64,000 bases of DNA from Sphaerolaimus hirsutus (lineage: Eukaryota > Nematoda > Chromadorea > Monhysterida > Sphaerolaimidae), in the NCBI GenBank assembly GCA_964036195.1, contig OZ038450.1, forward strand, positions 2,420,701 through 2,484,700, in the 5' to 3' direction. Positions 1 to 64,000 of this stretch are shown here, piece by piece. A program made the translations under genes and the position numbers. The first letter of the stretch is position 1. Each line of letters begins with the position of its first letter. A model generated the notes under the pieces. That model worked only from the letters and a program-made list of their open reading frames with translations. It searched no databases and was not told where the DNA came from.

Positions 1-124
1 TTAACTGTATTAATGTTTAGCCATTTTTCTACCTTTTCTAAATATATTCTACAACATGCGTTTTCTTGAAAATGCCTAGAAAAACAAAGTTTCCATCGCC
101 TCACTGTTTCCAAAGGAGCGAAAT

Positions 125-440
125 TTCCATTGCCTTTGTCATTGTCCCCATTAAAAAAAATAAAAAATACGCCCCCTCGTTGCGCTGTGCTTGTATTATT
201 GTACGTACGCTTGCATTTCCATTCCCTGCATCGGCAGCGCGCCGGATGTTTTTTTCCCTGCCGCGCGGCTCACTCCGTGCCGAGCTCCGCGCGCTGCGAA
301 CGGCCGCCCCCAGCCCCAGCGCGCCAGTTTCCTTGCTCCGAGCAACGTGCGCGTGGGACGTCCGCTGTGCATTCTCGCACGCTTTCGCTGTGTTTCTACG
401 GTACGACCTGGTGCCAGTCCCGCGCCCAGTACGCTGTAAA
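125..440. repeat. GC-rich block upstream of copy A
   Basis: GC-rich segment rich in GCGC and CCGC steps, repeated at 20047-20362 and 48921-49236. A diverged relative occurs in two pieces at 16806-16960 and 17360-17480, where a hairpin element has split it (CTGCCGCGCGGCT and CCCAGCCCCAGCGCG recur in both). It is open in several frames on both strands because of composition, and no frame shows domain-like sequence. It is possibly a repeat family or a CpG-like promoter block. Confidence 0.45.
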
Positions 441-590
441 GTCGAGTGTCAAATGTCATGTAAAATGTCAATCAAAACAAAAATACTTATTGTTGAAATT
501 TTGACATGATGCATGACAGTTGACAAATTTGTATGACCCTGCAGACATTTGACACTTGACTTTAGACTTTACAGGCTTCGGGACTGCCCC
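411..590. mobile_element. Miniature inverted-repeat element, GGGGCAGTCCC family (intergenic copy)
   Basis: Left end GTGCCAGTCCCGCGCCC, right end GGCTTCGGGACTGCCCC. The two halves are inverted repeats built on GTCAAATGTCATGTAAAATG. Identical copies are at 20333-20512 and 49207-49386. This is the same family that forms introns 5 and 10 of the MSP gene. Confidence 0.75.
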
Positions 591-710
591 TGGTCTTTGT
601 AAAATGTGTGCAATGTGTTGATTGTCAAAATGTCATGAAATGTCATGAAGTCGCGTTTGTTTCTAAGGGCTAAAACGACGCCATTGTACTTTTGGCGTGA
701 TCTCCCCCAC

Positions 711-1905
711 ACACAACAATTTTCAACCGAACTTTCGAAAACTTATGAATCGGCTTTGAACACATCTGTCTTTACTGAAATGAGTTCTTTTGAATGCCCA
801 TCAACTTCAGTTGACGGCCACCTCATTCCGGTAAACTGCAATGCGTCCAAAGCTGAATTGTTAGTTTTCAAATGTTCGGTTGAAAACTAGTGTGTGTAGA
901 ACCAATATATTAATCAGCTTTGAATGCATTAGTATTTTCTAGAATGAGGCAACTGTCAACTACAGTTGACAGAGATTAAAATAAGTCATTTTAGAACTCA
1001 AATGCACTCAAAGCAGATTGATTAGTTTTTAAAATTTCAGTTGAAAGCTAGTGTACACCAGGCCATTGTGCAAATGAACTGTAAAAAATGATGCAAAAAT
1101 GATGCACTTTTTAATCATCACATTTTAACATCTTGTATTTAAGAAAATATTAAAAAAATCACTTTGCCTGCACACACTAGTTTTCAACCAAAATTGCAGA
1201 AACTCATAAATGAGCTTTGAATTCATTTTAGTTTTATAGAATGAAGTGACTATCAAGTACAGTTGACAGAGATCAAAAATGAGTCATTTTTATTAAATTA
1301 TTTGTTTATTAAATCAGATTTATTAAATACAGGATGTGAAAATGTGATGATTTAAAAAAAGCGCATTATTTCTGCATCATTCTTTATGGTTCGTTACATT
1401 TGCTCAAAATTGCCCTGCACACACTGGTCTTCAACTGAAACTTAAAAATCTAATAAATCTGCTTTGAATGCATTTGAGTTTTCCAAAATTACTCATTTTA
1501 TATTCCTGCCAACTGTAGTTGACAGTCACCTAATTCTAAAAAATTAAAATGCATTCAAAGTTGATTTATGAGTTTTTGGAAATTTTGGTTTCAAACTAGT
1601 GTGTGCACTGTGCAGGCACAAAAGTGATTTTTGATATTTTCTTAAATGCAGGATGTAAATGAAATATTTAAATCCAAAGTGCATCATTTCTGCATCATTT
1701 CTGCTTCATTTTTACAGTTTGTGACACATGCACAAACTTGCCGTGCACACATTAGTTTTCAACCAAAATTTTAAAAACTAATAAATCTGCTTTGGATGCA
1801 TACATAGAATGCATGAAAGCATGCATGCATAGAAAACTAAAATCCATTCAAAGCTGATTTACGAGTTTTTGAAATTTTGGTTGAAAACTAGTGTGTGCAG
1901 GCAAA
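711..1905. mobile_element. Cluster of palindromic CACTAGTTTTCAACC-family elements
   Basis: About five head-to-tail palindromic elements of 150-190 bp. Each has ends like CACACTAGTTTTCAACCAAAA and a centre GTCAACTACAGTTGAC. They are separated by a shared linker containing AAATGATGCA and TTTTCTTAAATGCAGGATGT. Element plus linker repeats at roughly 340 bp. Copy B equivalents are at 20636-21852 and 49510-50726. No reading frame is evident. Confidence 0.7.
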
Positions 1906-1943
1906 ACAGTGATTTTTGATATTTTCTTAACATTAGGTAAATG

Positions 1944-2403
1944 TTATTTTTAGAATAACGTTGAAGATATTTGGCAAAGTTGTAATAGCGCGTTGAAATT
2001 TACGCTGTGACCATAATACCTAGTTTGGAACAAAAATTTCTATAATCGATGTGAGATGGTCTGGTGCCATGGCTCCGAAACTAGATTTTTACAAACACCT
2101 AAACGATATTCATCAGATGGCATATACCTACGTCAAATGGCGAATACGGTAATTCAACGCAAAGCATTTACGCATCCAACAAAACGAGTGGCAAACTCAA
2201 TTCACCACATCCACTTACGCATCCGCATCCAAATTTCCACGAAAAAACCCAGTCACATCACATCACAATAACTCGCAGCATCTCCACAACCCACAACTCC
2301 TCCCACATCCGCCCCTCAGCCAATAACCCCGACGCGCGCCGCCCAGCCGCGAGCACTTTTTCACTGGTTCGATCGCGACCCCCGCAGCCGCAACAGCGAT
2401 CCG
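1944..2403 (+). promoter_or_regulatory. Probable promoter / 5' UTR of MSP copy A
   Basis: The last 160 bp (from CCCAGTCACATCACATCACA to the start codon) are virtually identical between copies A and B although the introns have diverged, which suggests functional constraint or 5' UTR. CCCCCGCAG nine to seventeen bases before CAGCGATCCG could serve as a cis or trans splice acceptor. No TATA box was assigned. Counterparts are 21890-22356 and 50764-51230. Confidence 0.35.
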
Positions 2404-5400
2404 ATGGCGACGGCGGCGACCAGCTCGGAGTTGGTGTTCGACGCGCTGCCAGCCGAGTCGGCCGACGCGCTGCTCAGCGTGCGCAACGCCACCAGCGCCC
2501 CGCTCGCCTTCAAGGTGCCCGGGGTGGGAGTACCTAATCTGTGCTGTTGACGTTGAGGGCATTGCCGTCGCGGCATGTAAGCCCCCTGGAGCCCAGCCGC
2601 CACTGTGAACGTTGTCCAGCCGTTAGGGCGCTCTTCTTCTATGCTAGAGGCGCGGGTTCGATTCCGTCTGCGCGGCACGGCATTTTTGCACTTTTCTCAA
2701 TGATTGGCCATACATAAATACAATGGTGTTCTAAATGAATTTCTAAAAATTAGGTAAACTCATAAATCAGCCTCGATCAAACGCAACGCAAGTGGCTTTA
2801 CTGGAATGAAATGACGGAGATAAATAATCACTCGTTCCGGTAAACTCAAATGCGTTCAAATCTGATGTACGACTTTTCAACTAGTCAACTAGTGTGCCAA
2901 TGATTAGGGTTCAAACGATATATCGTATCGAATATCGAATATCGGATATCGACCATTTTTTAATATCGAATATCGAATATCGATATCGAAAATTTTGAAA
3001 AAATATCGAATATCGATATCGAATATCGACCATATTTTCGATATATCGAACCTGTATAATGTCCTTAATTAAGTTATTATTTTTGTTTTGAGATATTTGT
3101 GATTAATTTGATTTGCTTATAGTATCTAAGTTGATGAGTAAAAGTAAAGTATTTAATGTCATTTTTGTTGCAGTGCTTACTCCACATTTCTTGTATTTGC
3201 TTTGGCCACATACCTACTGAACTACCTAGCTCAAATTTGAAGCCAGAAAATGCTGATATGCTGCTTTTTCGCAACATGCCCTTAAACAATTGGGTTATAA
3301 GTATGAATTGTAATATCTATCAATTTTTGTTTGTCTGATACAATTTGATTCATCATGTTTTTTCTTCGATTTTGTCATTCTGACCATTGTAAACCTTGTT
3401 AAAATCAATTGTACTTTTCAGTAAAGAGATAATCAACCATGTTTGCAACCATATGAAAATACAATATGCTGCTTGAAATATGCCTTGCTATACCAAAAGC
3501 TAAATATCGAATATCGAAAATATCGAAATATCGATATCGAATATCAACCATTTTTTAGTATCGAATATCGAATATCGATATCGAGGGTCCATATCGTATC
3601 GAATATCGATATCGAAAATTTTGAAAAAATATCGAATATCGAATATCGATATCGAAAATTTTGAAAAAATATCAAATATCGAATATCGATATCGAAAAGT
3701 GATATCGTTTGAACCCTACCAATGATAGACGCCAACTCCATCAAAACACCCTTTACCCAGCTGCACACGTCGGACAAGGCGCGGCTGCAGTGCGGCCAGC
3801 CGGTGGGCTTCCTGGCAGCGGGCCAGAGCGCCGGCATCCCCGTGCACTGGTCGGGCGCGAGCGGCGAGACCGGCCGCGGCCACAACCTGCAGATGTACAC
3901 GCTGCCCGCCCCGGACGAGGTGAGTTTGATGGAAAGCGCGGCTAAAAGTGGGTGGGTGATGTGTCCGGGAGCGGACTGGAGCGGCGTCGTGGTGTGAAAG
4001 TGCTGGTGAAGTGTCTGGTAGCCACTTCATGCGGGTCAGCATGCAGCCACTTCACGTCGCTTCACGACACTTCATCGTGCATCCACAATACGTCTTTGCG
4101 CTCGGGTATCTACCATGCATGTCAGGCATCTTCTCTAATGGTGCTGTCCACAAAGCACTTCCCACAGTAGGTATGCTCGCACGCACTAGAAAACTAGGCA
4201 ATCAAATACCTGCCATTGTCAGGCCGTGGAAGGCGGCGGGCCCACGGCAAGCGATTTCTGGCGTCAAATGGCCGAAGTGGGTCAGGACAACCGCGCGCGA
4301 AACCAGTGGCTGCGGGTGAAATTCAATAAGCAGGCATCCCCTTCGGTCGGCGGCCAGGCGCCCCCGATGTCGCACAAGACCACCGTGAACGTGTCCGAGC
4401 CCAACGAGAACAGGCACGTAATTCGAACGTAACGGCCCTAGACATAACTTTTCTAACCAAAATTATAAAAACTGATAAATCAGCCTTGAACGCATTTGAG
4501 TTAACCGCAATGAGGTATCCGTCAACTAGTTGACGGAGATTACAAATGACCGTTCCTAAATAGTAAACTGAAATTTACCGAGCTAATTTACGAGTTTTCA
4601 AAATTTCGTTTATAAACTAGGTACTGTGTATAGGATCAAAAACGCAATTTCATGCGCTCACTATTCAGAGCGCTTCACCTTACCCTCACCTACACCCAAA
4701 TCAAATGCACGCCCGCAGGAGCACGAACACGACGAGCACGGGCGCGAGCGCGACCACCGTGTCGAGCCACACCACGGCGCTGGCCACCTCGCCGGCGCAG
4801 CGCGGCACCGGCACCGGGTCGACCACGGGCGCCACCAGCGACTCGGCCTTCACTAGCACCAGCGGCACCACCGGCACCAGCGGGGCGACGAGACATAGCT
4901 GCACCACGGCCACGTGCCACTCGTACACCACTGGCACCGATACGTGAGTCAAGCGATTGGGGTCTACCTAAGTGGTGCATGCGTTTTGGGCGCTCGCGTA
5001 TTTCGCTCGCACGGAACCACGCACATTGCACTGAAACCTACCGTAACTCATCTGAATACAGGACTAGAAATTTAATTTTATTTGGAATAAATCATGGAAT
5101 AATTACTTTGATTTGACTGTGGGATGATTTAATACACAATTTAACACCAAATAACCATATTCATCAAACTATGGTAACGCTCTGTGCAAAGCATGCGGTC
5201 CGGGCAAAACACAATTGAGGCGTCTAATTCTAAAAGTCGACAAGTCCGCAAAATGCGATTTTGAGTAAATCGCATTTTAAGTTTTAGACCCAATTCCAGG
5301 CCCGTGGTGCGTGTCCAATTTGGCTTTCTCATGCTTTCCATTAAGTTCCATATGTTGACAATAAAGTGTCAAAGTTTCAGCCCCTGCTCTCTGCCTACCT

Positions 5401-7902
5401 ATATGTGAAAAATGGGGTGTCCGTAAATTTCCATTCGGTCAGAGCAAAACTGTTTTTGGGAGGTAAATGGACTTGTCGACTTCTTGCACGCGAGAACATT
5501 TTTGTTCCCGGCGACGAGGATGCTGCCTTATGCTGCGATTACAGCTCGGGCGTAAAATTGACCGGGCGTAAAATTGATTTTGGGCGTAAAATTGATTACA
5601 GATGAATGGATAAAGATACGACATTGTTATTTCAGTCAAAGAAAGCTTAGATGCAGACGTTTCTTGTCTCCAAAGCTCATGAGTTTATTTTAATCGTACC
5701 GGGAGTTATGAATTTTAGCACAATTTTTCCAATTATGCGCTGTAACTGGCGTAAAATTAGGGCGTAAAATAAACGAAATTTGCGACAAAATTCATAACTT
5801 CTGGTACAATTAAAATAAACTGATGAGCTTTGGACACAAGCAACATCTGCATGTGCGCTTTCTTTGACTGAAATTACAACGCCATATCTTTATCCATTCA
5901 CCTGTAATTAATTTGCAGCCCAAAAATCGATTTTACGCCCGTCAATTTTACGCCTGAGCTGTAATCGCATCATTATGGGAAATTTATAGATTTGTCGACT
6001 TTTACAAATCGGTTTCCACAGTGGACTATCACATTTCTTGCGTAGTTTACCATAAAAAATGATGCAGAGGATGGACTTGTCGACCTTTAGCCCAAAACTA
6101 AGTGGACTTGTCGACTTCATGCCCAAATTTTTTTTGCATTTTCCCACAAAAATGTCAAATTTGGCACTTTGCCATATGGGCATGTGAGGTCACAAATTTT
6201 ATGGAAAATGATGAAAAGTGTGCGGAAGCAGCCACAGATGACGTTTCCGGGCCTAACTCGAAATTTTCATATTATGGACTTGTCGACTTGCTAGAATTGG
6301 ACGCCTCAATTATAGCTACATACCTAATTACCACGTGCTCGCAGCGGCAGCAGCTGGAACACGACCACGGACGAGGGCACGACGATCACGCTCACGTCGG
6401 GCTTGTCGGCCAGCGCGACCGCCTCGGGCACGTTGACGACGGGCGCGCCGGTCGCAGCCGCGGCTGCCGCGTCCACGCACACGGCGCACGAGCTGCACAG
6501 CGCGCACACGGCCAGCGAGGGCCTGGTGACAGTCCCAGACCCTGTCAAGTGTGGAGTCAAGTGTCAAATGTCATGTAAAATGCGATGTAAAATGCGATGT
6601 AAAGCGTCAATTGTAATGAGAAATGTAAAGTGAAGTGTCAGATGTCATGCAAACTGTAATGCAAGTGTCAATTGTGATGACAAATGTAGAGTAAAGTGCC
6701 AATTGTCACTCAAATATTATTAGTAATAAAATCTTTTTTTAAATTTTGATTGACATTTTACATGACATTTTACACTTTACTTAACACTTTACTTGGTCTG
6801 GGACTGCCCGCTGGCCGACTTGCAGACGGCCAGCGAGCCGCGCGTATCCACCATGCGCTCGTCCGAGTCGTTCGGCGGCGACCGCAGCCACACCGCAGTC
6901 GACATTTCCGCTGATGGTATGGCGTGGGCAATTACGTTGAAGCGAGCGGTTCACTGAGTTTCGACGCTAGTGTGGAAAGTGCTTTCGCGCATGTTTCGCA
7001 GCAGATAAGATCTGGAAAAACAAGGTTCCGAATTTTTGAAATACTTATTGAATTTTGCATCATGCAAGAGGCGCCCGTAAAAGCCACGGGAAAAAATGTC
7101 CATTTTTATCTCTAAAGTAAAATACTCCAAAAGCAAAAAGCATCGAAAACGAATTTCACCACTGACAAAGTTCTATCGGACGTTTTTGCGCGAAAAACGC
7201 AGGAACTCAGACGGGCGGTCGCACCGTGACCGATGGCGATGTGGACCTCGTTTCGGAGCAGTTGGACAACGCAAAGACGCAGCCAATTGGCGGAGTTTCG
7301 CTCGTCACACAGGTTGGGCATGATGATGAGTGCTGCAGTTTTGGTATGAGATTATGATGGTGTGGTGGTAAATGCATTAAACACCAAATTTGGAGCACTC
7401 AGAAATCAACTTTGAATTGGCATTAAAGTTTTACTCGGTGTTCGTTAACTGCAGTTGACGAGAGTACAAATAACTCATTCCAGTCAACTCAAGTGCGTTA
7501 AAGAACGATTTGAGAGCTTACTAAAATTAAAAAATTACATTGCTTAACTAGTGTTTCCAGTGACATACATGTGGGTATTTCAGTAAATGCAAATTTTTTC
7601 TATAAAAACAGCAAATCCAATTTTACAGGTGCCAAAGCTTCAAAACGTATGGAAAACTCATACATACCTAAGCTTTGACCGCATTTGAGTTAACCGGAAT
7701 AAGTCATTAGCGGACACTTAATTCCGGTGAACTCAAATGCCTTCAAATTTAATTGATGGGGTTTCAAAATTCCACTTGAAAACTAGTGTCTCCGGCCATT
7801 GTGACCATTATTTCGCAGCCGCCCTTGCCACCGCCGGGCATGCAAAAGCGCGGCCGGGTGCACCGCTTCGCGCAGTGGATGGAGCGCTCCATACGCGGAC
7901 AT
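2404..7902 (+). CDS. MSP-domain protein, copy A, exons 1-8 only
   Basis: Exons: 2404-2514, 3761-3919, 4223-4428, 4719-4943, 6345-6525, 6838-6916 (or 6826-6916), 7203-7312, 7819-7902. Splice phases match copy B and all eight exons are open. Differences from B are scattered substitutions (for example MAEVG for MSEVG, LDNAKTQ for LAEAKSQ), so the coding part is well preserved while introns have diverged by private insertions. The copy lacks the counterparts of B exons 9-11. Homology to B stops at about 7937, in the G-run after exon 8. The next recognisable exons belong to topoisomerase II (8840-8995, 9367-9429) and are in compatible phase. Copy A may therefore be a truncated paralogue, a pseudogene or the front of a chimeric gene. 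The start codon is chosen because it opens the MSP domain and is conserved in B. Confidence 0.62.
2611..2677 (+). ncRNA. tRNA-derived SINE-like remnant in intron 1
   Basis: GCCGTTAGGGCGCTC resembles a pol III A box, and GGGTTCGATTCC is an excellent B box at proper spacing, followed by GTCTGCGCGGCA. The T-arm stem does not pair well and no full cloverleaf could be drawn, so this is a SINE or tRNA fossil, not a tRNA gene. Equivalents are at 22565-22631 and 51439-51505. Confidence 0.35.
2757..2896. mobile_element. Palindromic CACTAGTTTTCAACC-family element in intron 1
   Basis: Ends in ACTAGTGTGC directly before the hAT insertion and about 34 bp before the exon 2 acceptor. The centre is degenerate. 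B counterparts are 22692-22841 and 51566-51715. The same family occupies intron 3 (4448-4625, 23561-23740) and intron 7 (7378-7553 and 7640-7789; 26142-26337 and 26405-26598). Confidence 0.6.
2905..3718. mobile_element. Non-autonomous hAT element in intron 1 of copy A
   Basis: Ends TAGGGTTCAAACGATAT...ATATCGTTTGAACCCTA form terminal inverted repeats, flanked by the perfect 8-bp duplication CCAATGAT (2897-2904 and 3719-3726). Copy B has a single CCAATGAT (22842-22849) and no insert. The arms are built from GAATATCGATATCGA repeats. At 3231-3300 a conceptual reading LKPENADMLLF resembles the C-terminal dimerisation region of hAT transposases, so the element is an internal-deletion derivative of an autonomous hAT. 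Confidence 0.88.
5213..6311. mobile_element. 1.1-kb palindromic element in intron 4 of copy A
   Basis: Ends TTGAGGCGTCTAATTCTA... and ...TAGAATTGGACGCCTCAA are inverted repeats, with GGACTTGTCGAC motifs throughout. Central arms of about 180 bp (roughly 5535-5718 and 5795-5975) fold back around a loop near 5757. It is absent from copy B. The left breakpoint of the 28.9-kb duplication (5697) lies in the left arm close to the loop; only the right part (34571-35185) recurs in unit 2. Confidence 0.82.
6526..6825. mobile_element. GGGGCAGTCCC-family element forming intron 5 of copy A
   Basis: The intron begins GTGACAGTCCCAGACC, which is the element's left end. The right end GGTCTGGGACTGCCC lies at 6814-6828 or nearby, immediately before exon 6. 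The interior is the family's inverted repeat (GTCAAATGTCATGTAAAATG ... CATTTTACATGACATTTTAC). Counterparts are 25325-25580, 35400-35699 and 54199-54454. An ACGGCCAGCGAG 12-mer lies on both sides (6508-6519 and 6826-6837). Confidence 0.78.
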
Positions 7903-8839
7903 GTTCGTTTCCATTGATAGCTGGAAAAGAATTGGGGGGGTTCGATATATACACTTTTTGAAGATGTAGAAAAAAGGTAGAAAAGCTTTTGAAAGCATTT
8001 GAAAGCTCTAGTCATGGCGCACATCAACAAATTTTTTTTATTGCTGCATTTGTATTCAAATTTTTAATTTATTGAGGTTTTAAAATTTCAAACAGATACC
8101 GTCCCAAAGTGGGCGGAGCCTGTGAAAAAAATTCCCGAAAATAAGAAATGGCATCATATGCTCTTTCATATGAGCCATCAACCATGAAAATCGGTCGTGT
8201 TTCAAGGAAGTTATTGCAGTTTGAAGATTGTCGGGAGAACAAGAAGAACAACAACAACAACAACAAGAACAACAACACTACTTGAAAAAGAAAATCCGTA
8301 ATAACTTCCTTCGAACTCAACCGTTGGATCTGAAAATTTGCATGGTGGTACTTTTCGACACGGGCTTTTTAATGGTACAATCGGTTCTGCACTAGCGCAT
8401 TGCGTTCCGAAGTTATTGCGATTTTAAATTTGCGATTTCCGCATTTTGGTGTGTCCGACCATATTATGGGTGGGTCGCTTGCGCCCTCCCTCGGCAGCGA
8501 GGGATGGCGCTGGCGCGCCCACCCGATTACAGAGTATTGCCACTGTCTGATATACCTATATATGTTGACACAAGGTCATATCTGGGAGCTTTAAAAAAAA
8601 CATTTTTTTTATTTAAAAAAAACTTTTTTTTAAACAAAAAACATCGAGTTAAAAAAAACGTTTTTTTCAACCCTAGGCCTGAGATGTTTAATAAGAAGAA
8701 TTAGAGATGGAATGAAATAATCAAAAAAATATTTGTATTAACTATCTCCAGTCACTTACCTTAAAATGCGGTATGAGCACCAGGGTACACTGTATCCCAT
8801 TAATTCCGCTATTTATAACACAACCAAATCCCCACACAG
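7903..8839. other. Interval between MSP copy A exon 8 and topoisomerase exon: intron-like, no gene seen
   Basis: It opens with the copy A donor GTTCGT and ends with the topoisomerase acceptor CACACAG. It holds an AAC microsatellite (8236-8278), a G/C-rich patch with short inverted GCGCTGGCGCG motifs near 8510, and poly-A/poly-T stretches at 8590-8665. No coding sequence is supported. Same content at 36777-37713. Confidence 0.5.
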
Positions 8840-9429
8840 GAGGACCCCTTCGCCATTTTCGAGAAAGCTGGCGACACGCCAAAAAAGGGTAAAGTAGCCG
8901 CATTGTCTACGCAGTACAAGAAGCTCAGCCAGTTGGACCATGTTTTGCAGCGGCCCGATACCTATGTCGGCTCAGTTGTGCGCACCGAGAGTGCGGTTGG
9001 TTCGATTTTTATGAATTGTTTCGATTTTTTGTATTATTTTGTGTGCCTCCTGTAATATTTGATGCATTTCTTCTGGCCGCTGGCTAATTTCGCATTTGAT
9101 CGAGTGGTGTGGGAGGAGTTCGTTTGAAAATAAAAAAATGATTTTGAGTGACTACATACTTAACACGGAAATACTTCCGCTCACATTTCGCAATGCAAAA
9201 AAGTAGTTTTTTCACCTTTTTTTTATCATTTATCAGTTTATTTATCACAGTTTTTATCATTTCCAATAATTTTTCCGGTATTTGGACCGCTGAATACCGG
9301 AAATCATCGGAGCCCCGTTTTAACCCTACGTATAGCTTCACTAGCTTAGCTCTCAACTGCTCGCAGCCGATGTGGGTGTACGACGCGGAGCAGGACAACA
9401 TCGTGCAGCGCGACATCACCTACGTGCCC
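8840..9429 (+). CDS. DNA topoisomerase II fragment: two N-terminal ATPase-domain exons
   Basis: Exon 8840-8995 follows CCCACACAG and ends before GTTGGT. Its product contains QYKKLSQLDHVLQRPDTYVG, the conserved start of the eukaryotic topoisomerase II GHKL ATPase domain. Exon 9367-9429 follows CTGCTCGCAG; it reads PMWVYDAEQDN...RDITYVP, the next conserved segment (MWVYD...FVP in other animals), and ends before GTACCT. Both exons are phase 0 at each end and separated by a 371-bp intron. The segment that should follow (GLYKIFDEI and the ATP-binding Asn motif) is absent from the window, as are earlier exons, so this is about 73 codons of a protein usually near 1,500 aa. Immediately after it lies sequence shared with an intron boundary of the minus-strand gene at 29578. 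If the 9429 donor is not used, the frame continues to a stop at 9487-9489. Identification is firm; function as a topoisomerase is excluded. Confidence 0.85.
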
Positions 9430-9459
9430 GTACCTACGTACCTACGTACCTACGTGTAC

Positions 9460-9600
9460 TGCTGCTCGCCTGAAAGCGCTATAAAATAGTGCTGGAAAAA
9501 AGAAATCTTCAAAAGGGTACCTTAAGGGGCGTTCACACGGATTTTTTTGTGATGACACGTTTGAGTTTTCAAGTATTTTCACCGTCAACCTTCACTCCTC
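9460..9600. repeat. Segment shared with the minus-strand gene's exon/intron boundary
   Basis: TGCTGCTCGCCTGAAAGCGC and the 110 bp after it match 29566-29690 with few changes. At the latter site this is the last-exon acceptor (minus strand) and adjoining intron. The match begins only about 20 bp after the topoisomerase exon, so two gene fragments have been joined here. Copies are at 38334-38474 and 58440-58564. Confidence 0.7.
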
Positions 9601-10836
9601 TGTGTATGCAAAATTTTAAGGGGGTTCCATAAACAAGTAGTGAAAAAAAGTGTTAAAAAGTGAAAAAGTTCCATATATGCAAGTATACTCACTAGTTAAG
9701 TGCACTCACATGCCAATTTGCAGATAAATCGTCCATGTCGTTCCAGAGTTATAAGGATTTCAAAAATATTATGGTTTTCGATCCAAAAAATCGCTGCGGC
9801 TTGAACGGCCCGTTTCAAATTAGCACATGTCCACGCGCCGCGCAGCGAAGCCTGGATCTGGGCAGCGCTGTCGCTGTATTTTTAAAAACGCTGCTTTTGT
9901 GCTGAATCGGTCAAAGGTGTCTATGCCTTATGTGCGATTCAGCACAAGCTATTTGAGTACCAAAAAATTGTGTCCATTGCCGTGTATGTGTGTAGGTGTT
10001 GCGACGGGCAAAATATATTTAAGTTTTCATCGTGGACTTGCAAATATCATACCATTACCGTAACTTCTTGAATGAGTAAAACTATGTAAATACATTGATT
10101 TTTTTACATTTTTTTTCATTTAAGAAGTCAAAATATCGTTGATATTTTGTGAAATAAAATTACCATAATTTAATGACTAAAATCGTGTGATAAATACCGT
10201 AATTAATGCATCATTAATGGTATTTCATATGGACTAAAAATGTCTCTATTTTTATTGCGTATTTTGACATGAATGTAACTATAAGTGTGACCCGTTTTGG
10301 ACAGCCAAAATTGCTTTTTTGCCAGCACATAGTTTTTCTCCAACTTTGCTGTTGTGATCGCAAAGTGTGAGTGTGTGTCAGAGTTGTTAAAAGTACTGAA
10401 TTGTTTTCAAATTATAAGTAAATGTAAAGTATTTATTTTTTACTCGTCCCCTAAGTACAGAAAACATAGTAAAATTTTTTTACTTTTACTCATGAGTAAA
10501 CATGAGTAAAATAATTTTATCCCTGGAAAACAAGAGTGATTTTTTTAGGAATTTTTCTTAAATTTTTACTCAAAATCACTAATTTTTGTAACTTATTGTC
10601 CATTCCAACCACCAAATTCACCAATTCATGATTTATGTGCTTATTTTCAGTGATTTTCGCAATTTTCTATTTTTCTCTTTTTCCTCCCTTTTTCCCATCT
10701 ATGAAAAAGCCTATAACAACGCCTATCTTAAATACATTTTCTGTACTCAAGTACTTTCAAAAGTATACGTATTGACTCAGTAATCGAGTATGCTTACTCT
10801 TTGAGTAAATGTAAATACGTTTTTAACAACCATGGT
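9601..10836. other. AT-rich interval without a gene; hairpin and TACTCATGAG repeat
   Basis: A perfect 12-bp stem (TGTGCTGAATCG / CGATTCAGCACA) lies at 9898-9946. From about 10390 to 10830 runs a repeat with TTTACTCATGAGTAAA, TTTTCCCATCTATG and AAAAGCCTATAA, whose inverted relative is at 13005-13285. No coding sequence seen. Confidence 0.5.
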
Positions 10837-11006
10837 GTGCTGAACTGCAGACGCTGAAATCAAAATCTAAAGAACTCAACGTTTTTGAAGCGTAAAATTT
10901 CAAAATTTGCGATATTTCGCGCAGTTTGCAAGCGAGCCGATTTTTTTTACGCTTCAAAAACCTTGCGTTCTCTAGATATTGATTTCAGCATTTGTAGTTC
11001 AGCATG
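10837..11006. mobile_element. Palindromic miniature element (GCTGAACTGCAGACGCTGAA)
   Basis: About 60-bp terminal inverted repeats: GCTGAACTGCAGACGCTGAA...GAAGCGTAAAA against TTTTACGCTTC...TTCAGCATTTGTAGTTCAGC. No reading frame. Copy at 39711-39880. Confidence 0.65.
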
Positions 11007-11096
11007 CAAAAACGTTCGAAGGCTGAACGCAAAAATTCCGTGTGCGGTGCGCCATTGTGATGTACGCCACGTATATATAGATGAAAATATAGTAAT

Positions 11097-11554
11097 TACC
11101 GTATTACCTCGAAATACCCCCAGGGGGTTTATTATTTCGCCAGCAAAATTTGACGGGGGGATAATTCGAGGGGGGGGGGGGGGGTTTATTCGAGGGGGGG
11201 GGGGTTTATTCGAGGGGGGGGGGTCTATTATTTCGCCAGAAATTTTCGAAAATTCCCCATACGCAGACGTAGAAAAATCGAACAATTACATAGATGTATG
11301 TGTGTTTATAGGCATCTATAACTGTATATACACAAAAACCCTTCCCTAACGTCACTTAATCATCAGTTTTAACGTGTGTTCTGCATTGTACAGAACACAA
11401 ACTGCGGTATTTGTCATGTACGTTCACGTTACACTCAGTTTTAGGGGGGGTATTACGAGGGGGGGGTTTATTATTTCCTCAGCCGAAATTTAGGGGGGGT
11501 ATTTCGAGGGGGGGGGGTTAATTCAAGGGGGGGTTAATTCGAGGTAATACGGTA
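11097..11554. mobile_element. G-rich CCGTATTACCTCGAAATA element (TA target)
   Basis: TACCGTATTACCTCGAAATA at the left and GGTTAATTCGAGGTAATACG at the right are inverted repeats inside TA dinucleotides. Subterminal runs of up to 16 G separate TTTATTCGAG motifs. The interior has CATACGCAGACGTAGAAAAA and GTACAGAACACAAACTGCGG. Copy at 39971-40428. Confidence 0.75.
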
Positions 11555-13004
11555 TAAAGGTTAAAATTGGTAAATTTCAAATTTGGAAAAATGGCTGAGT
11601 GCACACTAGTTTTCAGCATAATATTTGAAATACAAGTAAATCTGCTTTGAATGCATTAGAGTTTTCCAAAATGAGTATTTTTGATCTCTGTAAACGTTAG
11701 TTGACAATCACCTCATTGTACATGGTCCGGCTGAAAAGTCCCCGGGCAGTGCTCGCCGTTCGCGCTAGGGGTAAGCTACAGTCATAAAATTTTTACAGGT
11801 TAAGATATGAGGTGTTTTGAGTTTTCACCCAAAATTTCACCCCTCTAGCTCCACCCACTGGGGGACTGTGGGGGTTACAATTTCGGTCATTTTGTACTGA
11901 TGTACAAATGGTGCTCTAGCTCAACGCTGCTTCAAGTTGTGATCATGAAATTTTGGCTAGTGTAAGCCACCAGTGTTGGCAATGTGCCAGCACCAACCAA
12001 CATTAGCTATGATAGCATGAGCCTAGTTCATATTGTCATTACTGTCACTACTCTCTCTAACCAAATTATCATTCTGCCTCTCCTTCTCAAAATAGCCCCC
12101 CTTGGAGTCTACTCACTGCTGTTGAACACAGGTAATGTGTCCACTACACATTAGTAATGAAACATAGGGAAATTTTATCCACATAATTCATTGACTGCAC
12201 ATAACAAAACAACATTAAAATCACTGCATTACAACATGATCTCAGATGATCACCAAAAACATCCATCACAGTTCCCACGTTTCTTGCACATCACCCTGAT
12301 TTGCATATTAATTTTACCTTAAGCAATAATGTGTATGTAAGTGTTGAATACTATCAGCACATCGCAATTGCAATCGCAATCAGCACATAGCACATCTGCA
12401 GCCCCCCCGCCCCCCCCCCCTGGATACGGCTCTGGTGTTCATGCACACTAGATCACACTTTTTTCTTGTTGTTGGAGGTAGTCGCTGATTTGTCCGTTCT
12501 CTGCCGTACTCTGTATTACATGATGTGAATGTGATGTTTTCAAAGAAAGTGCTCCATTGTGGCCACACAAGCTAGTTTTCAACCAAAATTTTGAAAACTT
12601 GTAAATCTGCATTGAATGCATTTGAGTTTTCTAGAATGAGGTGCCCATCATCTACAGTTGACGGAGAGTAAAAATGACTCATTCTAGAAAACTCAAAGCG
12701 TTCAATGCTGATTTTAGAGTTTTCAAAAAGGAACATTGAAAATTAGCTTGTGTGGCCACAATTCTGCAGCATTTTTACACTTTGCTACAATTGCACAAAA
12801 TGGTCCGGTCACCTACACACAGTAGCTTTCAACTGAAATTTAGAAATTTACACCACGTTTGGCCACGCATCCACACCATAGTTTTTAAAACATATTTATG
12901 TTTACTCAAAAAATATGTATTGTTTCATAGTGGTTTCGAGAGGGGGGGGGGTCAAACGAGGGGGGGGGTATTTCGAGGGGGGGTATTTCGAGGAAATACG
13001 GTAC
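11555..13004. other. Intergenic stretch with fragments of CACTAGTTTTCAACC elements, no gene
   Basis: A partial palindromic element is at 11593-11720, a complete one at 12570-12755 and a fragment from 12818. Between them, 11725-12420 is of unknown origin (GGCTGAAAAGTCCCCGGGC at its start, a C-run at 12402-12420). No reading frame with protein-like content. Copy at 40429-41878. Confidence 0.45.
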
Positions 13005-13285
13005 TGTAAAAAAGTTCTGTACTCACATTTACCTATACTTTTTTAACGAACTCGAGTATTTCAGATAGGCTTTTTATAGGCTTTTTCCAGGCATAGATGG
13101 GAAAAATGTAAAAATGTAGAAAAATGGGTAAGATGGAGGGAAAATGTCAAGAATAGAATGGTCAAATAGTCACGATAAATTAGAGATTTTTAGTGAAATT
13201 GGGGCAAAATTACTAAAAAATAATCACTTACATTTTCTCAGGGAAAAATTATTTTACTCATGTTCCCTCATGAGTAAGAGTAAAA
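13005..13285. repeat. Inverted relative of the 10390-10830 TACTCATGAG repeat
   Basis: TATAGGCTTTTTCCAGGCATAGATGGGAAAA... to TTTTACTCATG...CATGAGTAAGAG matches the reverse complement of 10390-10830 in order and spacing. It directly abuts the satellite at 13286. Copy at 41879-42159. Confidence 0.6.
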
Positions 13286-14069
13286 TCCATAACTCCAATT
13301 CGATTGGGAACAGATCCAACACTCCAATTCGATTGGGAACAGATCCACTTCCAATTCGATTGGGAACAAATCCAACACTCCAATTCAATTGGGAACAGAT
13401 CCACTTCCAATTCGATTGGGAACAGATCCACTTCCAATTCGATTGGGAACAGATCCACTTCCAATTCGATTGGGAACAGATCCACTTCCAATTCGATTGG
13501 GAACAGATCCACTTCCAATTCGATTGGGAACAGATCCACTTCCAATTCGATTGGGAACAGATCCAACACTCCAATTCGATTGGGAACAGATCCACTTCCA
13601 ATTCGATTGGGAACAGATCCATAACTCCAATTCGATTGGGAACAGATCCACTTCCAATTCGATTGGGAACAGATCCAACACTCCAATTCAATTGGGAACA
13701 GATCCACTTCCAATTTGATTGGGAACAGATCCAACACTCCAATTCGATTGGGATCCAATTCGATTGGGAACACATCCAACACTCCAATTCGATTGGGAAC
13801 ACATCCAACACTCCAATTCGATTGGGAACACATCCAACACTCCAATTCGATTGGGAACAGATCCAACACTCCAATTCGATTGGGAACACATCCAACATTC
13901 CAATTCGATTGGGAACACATCCAACACTCCAATTCGATTGGGAACACATCCAACACTCCAATTCGATTGGGAACAGATCCAACACTCCAATTCGATTGGG
14001 AACAGATCCACTTCCAATTCGATTGGGAACAGATCCATAACTCCAATTCGATTGGGAACCGATCCATCA
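13286..14069. repeat. Satellite array, about 28 units of 27-29 bp (CCAATTCGATTGGGAACA)
   Basis: Tandem units CCAATTCGATTGGGAACAGA followed by TCCACTT (27 bp) or TCCAACACT (29 bp). One truncated unit lies near 13750. ACACATC variants are concentrated in the right half. Each unit holds CCAAT and ATTGG around TCG. The array is open in several frames on both strands only because the unit lacks stops. Copy at 42160-42943. Confidence 0.95.
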
Positions 14070-14338
14070 CTTGCACTGTCATTCGCAAAATCAATAAAAA
14101 AATCAGCAAATCTAATGCATTGTCTACTGCTGGCGGGGGGGGGGGGGGTTATTCTAGGGGGGATTTTTTCCTCACCTCGCCAACAGGGTGGAGTTATTCA
14201 AGGGGAAGTTATTCGAGGGGGACTTATTTGAGAATTTGCGGTATTATTCTGCATCACTGCCACCTTATTCGCAGCGAAATGCTATATAAACTGCACACAG
14301 CTTTGGTTAGGTATTTGCATCCACATAAATATCAATTT

Positions 14339-14508
14339 GGTGCAAGTCCCGAGCCCTGAAAAGTGTCAAATCAAGTCAAATGTCATGTTAACTGTCAATC
14401 AAACAAAAGGAGACTATTTTATTACCAAAATTTTGACACTATATGACAATTGACAATTTGTATGACATTTTACATGAATGTTGACACTTGACTTTACGGG
14501 TCTGCCCC
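14339..14508. mobile_element. GGGGCAGTCCC-family element, intergenic
   Basis: Ends GGTGCAAGTCCCGAGCCC and TTTACGGGTCTGCCCC, with internal inverted GTCAAATGTCATG repeats. Copy at 43213-43382. A degenerate relative without clear ends is at 16130-16275. Confidence 0.65.
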
Positions 14509-14552
14509 ATGTTTGTATTTATGTAAATATCAAAATATAAAATTTTTATTAT

Positions 14553-14660
14553 TTTGGTGCGGCCGCGCGATCGAAATTTGGTGCGGCTGCGCGATCGAAA
14601 TTTGGTGCAGCTGCGCGATCGAAATTTGGTGCGGCTGCTGGATCGAAAACTGGTGCGCCC
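14553..14660. repeat. Tandem array of 23-bp units (TTGGTGCGGCTGCGCGATCG)
   Basis: Four full units plus a partial unit of TTGGTGCGGCTGCGCGATCG+AAA. The last unit has CTGGATCG. An isolated unit with the same GGTGCGCCCAGCTA tail is at 15743-15782. Copy at 43427-43534. Confidence 0.85.
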
Positions 14661-14672
14661 AGCTAATTAATC

Positions 14673-15097
14673 TACCATATTACCTCGAATTACCCCCCTT
14701 GAATTAACCTCCCCTTGAAATACCCCCCCCCCTAAAATTCGGCTGAGGAAATAATAACCCCACCCCCTCGAAATACCCCCCCCCTAAAATTGAGTGTAAA
14801 GAGAATGTACATGACAAATACCGTAGTTTGTGTTCTGTACAATGCAGAACACACGTTAAAAGTGATGGCTAAGTGACGTTAGGGAAGGGTTTATGTGTAT
14901 ATACAGTTATGTATGCCTATAAACACATATACATCTACGTAATTGTTCGATTTTTCTACGTCTGCGTATGGGAAATTTTCGGAAATTTCTGGCGAAACAA
15001 TAGATCCCCCTCGAATAAACCCCCCCTCGAATTACCCCCCTCAAATTTTGCTGGCGAAATAATAAACCCCCTGGGGGTATTTCGAGGTAATACGGTA
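14673..15097. mobile_element. G-rich CCGTATTACC-family element, inverted relative of 11097-11554
   Basis: TACCATATTACCTCGAATTA to GGTATTTCGAGGTAATACGG. The interior is the reverse complement of the 11097-11554 element (TTTTTCTACGTCTGCGTATG), so the C-runs are on this strand. Copy at 43547-43971. Confidence 0.72.
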
Positions 15098-15316
15098 TCT
15101 ATCCCGGAAACACAGAAAATACGGAAATGTATTTTAACTTTTTTTTATGTGTTGTTGAGTTTCCGTGTAAAACAAAAACGGAAACTCAATGAGTTTCCGT
15201 ATTTTATATGTATGTTTAATATGTTTTTTATCAGTCTGTAGGCATGTGTTTTATGTCTGTTTTTGTATGTGTGTGCGTGCTACGGCGGGTGCCATGCCCA
15301 GTATTTCGGTATGTTA
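15098..15316. repeat. CGGAAACTCA/TGAGTTTCCG palindromes and duplicated flank
   Basis: CGGAAACTCAATGAGTTTCCG occurs near 15178 and CGGAAACTCATTGAGTTTCCG near 15686, each a near-perfect palindrome. 15240-15313 (GGCGGGTGCCATGCCCAGTA) together with 15568-15640 repeats as the uninterrupted 15940-16100. No gene. Confidence 0.6.
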
Positions 15317-15564
15317 GGCCGGAATTAGAGCTCAGCGTCGATTCGACGTGAAATGATGACGTGAAATGTTGTCGTGAAATTAATTACACGAGTGTGGATC
15401 ATGCTACGGGTCTATAATTTTCTAAGGATAATATATGAATCAATACCTTAATCGTGTCCAATACTGAGTGTTATCAGCCACAACTAGAGCGAATTGAAAA
15501 ATTCAATTTTTATCATTTCACGTCATCATTTCACGTCGAATCGACGCTGAGCTCTAATTCCCGC
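15317..15564. mobile_element. PIF/Harbinger-like miniature element with TTA target duplication
   Basis: Ends GGCCGGAATTAGAGCTCAGC and GCTGAGCTCTAATTCCCGC, with arms including GTCGATTCGACGTGAAATGA. Flanked by TTA (15314-15316 and 15565-15567). A second copy of the surrounding sequence, 15940-16100, reads TTTCGGTATGCCTCTGGAAAGT with no insert. Copy at 44191-44438. Confidence 0.8.
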
Positions 15565-16299
15565 TTAATGGAAAGTATTGAAAGCTAGGTATTTTGCTTG
15601 GGTGTGAGGGGTCAGAAAGGCAATCGGCGCCACGTGTGAACGCTTTCAACGCGTTCAACGTCGGCAAGAACACACATATTATATACGGAAACTCATTGAG
15701 TTTCCGTGTTTTTGTTTAACACGGAAACTCAGAAACTCATAATGGTGCGGCTGCTGGATCGAAAACTGGTGCGCCCAGCTATCTATTTATTCCGAAGTCC
15801 CGGAGGCCTCTCACTTTATTGCATATTTTCAGCTGCAGTATTTCCGCGAATTACTCACCGGGGGGGGGGGGGTGGGGGTTCATTTTTTCAGAGTGGAAAT
15901 TTTGAGGGTGGGGGGGGAGGTTTAACGATATATTAATTTGGTGCGGGTCTGTGAGCATGTGTTTTATGTCTGTTTGTGTGTGTGTGTGTGCTGTGGCGGG
16001 TGCCATGCCCAGTATTTCGGTATGCCTCTGGAAAGTATTGAAAGCTATTTTGCTTGGGTGTGAGGGGTCAGAAAGGCAATCGGCGCCACGTGTGGACGCT
16101 TTTTTAATGGCTGCTCATGTGAAATGACAAACAAAACGTAAATATAAAAGAACAACTGACATTTTACATGAATTTTAAAGCTTGACAAGATAACACTGTA
16201 AATGAGATATATTTTTAAGGGAATTTTACATGACGTTTGAAAGATCGCATGACATTTTACAGGGCCTGGAAGTTCAATTGCTGTCAAAAAAGTTGTTTT

Positions 16300-16780
16300 C
16301 AATCTGTGGCGGTGTTCCAGGCTGGTGAGGTCTTTTTAGCTCTGAGATATTGCGCCTACACACACTTGCTTTGAGCGATTTCCCGTTCACAAGATGAATA
16401 TAGTGGCACCGCACACTAGTACAGTGTCAGAATTTTAACTATAAAATTGATGCATAAATGAAGGACTTTCATTTAAAACATCACATTTTCATCCTATATA
16501 GGTAAAAGAAAATGTCATAAATCACTATTGTGCACGCACACCTTTATTTTAAACCACAATTTAAAAACTCAAATCAGCTTTTAATGCATTTGAGTTTTCT
16601 AGAATGAGGTGACTGTCAACTACAGTTGACTGAGAAAAAAAGTGACTCATTTGAGAAAACTGAAATGCATTCAAAGCAGATTTGTTGGTTTTTAAAGTTT
16701 CAGTTCTGGTTTCTTCAACAAACAGCAAAAAATCAGATAGCCATCTGCATCACAATTGTGTTTATTGTTTGTGCAGGAAA
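16300..16780. mobile_element. Palindromic CACTAGTTTTCAACC-family copy and flank
   Basis: 16535-16700 carries ACTCAAATCAGCTTTTAATG, the GTCAACTACAGTTGAC centre and GCATTCAAAGCAGATTTGTT. The outer ends are eroded. No gene. Confidence 0.5.
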
Positions 16781-17007
16781 TATCATACAGAAAGTATTAT
16801 GCAATGCTATTTTCGTTTCTCCCATTTATTTTATTGTTACGCCCCTCTGTTGTGCTCGTATTTATTTACATCCTTCCATTCTCATTTTCCAGCAACAGAA
16901 CTCTGCGCCGCAGCGTGCCAGATGTTTTTTCGCTGCCGCGCGGCTGGTCAAAAATTTAAGTCAAAATTCAGGTTCTGCTGGGCGCGGCCAATTCAACAAT
17001 CGCGATC

Positions 17008-17352
17008 AATTCGCAAATTGAGAAGTGAGAAGTAAAATGGCAAATGCCATGTGAAATGAGAAGTGAGAAGTGAATTGAGCAGAAAATTGGCAAAAGCGAA
17101 GTGAAATGGCAAGTGAATTTGGAAAAGTGGAGTGAAATGGCAAGTGAATTTGGTAAAAGTGAAGTGAAATGGCAAGTGAATTTGGTAAAAGCGGAGTGAA
17201 ATGGCAAGTGAATTTGGTAAAAGCGAAGTGAAATGGCAAAAGCGAAGTGAAAAAATAAAAAGTAATTTCCCTTCGCTTTTGCCAATTTTCTTCTCAATTC
17301 ACTTCTCATTTCACATGGCATTTGCCATTTTACTTCTCACTTCTGAATTTGC
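17008..17352. mobile_element. Hairpin element with five internal 33-bp repeats
   Basis: Left arm GCAAATTGAGAAGTGAGAAG...GGCAAATGCCATGTGAAATG and right arm CATTTCACATGGCATTTGCC...CTTCTCACTTCTGAATTTGC are inverted. Between them lie about five units of AAGTGAAATGGCAAGTGAAT+TTGGTAAAAGCGG. The element splits the diverged GC-rich block (16806-16960 / 17360-17480). Copy at 45882-46226. Confidence 0.78.
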
Positions 17353-17520
17353 GGAACTGGCACCTGGGCGGCGACACGCCCCAGCCCCAGCGCGTTAGTC
17401 ATCCTTATCGCGTGCGTTGTCCGCTTTCTTTGCTTTTTTCACACGCTGGCTGGCTTGGTGCCTGTTGTTTCTGTGCTGTACTGCAACCTGCAACACCCCA
17501 ACTGTTTATTGTCAGTATAT

Positions 17521-18650
17521 TGGGTTTTGCAAAGTGGCAAACACAACATAATTGCTTAGTATAATGAACAAATACTCACATGTGAATTAAAAAATATTAA
17601 GAAACCTGAACAATTAATGCTTCTCACAAACATTCAGATTATTTAATATCAAACATCATTCAATTATGCAGAATTAGTTTTTCAGAATGGAGCATTGTAA
17701 ATGTGACTTTAAAAAAGAAAGTGTGCCATTTCTGTGTCATATTTACTATGTGATACATTTGCTCAAAATGGTGATTTTACAGTTTGATGTCAAATAGGTT
17801 TATCACAATTATGCCTAGAAGGAAAGTTGTAAATATTCAAAACCTCTAGATAATTGTCCACATGAGTACAGTGCTTTTAGTCAATGCCCCAACAGTTATG
17901 AGGCAAAATATCTATGCATATAGCATTTGAAGATGTTTTGCCTTGTAACTGTTGAAACATTCACTTTTTTGATTCAAACAGTCAGTACAATTTTATGGGG
18001 ATTCTGATCCTTAACAATTGTTGTCTCCAGGCTACATGGAAATAAATCTGTGTTTCATGACATTTTTGATGTACTTTTAATAGTAGAGTGCTCGTCTATT
18101 TTTTCATCAAATTTTTTATCTGCCATTCTATTGGAGGTGCCGTTCTATTGGAGGCAATCTATTTTTTTCACCAACTATTTTCACACATTTTTCATTTGAA
18201 CATAAGGTATTTTTGATGAAACATGAGCAACATTTTTATATCAGAGCATTAATTCAAACAAAACCAAATCTGAAAACAACCCATCAATCAGATGTTCTCA
18301 GCACCCATTTTTCTTTTTTGGTGTTTTAGCACCCTCCCAACGTACTTTCTACCTGCCGTTCTATTGGAGGTGCTGTTCTATTAGAAGAAATACTGTACTG
18401 CCTATGAACTGATGTCAAATGTTGTTGATACCGCAATTGTTTGCTATTTTTGCCCCAAGGTGCAATTCTAAAACCCATTGTCAATACGATAATGTCAAAA
18501 TGACCATTGTGTGCAAATGTAGCGCACTGTAAAAATGATGGCAAATGATTGCCAGATATTTTTTCAGTAATCAAGTTTTGCAACCTAAAACATTGTTACC
18601 AAGTATAGAACTTTTCCATTCCCGGTTATTAAATTTGTGTTTGTTACATT
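17521..18650. other. AT-rich intergenic stretch, no gene seen
   Basis: Only short repeats stand out: TTCTATTGGAGGTGC twice, near 18127-18150 and again near 18358-18375, 230 bp apart, suggesting the ends of a degenerate element. No protein-like frame. Copy at 46395-47524. Confidence 0.4.
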
Positions 18651-18721
18651 AAAATTTATATTCACAAAAATCTAAATTTTTTTCTGCGACAGTGCCCCCT
18701 ACTCGCAGCCAAATGTTATGA

Positions 18722-19141
18722 ACCATATTTCCTCGAAAAAAAACCAGGGGGTTTATTTTTTCAGAGTGAGCATTTTGATGGGGGCAGGGGGTATTTTCAG
18801 GGGGGTAATTCGAGGGGGGTTTATTATTCCAGCAGTAATTTTTTGAACTCCCAGTACTAATAACGTACGCAGACGTAGAAAAATGCAACAACAACTACCA
18901 TGTAATGATAATAGTCTACTGCATTATATAAGTATGTAGATGGTAAAATATAAACCATGTTCTAACATAACACAATCATTGTTTTGAACGTGTGTTATGC
19001 ATTGCCGGAGTCATAAACCGCAGCTTTTGTCATTGTCGTTCTCTTTACACTCAATTGGCGGGGGGGGGGTATTTCGAGGGGGGGGGGGGTTCGTTAATTC
19101 ATAGTGCCCATTTTGAGGAGGGCATTTCTAGGAAAAACGGT
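18722..19141. mobile_element. Diverged G-rich CCGTATTACC-family element
   Basis: Begins ACCATATTTCCTCGAAAA and ends TTTCTAGGAAAAACGGTTA. It shares the internal ACGCAGACGTAGAAAAATGC with the other copies and has several G-runs. Copy at 47596-48015. Shorter partial relatives are at 12936-13006 and 14128-14245. Confidence 0.6.
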
Positions 19142-19169
19142 TATTCATCATGTCAAATGTCAACCGCAG

Positions 19170-19345
19170 GGCGCAGGCAATTGCGAACGAAAATGCAGAG
19201 GCACTGCGAACAAAAATGCAGGGGGCACTGCGAACGAAAATGGAGGCAATTGCGAATGAAAATTTAGGGGGCACACTGCGAACGAAAATTTATGGGGCAC
19301 TGCGAACGAAAATTTAGGGGCACTGCGAACGAAAATGCAAACGAA
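19170..19345. repeat. Short tandem repeat GCACTGCGAACGAAAATTTA
   Basis: About seven irregular units of 22-26 bp around CACTGCGAACGAAAAT, directly before the 28-bp satellite. Copy at 48044-48219. Confidence 0.75.
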
Positions 19346-19353
19346 AATGAAAA

Positions 19354-19766
19354 TCACTAGCGGGATCGAATTTGGTTTGAATCACTGGCAGGATCGAATC
19401 TGGTTCGAATCACTAGCGGGATCGAATCTTGTTCGAATCACTAGCGGGATCGAATTTGGTTTGAATCACTAGCGGGATCGAATCTGGTTCGAATCACTAG
19501 CGGGATCGAATCTGGTTCGAATCACTAGCGGGATCGAATTTGGTTCAAATCACTAGCGGGACTGAATTTGGTTCGAATCACTAGCGGGATCGAATCTGGT
19601 TTGAATCACTAGCGGGATCGAATTTGGTTCGAATCACTAGCGGGATCGAATTTCGTTCGAATCACTAGCGGGATCGAATTTGGTTTGAATCACTAGCGGG
19701 ATCGAATTTGGTTCGAATCACTAGCGGGATCGAATCTGGTTTGAATCACTAGCGGGATCGAATCTG
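19354..19766. repeat. Satellite array, about 15 units of 28 bp (TCACTAGCGGGATCGAATTT)
   Basis: Units TCACTAGCGGGATCGAATTT+GGTTCGAA with C/T exchanges at two sites (AATTT or AATCT; TTCGAA or TTTGAA). It ends 156 bp before the start of the copy B segment. Copy at 48228-48640. Confidence 0.93.
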
Positions 19767-22356
19767 TCGATTGCGTATTGTCCAGGAGATCAAGACCTAT
19801 CCACCATTGATTCACACTTTACTGATAACATAAACGCCTAACAGGGGGGACTTATTCGGAAATTTACGGTAGGTATACTTTTAAATATACTTTTAAATTA
19901 GGTACGTGTTTTAACTGATGTTTTAACTGTATTAATGTTTAGCCATTTTTCTACCTTTTCTAAATATATTCTACAACATGCGTTTTCTTGAAAATGCCTA
20001 GAAAAACAAAGTTTCCATCGCCTCACTGTTTCCAAAGGAGCGAAATTTCCATTGCCTTTGTCATTGTCCCCATTAAAAAAAATAAAAAATACGCCCCCTC
20101 GTTGCGCTGTGCTTGTATTATTGTACGTACGCTTGCATTTCCATTCCCTGCATCGGCAGCGCGCCGGATGTTTTTTTCCCTGCCGCGCGGCTCACTCCGT
20201 GCCGAGCTCCGCGCGCTGCGAACGGCCGCCCCCAGCCCCAGCGCGCCAGTTTCCTTGCTCCGAGCAACGTGCGCGTGGGACGTCCGCTGTGCATTCTCGC
20301 ACGCTTTCGCTGTGTTTCTACGGTACGACCTGGTGCCAGTCCCGCGCCCAGTACGCTGTAAAGTCGAGTGTCAAATGTCATGTAAAATGTCAATCAAAAC
20401 AAAAATACTTATTGTTGAAATTTTGACATGATGCATGACAGTTGACAAATTTGTATGACCCTGCAGACATTTGACACTTGACTTTAGACTTTACAGGCTT
20501 CGGGACTGCCCCTGGTCTTTGTAAAATGTGTGCAATGTGTTGATTGTCAAAATGTCATGAAATGTCATGAAGTCGCGTTTGTTTCTAAGGGCTAAAACGA
20601 CGCCATTGTACTTTTGGCGTGATCTCCCCCACGCCCACACACAACAATTTTCAACCGAACTTTCGAAAACTTATGAATCGGCTTTGAACACATCTGTCTT
20701 TACTGAAATGAGTTCTTTTGAATGCCCATCAACTTCAGTTGACGGCCACCTCATTCCGGTAAACTGCAATGCGTTCAAAGCTGAATTGTTAGTTTTCAAA
20801 ATTTCGGTTGAAAACTAGTGTGTGTAGAACCAATATATTAATCAGCTTTGAATGCATTAGTATTTTCTAGAATGAGGCAACTGTCAACTACAGTTGACAG
20901 AGATTAAAATAAGTCATTTTAGAACTCAAATGCACTCAAAGCAGATTAATTAGTTTTTAAAATTTGAGTTGAAAGCTAGTGTACACCAGGCCATTGTGCA
21001 AATGAACTGTAAAAAATGATGCAAAATGATGCACTTTTTAATCATCACATTTTAACATCTTGTATTTAAGAAAATATTAAAAAAATCACTTTGCCCGCAC
21101 ACACTAGTTTTCAACCAAAATTGCAGAAACTCATAAATGAGCTTTGAATTCATTTTAGTTTTATAGAATGAAGTGACTATCAAGTACAGTTGACAGAGAT
21201 CAAAAATGAGTCATTTTTATTAAATTATTTGTTTATTAAATCAGATTTATTAAATACAGGATGTGAAAATGTGATGATTTAAAAGAAAGTGCATCATTTC
21301 TGCATCATTCTTTATGGTTCGTTACATTTGCTCAAAATTGCCCTGCACACACTAGTCTTCAACTGAAACTTTAAAATCTAATAAATCTGCTTTGAATGCA
21401 TTTGAGTTTTCCAAAATGACTCCTTTTTTATTCCTGCCAACTGTAGTTGACAGTCACCTAATTCTATAAAACTAAATTGCATGCAAAGTTGATTTATGAG
21501 TTTTTGGAAATTTTGGTTTAAAACTAGTGTGTGCACTGTGCAGGCACAAAAGTGATTTTTGGTATTTTCTTAAATGCAGGATGTAAATGAAATTTTTAAA
21601 ACCAAAGTGCATCATTTCTGCTTCATTTTTACAGTTTGTGACACATGCAAAAAATTGCCGTGCACACATTAGTTTTCAACCAAGACTTTAAAAACTAATA
21701 AATCTGCTTTGGATGCATTTAAGTTTTCCAAAGTGAGTCATTTTTAATCTCTGTCAACTGTAGTTGGCAGCACCCTAATTATAGAAAACTAAAATCCATT
21801 CAAAGCTGATTTACGAGTTTTTGAAATTTTGGTTGAAAACTAGTGTGTTCAGGCAAAAAAGTGATATTTGATATTTTCTTAACATTAGGGAAATGTTATT
21901 TTTATAATAAAGTTGAAGATATTTGGGAAAGTTGTAATAGCGCGTTGAAATTTACGCTGTGACCATAATACCTAGTTTGGAAAAAAGATTTCTATAATCG
22001 ATGTGGGATGGTCTGGTGCTGACATGGCTCCGAAACTAGATTTTAACAAACACCTTAACGATATTCATCATGGCATAAACCTACGTCAAATGGCGAATAC
22101 GGTAATTCAACGCAAAGCATTTAGCTACCCAACAAAACAAGTGGCAAACTCAATTCACCACATCCACTTACGAATCCACAATCGAATTTCCACGAAAAAA
22201 CCCAGTCACATCACATCACAATAACTCGCAGCATCTCCACAACCCACAACTCCTCCCACATCCGCCCCTCAGCCAATAACCCCGACGCGCGCCGCCCAGC
22301 CGCGAGCACTTTTTCACTGGTTCGATCGCGACCCCCGCAGCCGCAACAGCGATCCG

Positions 22357-25300
22357 ATGGCGACGGCGGCGACCAGCTCGGAGTTGGTGTTCGACGCGCT
22401 GCCAGCCGAGTCGGCCGACGCGCTGCTCAGCGTGCGCAACGCCACCAGCGCCCCGCTCGCCTTCAAGGTGGGCGGGGGTGGGACTACCTAACGTGTGCTG
22501 TTGACGTTGAGGGCATTGCCGTCGCGGCATGTAAGCCCACTGGTACCCAGCCGCCACTGTGGACGTTGTCCAGCCGTTAGGGTGCTCTTGTTCAATGCTA
22601 GAGGCGCGGGTTCGATTCCGTCTGCGCGGCAGTGCATTTTTGCACTTTTCGCAATGATTGGCCATACATACAATGGTGTTCTGAATGACATTCTAAAAAT
22701 TGGATAAACTCGTAAATCAGCCTCGATCAAAGGCAAGTGGCTATACTGGAATGAGATGACGGATATTAATAATCACTCGTTCCGGTAAACTCAAATGCGT
22801 TCAAATCTGATGTACGACTTTTCAACTAGTCGACTAGTGTGCCAATGATAGACGCCAACTCCATCAAAACACCCTTTACCCAGCTGCACACGTCGGACAA
22901 GGCGCGGCTGCAGTGCGGCCAGCCGGTCGGCTTCCTGGCAGCGGGCCAGAGCGCCGGCATCCCCGTGCACTGGTCGGGCGCGAGCGGCGAGCGCGGCCGC
23001 GGCCACAACCTGCAGATGTACACGCTGCCCGCCCCGGACGAGGTGAGTTTGTTGGAAAGCGCGGATAAAAGTGGTGTGTGAACGTGAAATGCTTTCGTGA
23101 AGCGTGTGGAGATCCTGACATGCTTGCTGAATGCTGAACCGTCGGGAAGTGTCAGCTACTTCACGACGTTTCACGACGCTTCATCGTGCATCTATTTACT
23201 ATACGTCTTTGCGCTCGGGTATCTATATACTATCTCTGGTATCTTCTCTATGGCGCTGTCCACTAAGCACTTCCCACAGTAGGTAAGCTCGCACGCACTA
23301 GAAAACTAGTCAATCAAATATCTGCCATTGTCAGGCCGTAGAAGGCGGCGGGCCCACGGCAAGCGATTTCTGGCGCCAAATGTCCGAAGTGGGTCAGGAC
23401 AACCGCGCGCGAAACCAGTGGCTGCGGGTGAAATTCAATAAGCAGGCATCCCCTTCGGGCGGCGGCCAGGCGCCCCCGATGTCGCACAAGACCACCGTGA
23501 ACGTGTCCGAGCCCAACGAGACCAGGCACGTAATTCGAACGTAACGGCCCTAGACATAAGTTTACTAACCAAAATTATAAAAACTCATAAATCAGCCTTG
23601 AACGCATTTGAGTTCACCGCAATGAGGTGTCCGTCAACTAGTTGACGGAGATTACAAATGACCGTTCCTAAATAATCAACTGATATTTACTGAGCTAATT
23701 TACGAGTTTTCAAACTTTCGGTTATAAACTACTGTATATAGGCAATAATACAAAAAAACGCAATTTCATGCGCTCACTATTCAGAGCGCCTCACCTTACC
23801 CTCACCTAAACCCAAATCAAATGCACACCCCGCAGGAGCACGAACACGACGAGCACGGGCGCGAGCGCGACCACCGTGTCGAGCCACACCACGGCGCTGG
23901 CCACCTCGCCGGCGCAGCGCGGCACCGGCACCGGGTCGACCACGGGCGCCACCAGCGACTCGGCCTTCACCAGCACCAGCGGCACCACCGGCACCAGCGG
24001 GGCGACGAGACCTAGCTGCACCACGGCCACGTGCCACTCGTACACCACTGGCACTGATACGTGAGTCAAGCGATTGGGGACTACATTTCGACCCCGTGCC
24101 TCACTGCAAGAAAACTCGCTCTGCAAGTAGTAGCGGTCTGCACATGATTGTGCAGGTAAACGCACCCCCCCCCCCTCCTATGCATGCACATGCAGAACTT
24201 GAATGCATTCATACAACGAATAAGGTGCAAGTTTTCTGAGAAATTCTGAGAAAAAATACCCCCTTGAATAATTTGCCCCTCCAAAACTTCTGAGGATTAA
24301 ATAACTCCTCTGGGGTCTTATTGGCGCTATGCACACTGAAGCCGAAATTTTCGGCATACGCACGTTTTCATCTGCCGAATCCGAATTTAAAAATTGCTGT
24401 TCGGACGTTTTATGTTCGGCATTTTAGGGGCCGCCATATTGAATTTTGAAAACGTGCGCACGATATTCGGACGAATTCTGACGAATTTGAGCGTTAATTT
24501 TTAGACGCTGAGGTATGTTGAAAGCAACATACTTCGGCATTTTCTATGATAAGGACAATAGCTGAATGTGTGTATTTACCGTATTGGCTTGCGTACCGTA
24601 CCGTACTCGCAATTTCGACAATTGTACATTTTTAGCAGTTCAGCATTCAACATTTCATCTGATTTTGCCGAATGGTTTCCGCATGTAAAAGTGTACGCAT
24701 CTTTTGAATGCTGAAATACATGCTGAATTGACAAACAGCCTAATTTTCAAGAGTACGGACGATTTTAGTTCAGCAAGTTTTTTTCTATTCAGCATTTAAT
24801 TCGGCATTTGTCAAAAACGTGCGTATGCCGAATATTTCGGCTTCAGTGTGCGTAGCGCCATTAGATGATATACAGCCCTCTGATCTCATTAAGGGAAGGA
24901 GAAACCAAAATTTTACCACATTACAAAATTCATCAAACTATGGTACACTCTATACAAAGCATGCGGTCGGGTCTGTACACATTACCTAGCTACATACCGT
25001 ATATCCTCGAATAAGTCCCCCGGCGAGTTATTTTTTTCGTCAGAGTTTTTGAGGGGGGAGTTATTCAAGGGTGGGGAGTTATTCAAGGGGGGTCTTATTC
25101 GAGGATATACGGTACTTACCACATGCTGCACACACGCTCGCAGCGGCAGCAGCTGGAACACGAGCACGGACGAGGGCACGACGATCACGCTCACGTCGGG
25201 CTTGTCGGCCAGCGCGACCGCCTCGGGCACGCTGACCACGGGCGCGCCGGTCGCAGCCGCGGCTGCCGCGTCCACGCACACGGCACACGAGCTGCACAGC

Positions 25301-28300
25301 GCGCACACAGCCAGCGAGGGCCTGGTGACAGTCCCAGACCCTGTGAAGTGTGGAGTCAAGTGTCAAATGTTATGTAAAGTGTAGTGCAAAGTGTCAATTG
25401 TCGTGACAAATGTAAAGTGAAGTGTCAATTGTCATGGAAAGTGTAACGCAAAGTGTCAATTGTCACGCAAATATTAGTAAGGAAATCTTTTTTGTTTGTT
25501 TTGATCGACACTTTACATGACATTTGATACGTCACTTTACACTTTACTGGAACTGGGACTGCCCGCTGGCCGACTTGATGACGGCCAGCGAGCCGCGCGT
25601 GTCCACCATGCGCTCGTCCGAGTCGTTCGGCGGCGACCGCAGCCACACCGCAGTCGACATTTCCGCTGATGGTATGGCGTGGGCGATTACGTTGAAGCCA
25701 GCGGTTCACTGAGTTTCGACGTAGTGTGGAAAGTGCTTTCGCGCATGTTTCGCAGTAGATAAGATCTGGAAAAACAAGGTTCCGAATTTTTGGAATACTT
25801 ATCGAATTTTGCATCATGCAAGAGGCGCCCGTAAAAGCCACGGGAAAAATGTCCATTTTTATCTCAAAGGTAAAATACTCCAAAAGCAAAAAGCATCGAA
25901 AACGAATTTCACCACTGAAAAAGTTCTATCGGACGTTTTTGCGTGAAAAACGCAGGAACTCAGACGGGCGGTCGCACCGTGACCGATGGCGATGTGGACC
26001 TCGTGTCGGAGCAGTTGGCCGAGGCAAAGAGTCAGCCGATCGGTGGAGTGTCGCTAGTCACACAGGTTGGGCACGATGAGTGCTGCAGTTTTGGATTTTC
26101 AAAAGGTGTGACGATGTGTGTTAAATGCATTGGACACTAGTTGACTGCCTGTAAACGAAAAATTTAGTAAACTCATAAATCAAATTTGAAGTGGCATTTG
26201 AGTTTACTGGGTGTTTGTTGACTGCAGTTGACCGAGAGTGAAAATAACTCATTCCAATCAACTAAAATGCGTAAAAGCATAAAGGCAGATTTACGAGTTT
26301 ATTAAATTTTGAAAAGTAATTGTTCAACTAGTGTGTGCTGTGACATTTCATGATGGTAAATAAATGCAAAAAATTAAAACTAGTAAAGCCTATTTTACAG
26401 GTGCCAAAGCTTCAAAGTATGGAAAACTCATAAATACATCAACTTTGAACGCATTTGAGTTAACCGGAATGAGTCATTTTTATCACCGTCTAGAGTAGTT
26501 AACGGACACTTCATTCCGGTGAACTCAAATGCCTTCAAATCAATGCCTCAAATGCCTTCAATTTATAAGTTTCCAAATTCCACTTGAAAACTAGCGTGTA
26601 GGGCAGGGCCAATGTGACCAGTTTCGCAGCCGCCCTTGCCGCCGCCGGGTATGCAAAAGCGCGGCCGGGTGCACCGCTTCGCGCAGTGGATGGAGCGCTC
26701 CATACGCGGACATGTTCGTTTCCATTGATCGCTGGAATAGAATTGGGGGGGGGGGGTTCAATATACCGTATTACCTCGAATTAACCCCCCCTTGAATTAA
26801 CCCCCCCCCCCCTCGAATTAACCCCCCCTCAAAATGGGCTGGGGAAATAATAAACCCCCTCGAAATACCCCCCCCAAATACAGTGTAAAGAGCATGTACA
26901 CAACAAATACCACAATGTGTGAACTGTATTATGCAGAACACACGTTAAAACTGATGACTGCGTGACGTTAGGGAAAGGTTTATGTGTATATACACTTGTA
27001 TTTATATGCCTATAAACACTCATACGTCTCTGACAATTTTGTATTTTTCTATGTCTGAGTATGGCAAATTTCATAAAATTTCTGGCGAAATAATAGACCC
27101 CCCTCGAATTACCCCCCCCCCCGACCATTTTATCGCCGATAAGATTTTGTATAATACTTGGCGCCAACTTTCAAGTTGCTAAATTGTCAAGTGTCAAAAA
27201 AAATGACCTGAAACACTTTCAGTTGAACAGGAGTCAAGTGAAAAGTATCTTTGCTTGCTACAGGCTTAGTAAAACACTTATCACAATCTATCACTTGACA
27301 TGTGACTTGACAAAGTGCAAAGCCCTATCTAGCACCTGTCAAGCTCACCCCCCCCCCCCCCAACACAGAACGCGCTGACCAACGAGGAGCTGTCTGTGCG
27401 CACGGCGTACGGGTTGTCGCTGCGCGACGCGGCCGAGATGAACAGCCGCCGGCGGCGGTCCTGGCGCCACAGATTGGCCGACTTCCTGTTCGGCAAGTAC
27501 ATGCCCGTCACCAATGAGTTCGAACACAAGGTGCGCTGAAACGGGTAGTGGAATGTGTCCACGCGCGATAGTTGATAAAAGAAATTTCTAAAAGTGATAA
27601 ATTTCCGTTTTGAATGCATTTGAGTTTACCGTAATTATTATTTTTAATGTCCAGCGACAGAAGTTGACGAATACTATCATTCAGGTAAATTAAAATGTGT
27701 TTAAAACAGATTCATTAGCTTTGGAAACTACCCAATTTTGGCATGGAAATTTACAAATTTTGGAAATTTTCATGTGAAGTGCCAAATGTCATGTGGCGTC
27801 AAAAAATTTTTACTGAACTTTTGACAAATTTGTATGACATTTCGCATGATATTTGACAGTTTACGGGACGCGGGAGTGCCCCTGGCATCATCCGGTGTGC
27901 TAATCATTTATTACGGTGCGCAATTGCTATTTTACCCAATTCACGCGACATTCCATTTTCAGTCCAAATCGATTCGTAAGCAGCCGAAATCGACTCGCAA
28001 ACAGTCGAAATCGACCCGCAAGCAAGCCGAGTTCAAATCGACCGCAAAAGACAAGAGCGCCAAGAAGGGCAACAAAGGGGGCGGGTTCTCGTGGATGCGC
28101 AACATGTTCAAATCGTCCAAGAAAAGCGCCGACATCAGGTGCCACCTTCAGACCCTGTCAAATGCCCTGTCAAATGGCATGCAGTGTCAAGTCATGTGAA
28201 ATGCCCTGGAAAATGTCAAATGCCATGCAGTGTCAAGTCATGTAAAATGCCCTGGAAAATGTCAAATGTAATGCAGTGTCAAAAGTCATGTAAAAGTGCC

Positions 28301-28500
28301 CGAAAAAAGCAAAAGTTGCCATCTTCCAGTTCCAGGGCATTTTACAAGACTTCTAACACTTTACATGACATTTTACAGTTTACAAGACATCTGACACTTT
28401 GCATGACATTTTACAGTTGACAGGGCATTTGACAGTGTCTGGGAGTGCCCCCAGCAAGAAGCAGCAGCTGCAGCAGAGCGGCCGCGGCGCCACCGTGTGA
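22357..28500 (+). CDS. MSP-domain protein, copy B, complete 11-exon gene
   Basis: Exons: 22357-22467, 22884-23042, 23335-23540, 23836-24060, 25144-25324, 25593-25671, 25956-26065, 26630-26713, 27369-27530, 27963-28138, 28455-28500. They join in frame (1,539 nt, 512 aa plus stop) with GT...AG introns. Residues about 8-126 (exons 1-3) align without gaps over much of their length to nematode Major Sperm Protein: an ELVFDALP strand, NATSAPLAFK, CGQPVGFLAAG in place of the P-x-G turn, and RARNQWLRVKFNK matching the final MSP strand. Residues about 159-294 (exons 4-5) are Ser/Thr/Ala-rich and low complexity. Exon 8 begins PPLPPPG. Exon 9 carries an RRRR cluster. Exon 10 has three K-S-(I/T)-R-K-Q hexads and many lysines. 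There is no signal peptide or membrane segment. MSP domains form cytoskeletal filaments in nematode sperm or act as VAP-type adaptors; the role here is unknown. The exon 3 donor and exon 6 acceptor are the least certain boundaries. Confidence 0.75.
24322..24860. mobile_element. Palindromic TGGCGCTA element in intron 4 of gene B
   Basis: TGGCGCTATGCACACTGAAG...ATACGCACGTTTT and its inverted copy AAAACGTGCGTAT...CTTCAGTGTGCGTAGCGCCA. It is absent from copy A. Target duplication is unclear (TTA on both sides is possible). Copy at 53196-53734. Confidence 0.75.
24997..25112. mobile_element. 116-bp TA-flanked miniature element in intron 4 of gene B
   Basis: CCGTATATCCTCGAATAAGT and its inverted copy at the right end, flanked by TA on both sides. 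Copy A has the uninterrupted site TAGCTACATACCTAATTACC, so the insertion and its TA duplication are defined. It ends 31 bp before exon 5. It is a Tc1/mariner-like target choice. Copy at 53871-53986. Confidence 0.82.
26764..27122. mobile_element. G-rich CCGTATTACC-family element in intron 8, right end missing
   Basis: Starts TACCGTATTACCTCGAATTA with C-runs up to 10 and shows the family interior (TTCTGGCGAAATAATAGACC). It stops in a C-run near 27122 without a terminal repeat. Its left end adjoins the G-run where copy A/B homology ends. Copy at 55638-55996. Confidence 0.65.
27770..27893. mobile_element. Partial GGGGCAGTCCC-family element in intron 9
   Basis: Right part is intact (GTTTACGGGACGCGGGAGTGCCCC). 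The left terminus is not recognisable. Unlike introns 5 and 10, this intron extends beyond the element on both sides. Copy at 56644-56767. Confidence 0.6.
28139..28454. mobile_element. GGGGCAGTCCC-family element forming intron 10 of gene B
   Basis: The whole 316-bp intron is the element. Its donor GTGCCACCTTCAGACC is the left end and its acceptor CTGGGAGTGCCCCCAG the right end. The interior consists of inverted GTCAAATG/CATTTGAC repeats. The identical intron is at 57013-57328. Confidence 0.82.
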
Positions 28501-29378
28501 ATTTATCAACGAAACGTCGCATTTTTTCCTTCTTCTTCGCGCCAGTGCGTGCCTTAACGTTTGATCTCCGCTAAAATTGAATTGAAACGCGAATGATGCT
28601 TAAGTGTCAAACTGACAACAACCAAAAAGTACTGGTCTTTGTGTAAAATGTGTCTGCGTGAAATGAGTGGTGAAATGTAACTGACATGATGTTCTGACTG
28701 TGATTTCGGTGTGCCGCATGAAACTTAACGAAAGTAAAACTACGAAAAGTGAGGATTGAATTTATATATGCAACGAATGGAGATGGTCTTACCCATTCTT
28801 TTCGGACAATTTTAACTCTTAAAAAATTTCACATCACTCTTAAAAGCAACGTATACCCTACGAATTTACCTAATTGAATGCCACCCGATCCCCCCCATCA
28901 AATTACAAAATTACCCCGCCCCATATTACGGATGTATGTTTCTCGTTTGCTCTTTATGAGAAGGTTTCCGTTTTTGTATGACGATATGTCCCTAGATTTT
29001 ACCATTGAACACAAATACCTACCTTACGGTCGTTAACGGATTTAATTCCTGTGTTTATGTGTTTCCTATAAATCATTCAACTTTTTGAAAATATTCTATG
29101 TAAATATTTAGTTAATACACAACTATTATGCCGAAGTGTGTTCAAGTTTAATATTTGGGGATTGAATGTGGCGCCAGATACAAAAAAAAATATGTAAAAA
29201 CAATGATATTAAAGTGATAAACATTCCTCGACTAGCAACATGTACGAAGGCAACGAAACAAATCCAAATACGTGACCGTCACAATCATAACATAACATTC
29301 ACCAAAGGTGAAATCAATGTAACAAAAAAAAAACTAAGCACCATCAAACTTCAGTAAAACAAAACTGCACCCAATGTG
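28501..29378. other. Convergent intergenic region between gene B and the minus-strand gene
   Basis: AT-rich sequence with no recognised repeat or gene, and no clear AATAAA near the gene B stop. It must contain both 3' UTRs. Copy at 57375-58252. Confidence 0.4.
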
Positions 29379-31020
29379 TCACTCCAAATATTCTGCCAAC
29401 TTTTCAGCCACACAATCCGGTGGTAAATTTTCCGGCTGTGCCACTCCCGCCAAATCATACAACCTTCGAATTGTGTGCAACAAAAGTTGATTGAATTCAG
29501 CAGGTGAAATGCCATCCTCCCGGGACGCTTCCTGGATGACCGCCCAGGCGTTTTGTGGACGTTCTGGCTGCTGCTCGCCTGAAAGCGCTATAAAATAGTG
29601 CTGGAAAAAATAAATATTTAAAAAGGTATCTTAAGGGGATTCAGACGGATTTTTTTTGTGATGACACGTTTGAGTTTTCAAGTATTTTTTATGTGTGAGG
29701 AACATGCATCTTTTTCGCTGCCTATTTGACACACTGGCCTGGCACGATGTGCTCAACTGACCAATTTTGACAAGTTTGATTTTTTATTTTCTGAAATTTG
29801 TCATGTCTCTATTGAGAAAAACTAAAAATTAATAATTTTCAAAAATAAGTAGAGCGCATTAGGTACGATTTTCGGCACTATGAGCACACATAAAATATTC
29901 CATGTTCATCACAAAAAGGTGGTTAAAAAGGGTACGGCTCAGCGCAACACTACTCATCTAAACCCGCCACGCATCTAGTGCTGCCCGCTACTCATCTATA
30001 CTGGCGGATTAGGATACATATACACTCATCTGATGGATTAGCAAAGAACAAATTATGGTGCGACTGCACACTCACCCATTCCATTCAGCTTGGATATAGA
30101 AGAGTATGGGTACAGATGGGTAGTGGGTAGCGCTAGATGAGTGGCGGGTTTTGATGACTACCGGCACAGAGTTGTCAATAACTCGAATTTTGGCCGTCAC
30201 AAAAAACCCGCGTAAACGCCGCTACAGCACACACTAAAACGAGAACGAACACTTGAGTCCGGCGATGGCGGCGTAGACGACGGCCAGATGTCTGGTGGCG
30301 GTCATGTCCTCCAGCCGGCCGAGCCAGCGCTCGTGGCGCAGCATGCCCATCGCGTTGCGCAAGCCCGCCTCCTGCCGGGTGAAAATGTGATTGTCTTTTG
30401 CTAACGCTTCTTTAATAGGGTGGCTTTTTGGAGCGCGGTTAAGTGAACAAGCCGATGCCAATTTTGGTCAATGTAGTTTTGCTCCCAGTTTTACTAAATG
30501 CTTTGGATCCCAGCGCAAATTCACAGTTATATTTACTTTACAGTTAAACTTTTCAATTATAACTTGGAATGCCCCTCCCTCGCACGCAGTATAGTGATGG
30601 AAAAGCGCTGTGGCACTAGCGCCAAAGGAAAAAGCGTCATGGCGCTTTTGGCGCTTGGCGCCATTTTTCTCTGGCGCCGGGAACAAAATGCCTGGCGCTG
30701 GCGCTTGGCGCTGGCGTTCGGAAAAGTGCCATGGCGCTTTTGGCGCTTGGCGTGAAAGTTCTGGCGCTTTTTCCATCACTAGCAGGGTAACAAGTCGAAA
30801 AAGTGACCCACAGTATAAAAACCAAACCCACTAACATTTCCATTGACAGCGCACTGATTCACAAGCCAATCCACATCGACGTGTCTCCAATAATCGTCTC
30901 TGTGCAGTCGCACAATCGCCGCAGCCTTGCTCGCGTTGCCGGCGGCCGTGTGGTGCGCCCACAACCAAGCCAGGGGGGCTAAATCTTTTTGGCTCGCTGC
31001 CAGACGGGCGGCTCGGTACG
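29379..31020 (-). CDS. Unrecognised protein, last three exons (5' part missing)
   Basis: Reading right to left, exons are 30836-31020, 30251-30371 and 29379-29578, ending in TGA at 29379-29381. Phases agree (0 between the first two, 1 between the last two) and give about 166 codons. The acceptors CCCGCAG, CCCGGCAG and TTTCAG are good. The donors AAT|GTTAGT and AAGT|GTTCGT are weaker, and GCT|GTCAAT is an alternative for the first. The predicted peptide looks helical and soluble: AARLAASQKDLAPLAWLWAH, then GRLEDMTATRHLAVVYAAIAG, then a C-terminus with ISPAEFNQLLLHTIRRLYDL ending in KLAEYLE. I do not recognise the family. It converges tail to tail with MSP gene B, 878 bp apart. No upstream exons were found to the right before the AT-rich block, so the gene is 5'-truncated or has a long first intron. 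Confidence 0.6.
29937..30165. mobile_element. Palindromic element in the last intron of the minus-strand gene
   Basis: CTACTCATCTAAACCCGCCA...CGCTACTCATC at the left and GATGGGTAGTGGGTAGCG...GATGAGTGGCGGGTTTTGAT at the right are imperfect inverted repeats around an AT-rich centre. Copy at 58811-59039. Confidence 0.55.
30592..30781. mobile_element. TAGTGATGGAAAA miniature element in the minus-strand gene's intron
   Basis: TAGTGATGGAAAAGCGCTGT at the left and TGGCGCTTTTTCCATCACTA at the right are inverted repeats. The interior is dense in GGCGC/GCGCC steps. Ends resemble hAT-type termini, but the flanking 8-mers do not match well. Copy at 59466-59655. Confidence 0.7.
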
Positions 31021-31096
31021 CTGCGGGTTGTGTTATGGGAACGTGATCATGTGATTTATTTAAATTATGTTTATGTGCTGTGTCTATGGCGTACCT

Positions 31097-31248
31097 AGGA
31101 GCAGCCCCGCACCCTGCAAAGTTAGGAGTAAAGTGTCACATGTCATGTAAATGTTTTTTGTGCTGATCATTTTATATGTTGCATGACTTTGACAAATTTG
31201 TATGAAATTTGACATGACGTTCGACACTTTACAGGGTGCGAGCCTGCC
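31097..31248. mobile_element. GGGGCAGTCCC-family element left of the AT-rich block
   Basis: Left end GGAGCAGCCCCGCACCCTG, right end CAGGGTGCGAGCCTGCC, with inverted internal repeats. It lies just upstream (on the minus strand) of the first visible exon of the unrecognised gene. Copy at 59971-60122. Confidence 0.6.
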
Positions 31249-31260
31249 AGCTGGCGGCAT

Positions 31261-33144
31261 CCGTTGCTAGCATTCGAAAAAATCATCGATTTTTTGGAAA
31301 ATATATATAAATATATCACTTCAATATTGGAAAAAATATAAATATATATAAATCACTCTAGGTCTCCAGAAAATATAATTAAATTACTGAAAAAATAACT
31401 CTAAGCTCAAAAAAAATCTAAAATCACTTGCGCTTTATTTCAATTTCAAGCAATATTCTAGGCTTTATTTACCATTTGCAAGCACAAAAAATGTACTCTA
31501 AGATACCACAGTCCATTTATTATCATTCCACAAGCAGTATTCATTTATACAGTATTTTACAAGTGAAAACATCAAGCAAATATCACAGAAAAATCCAACC
31601 TGCAGTTCAACCTCAATGCAAACTTCAAAAATATTTTGCCCTGCAAATATTTAGCTCTCAACCTATAGCGCCTGGTTGTGGCAATGGATGTTTGACTAAA
31701 TAGGTGCTCATGCTCAGCACTTTTTCATTGGTGATGTGCTGTGAAAACTCATCTTTGGGCACATGGCTACATTTTGGCAACATTGTGATGACACTAGTGG
31801 CTCTGGTGACACCATGGTGACAGTTTTCCACAGTTGTTCCCAATATTTGACAACAGCCGACATTGTTGCATGTCACCAAGCATTGTTAGTTTTCAAAAAT
31901 GGTAAACTGAGCTTGCAATCACTGTAGAAAAATTCTGATCACATCAAATAGGTATTTTTTGATTTAAAGTCATGTTCTATTTCAGAAAAGTATGTTAAAA
32001 GATAGAGAGATGTTTTATACCTTAAACATAACCATAGAATTCATAGCAGGATGCCATAAATAAAAAGTTACTAAAACAGTTTACATTTTTGTCACATACA
32101 AAATGAAAACTAACTGTGCTGACCGTGGCAAAGTGGATGGATAAAGAAATACAGAGAATTGATAATTAGGTTTATATTCGCACATTTACTTATTTGCACT
32201 ATTTTACATTTTATGCACTATATTATTTATCCATGGAGAATATTCGATTAGGAAAATGTTCTATAAGTTATTGATAAGTTTATGAGGAATGTTTAGGTTA
32301 AAAGGTCAAATAAGTTGTTATTAGGTGTATTAATATAAAATTAGGCTCATTCAACTCGCCGTAATTTTCTGATCATGATTATATATACATTTGCATAGTT
32401 TACTTGCAGTTTACAAAAGTCAAATCTTGTAATTATTTACGTACCGCGTAATTATCTAGGCCAGCGTCCTAATAGAGAAATGGTGCCCTGCGTGCAACTA
32501 GCATTTACTTTACGAAGCCCTTCGCATAGGTATAATTGTTATAACCCTGTTCACAACTATTTATATTTACTTAATAATTATAATACTTTGCTCAAGCTGA
32601 ATATATTATAGACCCTGCTCAATTAATATACCCATTTACCTCGAATAAGTCCCAATTTGCCAATTATGAAATATACGTTTCCAGGAAGTGATTATTATTA
32701 TATCGAATATACCCTGCTCTATTTATGTCATTAGGAACATTTACACTACTATTTACAGTTTCAAACCCTAATTTATTAGTTCCAATGTGCGTCAATGTTT
32801 TCTGACAAATTGAAGCAAATTAGTAAATCGGCCGAGTTTGCCGACTTCGCGCCTCTCAAGATTAATAGTTTTTCCATTAGCCCAATTGGTACCTGGTATT
32901 TCTTTACCATAATTGTTTGAATGTATGCACGCGCGGTATAAGGCAACTGTTTCGGTTAGATGTGTTTATTTGTTGCATTTATGTCTTATTTGTGCATTTG
33001 TATTAGGAAATTACTGTAACTGTTTTTCTATACATGATTTCCGTGTCTTAGCTACTTTGAGAGTTTTTACTTCAGTCTGCGGACCCACCCCAAGTGAACA
33101 AAATAAGCTAGCGATAGAAACTTCGACTAGGAAGCTCGCTAGGC
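31261..33144. other. AT-rich stretch of nearly 1.9 kb, no gene seen
   Basis: AT microsatellite-like sequence (ATATATATAAATATAT) at 31300-31345, then low-GC DNA with only short frames lacking protein character. The retrotransposon's 5' LTR may begin inside its right end (a change of texture near 32900), but the boundary cannot be set. Copy at 60135-62018. Confidence 0.4.
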
Positions 33145-34564
33145 TTTGCGCTTTTGTAACACGCTGTATCTGATCGAAATAAAGTACCTGAAACAATTTC
33201 GAACCCCTTTCAACACGCAACCACGATATAAACTCAACTTGGCTGTCGACAAGTGGACGTTCGGCAACAACGGGAAATCAACCACTCTAAAGGCCGTTTC
33301 TCACTACGGTCTTGAAGCAGCCGGATTCGGTGGTAGAAGACGCTGACTTCGGTGGCTTCATCACATGGCGCAGCGAGCAGGGTGATTGCATGACATTGTG
33401 CTATCACCAAGCCGGAACGGACATTGTGCGGCAGTTGGCAGAACTTCAAAAGTCCTGCTGAACATCAATTTGGCCTTGGCTGAGCGTTGGCTGTTGATTT
33501 GCAGACAGCATTGTGCCAAAGTCACGGCACTCCTGTCTACATCCTGGGAGCGGTTCTACGCTCACGCGCGGAGGACACTGGAGTTCTGACAAGCCTGTCA
33601 GGATTTCAGGCAGCTTTCACCAGTGTTCTGGCAAGGTGCTAGACGCTGGGCGGCACCGGCATTTGACAAGGAGTCATTGTCGGACGGTGGTCAAACTTTC
33701 GCTGGACGTTCCTGGACATCTGGACTCCAGTGACCGCTCGCACGTCCTTCCTATGCCAAGGGAGGGTGACCTGACGGAGACAGGATCGCCACAGAGCCAC
33801 GCTAGTCAAAGGGCTGTTTTTTGGGCATTCGCGGAGGTCCCTCGCTCCACTGGGTAAGAGTGGACTCATACCTCGGAAGTGCAAAAGTAGGGGTATCAGT
33901 GTACAAAGGGCTGTAGCTGACAGAGGGCTGTAGCTGACAGAGAGTGGATTTGAAAACCAAGTATTAGGATACTTGGTAGCGTGTAGGAGCTTTGCGGAGC
34001 TCCCATCAAATATACACGCTGTGCCTGCTCGGTACCATCAGATCAGACAGCACAAAAGTGCCAGAATACTGCATTGCACAGGCGCAATTGCAGAGCAGTG
34101 TACAGAAACACTGCCCAGAATCAGGAAGTGCACCAGAGTGCACAGAAACGTGTCACAGGTGACACGGCAAGCGCAGCACTGCGCACAGCGGCACAGGAGC
34201 CGCTCAGGAAAGCAAGTGGCCGGCGTGGTCACAAGGCACACAGGTGTGCCAGAAAGAGCGCCAGAGCGCTCAGAAAGAGTGTGTACGGACCCCTTTGGGC
34301 GCACACTGCTGGGCAAATAAATTGTTTATTGTCCAGGTGGATTTGACCGGTGTGTTGAAGTCAACGCGTGTAAACAATCACGTCAGGGGCTTTAGGAACA
34401 CACCTGGTGCCAGTGCAGTAAAGGTCAACGCGTGAGAACACGTCAGGGGCCTGTAGGACTGCATTGGTATTGTGCGAAGCACAACAAATCCGTGGTGCAC
34501 AGAGCACTGCACAGAGAGACGCAGAGAAGCGTCCCAAGCGTCACAGGCGACGCACTATAAAGAG
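33145..34564 (+). mobile_element. BEL/Pao-type retrotransposon leader, cut off before gag
   Basis: Identical to 62019-63438 but ends at 34564, where the filler TGGTTT and the second 28.9-kb unit begin. No gag frame follows. It therefore now sits upstream of the truncated MSP exons at 35219-36776. It contains the same AATAAA sites (about 33178 and 34316) and the same 9-bp hairpin (33956-33977). Confidence 0.5.
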
Positions 34565-34570
34565 TGGTTT
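34565..34570. other. 6-bp filler TGGTTT at the tandem-duplication junction
   Basis: Lies between the last shared base of unit 1 (34564) and the first base of unit 2 (34571), and belongs to neither parental flank. The same hexamer occurs at 63469-63474, 30 bp beyond the right breakpoint, in the first codons of gag. This is compatible with a short templated insertion. Confidence 0.85.
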
Positions 34571-35218
34571 TACCGGGAGTTATGAATTTTAGCACAATTT
34601 TTCCAATTATGCGCTGTAACTGGCGTAAAATTAGGGCGTAAAATAAACGAAATTTGCGACAAAATTCATAACTTCTGGTACAATTAAAATAAACTGATGA
34701 GCTTTGGACACAAGCAACATCTGCATGTGCGCTTTCTTTGACTGAAATTACAACGCCATATCTTTATCCATTCACCTGTAATTAATTTGCAGCCCAAAAA
34801 TCGATTTTACGCCCGTCAATTTTACGCCTGAGCTGTAATCGCATCATTATGGGAAATTTATAGATTTGTCGACTTTTACAAATCGGTTTCCACAGTGGAC
34901 TATCACATTTCTTGCGTAGTTTACCATAAAAAATGATGCAGAGGATGGACTTGTCGACCTTTAGCCCAAAACTAAGTGGACTTGTCGACTTCATGCCCAA
35001 ATTTTTTTTGCATTTTCCCACAAAAATGTCAAATTTGGCACTTTGCCATATGGGCATGTGAGGTCACAAATTTTATGGAAAATGATGAAAAGTGTGCGGA
35101 AGCAGCCACAGATGACGTTTCCGGGCCTAACTCGAAATTTTCATATTATGGACTTGTCGACTTGCTAGAATTGGACGCCTCAATTATAGCTACATACCTA
35201 ATTACCACGTGCTCGCAG

Positions 35219-36776
35219 CGGCAGCAGCTGGAACACGACCACGGACGAGGGCACGACGATCACGCTCACGTCGGGCTTGTCGGCCAGCGCGACCGCCTCG
35301 GGCACGTTGACGACGGGCGCGCCGGTCGCAGCCGCGGCTGCCGCGTCCACGCACACGGCGCACGAGCTGCACAGCGCGCACACGGCCAGCGAGGGCCTGG
35401 TGACAGTCCCAGACCCTGTCAAGTGTGGAGTCAAGTGTCAAATGTCATGTAAAATGCGATGTAAAATGCGATGTAAAGCGTCAATTGTAATGAGAAATGT
35501 AAAGTGAAGTGTCAGATGTCATGCAAACTGTAATGCAAGTGTCAATTGTGATGACAAATGTAGAGTAAAGTGCCAATTGTCACTCAAATATTATTAGTAA
35601 TAAAATCTTTTTTTAAATTTTGATTGACATTTTACATGACATTTTACACTTTACTTAACACTTTACTTGGTCTGGGACTGCCCGCTGGCCGACTTGCAGA
35701 CGGCCAGCGAGCCGCGCGTATCCACCATGCGCTCGTCCGAGTCGTTCGGCGGCGACCGCAGCCACACCGCAGTCGACATTTCCGCTGATGGTATGGCGTG
35801 GGCAATTACGTTGAAGCGAGCGGTTCACTGAGTTTCGACGCTAGTGTGGAAAGTGCTTTCGCGCATGTTTCGCAGCAGATAAGATCTGGAAAAACAAGGT
35901 TCCGAATTTTTGAAATACTTATTGAATTTTGCATCATGCAAGAGGCGCCCGTAAAAGCCACGGGAAAAAATGTCCATTTTTATCTCTAAAGTAAAATACT
36001 CCAAAAGCAAAAAGCATCGAAAACGAATTTCACCACTGACAAAGTTCTATCGGACGTTTTTGCGCGAAAAACGCAGGAACTCAGACGGGCGGTCGCACCG
36101 TGACCGATGGCGATGTGGACCTCGTTTCGGAGCAGTTGGACAACGCAAAGACGCAGCCAATTGGCGGAGTTTCGCTCGTCACACAGGTTGGGCATGATGA
36201 TGAGTGCTGCAGTTTTGGTATGAGATTATGATGGTGTGGTGGTAAATGCATTAAACACCAAATTTGGAGCACTCAGAAATCAACTTTGAATTGGCATTAA
36301 AGTTTTACTCGGTGTTCGTTAACTGCAGTTGACGAGAGTACAAATAACTCATTCCAGTCAACTCAAGTGCGTTAAAGAACGATTTGAGAGCTTACTAAAA
36401 TTAAAAAATTACATTGCTTAACTAGTGTTTCCAGTGACATACATGTGGGTATTTCAGTAAATGCAAATTTTTTCTATAAAAACAGCAAATCCAATTTTAC
36501 AGGTGCCAAAGCTTCAAAACGTATGGAAAACTCATACATACCTAAGCTTTGACCGCATTTGAGTTAACCGGAATAAGTCATTAGCGGACACTTAATTCCG
36601 GTGAACTCAAATGCCTTCAAATTTAATTGATGGGGTTTCAAAATTCCACTTGAAAACTAGTGTCTCCGGCCATTGTGACCATTATTTCGCAGCCGCCCTT
36701 GCCACCGCCGGGCATGCAAAAGCGCGGCCGGGTGCACCGCTTCGCGCAGTGGATGGAGCGCTCCATACGCGGACAT
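35219..36776 (+). pseudogene. MSP-domain gene copy A', exons 5-8 only (5'-truncated by duplication)
   Basis: Exons 35219-35399, 35712-35790, 36077-36186 and 36693-36776 repeat exons 5-8 of copy A exactly. Exons 1-4, including the start codon and the whole MSP domain, are absent because the duplication breakpoint (34571) falls in intron 4. The sequence upstream is the leader of a BEL/Pao-type retrotransposon. Without a new promoter and start this is a dead fragment. With the retrotransposon promoter it could be transcribed as part of a chimeric RNA, which is inference. Confidence 0.65.
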
Positions 36777-37713
36777 GTTCGTTTCCATTGATAGCTGGAA
36801 AAGAATTGGGGGGGTTCGATATATACACTTTTTGAAGATGTAGAAAAAAGGTAGAAAAGCTTTTGAAAGCATTTGAAAGCTCTAGTCATGGCGCACATCA
36901 ACAAATTTTTTTTATTGCTGCATTTGTATTCAAATTTTTAATTTATTGAGGTTTTAAAATTTCAAACAGATACCGTCCCAAAGTGGGCGGAGCCTGTGAA
37001 AAAAATTCCCGAAAATAAGAAATGGCATCATATGCTCTTTCATATGAGCCATCAACCATGAAAATCGGTCGTGTTTCAAGGAAGTTATTGCAGTTTGAAG
37101 ATTGTCGGGAGAACAAGAAGAACAACAACAACAACAACAAGAACAACAACACTACTTGAAAAAGAAAATCCGTAATAACTTCCTTCGAACTCAACCGTTG
37201 GATCTGAAAATTTGCATGGTGGTACTTTTCGACACGGGCTTTTTAATGGTACAATCGGTTCTGCACTAGCGCATTGCGTTCCGAAGTTATTGCGATTTTA
37301 AATTTGCGATTTCCGCATTTTGGTGTGTCCGACCATATTATGGGTGGGTCGCTTGCGCCCTCCCTCGGCAGCGAGGGATGGCGCTGGCGCGCCCACCCGA
37401 TTACAGAGTATTGCCACTGTCTGATATACCTATATATGTTGACACAAGGTCATATCTGGGAGCTTTAAAAAAAACATTTTTTTTATTTAAAAAAAACTTT
37501 TTTTTAAACAAAAAACATCGAGTTAAAAAAAACGTTTTTTTCAACCCTAGGCCTGAGATGTTTAATAAGAAGAATTAGAGATGGAATGAAATAATCAAAA
37601 AAATATTTGTATTAACTATCTCCAGTCACTTACCTTAAAATGCGGTATGAGCACCAGGGTACACTGTATCCCATTAATTCCGCTATTTATAACACAACCA
37701 AATCCCCACACAG

Positions 37714-38303
37714 GAGGACCCCTTCGCCATTTTCGAGAAAGCTGGCGACACGCCAAAAAAGGGTAAAGTAGCCGCATTGTCTACGCAGTACAAGAAGCTC
37801 AGCCAGTTGGACCATGTTTTGCAGCGGCCCGATACCTATGTCGGCTCAGTTGTGCGCACCGAGAGTGCGGTTGGTTCGATTTTTATGAATTGTTTCGATT
37901 TTTTGTATTATTTTGTGTGCCTCCTGTAATATTTGATGCATTTCTTCTGGCCGCTGGCTAATTTCGCATTTGATCGAGTGGTGTGGGAGGAGTTCGTTTG
38001 AAAATAAAAAAATGATTTTGAGTGACTACATACTTAACACGGAAATACTTCCGCTCACATTTCGCAATGCAAAAAAGTAGTTTTTTCACCTTTTTTTTAT
38101 CATTTATCAGTTTATTTATCACAGTTTTTATCATTTCCAATAATTTTTCCGGTATTTGGACCGCTGAATACCGGAAATCATCGGAGCCCCGTTTTAACCC
38201 TACGTATAGCTTCACTAGCTTAGCTCTCAACTGCTCGCAGCCGATGTGGGTGTACGACGCGGAGCAGGACAACATCGTGCAGCGCGACATCACCTACGTG
38301 CCC
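37714..38303 (+). CDS. DNA topoisomerase II fragment, second copy
   Basis: Exact copy of the 8840-9429 fragment in the second unit, with exons 37714-37869 and 38241-38303. It has the same RPDTYVG and PMWVYD motifs, the same phases and the same lack of the rest of the gene. Here the preceding MSP exons are the 5'-truncated set at 35219-36776. Confidence 0.83.
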
Positions 38304-41300
38304 GTACCTACGTACCTACGTACCTACGTGTACTGCTGCTCGCCTGAAAGCGCTATAAAATAGTGCTGGAAAAAAGAAATCTTCAAAAGGGTACCTTAAG
38401 GGGCGTTCACACGGATTTTTTTGTGATGACACGTTTGAGTTTTCAAGTATTTTCACCGTCAACCTTCACTCCTCTGTGTATGCAAAATTTTAAGGGGGTT
38501 CCATAAACAAGTAGTGAAAAAAAGTGTTAAAAAGTGAAAAAGTTCCATATATGCAAGTATACTCACTAGTTAAGTGCACTCACATGCCAATTTGCAGATA
38601 AATCGTCCATGTCGTTCCAGAGTTATAAGGATTTCAAAAATATTATGGTTTTCGATCCAAAAAATCGCTGCGGCTTGAACGGCCCGTTTCAAATTAGCAC
38701 ATGTCCACGCGCCGCGCAGCGAAGCCTGGATCTGGGCAGCGCTGTCGCTGTATTTTTAAAAACGCTGCTTTTGTGCTGAATCGGTCAAAGGTGTCTATGC
38801 CTTATGTGCGATTCAGCACAAGCTATTTGAGTACCAAAAAATTGTGTCCATTGCCGTGTATGTGTGTAGGTGTTGCGACGGGCAAAATATATTTAAGTTT
38901 TCATCGTGGACTTGCAAATATCATACCATTACCGTAACTTCTTGAATGAGTAAAACTATGTAAATACATTGATTTTTTTACATTTTTTTTCATTTAAGAA
39001 GTCAAAATATCGTTGATATTTTGTGAAATAAAATTACCATAATTTAATGACTAAAATCGTGTGATAAATACCGTAATTAATGCATCATTAATGGTATTTC
39101 ATATGGACTAAAAATGTCTCTATTTTTATTGCGTATTTTGACATGAATGTAACTATAAGTGTGACCCGTTTTGGACAGCCAAAATTGCTTTTTTGCCAGC
39201 ACATAGTTTTTCTCCAACTTTGCTGTTGTGATCGCAAAGTGTGAGTGTGTGTCAGAGTTGTTAAAAGTACTGAATTGTTTTCAAATTATAAGTAAATGTA
39301 AAGTATTTATTTTTTACTCGTCCCCTAAGTACAGAAAACATAGTAAAATTTTTTTACTTTTACTCATGAGTAAACATGAGTAAAATAATTTTATCCCTGG
39401 AAAACAAGAGTGATTTTTTTAGGAATTTTTCTTAAATTTTTACTCAAAATCACTAATTTTTGTAACTTATTGTCCATTCCAACCACCAAATTCACCAATT
39501 CATGATTTATGTGCTTATTTTCAGTGATTTTCGCAATTTTCTATTTTTCTCTTTTTCCTCCCTTTTTCCCATCTATGAAAAAGCCTATAACAACGCCTAT
39601 CTTAAATACATTTTCTGTACTCAAGTACTTTCAAAAGTATACGTATTGACTCAGTAATCGAGTATGCTTACTCTTTGAGTAAATGTAAATACGTTTTTAA
39701 CAACCATGGTGTGCTGAACTGCAGACGCTGAAATCAAAATCTAAAGAACTCAACGTTTTTGAAGCGTAAAATTTCAAAATTTGCGATATTTCGCGCAGTT
39801 TGCAAGCGAGCCGATTTTTTTTACGCTTCAAAAACCTTGCGTTCTCTAGATATTGATTTCAGCATTTGTAGTTCAGCATGCAAAAACGTTCGAAGGCTGA
39901 ACGCAAAAATTCCGTGTGCGGTGCGCCATTGTGATGTACGCCACGTATATATAGATGAAAATATAGTAATTACCGTATTACCTCGAAATACCCCCAGGGG
40001 GTTTATTATTTCGCCAGCAAAATTTGACGGGGGGATAATTCGAGGGGGGGGGGGGGGGTTTATTCGAGGGGGGGGGGGTTTATTCGAGGGGGGGGGGTCT
40101 ATTATTTCGCCAGAAATTTTCGAAAATTCCCCATACGCAGACGTAGAAAAATCGAACAATTACATAGATGTATGTGTGTTTATAGGCATCTATAACTGTA
40201 TATACACAAAAACCCTTCCCTAACGTCACTTAATCATCAGTTTTAACGTGTGTTCTGCATTGTACAGAACACAAACTGCGGTATTTGTCATGTACGTTCA
40301 CGTTACACTCAGTTTTAGGGGGGGTATTACGAGGGGGGGGTTTATTATTTCCTCAGCCGAAATTTAGGGGGGGTATTTCGAGGGGGGGGGGTTAATTCAA
40401 GGGGGGGTTAATTCGAGGTAATACGGTATAAAGGTTAAAATTGGTAAATTTCAAATTTGGAAAAATGGCTGAGTGCACACTAGTTTTCAGCATAATATTT
40501 GAAATACAAGTAAATCTGCTTTGAATGCATTAGAGTTTTCCAAAATGAGTATTTTTGATCTCTGTAAACGTTAGTTGACAATCACCTCATTGTACATGGT
40601 CCGGCTGAAAAGTCCCCGGGCAGTGCTCGCCGTTCGCGCTAGGGGTAAGCTACAGTCATAAAATTTTTACAGGTTAAGATATGAGGTGTTTTGAGTTTTC
40701 ACCCAAAATTTCACCCCTCTAGCTCCACCCACTGGGGGACTGTGGGGGTTACAATTTCGGTCATTTTGTACTGATGTACAAATGGTGCTCTAGCTCAACG
40801 CTGCTTCAAGTTGTGATCATGAAATTTTGGCTAGTGTAAGCCACCAGTGTTGGCAATGTGCCAGCACCAACCAACATTAGCTATGATAGCATGAGCCTAG
40901 TTCATATTGTCATTACTGTCACTACTCTCTCTAACCAAATTATCATTCTGCCTCTCCTTCTCAAAATAGCCCCCCTTGGAGTCTACTCACTGCTGTTGAA
41001 CACAGGTAATGTGTCCACTACACATTAGTAATGAAACATAGGGAAATTTTATCCACATAATTCATTGACTGCACATAACAAAACAACATTAAAATCACTG
41101 CATTACAACATGATCTCAGATGATCACCAAAAACATCCATCACAGTTCCCACGTTTCTTGCACATCACCCTGATTTGCATATTAATTTTACCTTAAGCAA
41201 TAATGTGTATGTAAGTGTTGAATACTATCAGCACATCGCAATTGCAATCGCAATCAGCACATAGCACATCTGCAGCCCCCCCGCCCCCCCCCCCTGGATA

Positions 41301-44300
41301 CGGCTCTGGTGTTCATGCACACTAGATCACACTTTTTTCTTGTTGTTGGAGGTAGTCGCTGATTTGTCCGTTCTCTGCCGTACTCTGTATTACATGATGT
41401 GAATGTGATGTTTTCAAAGAAAGTGCTCCATTGTGGCCACACAAGCTAGTTTTCAACCAAAATTTTGAAAACTTGTAAATCTGCATTGAATGCATTTGAG
41501 TTTTCTAGAATGAGGTGCCCATCATCTACAGTTGACGGAGAGTAAAAATGACTCATTCTAGAAAACTCAAAGCGTTCAATGCTGATTTTAGAGTTTTCAA
41601 AAAGGAACATTGAAAATTAGCTTGTGTGGCCACAATTCTGCAGCATTTTTACACTTTGCTACAATTGCACAAAATGGTCCGGTCACCTACACACAGTAGC
41701 TTTCAACTGAAATTTAGAAATTTACACCACGTTTGGCCACGCATCCACACCATAGTTTTTAAAACATATTTATGTTTACTCAAAAAATATGTATTGTTTC
41801 ATAGTGGTTTCGAGAGGGGGGGGGGTCAAACGAGGGGGGGGGTATTTCGAGGGGGGGTATTTCGAGGAAATACGGTACTGTAAAAAAGTTCTGTACTCAC
41901 ATTTACCTATACTTTTTTAACGAACTCGAGTATTTCAGATAGGCTTTTTATAGGCTTTTTCCAGGCATAGATGGGAAAAATGTAAAAATGTAGAAAAATG
42001 GGTAAGATGGAGGGAAAATGTCAAGAATAGAATGGTCAAATAGTCACGATAAATTAGAGATTTTTAGTGAAATTGGGGCAAAATTACTAAAAAATAATCA
42101 CTTACATTTTCTCAGGGAAAAATTATTTTACTCATGTTCCCTCATGAGTAAGAGTAAAATCCATAACTCCAATTCGATTGGGAACAGATCCAACACTCCA
42201 ATTCGATTGGGAACAGATCCACTTCCAATTCGATTGGGAACAAATCCAACACTCCAATTCAATTGGGAACAGATCCACTTCCAATTCGATTGGGAACAGA
42301 TCCACTTCCAATTCGATTGGGAACAGATCCACTTCCAATTCGATTGGGAACAGATCCACTTCCAATTCGATTGGGAACAGATCCACTTCCAATTCGATTG
42401 GGAACAGATCCACTTCCAATTCGATTGGGAACAGATCCAACACTCCAATTCGATTGGGAACAGATCCACTTCCAATTCGATTGGGAACAGATCCATAACT
42501 CCAATTCGATTGGGAACAGATCCACTTCCAATTCGATTGGGAACAGATCCAACACTCCAATTCAATTGGGAACAGATCCACTTCCAATTTGATTGGGAAC
42601 AGATCCAACACTCCAATTCGATTGGGATCCAATTCGATTGGGAACACATCCAACACTCCAATTCGATTGGGAACACATCCAACACTCCAATTCGATTGGG
42701 AACACATCCAACACTCCAATTCGATTGGGAACAGATCCAACACTCCAATTCGATTGGGAACACATCCAACATTCCAATTCGATTGGGAACACATCCAACA
42801 CTCCAATTCGATTGGGAACACATCCAACACTCCAATTCGATTGGGAACAGATCCAACACTCCAATTCGATTGGGAACAGATCCACTTCCAATTCGATTGG
42901 GAACAGATCCATAACTCCAATTCGATTGGGAACCGATCCATCACTTGCACTGTCATTCGCAAAATCAATAAAAAAATCAGCAAATCTAATGCATTGTCTA
43001 CTGCTGGCGGGGGGGGGGGGGGTTATTCTAGGGGGGATTTTTTCCTCACCTCGCCAACAGGGTGGAGTTATTCAAGGGGAAGTTATTCGAGGGGGACTTA
43101 TTTGAGAATTTGCGGTATTATTCTGCATCACTGCCACCTTATTCGCAGCGAAATGCTATATAAACTGCACACAGCTTTGGTTAGGTATTTGCATCCACAT
43201 AAATATCAATTTGGTGCAAGTCCCGAGCCCTGAAAAGTGTCAAATCAAGTCAAATGTCATGTTAACTGTCAATCAAACAAAAGGAGACTATTTTATTACC
43301 AAAATTTTGACACTATATGACAATTGACAATTTGTATGACATTTTACATGAATGTTGACACTTGACTTTACGGGTCTGCCCCATGTTTGTATTTATGTAA
43401 ATATCAAAATATAAAATTTTTATTATTTTGGTGCGGCCGCGCGATCGAAATTTGGTGCGGCTGCGCGATCGAAATTTGGTGCAGCTGCGCGATCGAAATT
43501 TGGTGCGGCTGCTGGATCGAAAACTGGTGCGCCCAGCTAATTAATCTACCATATTACCTCGAATTACCCCCCTTGAATTAACCTCCCCTTGAAATACCCC
43601 CCCCCCTAAAATTCGGCTGAGGAAATAATAACCCCACCCCCTCGAAATACCCCCCCCCTAAAATTGAGTGTAAAGAGAATGTACATGACAAATACCGTAG
43701 TTTGTGTTCTGTACAATGCAGAACACACGTTAAAAGTGATGGCTAAGTGACGTTAGGGAAGGGTTTATGTGTATATACAGTTATGTATGCCTATAAACAC
43801 ATATACATCTACGTAATTGTTCGATTTTTCTACGTCTGCGTATGGGAAATTTTCGGAAATTTCTGGCGAAACAATAGATCCCCCTCGAATAAACCCCCCC
43901 TCGAATTACCCCCCTCAAATTTTGCTGGCGAAATAATAAACCCCCTGGGGGTATTTCGAGGTAATACGGTATCTATCCCGGAAACACAGAAAATACGGAA
44001 ATGTATTTTAACTTTTTTTTATGTGTTGTTGAGTTTCCGTGTAAAACAAAAACGGAAACTCAATGAGTTTCCGTATTTTATATGTATGTTTAATATGTTT
44101 TTTATCAGTCTGTAGGCATGTGTTTTATGTCTGTTTTTGTATGTGTGTGCGTGCTACGGCGGGTGCCATGCCCAGTATTTCGGTATGTTAGGCCGGAATT
44201 AGAGCTCAGCGTCGATTCGACGTGAAATGATGACGTGAAATGTTGTCGTGAAATTAATTACACGAGTGTGGATCATGCTACGGGTCTATAATTTTCTAAG

Positions 44301-47300
44301 GATAATATATGAATCAATACCTTAATCGTGTCCAATACTGAGTGTTATCAGCCACAACTAGAGCGAATTGAAAAATTCAATTTTTATCATTTCACGTCAT
44401 CATTTCACGTCGAATCGACGCTGAGCTCTAATTCCCGCTTAATGGAAAGTATTGAAAGCTAGGTATTTTGCTTGGGTGTGAGGGGTCAGAAAGGCAATCG
44501 GCGCCACGTGTGAACGCTTTCAACGCGTTCAACGTCGGCAAGAACACACATATTATATACGGAAACTCATTGAGTTTCCGTGTTTTTGTTTAACACGGAA
44601 ACTCAGAAACTCATAATGGTGCGGCTGCTGGATCGAAAACTGGTGCGCCCAGCTATCTATTTATTCCGAAGTCCCGGAGGCCTCTCACTTTATTGCATAT
44701 TTTCAGCTGCAGTATTTCCGCGAATTACTCACCGGGGGGGGGGGGGTGGGGGTTCATTTTTTCAGAGTGGAAATTTTGAGGGTGGGGGGGGAGGTTTAAC
44801 GATATATTAATTTGGTGCGGGTCTGTGAGCATGTGTTTTATGTCTGTTTGTGTGTGTGTGTGTGCTGTGGCGGGTGCCATGCCCAGTATTTCGGTATGCC
44901 TCTGGAAAGTATTGAAAGCTATTTTGCTTGGGTGTGAGGGGTCAGAAAGGCAATCGGCGCCACGTGTGGACGCTTTTTTAATGGCTGCTCATGTGAAATG
45001 ACAAACAAAACGTAAATATAAAAGAACAACTGACATTTTACATGAATTTTAAAGCTTGACAAGATAACACTGTAAATGAGATATATTTTTAAGGGAATTT
45101 TACATGACGTTTGAAAGATCGCATGACATTTTACAGGGCCTGGAAGTTCAATTGCTGTCAAAAAAGTTGTTTTCAATCTGTGGCGGTGTTCCAGGCTGGT
45201 GAGGTCTTTTTAGCTCTGAGATATTGCGCCTACACACACTTGCTTTGAGCGATTTCCCGTTCACAAGATGAATATAGTGGCACCGCACACTAGTACAGTG
45301 TCAGAATTTTAACTATAAAATTGATGCATAAATGAAGGACTTTCATTTAAAACATCACATTTTCATCCTATATAGGTAAAAGAAAATGTCATAAATCACT
45401 ATTGTGCACGCACACCTTTATTTTAAACCACAATTTAAAAACTCAAATCAGCTTTTAATGCATTTGAGTTTTCTAGAATGAGGTGACTGTCAACTACAGT
45501 TGACTGAGAAAAAAAGTGACTCATTTGAGAAAACTGAAATGCATTCAAAGCAGATTTGTTGGTTTTTAAAGTTTCAGTTCTGGTTTCTTCAACAAACAGC
45601 AAAAAATCAGATAGCCATCTGCATCACAATTGTGTTTATTGTTTGTGCAGGAAATATCATACAGAAAGTATTATGCAATGCTATTTTCGTTTCTCCCATT
45701 TATTTTATTGTTACGCCCCTCTGTTGTGCTCGTATTTATTTACATCCTTCCATTCTCATTTTCCAGCAACAGAACTCTGCGCCGCAGCGTGCCAGATGTT
45801 TTTTCGCTGCCGCGCGGCTGGTCAAAAATTTAAGTCAAAATTCAGGTTCTGCTGGGCGCGGCCAATTCAACAATCGCGATCAATTCGCAAATTGAGAAGT
45901 GAGAAGTAAAATGGCAAATGCCATGTGAAATGAGAAGTGAGAAGTGAATTGAGCAGAAAATTGGCAAAAGCGAAGTGAAATGGCAAGTGAATTTGGAAAA
46001 GTGGAGTGAAATGGCAAGTGAATTTGGTAAAAGTGAAGTGAAATGGCAAGTGAATTTGGTAAAAGCGGAGTGAAATGGCAAGTGAATTTGGTAAAAGCGA
46101 AGTGAAATGGCAAAAGCGAAGTGAAAAAATAAAAAGTAATTTCCCTTCGCTTTTGCCAATTTTCTTCTCAATTCACTTCTCATTTCACATGGCATTTGCC
46201 ATTTTACTTCTCACTTCTGAATTTGCGGAACTGGCACCTGGGCGGCGACACGCCCCAGCCCCAGCGCGTTAGTCATCCTTATCGCGTGCGTTGTCCGCTT
46301 TCTTTGCTTTTTTCACACGCTGGCTGGCTTGGTGCCTGTTGTTTCTGTGCTGTACTGCAACCTGCAACACCCCAACTGTTTATTGTCAGTATATTGGGTT
46401 TTGCAAAGTGGCAAACACAACATAATTGCTTAGTATAATGAACAAATACTCACATGTGAATTAAAAAATATTAAGAAACCTGAACAATTAATGCTTCTCA
46501 CAAACATTCAGATTATTTAATATCAAACATCATTCAATTATGCAGAATTAGTTTTTCAGAATGGAGCATTGTAAATGTGACTTTAAAAAAGAAAGTGTGC
46601 CATTTCTGTGTCATATTTACTATGTGATACATTTGCTCAAAATGGTGATTTTACAGTTTGATGTCAAATAGGTTTATCACAATTATGCCTAGAAGGAAAG
46701 TTGTAAATATTCAAAACCTCTAGATAATTGTCCACATGAGTACAGTGCTTTTAGTCAATGCCCCAACAGTTATGAGGCAAAATATCTATGCATATAGCAT
46801 TTGAAGATGTTTTGCCTTGTAACTGTTGAAACATTCACTTTTTTGATTCAAACAGTCAGTACAATTTTATGGGGATTCTGATCCTTAACAATTGTTGTCT
46901 CCAGGCTACATGGAAATAAATCTGTGTTTCATGACATTTTTGATGTACTTTTAATAGTAGAGTGCTCGTCTATTTTTTCATCAAATTTTTTATCTGCCAT
47001 TCTATTGGAGGTGCCGTTCTATTGGAGGCAATCTATTTTTTTCACCAACTATTTTCACACATTTTTCATTTGAACATAAGGTATTTTTGATGAAACATGA
47101 GCAACATTTTTATATCAGAGCATTAATTCAAACAAAACCAAATCTGAAAACAACCCATCAATCAGATGTTCTCAGCACCCATTTTTCTTTTTTGGTGTTT
47201 TAGCACCCTCCCAACGTACTTTCTACCTGCCGTTCTATTGGAGGTGCTGTTCTATTAGAAGAAATACTGTACTGCCTATGAACTGATGTCAAATGTTGTT

Positions 47301-50300
47301 GATACCGCAATTGTTTGCTATTTTTGCCCCAAGGTGCAATTCTAAAACCCATTGTCAATACGATAATGTCAAAATGACCATTGTGTGCAAATGTAGCGCA
47401 CTGTAAAAATGATGGCAAATGATTGCCAGATATTTTTTCAGTAATCAAGTTTTGCAACCTAAAACATTGTTACCAAGTATAGAACTTTTCCATTCCCGGT
47501 TATTAAATTTGTGTTTGTTACATTAAAATTTATATTCACAAAAATCTAAATTTTTTTCTGCGACAGTGCCCCCTACTCGCAGCCAAATGTTATGAACCAT
47601 ATTTCCTCGAAAAAAAACCAGGGGGTTTATTTTTTCAGAGTGAGCATTTTGATGGGGGCAGGGGGTATTTTCAGGGGGGTAATTCGAGGGGGGTTTATTA
47701 TTCCAGCAGTAATTTTTTGAACTCCCAGTACTAATAACGTACGCAGACGTAGAAAAATGCAACAACAACTACCATGTAATGATAATAGTCTACTGCATTA
47801 TATAAGTATGTAGATGGTAAAATATAAACCATGTTCTAACATAACACAATCATTGTTTTGAACGTGTGTTATGCATTGCCGGAGTCATAAACCGCAGCTT
47901 TTGTCATTGTCGTTCTCTTTACACTCAATTGGCGGGGGGGGGGTATTTCGAGGGGGGGGGGGGTTCGTTAATTCATAGTGCCCATTTTGAGGAGGGCATT
48001 TCTAGGAAAAACGGTTATTCATCATGTCAAATGTCAACCGCAGGGCGCAGGCAATTGCGAACGAAAATGCAGAGGCACTGCGAACAAAAATGCAGGGGGC
48101 ACTGCGAACGAAAATGGAGGCAATTGCGAATGAAAATTTAGGGGGCACACTGCGAACGAAAATTTATGGGGCACTGCGAACGAAAATTTAGGGGCACTGC
48201 GAACGAAAATGCAAACGAAAATGAAAATCACTAGCGGGATCGAATTTGGTTTGAATCACTGGCAGGATCGAATCTGGTTCGAATCACTAGCGGGATCGAA
48301 TCTTGTTCGAATCACTAGCGGGATCGAATTTGGTTTGAATCACTAGCGGGATCGAATCTGGTTCGAATCACTAGCGGGATCGAATCTGGTTCGAATCACT
48401 AGCGGGATCGAATTTGGTTCAAATCACTAGCGGGACTGAATTTGGTTCGAATCACTAGCGGGATCGAATCTGGTTTGAATCACTAGCGGGATCGAATTTG
48501 GTTCGAATCACTAGCGGGATCGAATTTCGTTCGAATCACTAGCGGGATCGAATTTGGTTTGAATCACTAGCGGGATCGAATTTGGTTCGAATCACTAGCG
48601 GGATCGAATCTGGTTTGAATCACTAGCGGGATCGAATCTGTCGATTGCGTATTGTCCAGGAGATCAAGACCTATCCACCATTGATTCACACTTTACTGAT
48701 AACATAAACGCCTAACAGGGGGGACTTATTCGGAAATTTACGGTAGGTATACTTTTAAATATACTTTTAAATTAGGTACGTGTTTTAACTGATGTTTTAA
48801 CTGTATTAATGTTTAGCCATTTTTCTACCTTTTCTAAATATATTCTACAACATGCGTTTTCTTGAAAATGCCTAGAAAAACAAAGTTTCCATCGCCTCAC
48901 TGTTTCCAAAGGAGCGAAATTTCCATTGCCTTTGTCATTGTCCCCATTAAAAAAAATAAAAAATACGCCCCCTCGTTGCGCTGTGCTTGTATTATTGTAC
49001 GTACGCTTGCATTTCCATTCCCTGCATCGGCAGCGCGCCGGATGTTTTTTTCCCTGCCGCGCGGCTCACTCCGTGCCGAGCTCCGCGCGCTGCGAACGGC
49101 CGCCCCCAGCCCCAGCGCGCCAGTTTCCTTGCTCCGAGCAACGTGCGCGTGGGACGTCCGCTGTGCATTCTCGCACGCTTTCGCTGTGTTTCTACGGTAC
49201 GACCTGGTGCCAGTCCCGCGCCCAGTACGCTGTAAAGTCGAGTGTCAAATGTCATGTAAAATGTCAATCAAAACAAAAATACTTATTGTTGAAATTTTGA
49301 CATGATGCATGACAGTTGACAAATTTGTATGACCCTGCAGACATTTGACACTTGACTTTAGACTTTACAGGCTTCGGGACTGCCCCTGGTCTTTGTAAAA
49401 TGTGTGCAATGTGTTGATTGTCAAAATGTCATGAAATGTCATGAAGTCGCGTTTGTTTCTAAGGGCTAAAACGACGCCATTGTACTTTTGGCGTGATCTC
49501 CCCCACGCCCACACACAACAATTTTCAACCGAACTTTCGAAAACTTATGAATCGGCTTTGAACACATCTGTCTTTACTGAAATGAGTTCTTTTGAATGCC
49601 CATCAACTTCAGTTGACGGCCACCTCATTCCGGTAAACTGCAATGCGTTCAAAGCTGAATTGTTAGTTTTCAAAATTTCGGTTGAAAACTAGTGTGTGTA
49701 GAACCAATATATTAATCAGCTTTGAATGCATTAGTATTTTCTAGAATGAGGCAACTGTCAACTACAGTTGACAGAGATTAAAATAAGTCATTTTAGAACT
49801 CAAATGCACTCAAAGCAGATTAATTAGTTTTTAAAATTTGAGTTGAAAGCTAGTGTACACCAGGCCATTGTGCAAATGAACTGTAAAAAATGATGCAAAA
49901 TGATGCACTTTTTAATCATCACATTTTAACATCTTGTATTTAAGAAAATATTAAAAAAATCACTTTGCCCGCACACACTAGTTTTCAACCAAAATTGCAG
50001 AAACTCATAAATGAGCTTTGAATTCATTTTAGTTTTATAGAATGAAGTGACTATCAAGTACAGTTGACAGAGATCAAAAATGAGTCATTTTTATTAAATT
50101 ATTTGTTTATTAAATCAGATTTATTAAATACAGGATGTGAAAATGTGATGATTTAAAAGAAAGTGCATCATTTCTGCATCATTCTTTATGGTTCGTTACA
50201 TTTGCTCAAAATTGCCCTGCACACACTAGTCTTCAACTGAAACTTTAAAATCTAATAAATCTGCTTTGAATGCATTTGAGTTTTCCAAAATGACTCCTTT

Positions 50301-51230
50301 TTTATTCCTGCCAACTGTAGTTGACAGTCACCTAATTCTATAAAACTAAATTGCATGCAAAGTTGATTTATGAGTTTTTGGAAATTTTGGTTTAAAACTA
50401 GTGTGTGCACTGTGCAGGCACAAAAGTGATTTTTGGTATTTTCTTAAATGCAGGATGTAAATGAAATTTTTAAAACCAAAGTGCATCATTTCTGCTTCAT
50501 TTTTACAGTTTGTGACACATGCAAAAAATTGCCGTGCACACATTAGTTTTCAACCAAGACTTTAAAAACTAATAAATCTGCTTTGGATGCATTTAAGTTT
50601 TCCAAAGTGAGTCATTTTTAATCTCTGTCAACTGTAGTTGGCAGCACCCTAATTATAGAAAACTAAAATCCATTCAAAGCTGATTTACGAGTTTTTGAAA
50701 TTTTGGTTGAAAACTAGTGTGTTCAGGCAAAAAAGTGATATTTGATATTTTCTTAACATTAGGGAAATGTTATTTTTATAATAAAGTTGAAGATATTTGG
50801 GAAAGTTGTAATAGCGCGTTGAAATTTACGCTGTGACCATAATACCTAGTTTGGAAAAAAGATTTCTATAATCGATGTGGGATGGTCTGGTGCTGACATG
50901 GCTCCGAAACTAGATTTTAACAAACACCTTAACGATATTCATCATGGCATAAACCTACGTCAAATGGCGAATACGGTAATTCAACGCAAAGCATTTAGCT
51001 ACCCAACAAAACAAGTGGCAAACTCAATTCACCACATCCACTTACGAATCCACAATCGAATTTCCACGAAAAAACCCAGTCACATCACATCACAATAACT
51101 CGCAGCATCTCCACAACCCACAACTCCTCCCACATCCGCCCCTCAGCCAATAACCCCGACGCGCGCCGCCCAGCCGCGAGCACTTTTTCACTGGTTCGAT
51201 CGCGACCCCCGCAGCCGCAACAGCGATCCG

Positions 51231-54200
51231 ATGGCGACGGCGGCGACCAGCTCGGAGTTGGTGTTCGACGCGCTGCCAGCCGAGTCGGCCGACGCGCTGC
51301 TCAGCGTGCGCAACGCCACCAGCGCCCCGCTCGCCTTCAAGGTGGGCGGGGGTGGGACTACCTAACGTGTGCTGTTGACGTTGAGGGCATTGCCGTCGCG
51401 GCATGTAAGCCCACTGGTACCCAGCCGCCACTGTGGACGTTGTCCAGCCGTTAGGGTGCTCTTGTTCAATGCTAGAGGCGCGGGTTCGATTCCGTCTGCG
51501 CGGCAGTGCATTTTTGCACTTTTCGCAATGATTGGCCATACATACAATGGTGTTCTGAATGACATTCTAAAAATTGGATAAACTCGTAAATCAGCCTCGA
51601 TCAAAGGCAAGTGGCTATACTGGAATGAGATGACGGATATTAATAATCACTCGTTCCGGTAAACTCAAATGCGTTCAAATCTGATGTACGACTTTTCAAC
51701 TAGTCGACTAGTGTGCCAATGATAGACGCCAACTCCATCAAAACACCCTTTACCCAGCTGCACACGTCGGACAAGGCGCGGCTGCAGTGCGGCCAGCCGG
51801 TCGGCTTCCTGGCAGCGGGCCAGAGCGCCGGCATCCCCGTGCACTGGTCGGGCGCGAGCGGCGAGCGCGGCCGCGGCCACAACCTGCAGATGTACACGCT
51901 GCCCGCCCCGGACGAGGTGAGTTTGTTGGAAAGCGCGGATAAAAGTGGTGTGTGAACGTGAAATGCTTTCGTGAAGCGTGTGGAGATCCTGACATGCTTG
52001 CTGAATGCTGAACCGTCGGGAAGTGTCAGCTACTTCACGACGTTTCACGACGCTTCATCGTGCATCTATTTACTATACGTCTTTGCGCTCGGGTATCTAT
52101 ATACTATCTCTGGTATCTTCTCTATGGCGCTGTCCACTAAGCACTTCCCACAGTAGGTAAGCTCGCACGCACTAGAAAACTAGTCAATCAAATATCTGCC
52201 ATTGTCAGGCCGTAGAAGGCGGCGGGCCCACGGCAAGCGATTTCTGGCGCCAAATGTCCGAAGTGGGTCAGGACAACCGCGCGCGAAACCAGTGGCTGCG
52301 GGTGAAATTCAATAAGCAGGCATCCCCTTCGGGCGGCGGCCAGGCGCCCCCGATGTCGCACAAGACCACCGTGAACGTGTCCGAGCCCAACGAGACCAGG
52401 CACGTAATTCGAACGTAACGGCCCTAGACATAAGTTTACTAACCAAAATTATAAAAACTCATAAATCAGCCTTGAACGCATTTGAGTTCACCGCAATGAG
52501 GTGTCCGTCAACTAGTTGACGGAGATTACAAATGACCGTTCCTAAATAATCAACTGATATTTACTGAGCTAATTTACGAGTTTTCAAACTTTCGGTTATA
52601 AACTACTGTATATAGGCAATAATACAAAAAAACGCAATTTCATGCGCTCACTATTCAGAGCGCCTCACCTTACCCTCACCTAAACCCAAATCAAATGCAC
52701 ACCCCGCAGGAGCACGAACACGACGAGCACGGGCGCGAGCGCGACCACCGTGTCGAGCCACACCACGGCGCTGGCCACCTCGCCGGCGCAGCGCGGCACC
52801 GGCACCGGGTCGACCACGGGCGCCACCAGCGACTCGGCCTTCACCAGCACCAGCGGCACCACCGGCACCAGCGGGGCGACGAGACCTAGCTGCACCACGG
52901 CCACGTGCCACTCGTACACCACTGGCACTGATACGTGAGTCAAGCGATTGGGGACTACATTTCGACCCCGTGCCTCACTGCAAGAAAACTCGCTCTGCAA
53001 GTAGTAGCGGTCTGCACATGATTGTGCAGGTAAACGCACCCCCCCCCCCTCCTATGCATGCACATGCAGAACTTGAATGCATTCATACAACGAATAAGGT
53101 GCAAGTTTTCTGAGAAATTCTGAGAAAAAATACCCCCTTGAATAATTTGCCCCTCCAAAACTTCTGAGGATTAAATAACTCCTCTGGGGTCTTATTGGCG
53201 CTATGCACACTGAAGCCGAAATTTTCGGCATACGCACGTTTTCATCTGCCGAATCCGAATTTAAAAATTGCTGTTCGGACGTTTTATGTTCGGCATTTTA
53301 GGGGCCGCCATATTGAATTTTGAAAACGTGCGCACGATATTCGGACGAATTCTGACGAATTTGAGCGTTAATTTTTAGACGCTGAGGTATGTTGAAAGCA
53401 ACATACTTCGGCATTTTCTATGATAAGGACAATAGCTGAATGTGTGTATTTACCGTATTGGCTTGCGTACCGTACCGTACTCGCAATTTCGACAATTGTA
53501 CATTTTTAGCAGTTCAGCATTCAACATTTCATCTGATTTTGCCGAATGGTTTCCGCATGTAAAAGTGTACGCATCTTTTGAATGCTGAAATACATGCTGA
53601 ATTGACAAACAGCCTAATTTTCAAGAGTACGGACGATTTTAGTTCAGCAAGTTTTTTTCTATTCAGCATTTAATTCGGCATTTGTCAAAAACGTGCGTAT
53701 GCCGAATATTTCGGCTTCAGTGTGCGTAGCGCCATTAGATGATATACAGCCCTCTGATCTCATTAAGGGAAGGAGAAACCAAAATTTTACCACATTACAA
53801 AATTCATCAAACTATGGTACACTCTATACAAAGCATGCGGTCGGGTCTGTACACATTACCTAGCTACATACCGTATATCCTCGAATAAGTCCCCCGGCGA
53901 GTTATTTTTTTCGTCAGAGTTTTTGAGGGGGGAGTTATTCAAGGGTGGGGAGTTATTCAAGGGGGGTCTTATTCGAGGATATACGGTACTTACCACATGC
54001 TGCACACACGCTCGCAGCGGCAGCAGCTGGAACACGAGCACGGACGAGGGCACGACGATCACGCTCACGTCGGGCTTGTCGGCCAGCGCGACCGCCTCGG
54101 GCACGCTGACCACGGGCGCGCCGGTCGCAGCCGCGGCTGCCGCGTCCACGCACACGGCACACGAGCTGCACAGCGCGCACACAGCCAGCGAGGGCCTGGT

Positions 54201-57200
54201 GACAGTCCCAGACCCTGTGAAGTGTGGAGTCAAGTGTCAAATGTTATGTAAAGTGTAGTGCAAAGTGTCAATTGTCGTGACAAATGTAAAGTGAAGTGTC
54301 AATTGTCATGGAAAGTGTAACGCAAAGTGTCAATTGTCACGCAAATATTAGTAAGGAAATCTTTTTTGTTTGTTTTGATCGACACTTTACATGACATTTG
54401 ATACGTCACTTTACACTTTACTGGAACTGGGACTGCCCGCTGGCCGACTTGATGACGGCCAGCGAGCCGCGCGTGTCCACCATGCGCTCGTCCGAGTCGT
54501 TCGGCGGCGACCGCAGCCACACCGCAGTCGACATTTCCGCTGATGGTATGGCGTGGGCGATTACGTTGAAGCCAGCGGTTCACTGAGTTTCGACGTAGTG
54601 TGGAAAGTGCTTTCGCGCATGTTTCGCAGTAGATAAGATCTGGAAAAACAAGGTTCCGAATTTTTGGAATACTTATCGAATTTTGCATCATGCAAGAGGC
54701 GCCCGTAAAAGCCACGGGAAAAATGTCCATTTTTATCTCAAAGGTAAAATACTCCAAAAGCAAAAAGCATCGAAAACGAATTTCACCACTGAAAAAGTTC
54801 TATCGGACGTTTTTGCGTGAAAAACGCAGGAACTCAGACGGGCGGTCGCACCGTGACCGATGGCGATGTGGACCTCGTGTCGGAGCAGTTGGCCGAGGCA
54901 AAGAGTCAGCCGATCGGTGGAGTGTCGCTAGTCACACAGGTTGGGCACGATGAGTGCTGCAGTTTTGGATTTTCAAAAGGTGTGACGATGTGTGTTAAAT
55001 GCATTGGACACTAGTTGACTGCCTGTAAACGAAAAATTTAGTAAACTCATAAATCAAATTTGAAGTGGCATTTGAGTTTACTGGGTGTTTGTTGACTGCA
55101 GTTGACCGAGAGTGAAAATAACTCATTCCAATCAACTAAAATGCGTAAAAGCATAAAGGCAGATTTACGAGTTTATTAAATTTTGAAAAGTAATTGTTCA
55201 ACTAGTGTGTGCTGTGACATTTCATGATGGTAAATAAATGCAAAAAATTAAAACTAGTAAAGCCTATTTTACAGGTGCCAAAGCTTCAAAGTATGGAAAA
55301 CTCATAAATACATCAACTTTGAACGCATTTGAGTTAACCGGAATGAGTCATTTTTATCACCGTCTAGAGTAGTTAACGGACACTTCATTCCGGTGAACTC
55401 AAATGCCTTCAAATCAATGCCTCAAATGCCTTCAATTTATAAGTTTCCAAATTCCACTTGAAAACTAGCGTGTAGGGCAGGGCCAATGTGACCAGTTTCG
55501 CAGCCGCCCTTGCCGCCGCCGGGTATGCAAAAGCGCGGCCGGGTGCACCGCTTCGCGCAGTGGATGGAGCGCTCCATACGCGGACATGTTCGTTTCCATT
55601 GATCGCTGGAATAGAATTGGGGGGGGGGGGTTCAATATACCGTATTACCTCGAATTAACCCCCCCTTGAATTAACCCCCCCCCCCCTCGAATTAACCCCC
55701 CCTCAAAATGGGCTGGGGAAATAATAAACCCCCTCGAAATACCCCCCCCAAATACAGTGTAAAGAGCATGTACACAACAAATACCACAATGTGTGAACTG
55801 TATTATGCAGAACACACGTTAAAACTGATGACTGCGTGACGTTAGGGAAAGGTTTATGTGTATATACACTTGTATTTATATGCCTATAAACACTCATACG
55901 TCTCTGACAATTTTGTATTTTTCTATGTCTGAGTATGGCAAATTTCATAAAATTTCTGGCGAAATAATAGACCCCCCTCGAATTACCCCCCCCCCCGACC
56001 ATTTTATCGCCGATAAGATTTTGTATAATACTTGGCGCCAACTTTCAAGTTGCTAAATTGTCAAGTGTCAAAAAAAATGACCTGAAACACTTTCAGTTGA
56101 ACAGGAGTCAAGTGAAAAGTATCTTTGCTTGCTACAGGCTTAGTAAAACACTTATCACAATCTATCACTTGACATGTGACTTGACAAAGTGCAAAGCCCT
56201 ATCTAGCACCTGTCAAGCTCACCCCCCCCCCCCCCAACACAGAACGCGCTGACCAACGAGGAGCTGTCTGTGCGCACGGCGTACGGGTTGTCGCTGCGCG
56301 ACGCGGCCGAGATGAACAGCCGCCGGCGGCGGTCCTGGCGCCACAGATTGGCCGACTTCCTGTTCGGCAAGTACATGCCCGTCACCAATGAGTTCGAACA
56401 CAAGGTGCGCTGAAACGGGTAGTGGAATGTGTCCACGCGCGATAGTTGATAAAAGAAATTTCTAAAAGTGATAAATTTCCGTTTTGAATGCATTTGAGTT
56501 TACCGTAATTATTATTTTTAATGTCCAGCGACAGAAGTTGACGAATACTATCATTCAGGTAAATTAAAATGTGTTTAAAACAGATTCATTAGCTTTGGAA
56601 ACTACCCAATTTTGGCATGGAAATTTACAAATTTTGGAAATTTTCATGTGAAGTGCCAAATGTCATGTGGCGTCAAAAAATTTTTACTGAACTTTTGACA
56701 AATTTGTATGACATTTCGCATGATATTTGACAGTTTACGGGACGCGGGAGTGCCCCTGGCATCATCCGGTGTGCTAATCATTTATTACGGTGCGCAATTG
56801 CTATTTTACCCAATTCACGCGACATTCCATTTTCAGTCCAAATCGATTCGTAAGCAGCCGAAATCGACTCGCAAACAGTCGAAATCGACCCGCAAGCAAG
56901 CCGAGTTCAAATCGACCGCAAAAGACAAGAGCGCCAAGAAGGGCAACAAAGGGGGCGGGTTCTCGTGGATGCGCAACATGTTCAAATCGTCCAAGAAAAG
57001 CGCCGACATCAGGTGCCACCTTCAGACCCTGTCAAATGCCCTGTCAAATGGCATGCAGTGTCAAGTCATGTGAAATGCCCTGGAAAATGTCAAATGCCAT
57101 GCAGTGTCAAGTCATGTAAAATGCCCTGGAAAATGTCAAATGTAATGCAGTGTCAAAAGTCATGTAAAAGTGCCCGAAAAAAGCAAAAGTTGCCATCTTC

Positions 57201-57374
57201 CAGTTCCAGGGCATTTTACAAGACTTCTAACACTTTACATGACATTTTACAGTTTACAAGACATCTGACACTTTGCATGACATTTTACAGTTGACAGGGC
57301 ATTTGACAGTGTCTGGGAGTGCCCCCAGCAAGAAGCAGCAGCTGCAGCAGAGCGGCCGCGGCGCCACCGTGTGA
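51231..57374 (+). CDS. MSP-domain protein, second copy of gene B
   Basis: Exact copy of the 22357-28500 gene in the second 28.9-kb unit. Exons: 51231-51341, 51758-51916, 52209-52414, 52710-52934, 54018-54198, 54467-54545, 54830-54939, 55504-55587, 56243-56404, 56837-57012, 57329-57374. No coding or splice-site difference was seen from the first copy, so the predicted 512-aa product is the same. If the tandem duplication is real, the genome has two identical B genes plus the diverged A copy. If it is an assembly artefact, this entry is redundant. Confidence 0.7.
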
Positions 57375-58252
57375 ATTTATCAACGAAACGTCGCATTTTT
57401 TCCTTCTTCTTCGCGCCAGTGCGTGCCTTAACGTTTGATCTCCGCTAAAATTGAATTGAAACGCGAATGATGCTTAAGTGTCAAACTGACAACAACCAAA
57501 AAGTACTGGTCTTTGTGTAAAATGTGTCTGCGTGAAATGAGTGGTGAAATGTAACTGACATGATGTTCTGACTGTGATTTCGGTGTGCCGCATGAAACTT
57601 AACGAAAGTAAAACTACGAAAAGTGAGGATTGAATTTATATATGCAACGAATGGAGATGGTCTTACCCATTCTTTTCGGACAATTTTAACTCTTAAAAAA
57701 TTTCACATCACTCTTAAAAGCAACGTATACCCTACGAATTTACCTAATTGAATGCCACCCGATCCCCCCCATCAAATTACAAAATTACCCCGCCCCATAT
57801 TACGGATGTATGTTTCTCGTTTGCTCTTTATGAGAAGGTTTCCGTTTTTGTATGACGATATGTCCCTAGATTTTACCATTGAACACAAATACCTACCTTA
57901 CGGTCGTTAACGGATTTAATTCCTGTGTTTATGTGTTTCCTATAAATCATTCAACTTTTTGAAAATATTCTATGTAAATATTTAGTTAATACACAACTAT
58001 TATGCCGAAGTGTGTTCAAGTTTAATATTTGGGGATTGAATGTGGCGCCAGATACAAAAAAAAATATGTAAAAACAATGATATTAAAGTGATAAACATTC
58101 CTCGACTAGCAACATGTACGAAGGCAACGAAACAAATCCAAATACGTGACCGTCACAATCATAACATAACATTCACCAAAGGTGAAATCAATGTAACAAA
58201 AAAAAAACTAAGCACCATCAAACTTCAGTAAAACAAAACTGCACCCAATGTG

Positions 58253-59894
58253 TCACTCCAAATATTCTGCCAACTTTTCAGCCACACAATCCGGTGGTAA
58301 ATTTTCCGGCTGTGCCACTCCCGCCAAATCATACAACCTTCGAATTGTGTGCAACAAAAGTTGATTGAATTCAGCAGGTGAAATGCCATCCTCCCGGGAC
58401 GCTTCCTGGATGACCGCCCAGGCGTTTTGTGGACGTTCTGGCTGCTGCTCGCCTGAAAGCGCTATAAAATAGTGCTGGAAAAAATAAATATTTAAAAAGG
58501 TATCTTAAGGGGATTCAGACGGATTTTTTTTGTGATGACACGTTTGAGTTTTCAAGTATTTTTTATGTGTGAGGAACATGCATCTTTTTCGCTGCCTATT
58601 TGACACACTGGCCTGGCACGATGTGCTCAACTGACCAATTTTGACAAGTTTGATTTTTTATTTTCTGAAATTTGTCATGTCTCTATTGAGAAAAACTAAA
58701 AATTAATAATTTTCAAAAATAAGTAGAGCGCATTAGGTACGATTTTCGGCACTATGAGCACACATAAAATATTCCATGTTCATCACAAAAAGGTGGTTAA
58801 AAAGGGTACGGCTCAGCGCAACACTACTCATCTAAACCCGCCACGCATCTAGTGCTGCCCGCTACTCATCTATACTGGCGGATTAGGATACATATACACT
58901 CATCTGATGGATTAGCAAAGAACAAATTATGGTGCGACTGCACACTCACCCATTCCATTCAGCTTGGATATAGAAGAGTATGGGTACAGATGGGTAGTGG
59001 GTAGCGCTAGATGAGTGGCGGGTTTTGATGACTACCGGCACAGAGTTGTCAATAACTCGAATTTTGGCCGTCACAAAAAACCCGCGTAAACGCCGCTACA
59101 GCACACACTAAAACGAGAACGAACACTTGAGTCCGGCGATGGCGGCGTAGACGACGGCCAGATGTCTGGTGGCGGTCATGTCCTCCAGCCGGCCGAGCCA
59201 GCGCTCGTGGCGCAGCATGCCCATCGCGTTGCGCAAGCCCGCCTCCTGCCGGGTGAAAATGTGATTGTCTTTTGCTAACGCTTCTTTAATAGGGTGGCTT
59301 TTTGGAGCGCGGTTAAGTGAACAAGCCGATGCCAATTTTGGTCAATGTAGTTTTGCTCCCAGTTTTACTAAATGCTTTGGATCCCAGCGCAAATTCACAG
59401 TTATATTTACTTTACAGTTAAACTTTTCAATTATAACTTGGAATGCCCCTCCCTCGCACGCAGTATAGTGATGGAAAAGCGCTGTGGCACTAGCGCCAAA
59501 GGAAAAAGCGTCATGGCGCTTTTGGCGCTTGGCGCCATTTTTCTCTGGCGCCGGGAACAAAATGCCTGGCGCTGGCGCTTGGCGCTGGCGTTCGGAAAAG
59601 TGCCATGGCGCTTTTGGCGCTTGGCGTGAAAGTTCTGGCGCTTTTTCCATCACTAGCAGGGTAACAAGTCGAAAAAGTGACCCACAGTATAAAAACCAAA
59701 CCCACTAACATTTCCATTGACAGCGCACTGATTCACAAGCCAATCCACATCGACGTGTCTCCAATAATCGTCTCTGTGCAGTCGCACAATCGCCGCAGCC
59801 TTGCTCGCGTTGCCGGCGGCCGTGTGGTGCGCCCACAACCAAGCCAGGGGGGCTAAATCTTTTTGGCTCGCTGCCAGACGGGCGGCTCGGTACG
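58253..59894 (-). CDS. Unrecognised protein, last three exons, second copy
   Basis: Exact copy of the gene fragment at 29379-31020. Exons reading leftwards are 59710-59894, 59125-59245 and 58253-58452. Phases, stop codon and intron-borne transposon are the same. Confidence 0.58.
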
Positions 59895-62018
59895 CTGCGG
59901 GTTGTGTTATGGGAACGTGATCATGTGATTTATTTAAATTATGTTTATGTGCTGTGTCTATGGCGTACCTAGGAGCAGCCCCGCACCCTGCAAAGTTAGG
60001 AGTAAAGTGTCACATGTCATGTAAATGTTTTTTGTGCTGATCATTTTATATGTTGCATGACTTTGACAAATTTGTATGAAATTTGACATGACGTTCGACA
60101 CTTTACAGGGTGCGAGCCTGCCAGCTGGCGGCATCCGTTGCTAGCATTCGAAAAAATCATCGATTTTTTGGAAAATATATATAAATATATCACTTCAATA
60201 TTGGAAAAAATATAAATATATATAAATCACTCTAGGTCTCCAGAAAATATAATTAAATTACTGAAAAAATAACTCTAAGCTCAAAAAAAATCTAAAATCA
60301 CTTGCGCTTTATTTCAATTTCAAGCAATATTCTAGGCTTTATTTACCATTTGCAAGCACAAAAAATGTACTCTAAGATACCACAGTCCATTTATTATCAT
60401 TCCACAAGCAGTATTCATTTATACAGTATTTTACAAGTGAAAACATCAAGCAAATATCACAGAAAAATCCAACCTGCAGTTCAACCTCAATGCAAACTTC
60501 AAAAATATTTTGCCCTGCAAATATTTAGCTCTCAACCTATAGCGCCTGGTTGTGGCAATGGATGTTTGACTAAATAGGTGCTCATGCTCAGCACTTTTTC
60601 ATTGGTGATGTGCTGTGAAAACTCATCTTTGGGCACATGGCTACATTTTGGCAACATTGTGATGACACTAGTGGCTCTGGTGACACCATGGTGACAGTTT
60701 TCCACAGTTGTTCCCAATATTTGACAACAGCCGACATTGTTGCATGTCACCAAGCATTGTTAGTTTTCAAAAATGGTAAACTGAGCTTGCAATCACTGTA
60801 GAAAAATTCTGATCACATCAAATAGGTATTTTTTGATTTAAAGTCATGTTCTATTTCAGAAAAGTATGTTAAAAGATAGAGAGATGTTTTATACCTTAAA
60901 CATAACCATAGAATTCATAGCAGGATGCCATAAATAAAAAGTTACTAAAACAGTTTACATTTTTGTCACATACAAAATGAAAACTAACTGTGCTGACCGT
61001 GGCAAAGTGGATGGATAAAGAAATACAGAGAATTGATAATTAGGTTTATATTCGCACATTTACTTATTTGCACTATTTTACATTTTATGCACTATATTAT
61101 TTATCCATGGAGAATATTCGATTAGGAAAATGTTCTATAAGTTATTGATAAGTTTATGAGGAATGTTTAGGTTAAAAGGTCAAATAAGTTGTTATTAGGT
61201 GTATTAATATAAAATTAGGCTCATTCAACTCGCCGTAATTTTCTGATCATGATTATATATACATTTGCATAGTTTACTTGCAGTTTACAAAAGTCAAATC
61301 TTGTAATTATTTACGTACCGCGTAATTATCTAGGCCAGCGTCCTAATAGAGAAATGGTGCCCTGCGTGCAACTAGCATTTACTTTACGAAGCCCTTCGCA
61401 TAGGTATAATTGTTATAACCCTGTTCACAACTATTTATATTTACTTAATAATTATAATACTTTGCTCAAGCTGAATATATTATAGACCCTGCTCAATTAA
61501 TATACCCATTTACCTCGAATAAGTCCCAATTTGCCAATTATGAAATATACGTTTCCAGGAAGTGATTATTATTATATCGAATATACCCTGCTCTATTTAT
61601 GTCATTAGGAACATTTACACTACTATTTACAGTTTCAAACCCTAATTTATTAGTTCCAATGTGCGTCAATGTTTTCTGACAAATTGAAGCAAATTAGTAA
61701 ATCGGCCGAGTTTGCCGACTTCGCGCCTCTCAAGATTAATAGTTTTTCCATTAGCCCAATTGGTACCTGGTATTTCTTTACCATAATTGTTTGAATGTAT
61801 GCACGCGCGGTATAAGGCAACTGTTTCGGTTAGATGTGTTTATTTGTTGCATTTATGTCTTATTTGTGCATTTGTATTAGGAAATTACTGTAACTGTTTT
61901 TCTATACATGATTTCCGTGTCTTAGCTACTTTGAGAGTTTTTACTTCAGTCTGCGGACCCACCCCAAGTGAACAAAATAAGCTAGCGATAGAAACTTCGA
62001 CTAGGAAGCTCGCTAGGC

Positions 62019-64000
62019 TTTGCGCTTTTGTAACACGCTGTATCTGATCGAAATAAAGTACCTGAAACAATTTCGAACCCCTTTCAACACGCAACCACGA
62101 TATAAACTCAACTTGGCTGTCGACAAGTGGACGTTCGGCAACAACGGGAAATCAACCACTCTAAAGGCCGTTTCTCACTACGGTCTTGAAGCAGCCGGAT
62201 TCGGTGGTAGAAGACGCTGACTTCGGTGGCTTCATCACATGGCGCAGCGAGCAGGGTGATTGCATGACATTGTGCTATCACCAAGCCGGAACGGACATTG
62301 TGCGGCAGTTGGCAGAACTTCAAAAGTCCTGCTGAACATCAATTTGGCCTTGGCTGAGCGTTGGCTGTTGATTTGCAGACAGCATTGTGCCAAAGTCACG
62401 GCACTCCTGTCTACATCCTGGGAGCGGTTCTACGCTCACGCGCGGAGGACACTGGAGTTCTGACAAGCCTGTCAGGATTTCAGGCAGCTTTCACCAGTGT
62501 TCTGGCAAGGTGCTAGACGCTGGGCGGCACCGGCATTTGACAAGGAGTCATTGTCGGACGGTGGTCAAACTTTCGCTGGACGTTCCTGGACATCTGGACT
62601 CCAGTGACCGCTCGCACGTCCTTCCTATGCCAAGGGAGGGTGACCTGACGGAGACAGGATCGCCACAGAGCCACGCTAGTCAAAGGGCTGTTTTTTGGGC
62701 ATTCGCGGAGGTCCCTCGCTCCACTGGGTAAGAGTGGACTCATACCTCGGAAGTGCAAAAGTAGGGGTATCAGTGTACAAAGGGCTGTAGCTGACAGAGG
62801 GCTGTAGCTGACAGAGAGTGGATTTGAAAACCAAGTATTAGGATACTTGGTAGCGTGTAGGAGCTTTGCGGAGCTCCCATCAAATATACACGCTGTGCCT
62901 GCTCGGTACCATCAGATCAGACAGCACAAAAGTGCCAGAATACTGCATTGCACAGGCGCAATTGCAGAGCAGTGTACAGAAACACTGCCCAGAATCAGGA
63001 AGTGCACCAGAGTGCACAGAAACGTGTCACAGGTGACACGGCAAGCGCAGCACTGCGCACAGCGGCACAGGAGCCGCTCAGGAAAGCAAGTGGCCGGCGT
63101 GGTCACAAGGCACACAGGTGTGCCAGAAAGAGCGCCAGAGCGCTCAGAAAGAGTGTGTACGGACCCCTTTGGGCGCACACTGCTGGGCAAATAAATTGTT
63201 TATTGTCCAGGTGGATTTGACCGGTGTGTTGAAGTCAACGCGTGTAAACAATCACGTCAGGGGCTTTAGGAACACACCTGGTGCCAGTGCAGTAAAGGTC
63301 AACGCGTGAGAACACGTCAGGGGCCTGTAGGACTGCATTGGTATTGTGCGAAGCACAACAAATCCGTGGTGCACAGAGCACTGCACAGAGAGACGCAGAG
63401 AAGCGTCCCAAGCGTCACAGGCGACGCACTATAAAGAGAAACAGTGAAGGAAAATTCATCAGCAAAAATGGTTTCACCAACGGGTCACATCAGAAAGACC
63501 CTGGGGCCAGCAAAGCACAGGGTGGAAAGCAGATTGGCAAGAGAATTTGCCAAATATGACCTGGAACTATTTGCGGAAGCATCAAAGGAAGATAAGAGAA
63601 CAGAGATGAGAAGAGTGATTGCATCTGTCAAACAGGAGGGTGCAAAATTGGAAAGTGCAATGAATGCAGTGAAAACTCAATTTGACGCATGGAGGGATAT
63701 CGTCAAGGACATTGATGAACCCGACCAGATGGAACAAGAACAGAAGATATACCAAGACTCATATGAGGAATATGCAAATATGTCAGACTTGGTGACACAG
63801 AAAGTTGTAGCCATGAATGTGTACATCGAAGAGTTGCAAGACATGATCCAGCAACAGAGCGGAAATACCATGTATGAAGTCAATACAGCATTCATACAGC
63901 AGATGGCTGCCCAGATGGCTCTGACAGCTCAGGGAGCTGCTCCGGGAGCCAGTTCAACCAATGCAACCACAGCAAAGAGCGTCAAATTACAGAAACTGGA
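62019..64000 (+). mobile_element. BEL/Pao-type retrotransposon: leader plus start of gag (left limit uncertain)
   Basis: About 1.4 kb of moderately GC-rich sequence with a texture unlike the AT-rich DNA to its left leads directly into the gag frame. Candidate LTR-type signals are an AATAAA at about 62052 and another at about 63190. A perfect 9-bp hairpin (ACCAAGTAT / ATACTTGGT) lies at 62830-62851. Two tandem copies of GGGCTGTAGCTGACAGA lie just before it, and an imperfect pair of GTCAACGCGTG...CACGTCAGGGGC segments lies further on. The 3' LTR is outside the window, so LTR ends and the primer-binding site cannot be fixed. Confidence 0.5.
63468..64000 (+). CDS. BEL/Pao-type LTR retrotransposon gag, N-terminal part (runs off the window)
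   Basis: One reading frame opens at ATG 63468 (sequence AAAAATGG) and stays open to the window end, at least 177 codons. The product is strongly helical and charged, with a coiled-coil-like stretch (KQEGAKLESAMNAVKTQFDA) followed by Gln/Met-rich and Ala/Ser/Thr-rich linkers. Its last visible residues, SVKLQKLE, match the start of the V-x-L-x-K-L-x-L-P-x-F-x-G signature of the gag region in animal BEL/Pao elements (DUF1759-type). The codon pattern is AT-richer than in the MSP exons. The leader upstream is at about 62000-63467. Protease, reverse transcriptase and integrase would lie beyond the edge, so intactness cannot be judged. Confidence 0.75.
   Translation, partial: MVSPTGHIRKTLGPAKHRVESRLAREFAKYDLELFAEASKEDKRTEMRRVIASVKQEGAKLESAMNAVKTQFDAWRDIVKDIDEPDQMEQEQKIYQDSYEEYANMSDLVTQKVVAMNVYIEELQDMIQQQSGNTMYEVNTAFIQQMAAQMALTAQGAAPGASSTNATTAKSVKLQKL

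Follow-up and report, generated by a model that had tools for sequence, protein, structure and literature searches.

At the 3′ end of a forward-strand gene in the window (the whole 64,000-nt stretch of DNA that was analysed), the last two exons are separated at 28139-28454 by the sequence ...GACATCAG/GTGCCACCTTCAGACC...GGGAGTGCCCC/CAG/CAAGAAG, in which slashes mark the boundaries of the insert and of its right-hand target copy (Table 1). The inserted element starts with an A-type end (GTGCC...), the first two bases of which are the candidate GT donor, and finishes with a B-type end (...GTGCCCC). When the insert is retained, the upstream frame meets a stop codon at 28197-28199; when the element and one CAG are removed, the frame is restored (ATC AG/C AAG) and stays open to the stop ending at 28500. 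A reading made earlier from the sequence alone had described an intron that begins and ends with the termini of a miniature transposon, and these features were found as described. Its claim that the element supplies both splice sites holds for the GT, which lies in the element end, and fails for the AG, which lies beyond the element, in the CAG duplicated from its target. The gene had also been named MSP, an identity that stands weakly, the Pfam Motile_Sperm match (E = 0.11) being under the cut-off. Among the proteins scanned, an Srx-like Pfam match (E = 0.0065) was also under the cut-off; taken with the MSP match it suggests, as a guess, a nematode-like ecdysozoan host. COX1 was located on a 14,754-base contig, where 220 residues are open under the invertebrate mitochondrial code; the solved chains that match it best are labelled COX1 and are presumably mammalian.

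Table 1. Features of the window, in window coordinates
Feature	Position	Strand	Basis or remark
Family copy, 179 bp, CTG/CTG flanks	411..589	+	sequence
CTG/CTG family copy, ...GAG GGC CTG/element/CTG GCC GAC...	6526..6810	+	in-frame flanks; putative gene strand
Family copy, diverged	14339..14508	+	sequence
CTG/CTG counterpart of 6526-6810 in duplicated gene copy	25325..25565	+	in-frame flanks
Partial family copy, seemingly nested in preceding intron 27531-27962	27761..27882	+	sequence; contrast case
Upstream exon, acceptor TTTTCAG/TCCAAATCG, last codons ...GCC GAC ATC AG	27963..28138	+	sequence, open frame
Left copy of target-site duplication, 3 bp CAG, end of upstream exon	28136..28138	+	sequence
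Putative introner element, 313 bp, foldback	28139..28451	+	sequence, alignment, folding
Right CAG copy of duplication, candidate source of AG acceptor	28452..28454	+	sequence
Last exon, C AAG AAG CAG CAG ... GTG TGA	28455..28500	+	sequence, open frame
Family copy, diverged	31097..31248	+	sequence
Identical second copy of the 28139-28454 intron	57013..57328	+	inside exact 28.9-kb tandem repeat

By alignment, the arms of the 28139-28451 element form a long imperfect inverted repeat, and its folding energy lies about 10 SD under that of shuffled sequences (z = -10.5). Compared with the family consensus, its left 16 bases show 4 differences and its right 16 bases show 2; the copy is an older, diverged member and, owing to this divergence, falls outside the 9,702 end matches described below. 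At least 120 related copies were matched genome-wide (E ≤ 0.001; 40 of 4,817 first-look candidates scored), which makes a chance origin unlikely. An uninterrupted version of the 28138/28455 exon junction was not found in the host genome search.

The window contains an exact tandem repeat of 28,868 bp (5697-34564 = 34571-63438), and the intron at 57013-57328, which lies within it, is therefore no independent evidence and was rejected as a second case. The gene end is present a third time at 5.307 Mb of contig C1 (93% identical), again with this element (96% identical). The putatively intergenic copies that had been assigned to the family do belong to it, two of them in diverged form (14339-14508 and 31097-31248), and the third, given earlier as 411-590, ends at 589 and has an identical element at 20333-20511. 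Two further copies that had been overlooked (6526-6810 and 25325-25565) lie between in-frame stretches of one gene region. The former might possibly sit in a minus-strand gene with a donor 18 bases inside the element, a reading that keeps the frame; the plus-strand reading agrees with the CTG/CTG class found genome-wide. The older gene duplication (1-7940 versus 19923-26751) was rejected as an uninterrupted control because the last exons lie outside it.

The host genome (348 Mb) was searched with the family end sequence, and 9,702 matches with at most 2 mismatches were obtained, versus 2 for a reversed control, which bears out the proposed mobile family. The consensus end CAGGTGCCAGTCCCAGACC occurs exactly 850 times in its CAG form, and the exact CTG form 722 times, with 0 control occurrences in each case. 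A sample of 100 exact copies was drawn in listing order, all from contig C1, with 50 CAG-left and 50 CTG-left; the CAG copies are not strictly consecutive, 8 exact CAG places on C1 below 16.9 Mb being left out. In 79 copies the right end could be recognised and had CAG or CTG directly after it, and the 21 without this clear structure were dropped from later counts. The flanks of the 79 copies, in which the left CAG or CTG was part of the search pattern, were CAG/CAG in 35, CTG/CTG in 29, CTG/CAG in 11 and CAG/CTG in 4, that is, identical on both sides in 64 and mixed in 15; left-CTG/right-CAG copies (11/40) did not significantly exceed the reverse combination (4/39, p = 0.08). Element length in 77 sampled copies ranged from 113 to 432 bp, with a sample median of 184 bp. 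The two end consensuses, built from 22 copies, are GTGCCAGTCCCAGACCCTGT (end A) and GGGGCAGTCCCAGACCCTGT (end B), and differ at bases 2 and 4 only. Of the 77 copies, 75 carry a B and 2 an A at the far end, an asymmetry that describes copies picked by an exact end A, copies with two B ends lying outside the sample. The family thus has the features of MITEs, being short and too small for a transposase, with terminal inverted repeats and a CWG duplication.

The left and right flanks of the 79 copies were scored separately for coding strand and frame, with strand calls resting on a Drosophila codon table. In 38 copies the two flanks agreed in their preferred strand and frame (13 expected at 1/6; p = 1e-10), and in 35 of these 38 end A, the GT end, lay upstream (p = 7e-8); agreeing frames were not seen in the other 41. 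Among the copies in which both flanks read in the end-A-upstream sense, the phase difference was 0 in 35 copies, 1 in 4 and 2 in 3. The three antisense copies were L037, which is unexplained, L073 and L078, the last of which has A-type ends on both sides. A codon model that had been trained on the loci themselves gave weaker orientation ratios (CAG/CAG 17:2, CTG/CTG 7:4, pooled 24/30) and was rejected as an orientation test for its extreme GC3 bias (0.84) and its conflict with Pfam on L086. Longest-ORF length did not differ between CAG and CTG copies (p = 0.39) and differed weakly between sense and antisense in CAG copies (p = 0.035) and not in CTG copies (p = 0.51); it was rejected as too weak a coding test.

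Pfam scans covered 39 proteins, which were picked by eye as coding-looking, nearly all in the end-A-upstream sense, and which therefore provide no test of orientation. At 8 loci an above-cut-off Pfam match spanned the junction: Oscp1 at L018 (3.4e-19) and L065 (2.3e-17), both with equal lengths; Rcd1 at L098 (4e-64, 120 residues on 120 positions); Sugar_tr at L100 (6.9e-18, 69 on 69); Xan_ur_permease at L086 (2e-14, 70 on 69); Cyclin_N at L085 (5.2e-7, 70 on 69); PAN_1 at L025 (8e-5, 52 on 44); and AMP-binding at L104 (4.9e-10, 84 on 103). The remaining proteins had no match, a sub-threshold match or a match on one side only, the one-sided matches including EGF (L049), Cation_ATPase (L092) and Gcd10p (L078). 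Further likenesses, to ALKBH7, STARD10, GPATCH1, sirtuin, cyclin Y and Na/K-ATPase, were noted by eye. L018 and L065 are two copies about 0.8 kb apart in one OSCP1 gene. The Rcd1 protein we take to be CNOT9, and a CNOT9 query found a single genomic locus, split at a family copy. Conserved exons are interrupted by CTG-ended copies as well: CTG-right copies such as L098 have no AG at the exact 3′ boundary, and CAG-right copies, including 28139-28454, do. On these alignments, CTG-ended copies in conserved exons would imply GT-TG introns.

An element-free counterpart was found for one locus. The joined 200-base flanks of L032 (lectin-like) match C1:7909163-7909362 over positions 1-200 at 93% identity, 200 bases on 200, and this place is, as judged from the alignment, a lectin-like paralogue without the element. 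Two places on contig C15 match flank positions 1-173 at 74-75% over 182 bases, with no element-sized insert. The host genome search gave no element-free paralogue for the CTG/CTG site of L080.

Folding was predicted for 81 elements, 77 from the sample and 4 others taken from the window and from L003, and every one of them forms a strong hairpin (z ≤ -6.1). At both termini the four outermost bases were unpaired in 68 of the 81 folds, and the GT of a decoy donor 18 bases inside the element (CCCT/GTAAAATG) was paired in 74. In 69 of 81 elements there is an ACAG 16 bases from the end of the element, and its AG (TTTTACAG/GG) was paired in 62 of these 69. This internal ACAG would normally be the favoured acceptor, and the frame (+1) and the predicted pairing are the two points that appear to argue against it. 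For CTG copies it was rejected as the acceptor, since the 19 bases left would shift the frame with A-consensus donors at 0, +6, +18 and +30.

From these data, the 28139-28451 element is very probably a member of a large introner family, namely foldback DNA transposons of the non-autonomous kind, which have CWG as their insertion target and whose ends would be used as splice sites. On insertion, the three bases of the CAG or CTG target would be duplicated. Where an exon receives the element with end A upstream, the GT of end A would act as the 5′ splice site, and the intron would finish with the target copy to the right of the C-rich B end, a CAG or apparently a CTG. The element and one target copy would then be spliced out, exactly restoring the mRNA that preceded insertion. 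Because the bases differing between ends A and B are mismatched in the folded RNA, the first and last four bases would be single-stranded at the hairpin's foot, where the splice sites would be exposed, and the decoy donor and acceptor inside the terminal repeats would be mostly paired. As is typical of introners, the sequence is common up to the boundaries (79 of 100 copies bounded by CWG, with 35 of the 79 in frame and end A upstream), and creation by exon insertion is indicated by the CWG duplications and the element-free lectin-like paralogue. The core of the earlier proposal, in which insertion of a mobile family creates introns and the ends of the element also serve as splice sites, gains genome-wide support from the end-sequence matches, the frames, the Pfam matches, the CNOT9-like locus and the paralogue.

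Among the alternatives, CTG-3′ copies may be removed otherwise than by GT-TG splicing in the spliceosome, for example through structure-directed excision from mRNA or somatic excision from DNA. The mRNA route, in which inverted-repeat transposons are cut out under the direction of RNA structure, is called SOS splicing; no paper on it was found in a literature search. Such removal would suit both the exact CTG/CTG boundary lacking an AG and the hairpins of all 81 folded elements, and in the available text on Amoebophrya, introners also join hairpins with non-canonical ends (PMC7789003). Routes of this kind should, however, ignore orientation, whereas agreeing CTG/CTG copies favour end A upstream by 10:2 (7:4 under the weaker model), and human U2-type GT-TG introns are documented (PMC4176328, in part); we consider removal outside the spliceosome unlikely. 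Use of the stronger-looking internal donor CCCT/GTAAAATG as the true one, by which each insertion would add six codons, is quite improbable: the first 18 bases of both end consensuses are stop-free in three frames, 18 preserves the frame, and codon-adding introners are known from Aureococcus (PMC9860276, survey text), but with this donor on both ends, end B lying upstream of a CAG in gene sense should work equally well, and it is found in only 2 of 12 agreeing CTG/CTG copies (one being L078), the donor is base-paired in most predicted folds, and L018, L065, L098 and L100 match their families without extra residues once the whole element is removed. That the copies are unspliced exon insertions in broken alleles or pseudogenes would by itself give in-frame flanks, but it predicts no orientation bias, against the 35/38 observed (24/30 pooled in the weaker model), and with the sole CNOT9-like locus found carrying a copy and an OSCP1 gene carrying two we give it very little credence. 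Equally improbable is insertion of the element into old introns, for which the partial copy seemingly inside 27531-27962 and the fact that a preference for existing introns would likewise place copies near exons can be cited, since at 28139-28454 and in the Pfam-spanning copies there is no intron sequence outside the element and target copy, the flanks join in frame exactly there (35:4:3), and the lectin-like paralogue has no insert.

The Pfam DDE_Tnp_4 model had 163 matches in the host genome, and no transposase partner with the same ends was found at the three loci examined; the DDE_Tnp_4 elements L109-L111 were rejected as the autonomous partner on account of their other ends (GGCCCCACGCACAC...). 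In the tunicate Fritillaria borealis, MITEs reportedly make non-canonical introns under relaxed splice-site rules, as Henriet and co-workers are said to have described in 2019; those splice sites are reportedly mostly not GT, whereas the present family retains GT and is variable on the 3′ side. The family shares the 5′-CWG-3′ target duplication with the NuwaI group of PHIS (PIF/Harbinger-related) elements of animals, and a PHIS (NuwaI-like) transposase may have mobilised it; NuwaI terminal repeats usually begin with GGG, as does end B (GGGGCAG) and not end A (GTGCCAG), and autonomous NuwaI elements code for both a DDE transposase and a protein of the Myb/SANT type, for which the short copies here are too small (PMC4482050, in part). 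No mention of introns was found in the covered portion of the NuwaI description (PMC4482050).

In the text of the survey of Gozashti et al. 2022 (PMC9860276), introners among animals and land plants were detected in two groups only, both animals (copepods are named), and the Chrysochromulina introner carries its 5′ site and co-opts its 3′ site. Common to those introners and this family are repeated introns whose similarity extends to the splice sites, inverted repeats at the termini or short duplications of the target, or both, and one splice site from the element with the other from the duplication; the CWG duplication, the two-base end difference and the combination of CTG and CAG 3′ sides were not found in the survey text, although this family or species may be in its tables (PMC9860276). 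No description of an animal introner family with CWG duplications was found in the literature searched, supplements and most subscription papers lying outside the search. As described in part, introner elements of the dinoflagellate Amoebophrya resemble the present ones in hairpin-forming inverted repeats at intron ends, 3-5-nt direct repeats across exon boundaries and non-canonical splice sites, but have variable boundaries and no family-specific repeat motifs, whereas here the GT and CWG ends are fixed within a single family (PMC7789003). The human U2-type GT-TG introns (GNAS, TSPYL2) provide a precedent for a TG 3′ splice site, being isolated cases whereas here a mobile family is concerned (PMC4176328, in part). 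What appears to be new, on the predicted folds and alignments, is that ends differing at two bases would leave the splice sites unpaired, and that CTG-ended copies occur in conserved exons. The broader proposal, that one animal DNA-transposon family makes introns at both CAG and CTG, many of them GT-TG, with the asymmetric hairpin ends displaying the splice sites, concealing competing ones and enabling the host spliceosome to use a CTG 3′ site genome-wide, is put forward tentatively, as a proposition that falls a little short of balanced.

The origin of new introns is a long-standing question, for which animal cases are few (two groups in the survey text, PMC9860276). If the 35 in 100 found on one contig can be extrapolated to the 1,572 exact copies, there would be about 550 such introns, diverged copies uncounted. 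The family amounts to a natural experiment: one element is present at either target, CAG or CTG, in both orientations and in conserved genes, so that what insertion brings about can be separated from what splicing selects. Should splicing of the CTG class prove to be as predicted, the class would also test the extent to which the AG rule gives way to RNA structure, and a hairpin landing in exons as a ready-made intron would, if true, show how new introns may originate in bulk.

The foldback element is bounded by a CAG on each side (Table), and its arms base-pair along much of their length. The exon on its 5′ side ends in ...AGC GCC GAC ATC AG, and the sequence past the right CAG reads C AAG AAG CAG CAG CTG ... 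GTG TGA; when the element and one CAG were deleted, the frame stayed open until a stop ending at 28500, and when the element was retained, a TGA was met at 28197-28199. Element and CAG do sit at 28139-28454, where the sequence-only reading had placed them, but the AG acceptor that it had assigned to the element lies in the target-site duplication. The left end differs from the family consensus at 4 of 16 bases. A search of the genome with the joined exons matched interrupted copies only and gave no uninterrupted copy of the junction, and the case for a putative intron here rests on its own anatomy and on the behaviour of the family.

Table. Element, family copies and Pfam matches spanning the junction after removal of the element and one target copy
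Feature	Position	Flanks (left/right)	Description
Foldback element	window 28139-28451	CAG/CAG	313 bp; starts GTGCCACC, finishes GTGCCCC
CAG, left copy	window 28136-28138		directly before element
CAG, right copy	window 28452-28454		directly after element
Family copy	window 6526-6810	CTG/CTG	parts in-frame stretches GAG GGC CTG / CTG GCC GAC
Family copy	window 25325-25565	CTG/CTG	parts in-frame stretches GAG GGC CTG / CTG GCC GAC
L018	G000:C1:3592982	CAG/CAG	Oscp1, 3.4e-19, 50 on 50 positions
L065	G000:C1:3592147	CTG/CTG	Oscp1, 2.3e-17, 44 on 44 positions
L098		CTG/CTG	Rcd1, 4e-64, 120 on 120
L100		CTG/CTG	Sugar_tr, 6.9e-18, 69 on 69
L086		CTG/CTG	Xan_ur_permease, 2e-14, 70 on 69
L085		CTG/CAG	Cyclin_N, 5.2e-7, 70 on 69
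L025		CAG/CAG	PAN_1, 8e-5, match lengths differ
L104		CTG/CAG	AMP-binding, 4.9e-10, match lengths differ

Window 5697-34564 recurs exactly at 34571-63438 (tandem repeat of 28,868 bp, 100% identity, period 28,874), which may be an artefact of assembly or a duplication of very recent date; the putative intron present in both is therefore a single observation, and any feature inside the repeat was counted once. An older partial duplication of the gene region relates window 1-7940 to 19923-26751 in pieces 83-97% identical. The gene end occurs a third time in a diverged duplicate (93%) at 5.307 Mb of contig C1 of the host assembly (G000); this duplicate contains the same element (96%), whose left end there, GTGCCACTCCCAGACC, is one base off the family consensus. 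The list of family copies in the sequence-only reading was incomplete, two further copies at 6526-6810 and 25325-25565 having been overlooked; both divide in-frame stretches on a putative coding strand. Long minisatellites lie at 13285-14071 (29-bp unit, about 27 copies) and 19352-19763 (28-bp unit, about 15 copies). Window 8819-9055, which resembles the N-terminal part of DNA topoisomerase II, gave no match in a Pfam search. COX1 of the host genome translates under the invertebrate mitochondrial code.

The genome search suggested earlier was performed with the consensus terminal 19-mer CAGGTGCCAGTCCCAGACC, which gave 9,702 matches at ≤2 mismatches in 348.5 Mb against 2 for the reversed-pattern control; exact matches numbered 850, and the CTG form of the terminal sequence had 722 genome-wide against 0 in the control. 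From 22 copies preselected for the exact left 16 bases, consensus sequences were obtained for the GT-bearing end A (GTGCCAGTCCCAGACCCTGTAAAATG) and the opposite end B (GGGGCAGTCCCAGACCCTGTAAAATG), which differ at bases 2 and 4 only. Among 77 sampled copies the opposite end was of B type in 75 and of A type in 2. The 3-base flanking repeat is CAG or CTG, and this 5′-CWG-3′ duplication is common to the NuwaI group of PHIS transposons, whose terminal repeats usually start with GGG (available text of PMC4482050). No transposase partner was identified in the genome on reading three DDE_Tnp_4 loci (L109-L111). At these and other places the alignment of a DDE_Tnp_4 element extended for about 2.5 kb, and one end read GGCCCCACGCACACTAG; the three were 97-98% identical, over 100 similar places occurred among the matches listed, and the element looks like a recent burst of a separate Harbinger-like family.

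Coincidence with introns was assessed in 100 exact copies taken in listed order from C1 (50 CAG-left and 50 CTG-left; L009-L108), and in 79 of them a right end could be recognised, with CAG or CTG directly after it (35 CAG/CAG, 29 CTG/CTG, 11 CTG/CAG and 4 CAG/CTG). Coding potential was scored per flank in six frames using a Drosophila codon table, and the same strand and frame were picked independently by both flanks in 38 of the 79 (p=1e-10; a chance of 1/6 would give about 13). End A was upstream in 35 of these and end B in 3 (p=7e-8); where both flanks read with end A upstream, they were in phase across the element in 35 copies and out of phase by 1 in 4 and by 2 in 3. Among the three exceptions, L078 carries A-type ends at both sides, L073 begins with GC, not GG, on the gene strand, and the last is L037. 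A model trained on the loci themselves gave weaker orientation ratios (CAG/CAG 17:2, CTG/CTG 7:4), and plain ORF length discriminated poorly among the sampled copies.

Eight loci gave above-cut-off Pfam matches spanning the junction (Table), from a set of 39 proteins, two of them unused, whose joined frames had been chosen as coding-looking, nearly all with end A upstream. The Rcd1/CNOT9 query found one locus in the assembly, and the element splits it; an intact protein would therefore need an element-free message, unless the assembly lacks a second copy. The joined 200 bases of the lectin-like L032 were matched over their full length (93%, 200 on 200) by an element-free paralogue at a distance of 74 kb; for the receptor-like pair L080/L082, a genome search found no element-free relative. 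L018 and L065, about 0.8 kb apart, appear to belong to one OSCP1 gene.

Insertions in L065, L079, L086, L098 and L100 (all CTG/CTG) lie in conserved exons, and their exact removal gives no terminal AG; L079, which we take to resemble ALKBH7, had a Pfam match under the cut-off. CTG/CTG copies have no AG exactly at their boundary, and the nearest one (TTTTACAG, 16 bases inside the element) was rejected as acceptor since it shifts the frame with every near-end donor of the A consensus. The simplest reading is therefore that CAG-right copies would be GT-AG introns and CTG-right copies GT-TG introns; U2 introns of the latter type are rare but real (available text of PMC4176328). Mixed duplications were CTG-left/CAG-right in 11/40 and CAG-left/CTG-right in 4/39 (p=0.08), and the former could be due to selection for an AG acceptor or to W:W mismatch repair in the overhang. 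CTG/CAG copies included L071, L077, L085, L087, L090, L091, L092, L097, L102 and L104.

The end-A-upstream bias indicates that a GT at the intron start is required. Neither excision of the element at the DNA level nor excision dependent on structure only would be expected to need a GT end, yet end A upstream is favoured. The best explanation is an introner family removed by splicing; we consider it very probable, allowing for selection of the proteins submitted to Pfam and of the copies behind the end consensus. DNA-transposon introners are known, including a case which, like the present one, would combine a 5′ site in the element with a 3′ site from the duplication; among animals and land plants, the same survey places introners in two groups only, both animals (available text of PMC9860276). 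Hairpins, here predicted, and non-canonical ends, here the apparent CTG, are also features of the introners of Amoebophrya (available text of PMC7789003). No report of CWG duplication, two-base asymmetry and both CAG and apparently CTG 3′ ends in one animal family was found in the literature outside most subscription papers and the tables of the PMC9860276 survey, and this combination looks new.

Folding of 81 elements (77 sampled copies, the window intron, its counterpart L003 and two other window copies) gave z-scores of -6.1 and lower (20 shuffles each, two-base blocks). In 68 of the 81 predicted folds the four terminal bases at each end were all unpaired, because the differing bases of ends A and B face each other. 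The decoy donor was paired in 74 of 81; the decoy AG, present 16 bases from the end in 69 copies, was paired in 62 of them. Given these unpaired ends and paired decoys, we propose that the predicted hairpin may leave the splice sites free, hide the decoy sites and draw the element ends together, and that the asymmetric ends would thereby make an ordinary foldback transposon an introner.
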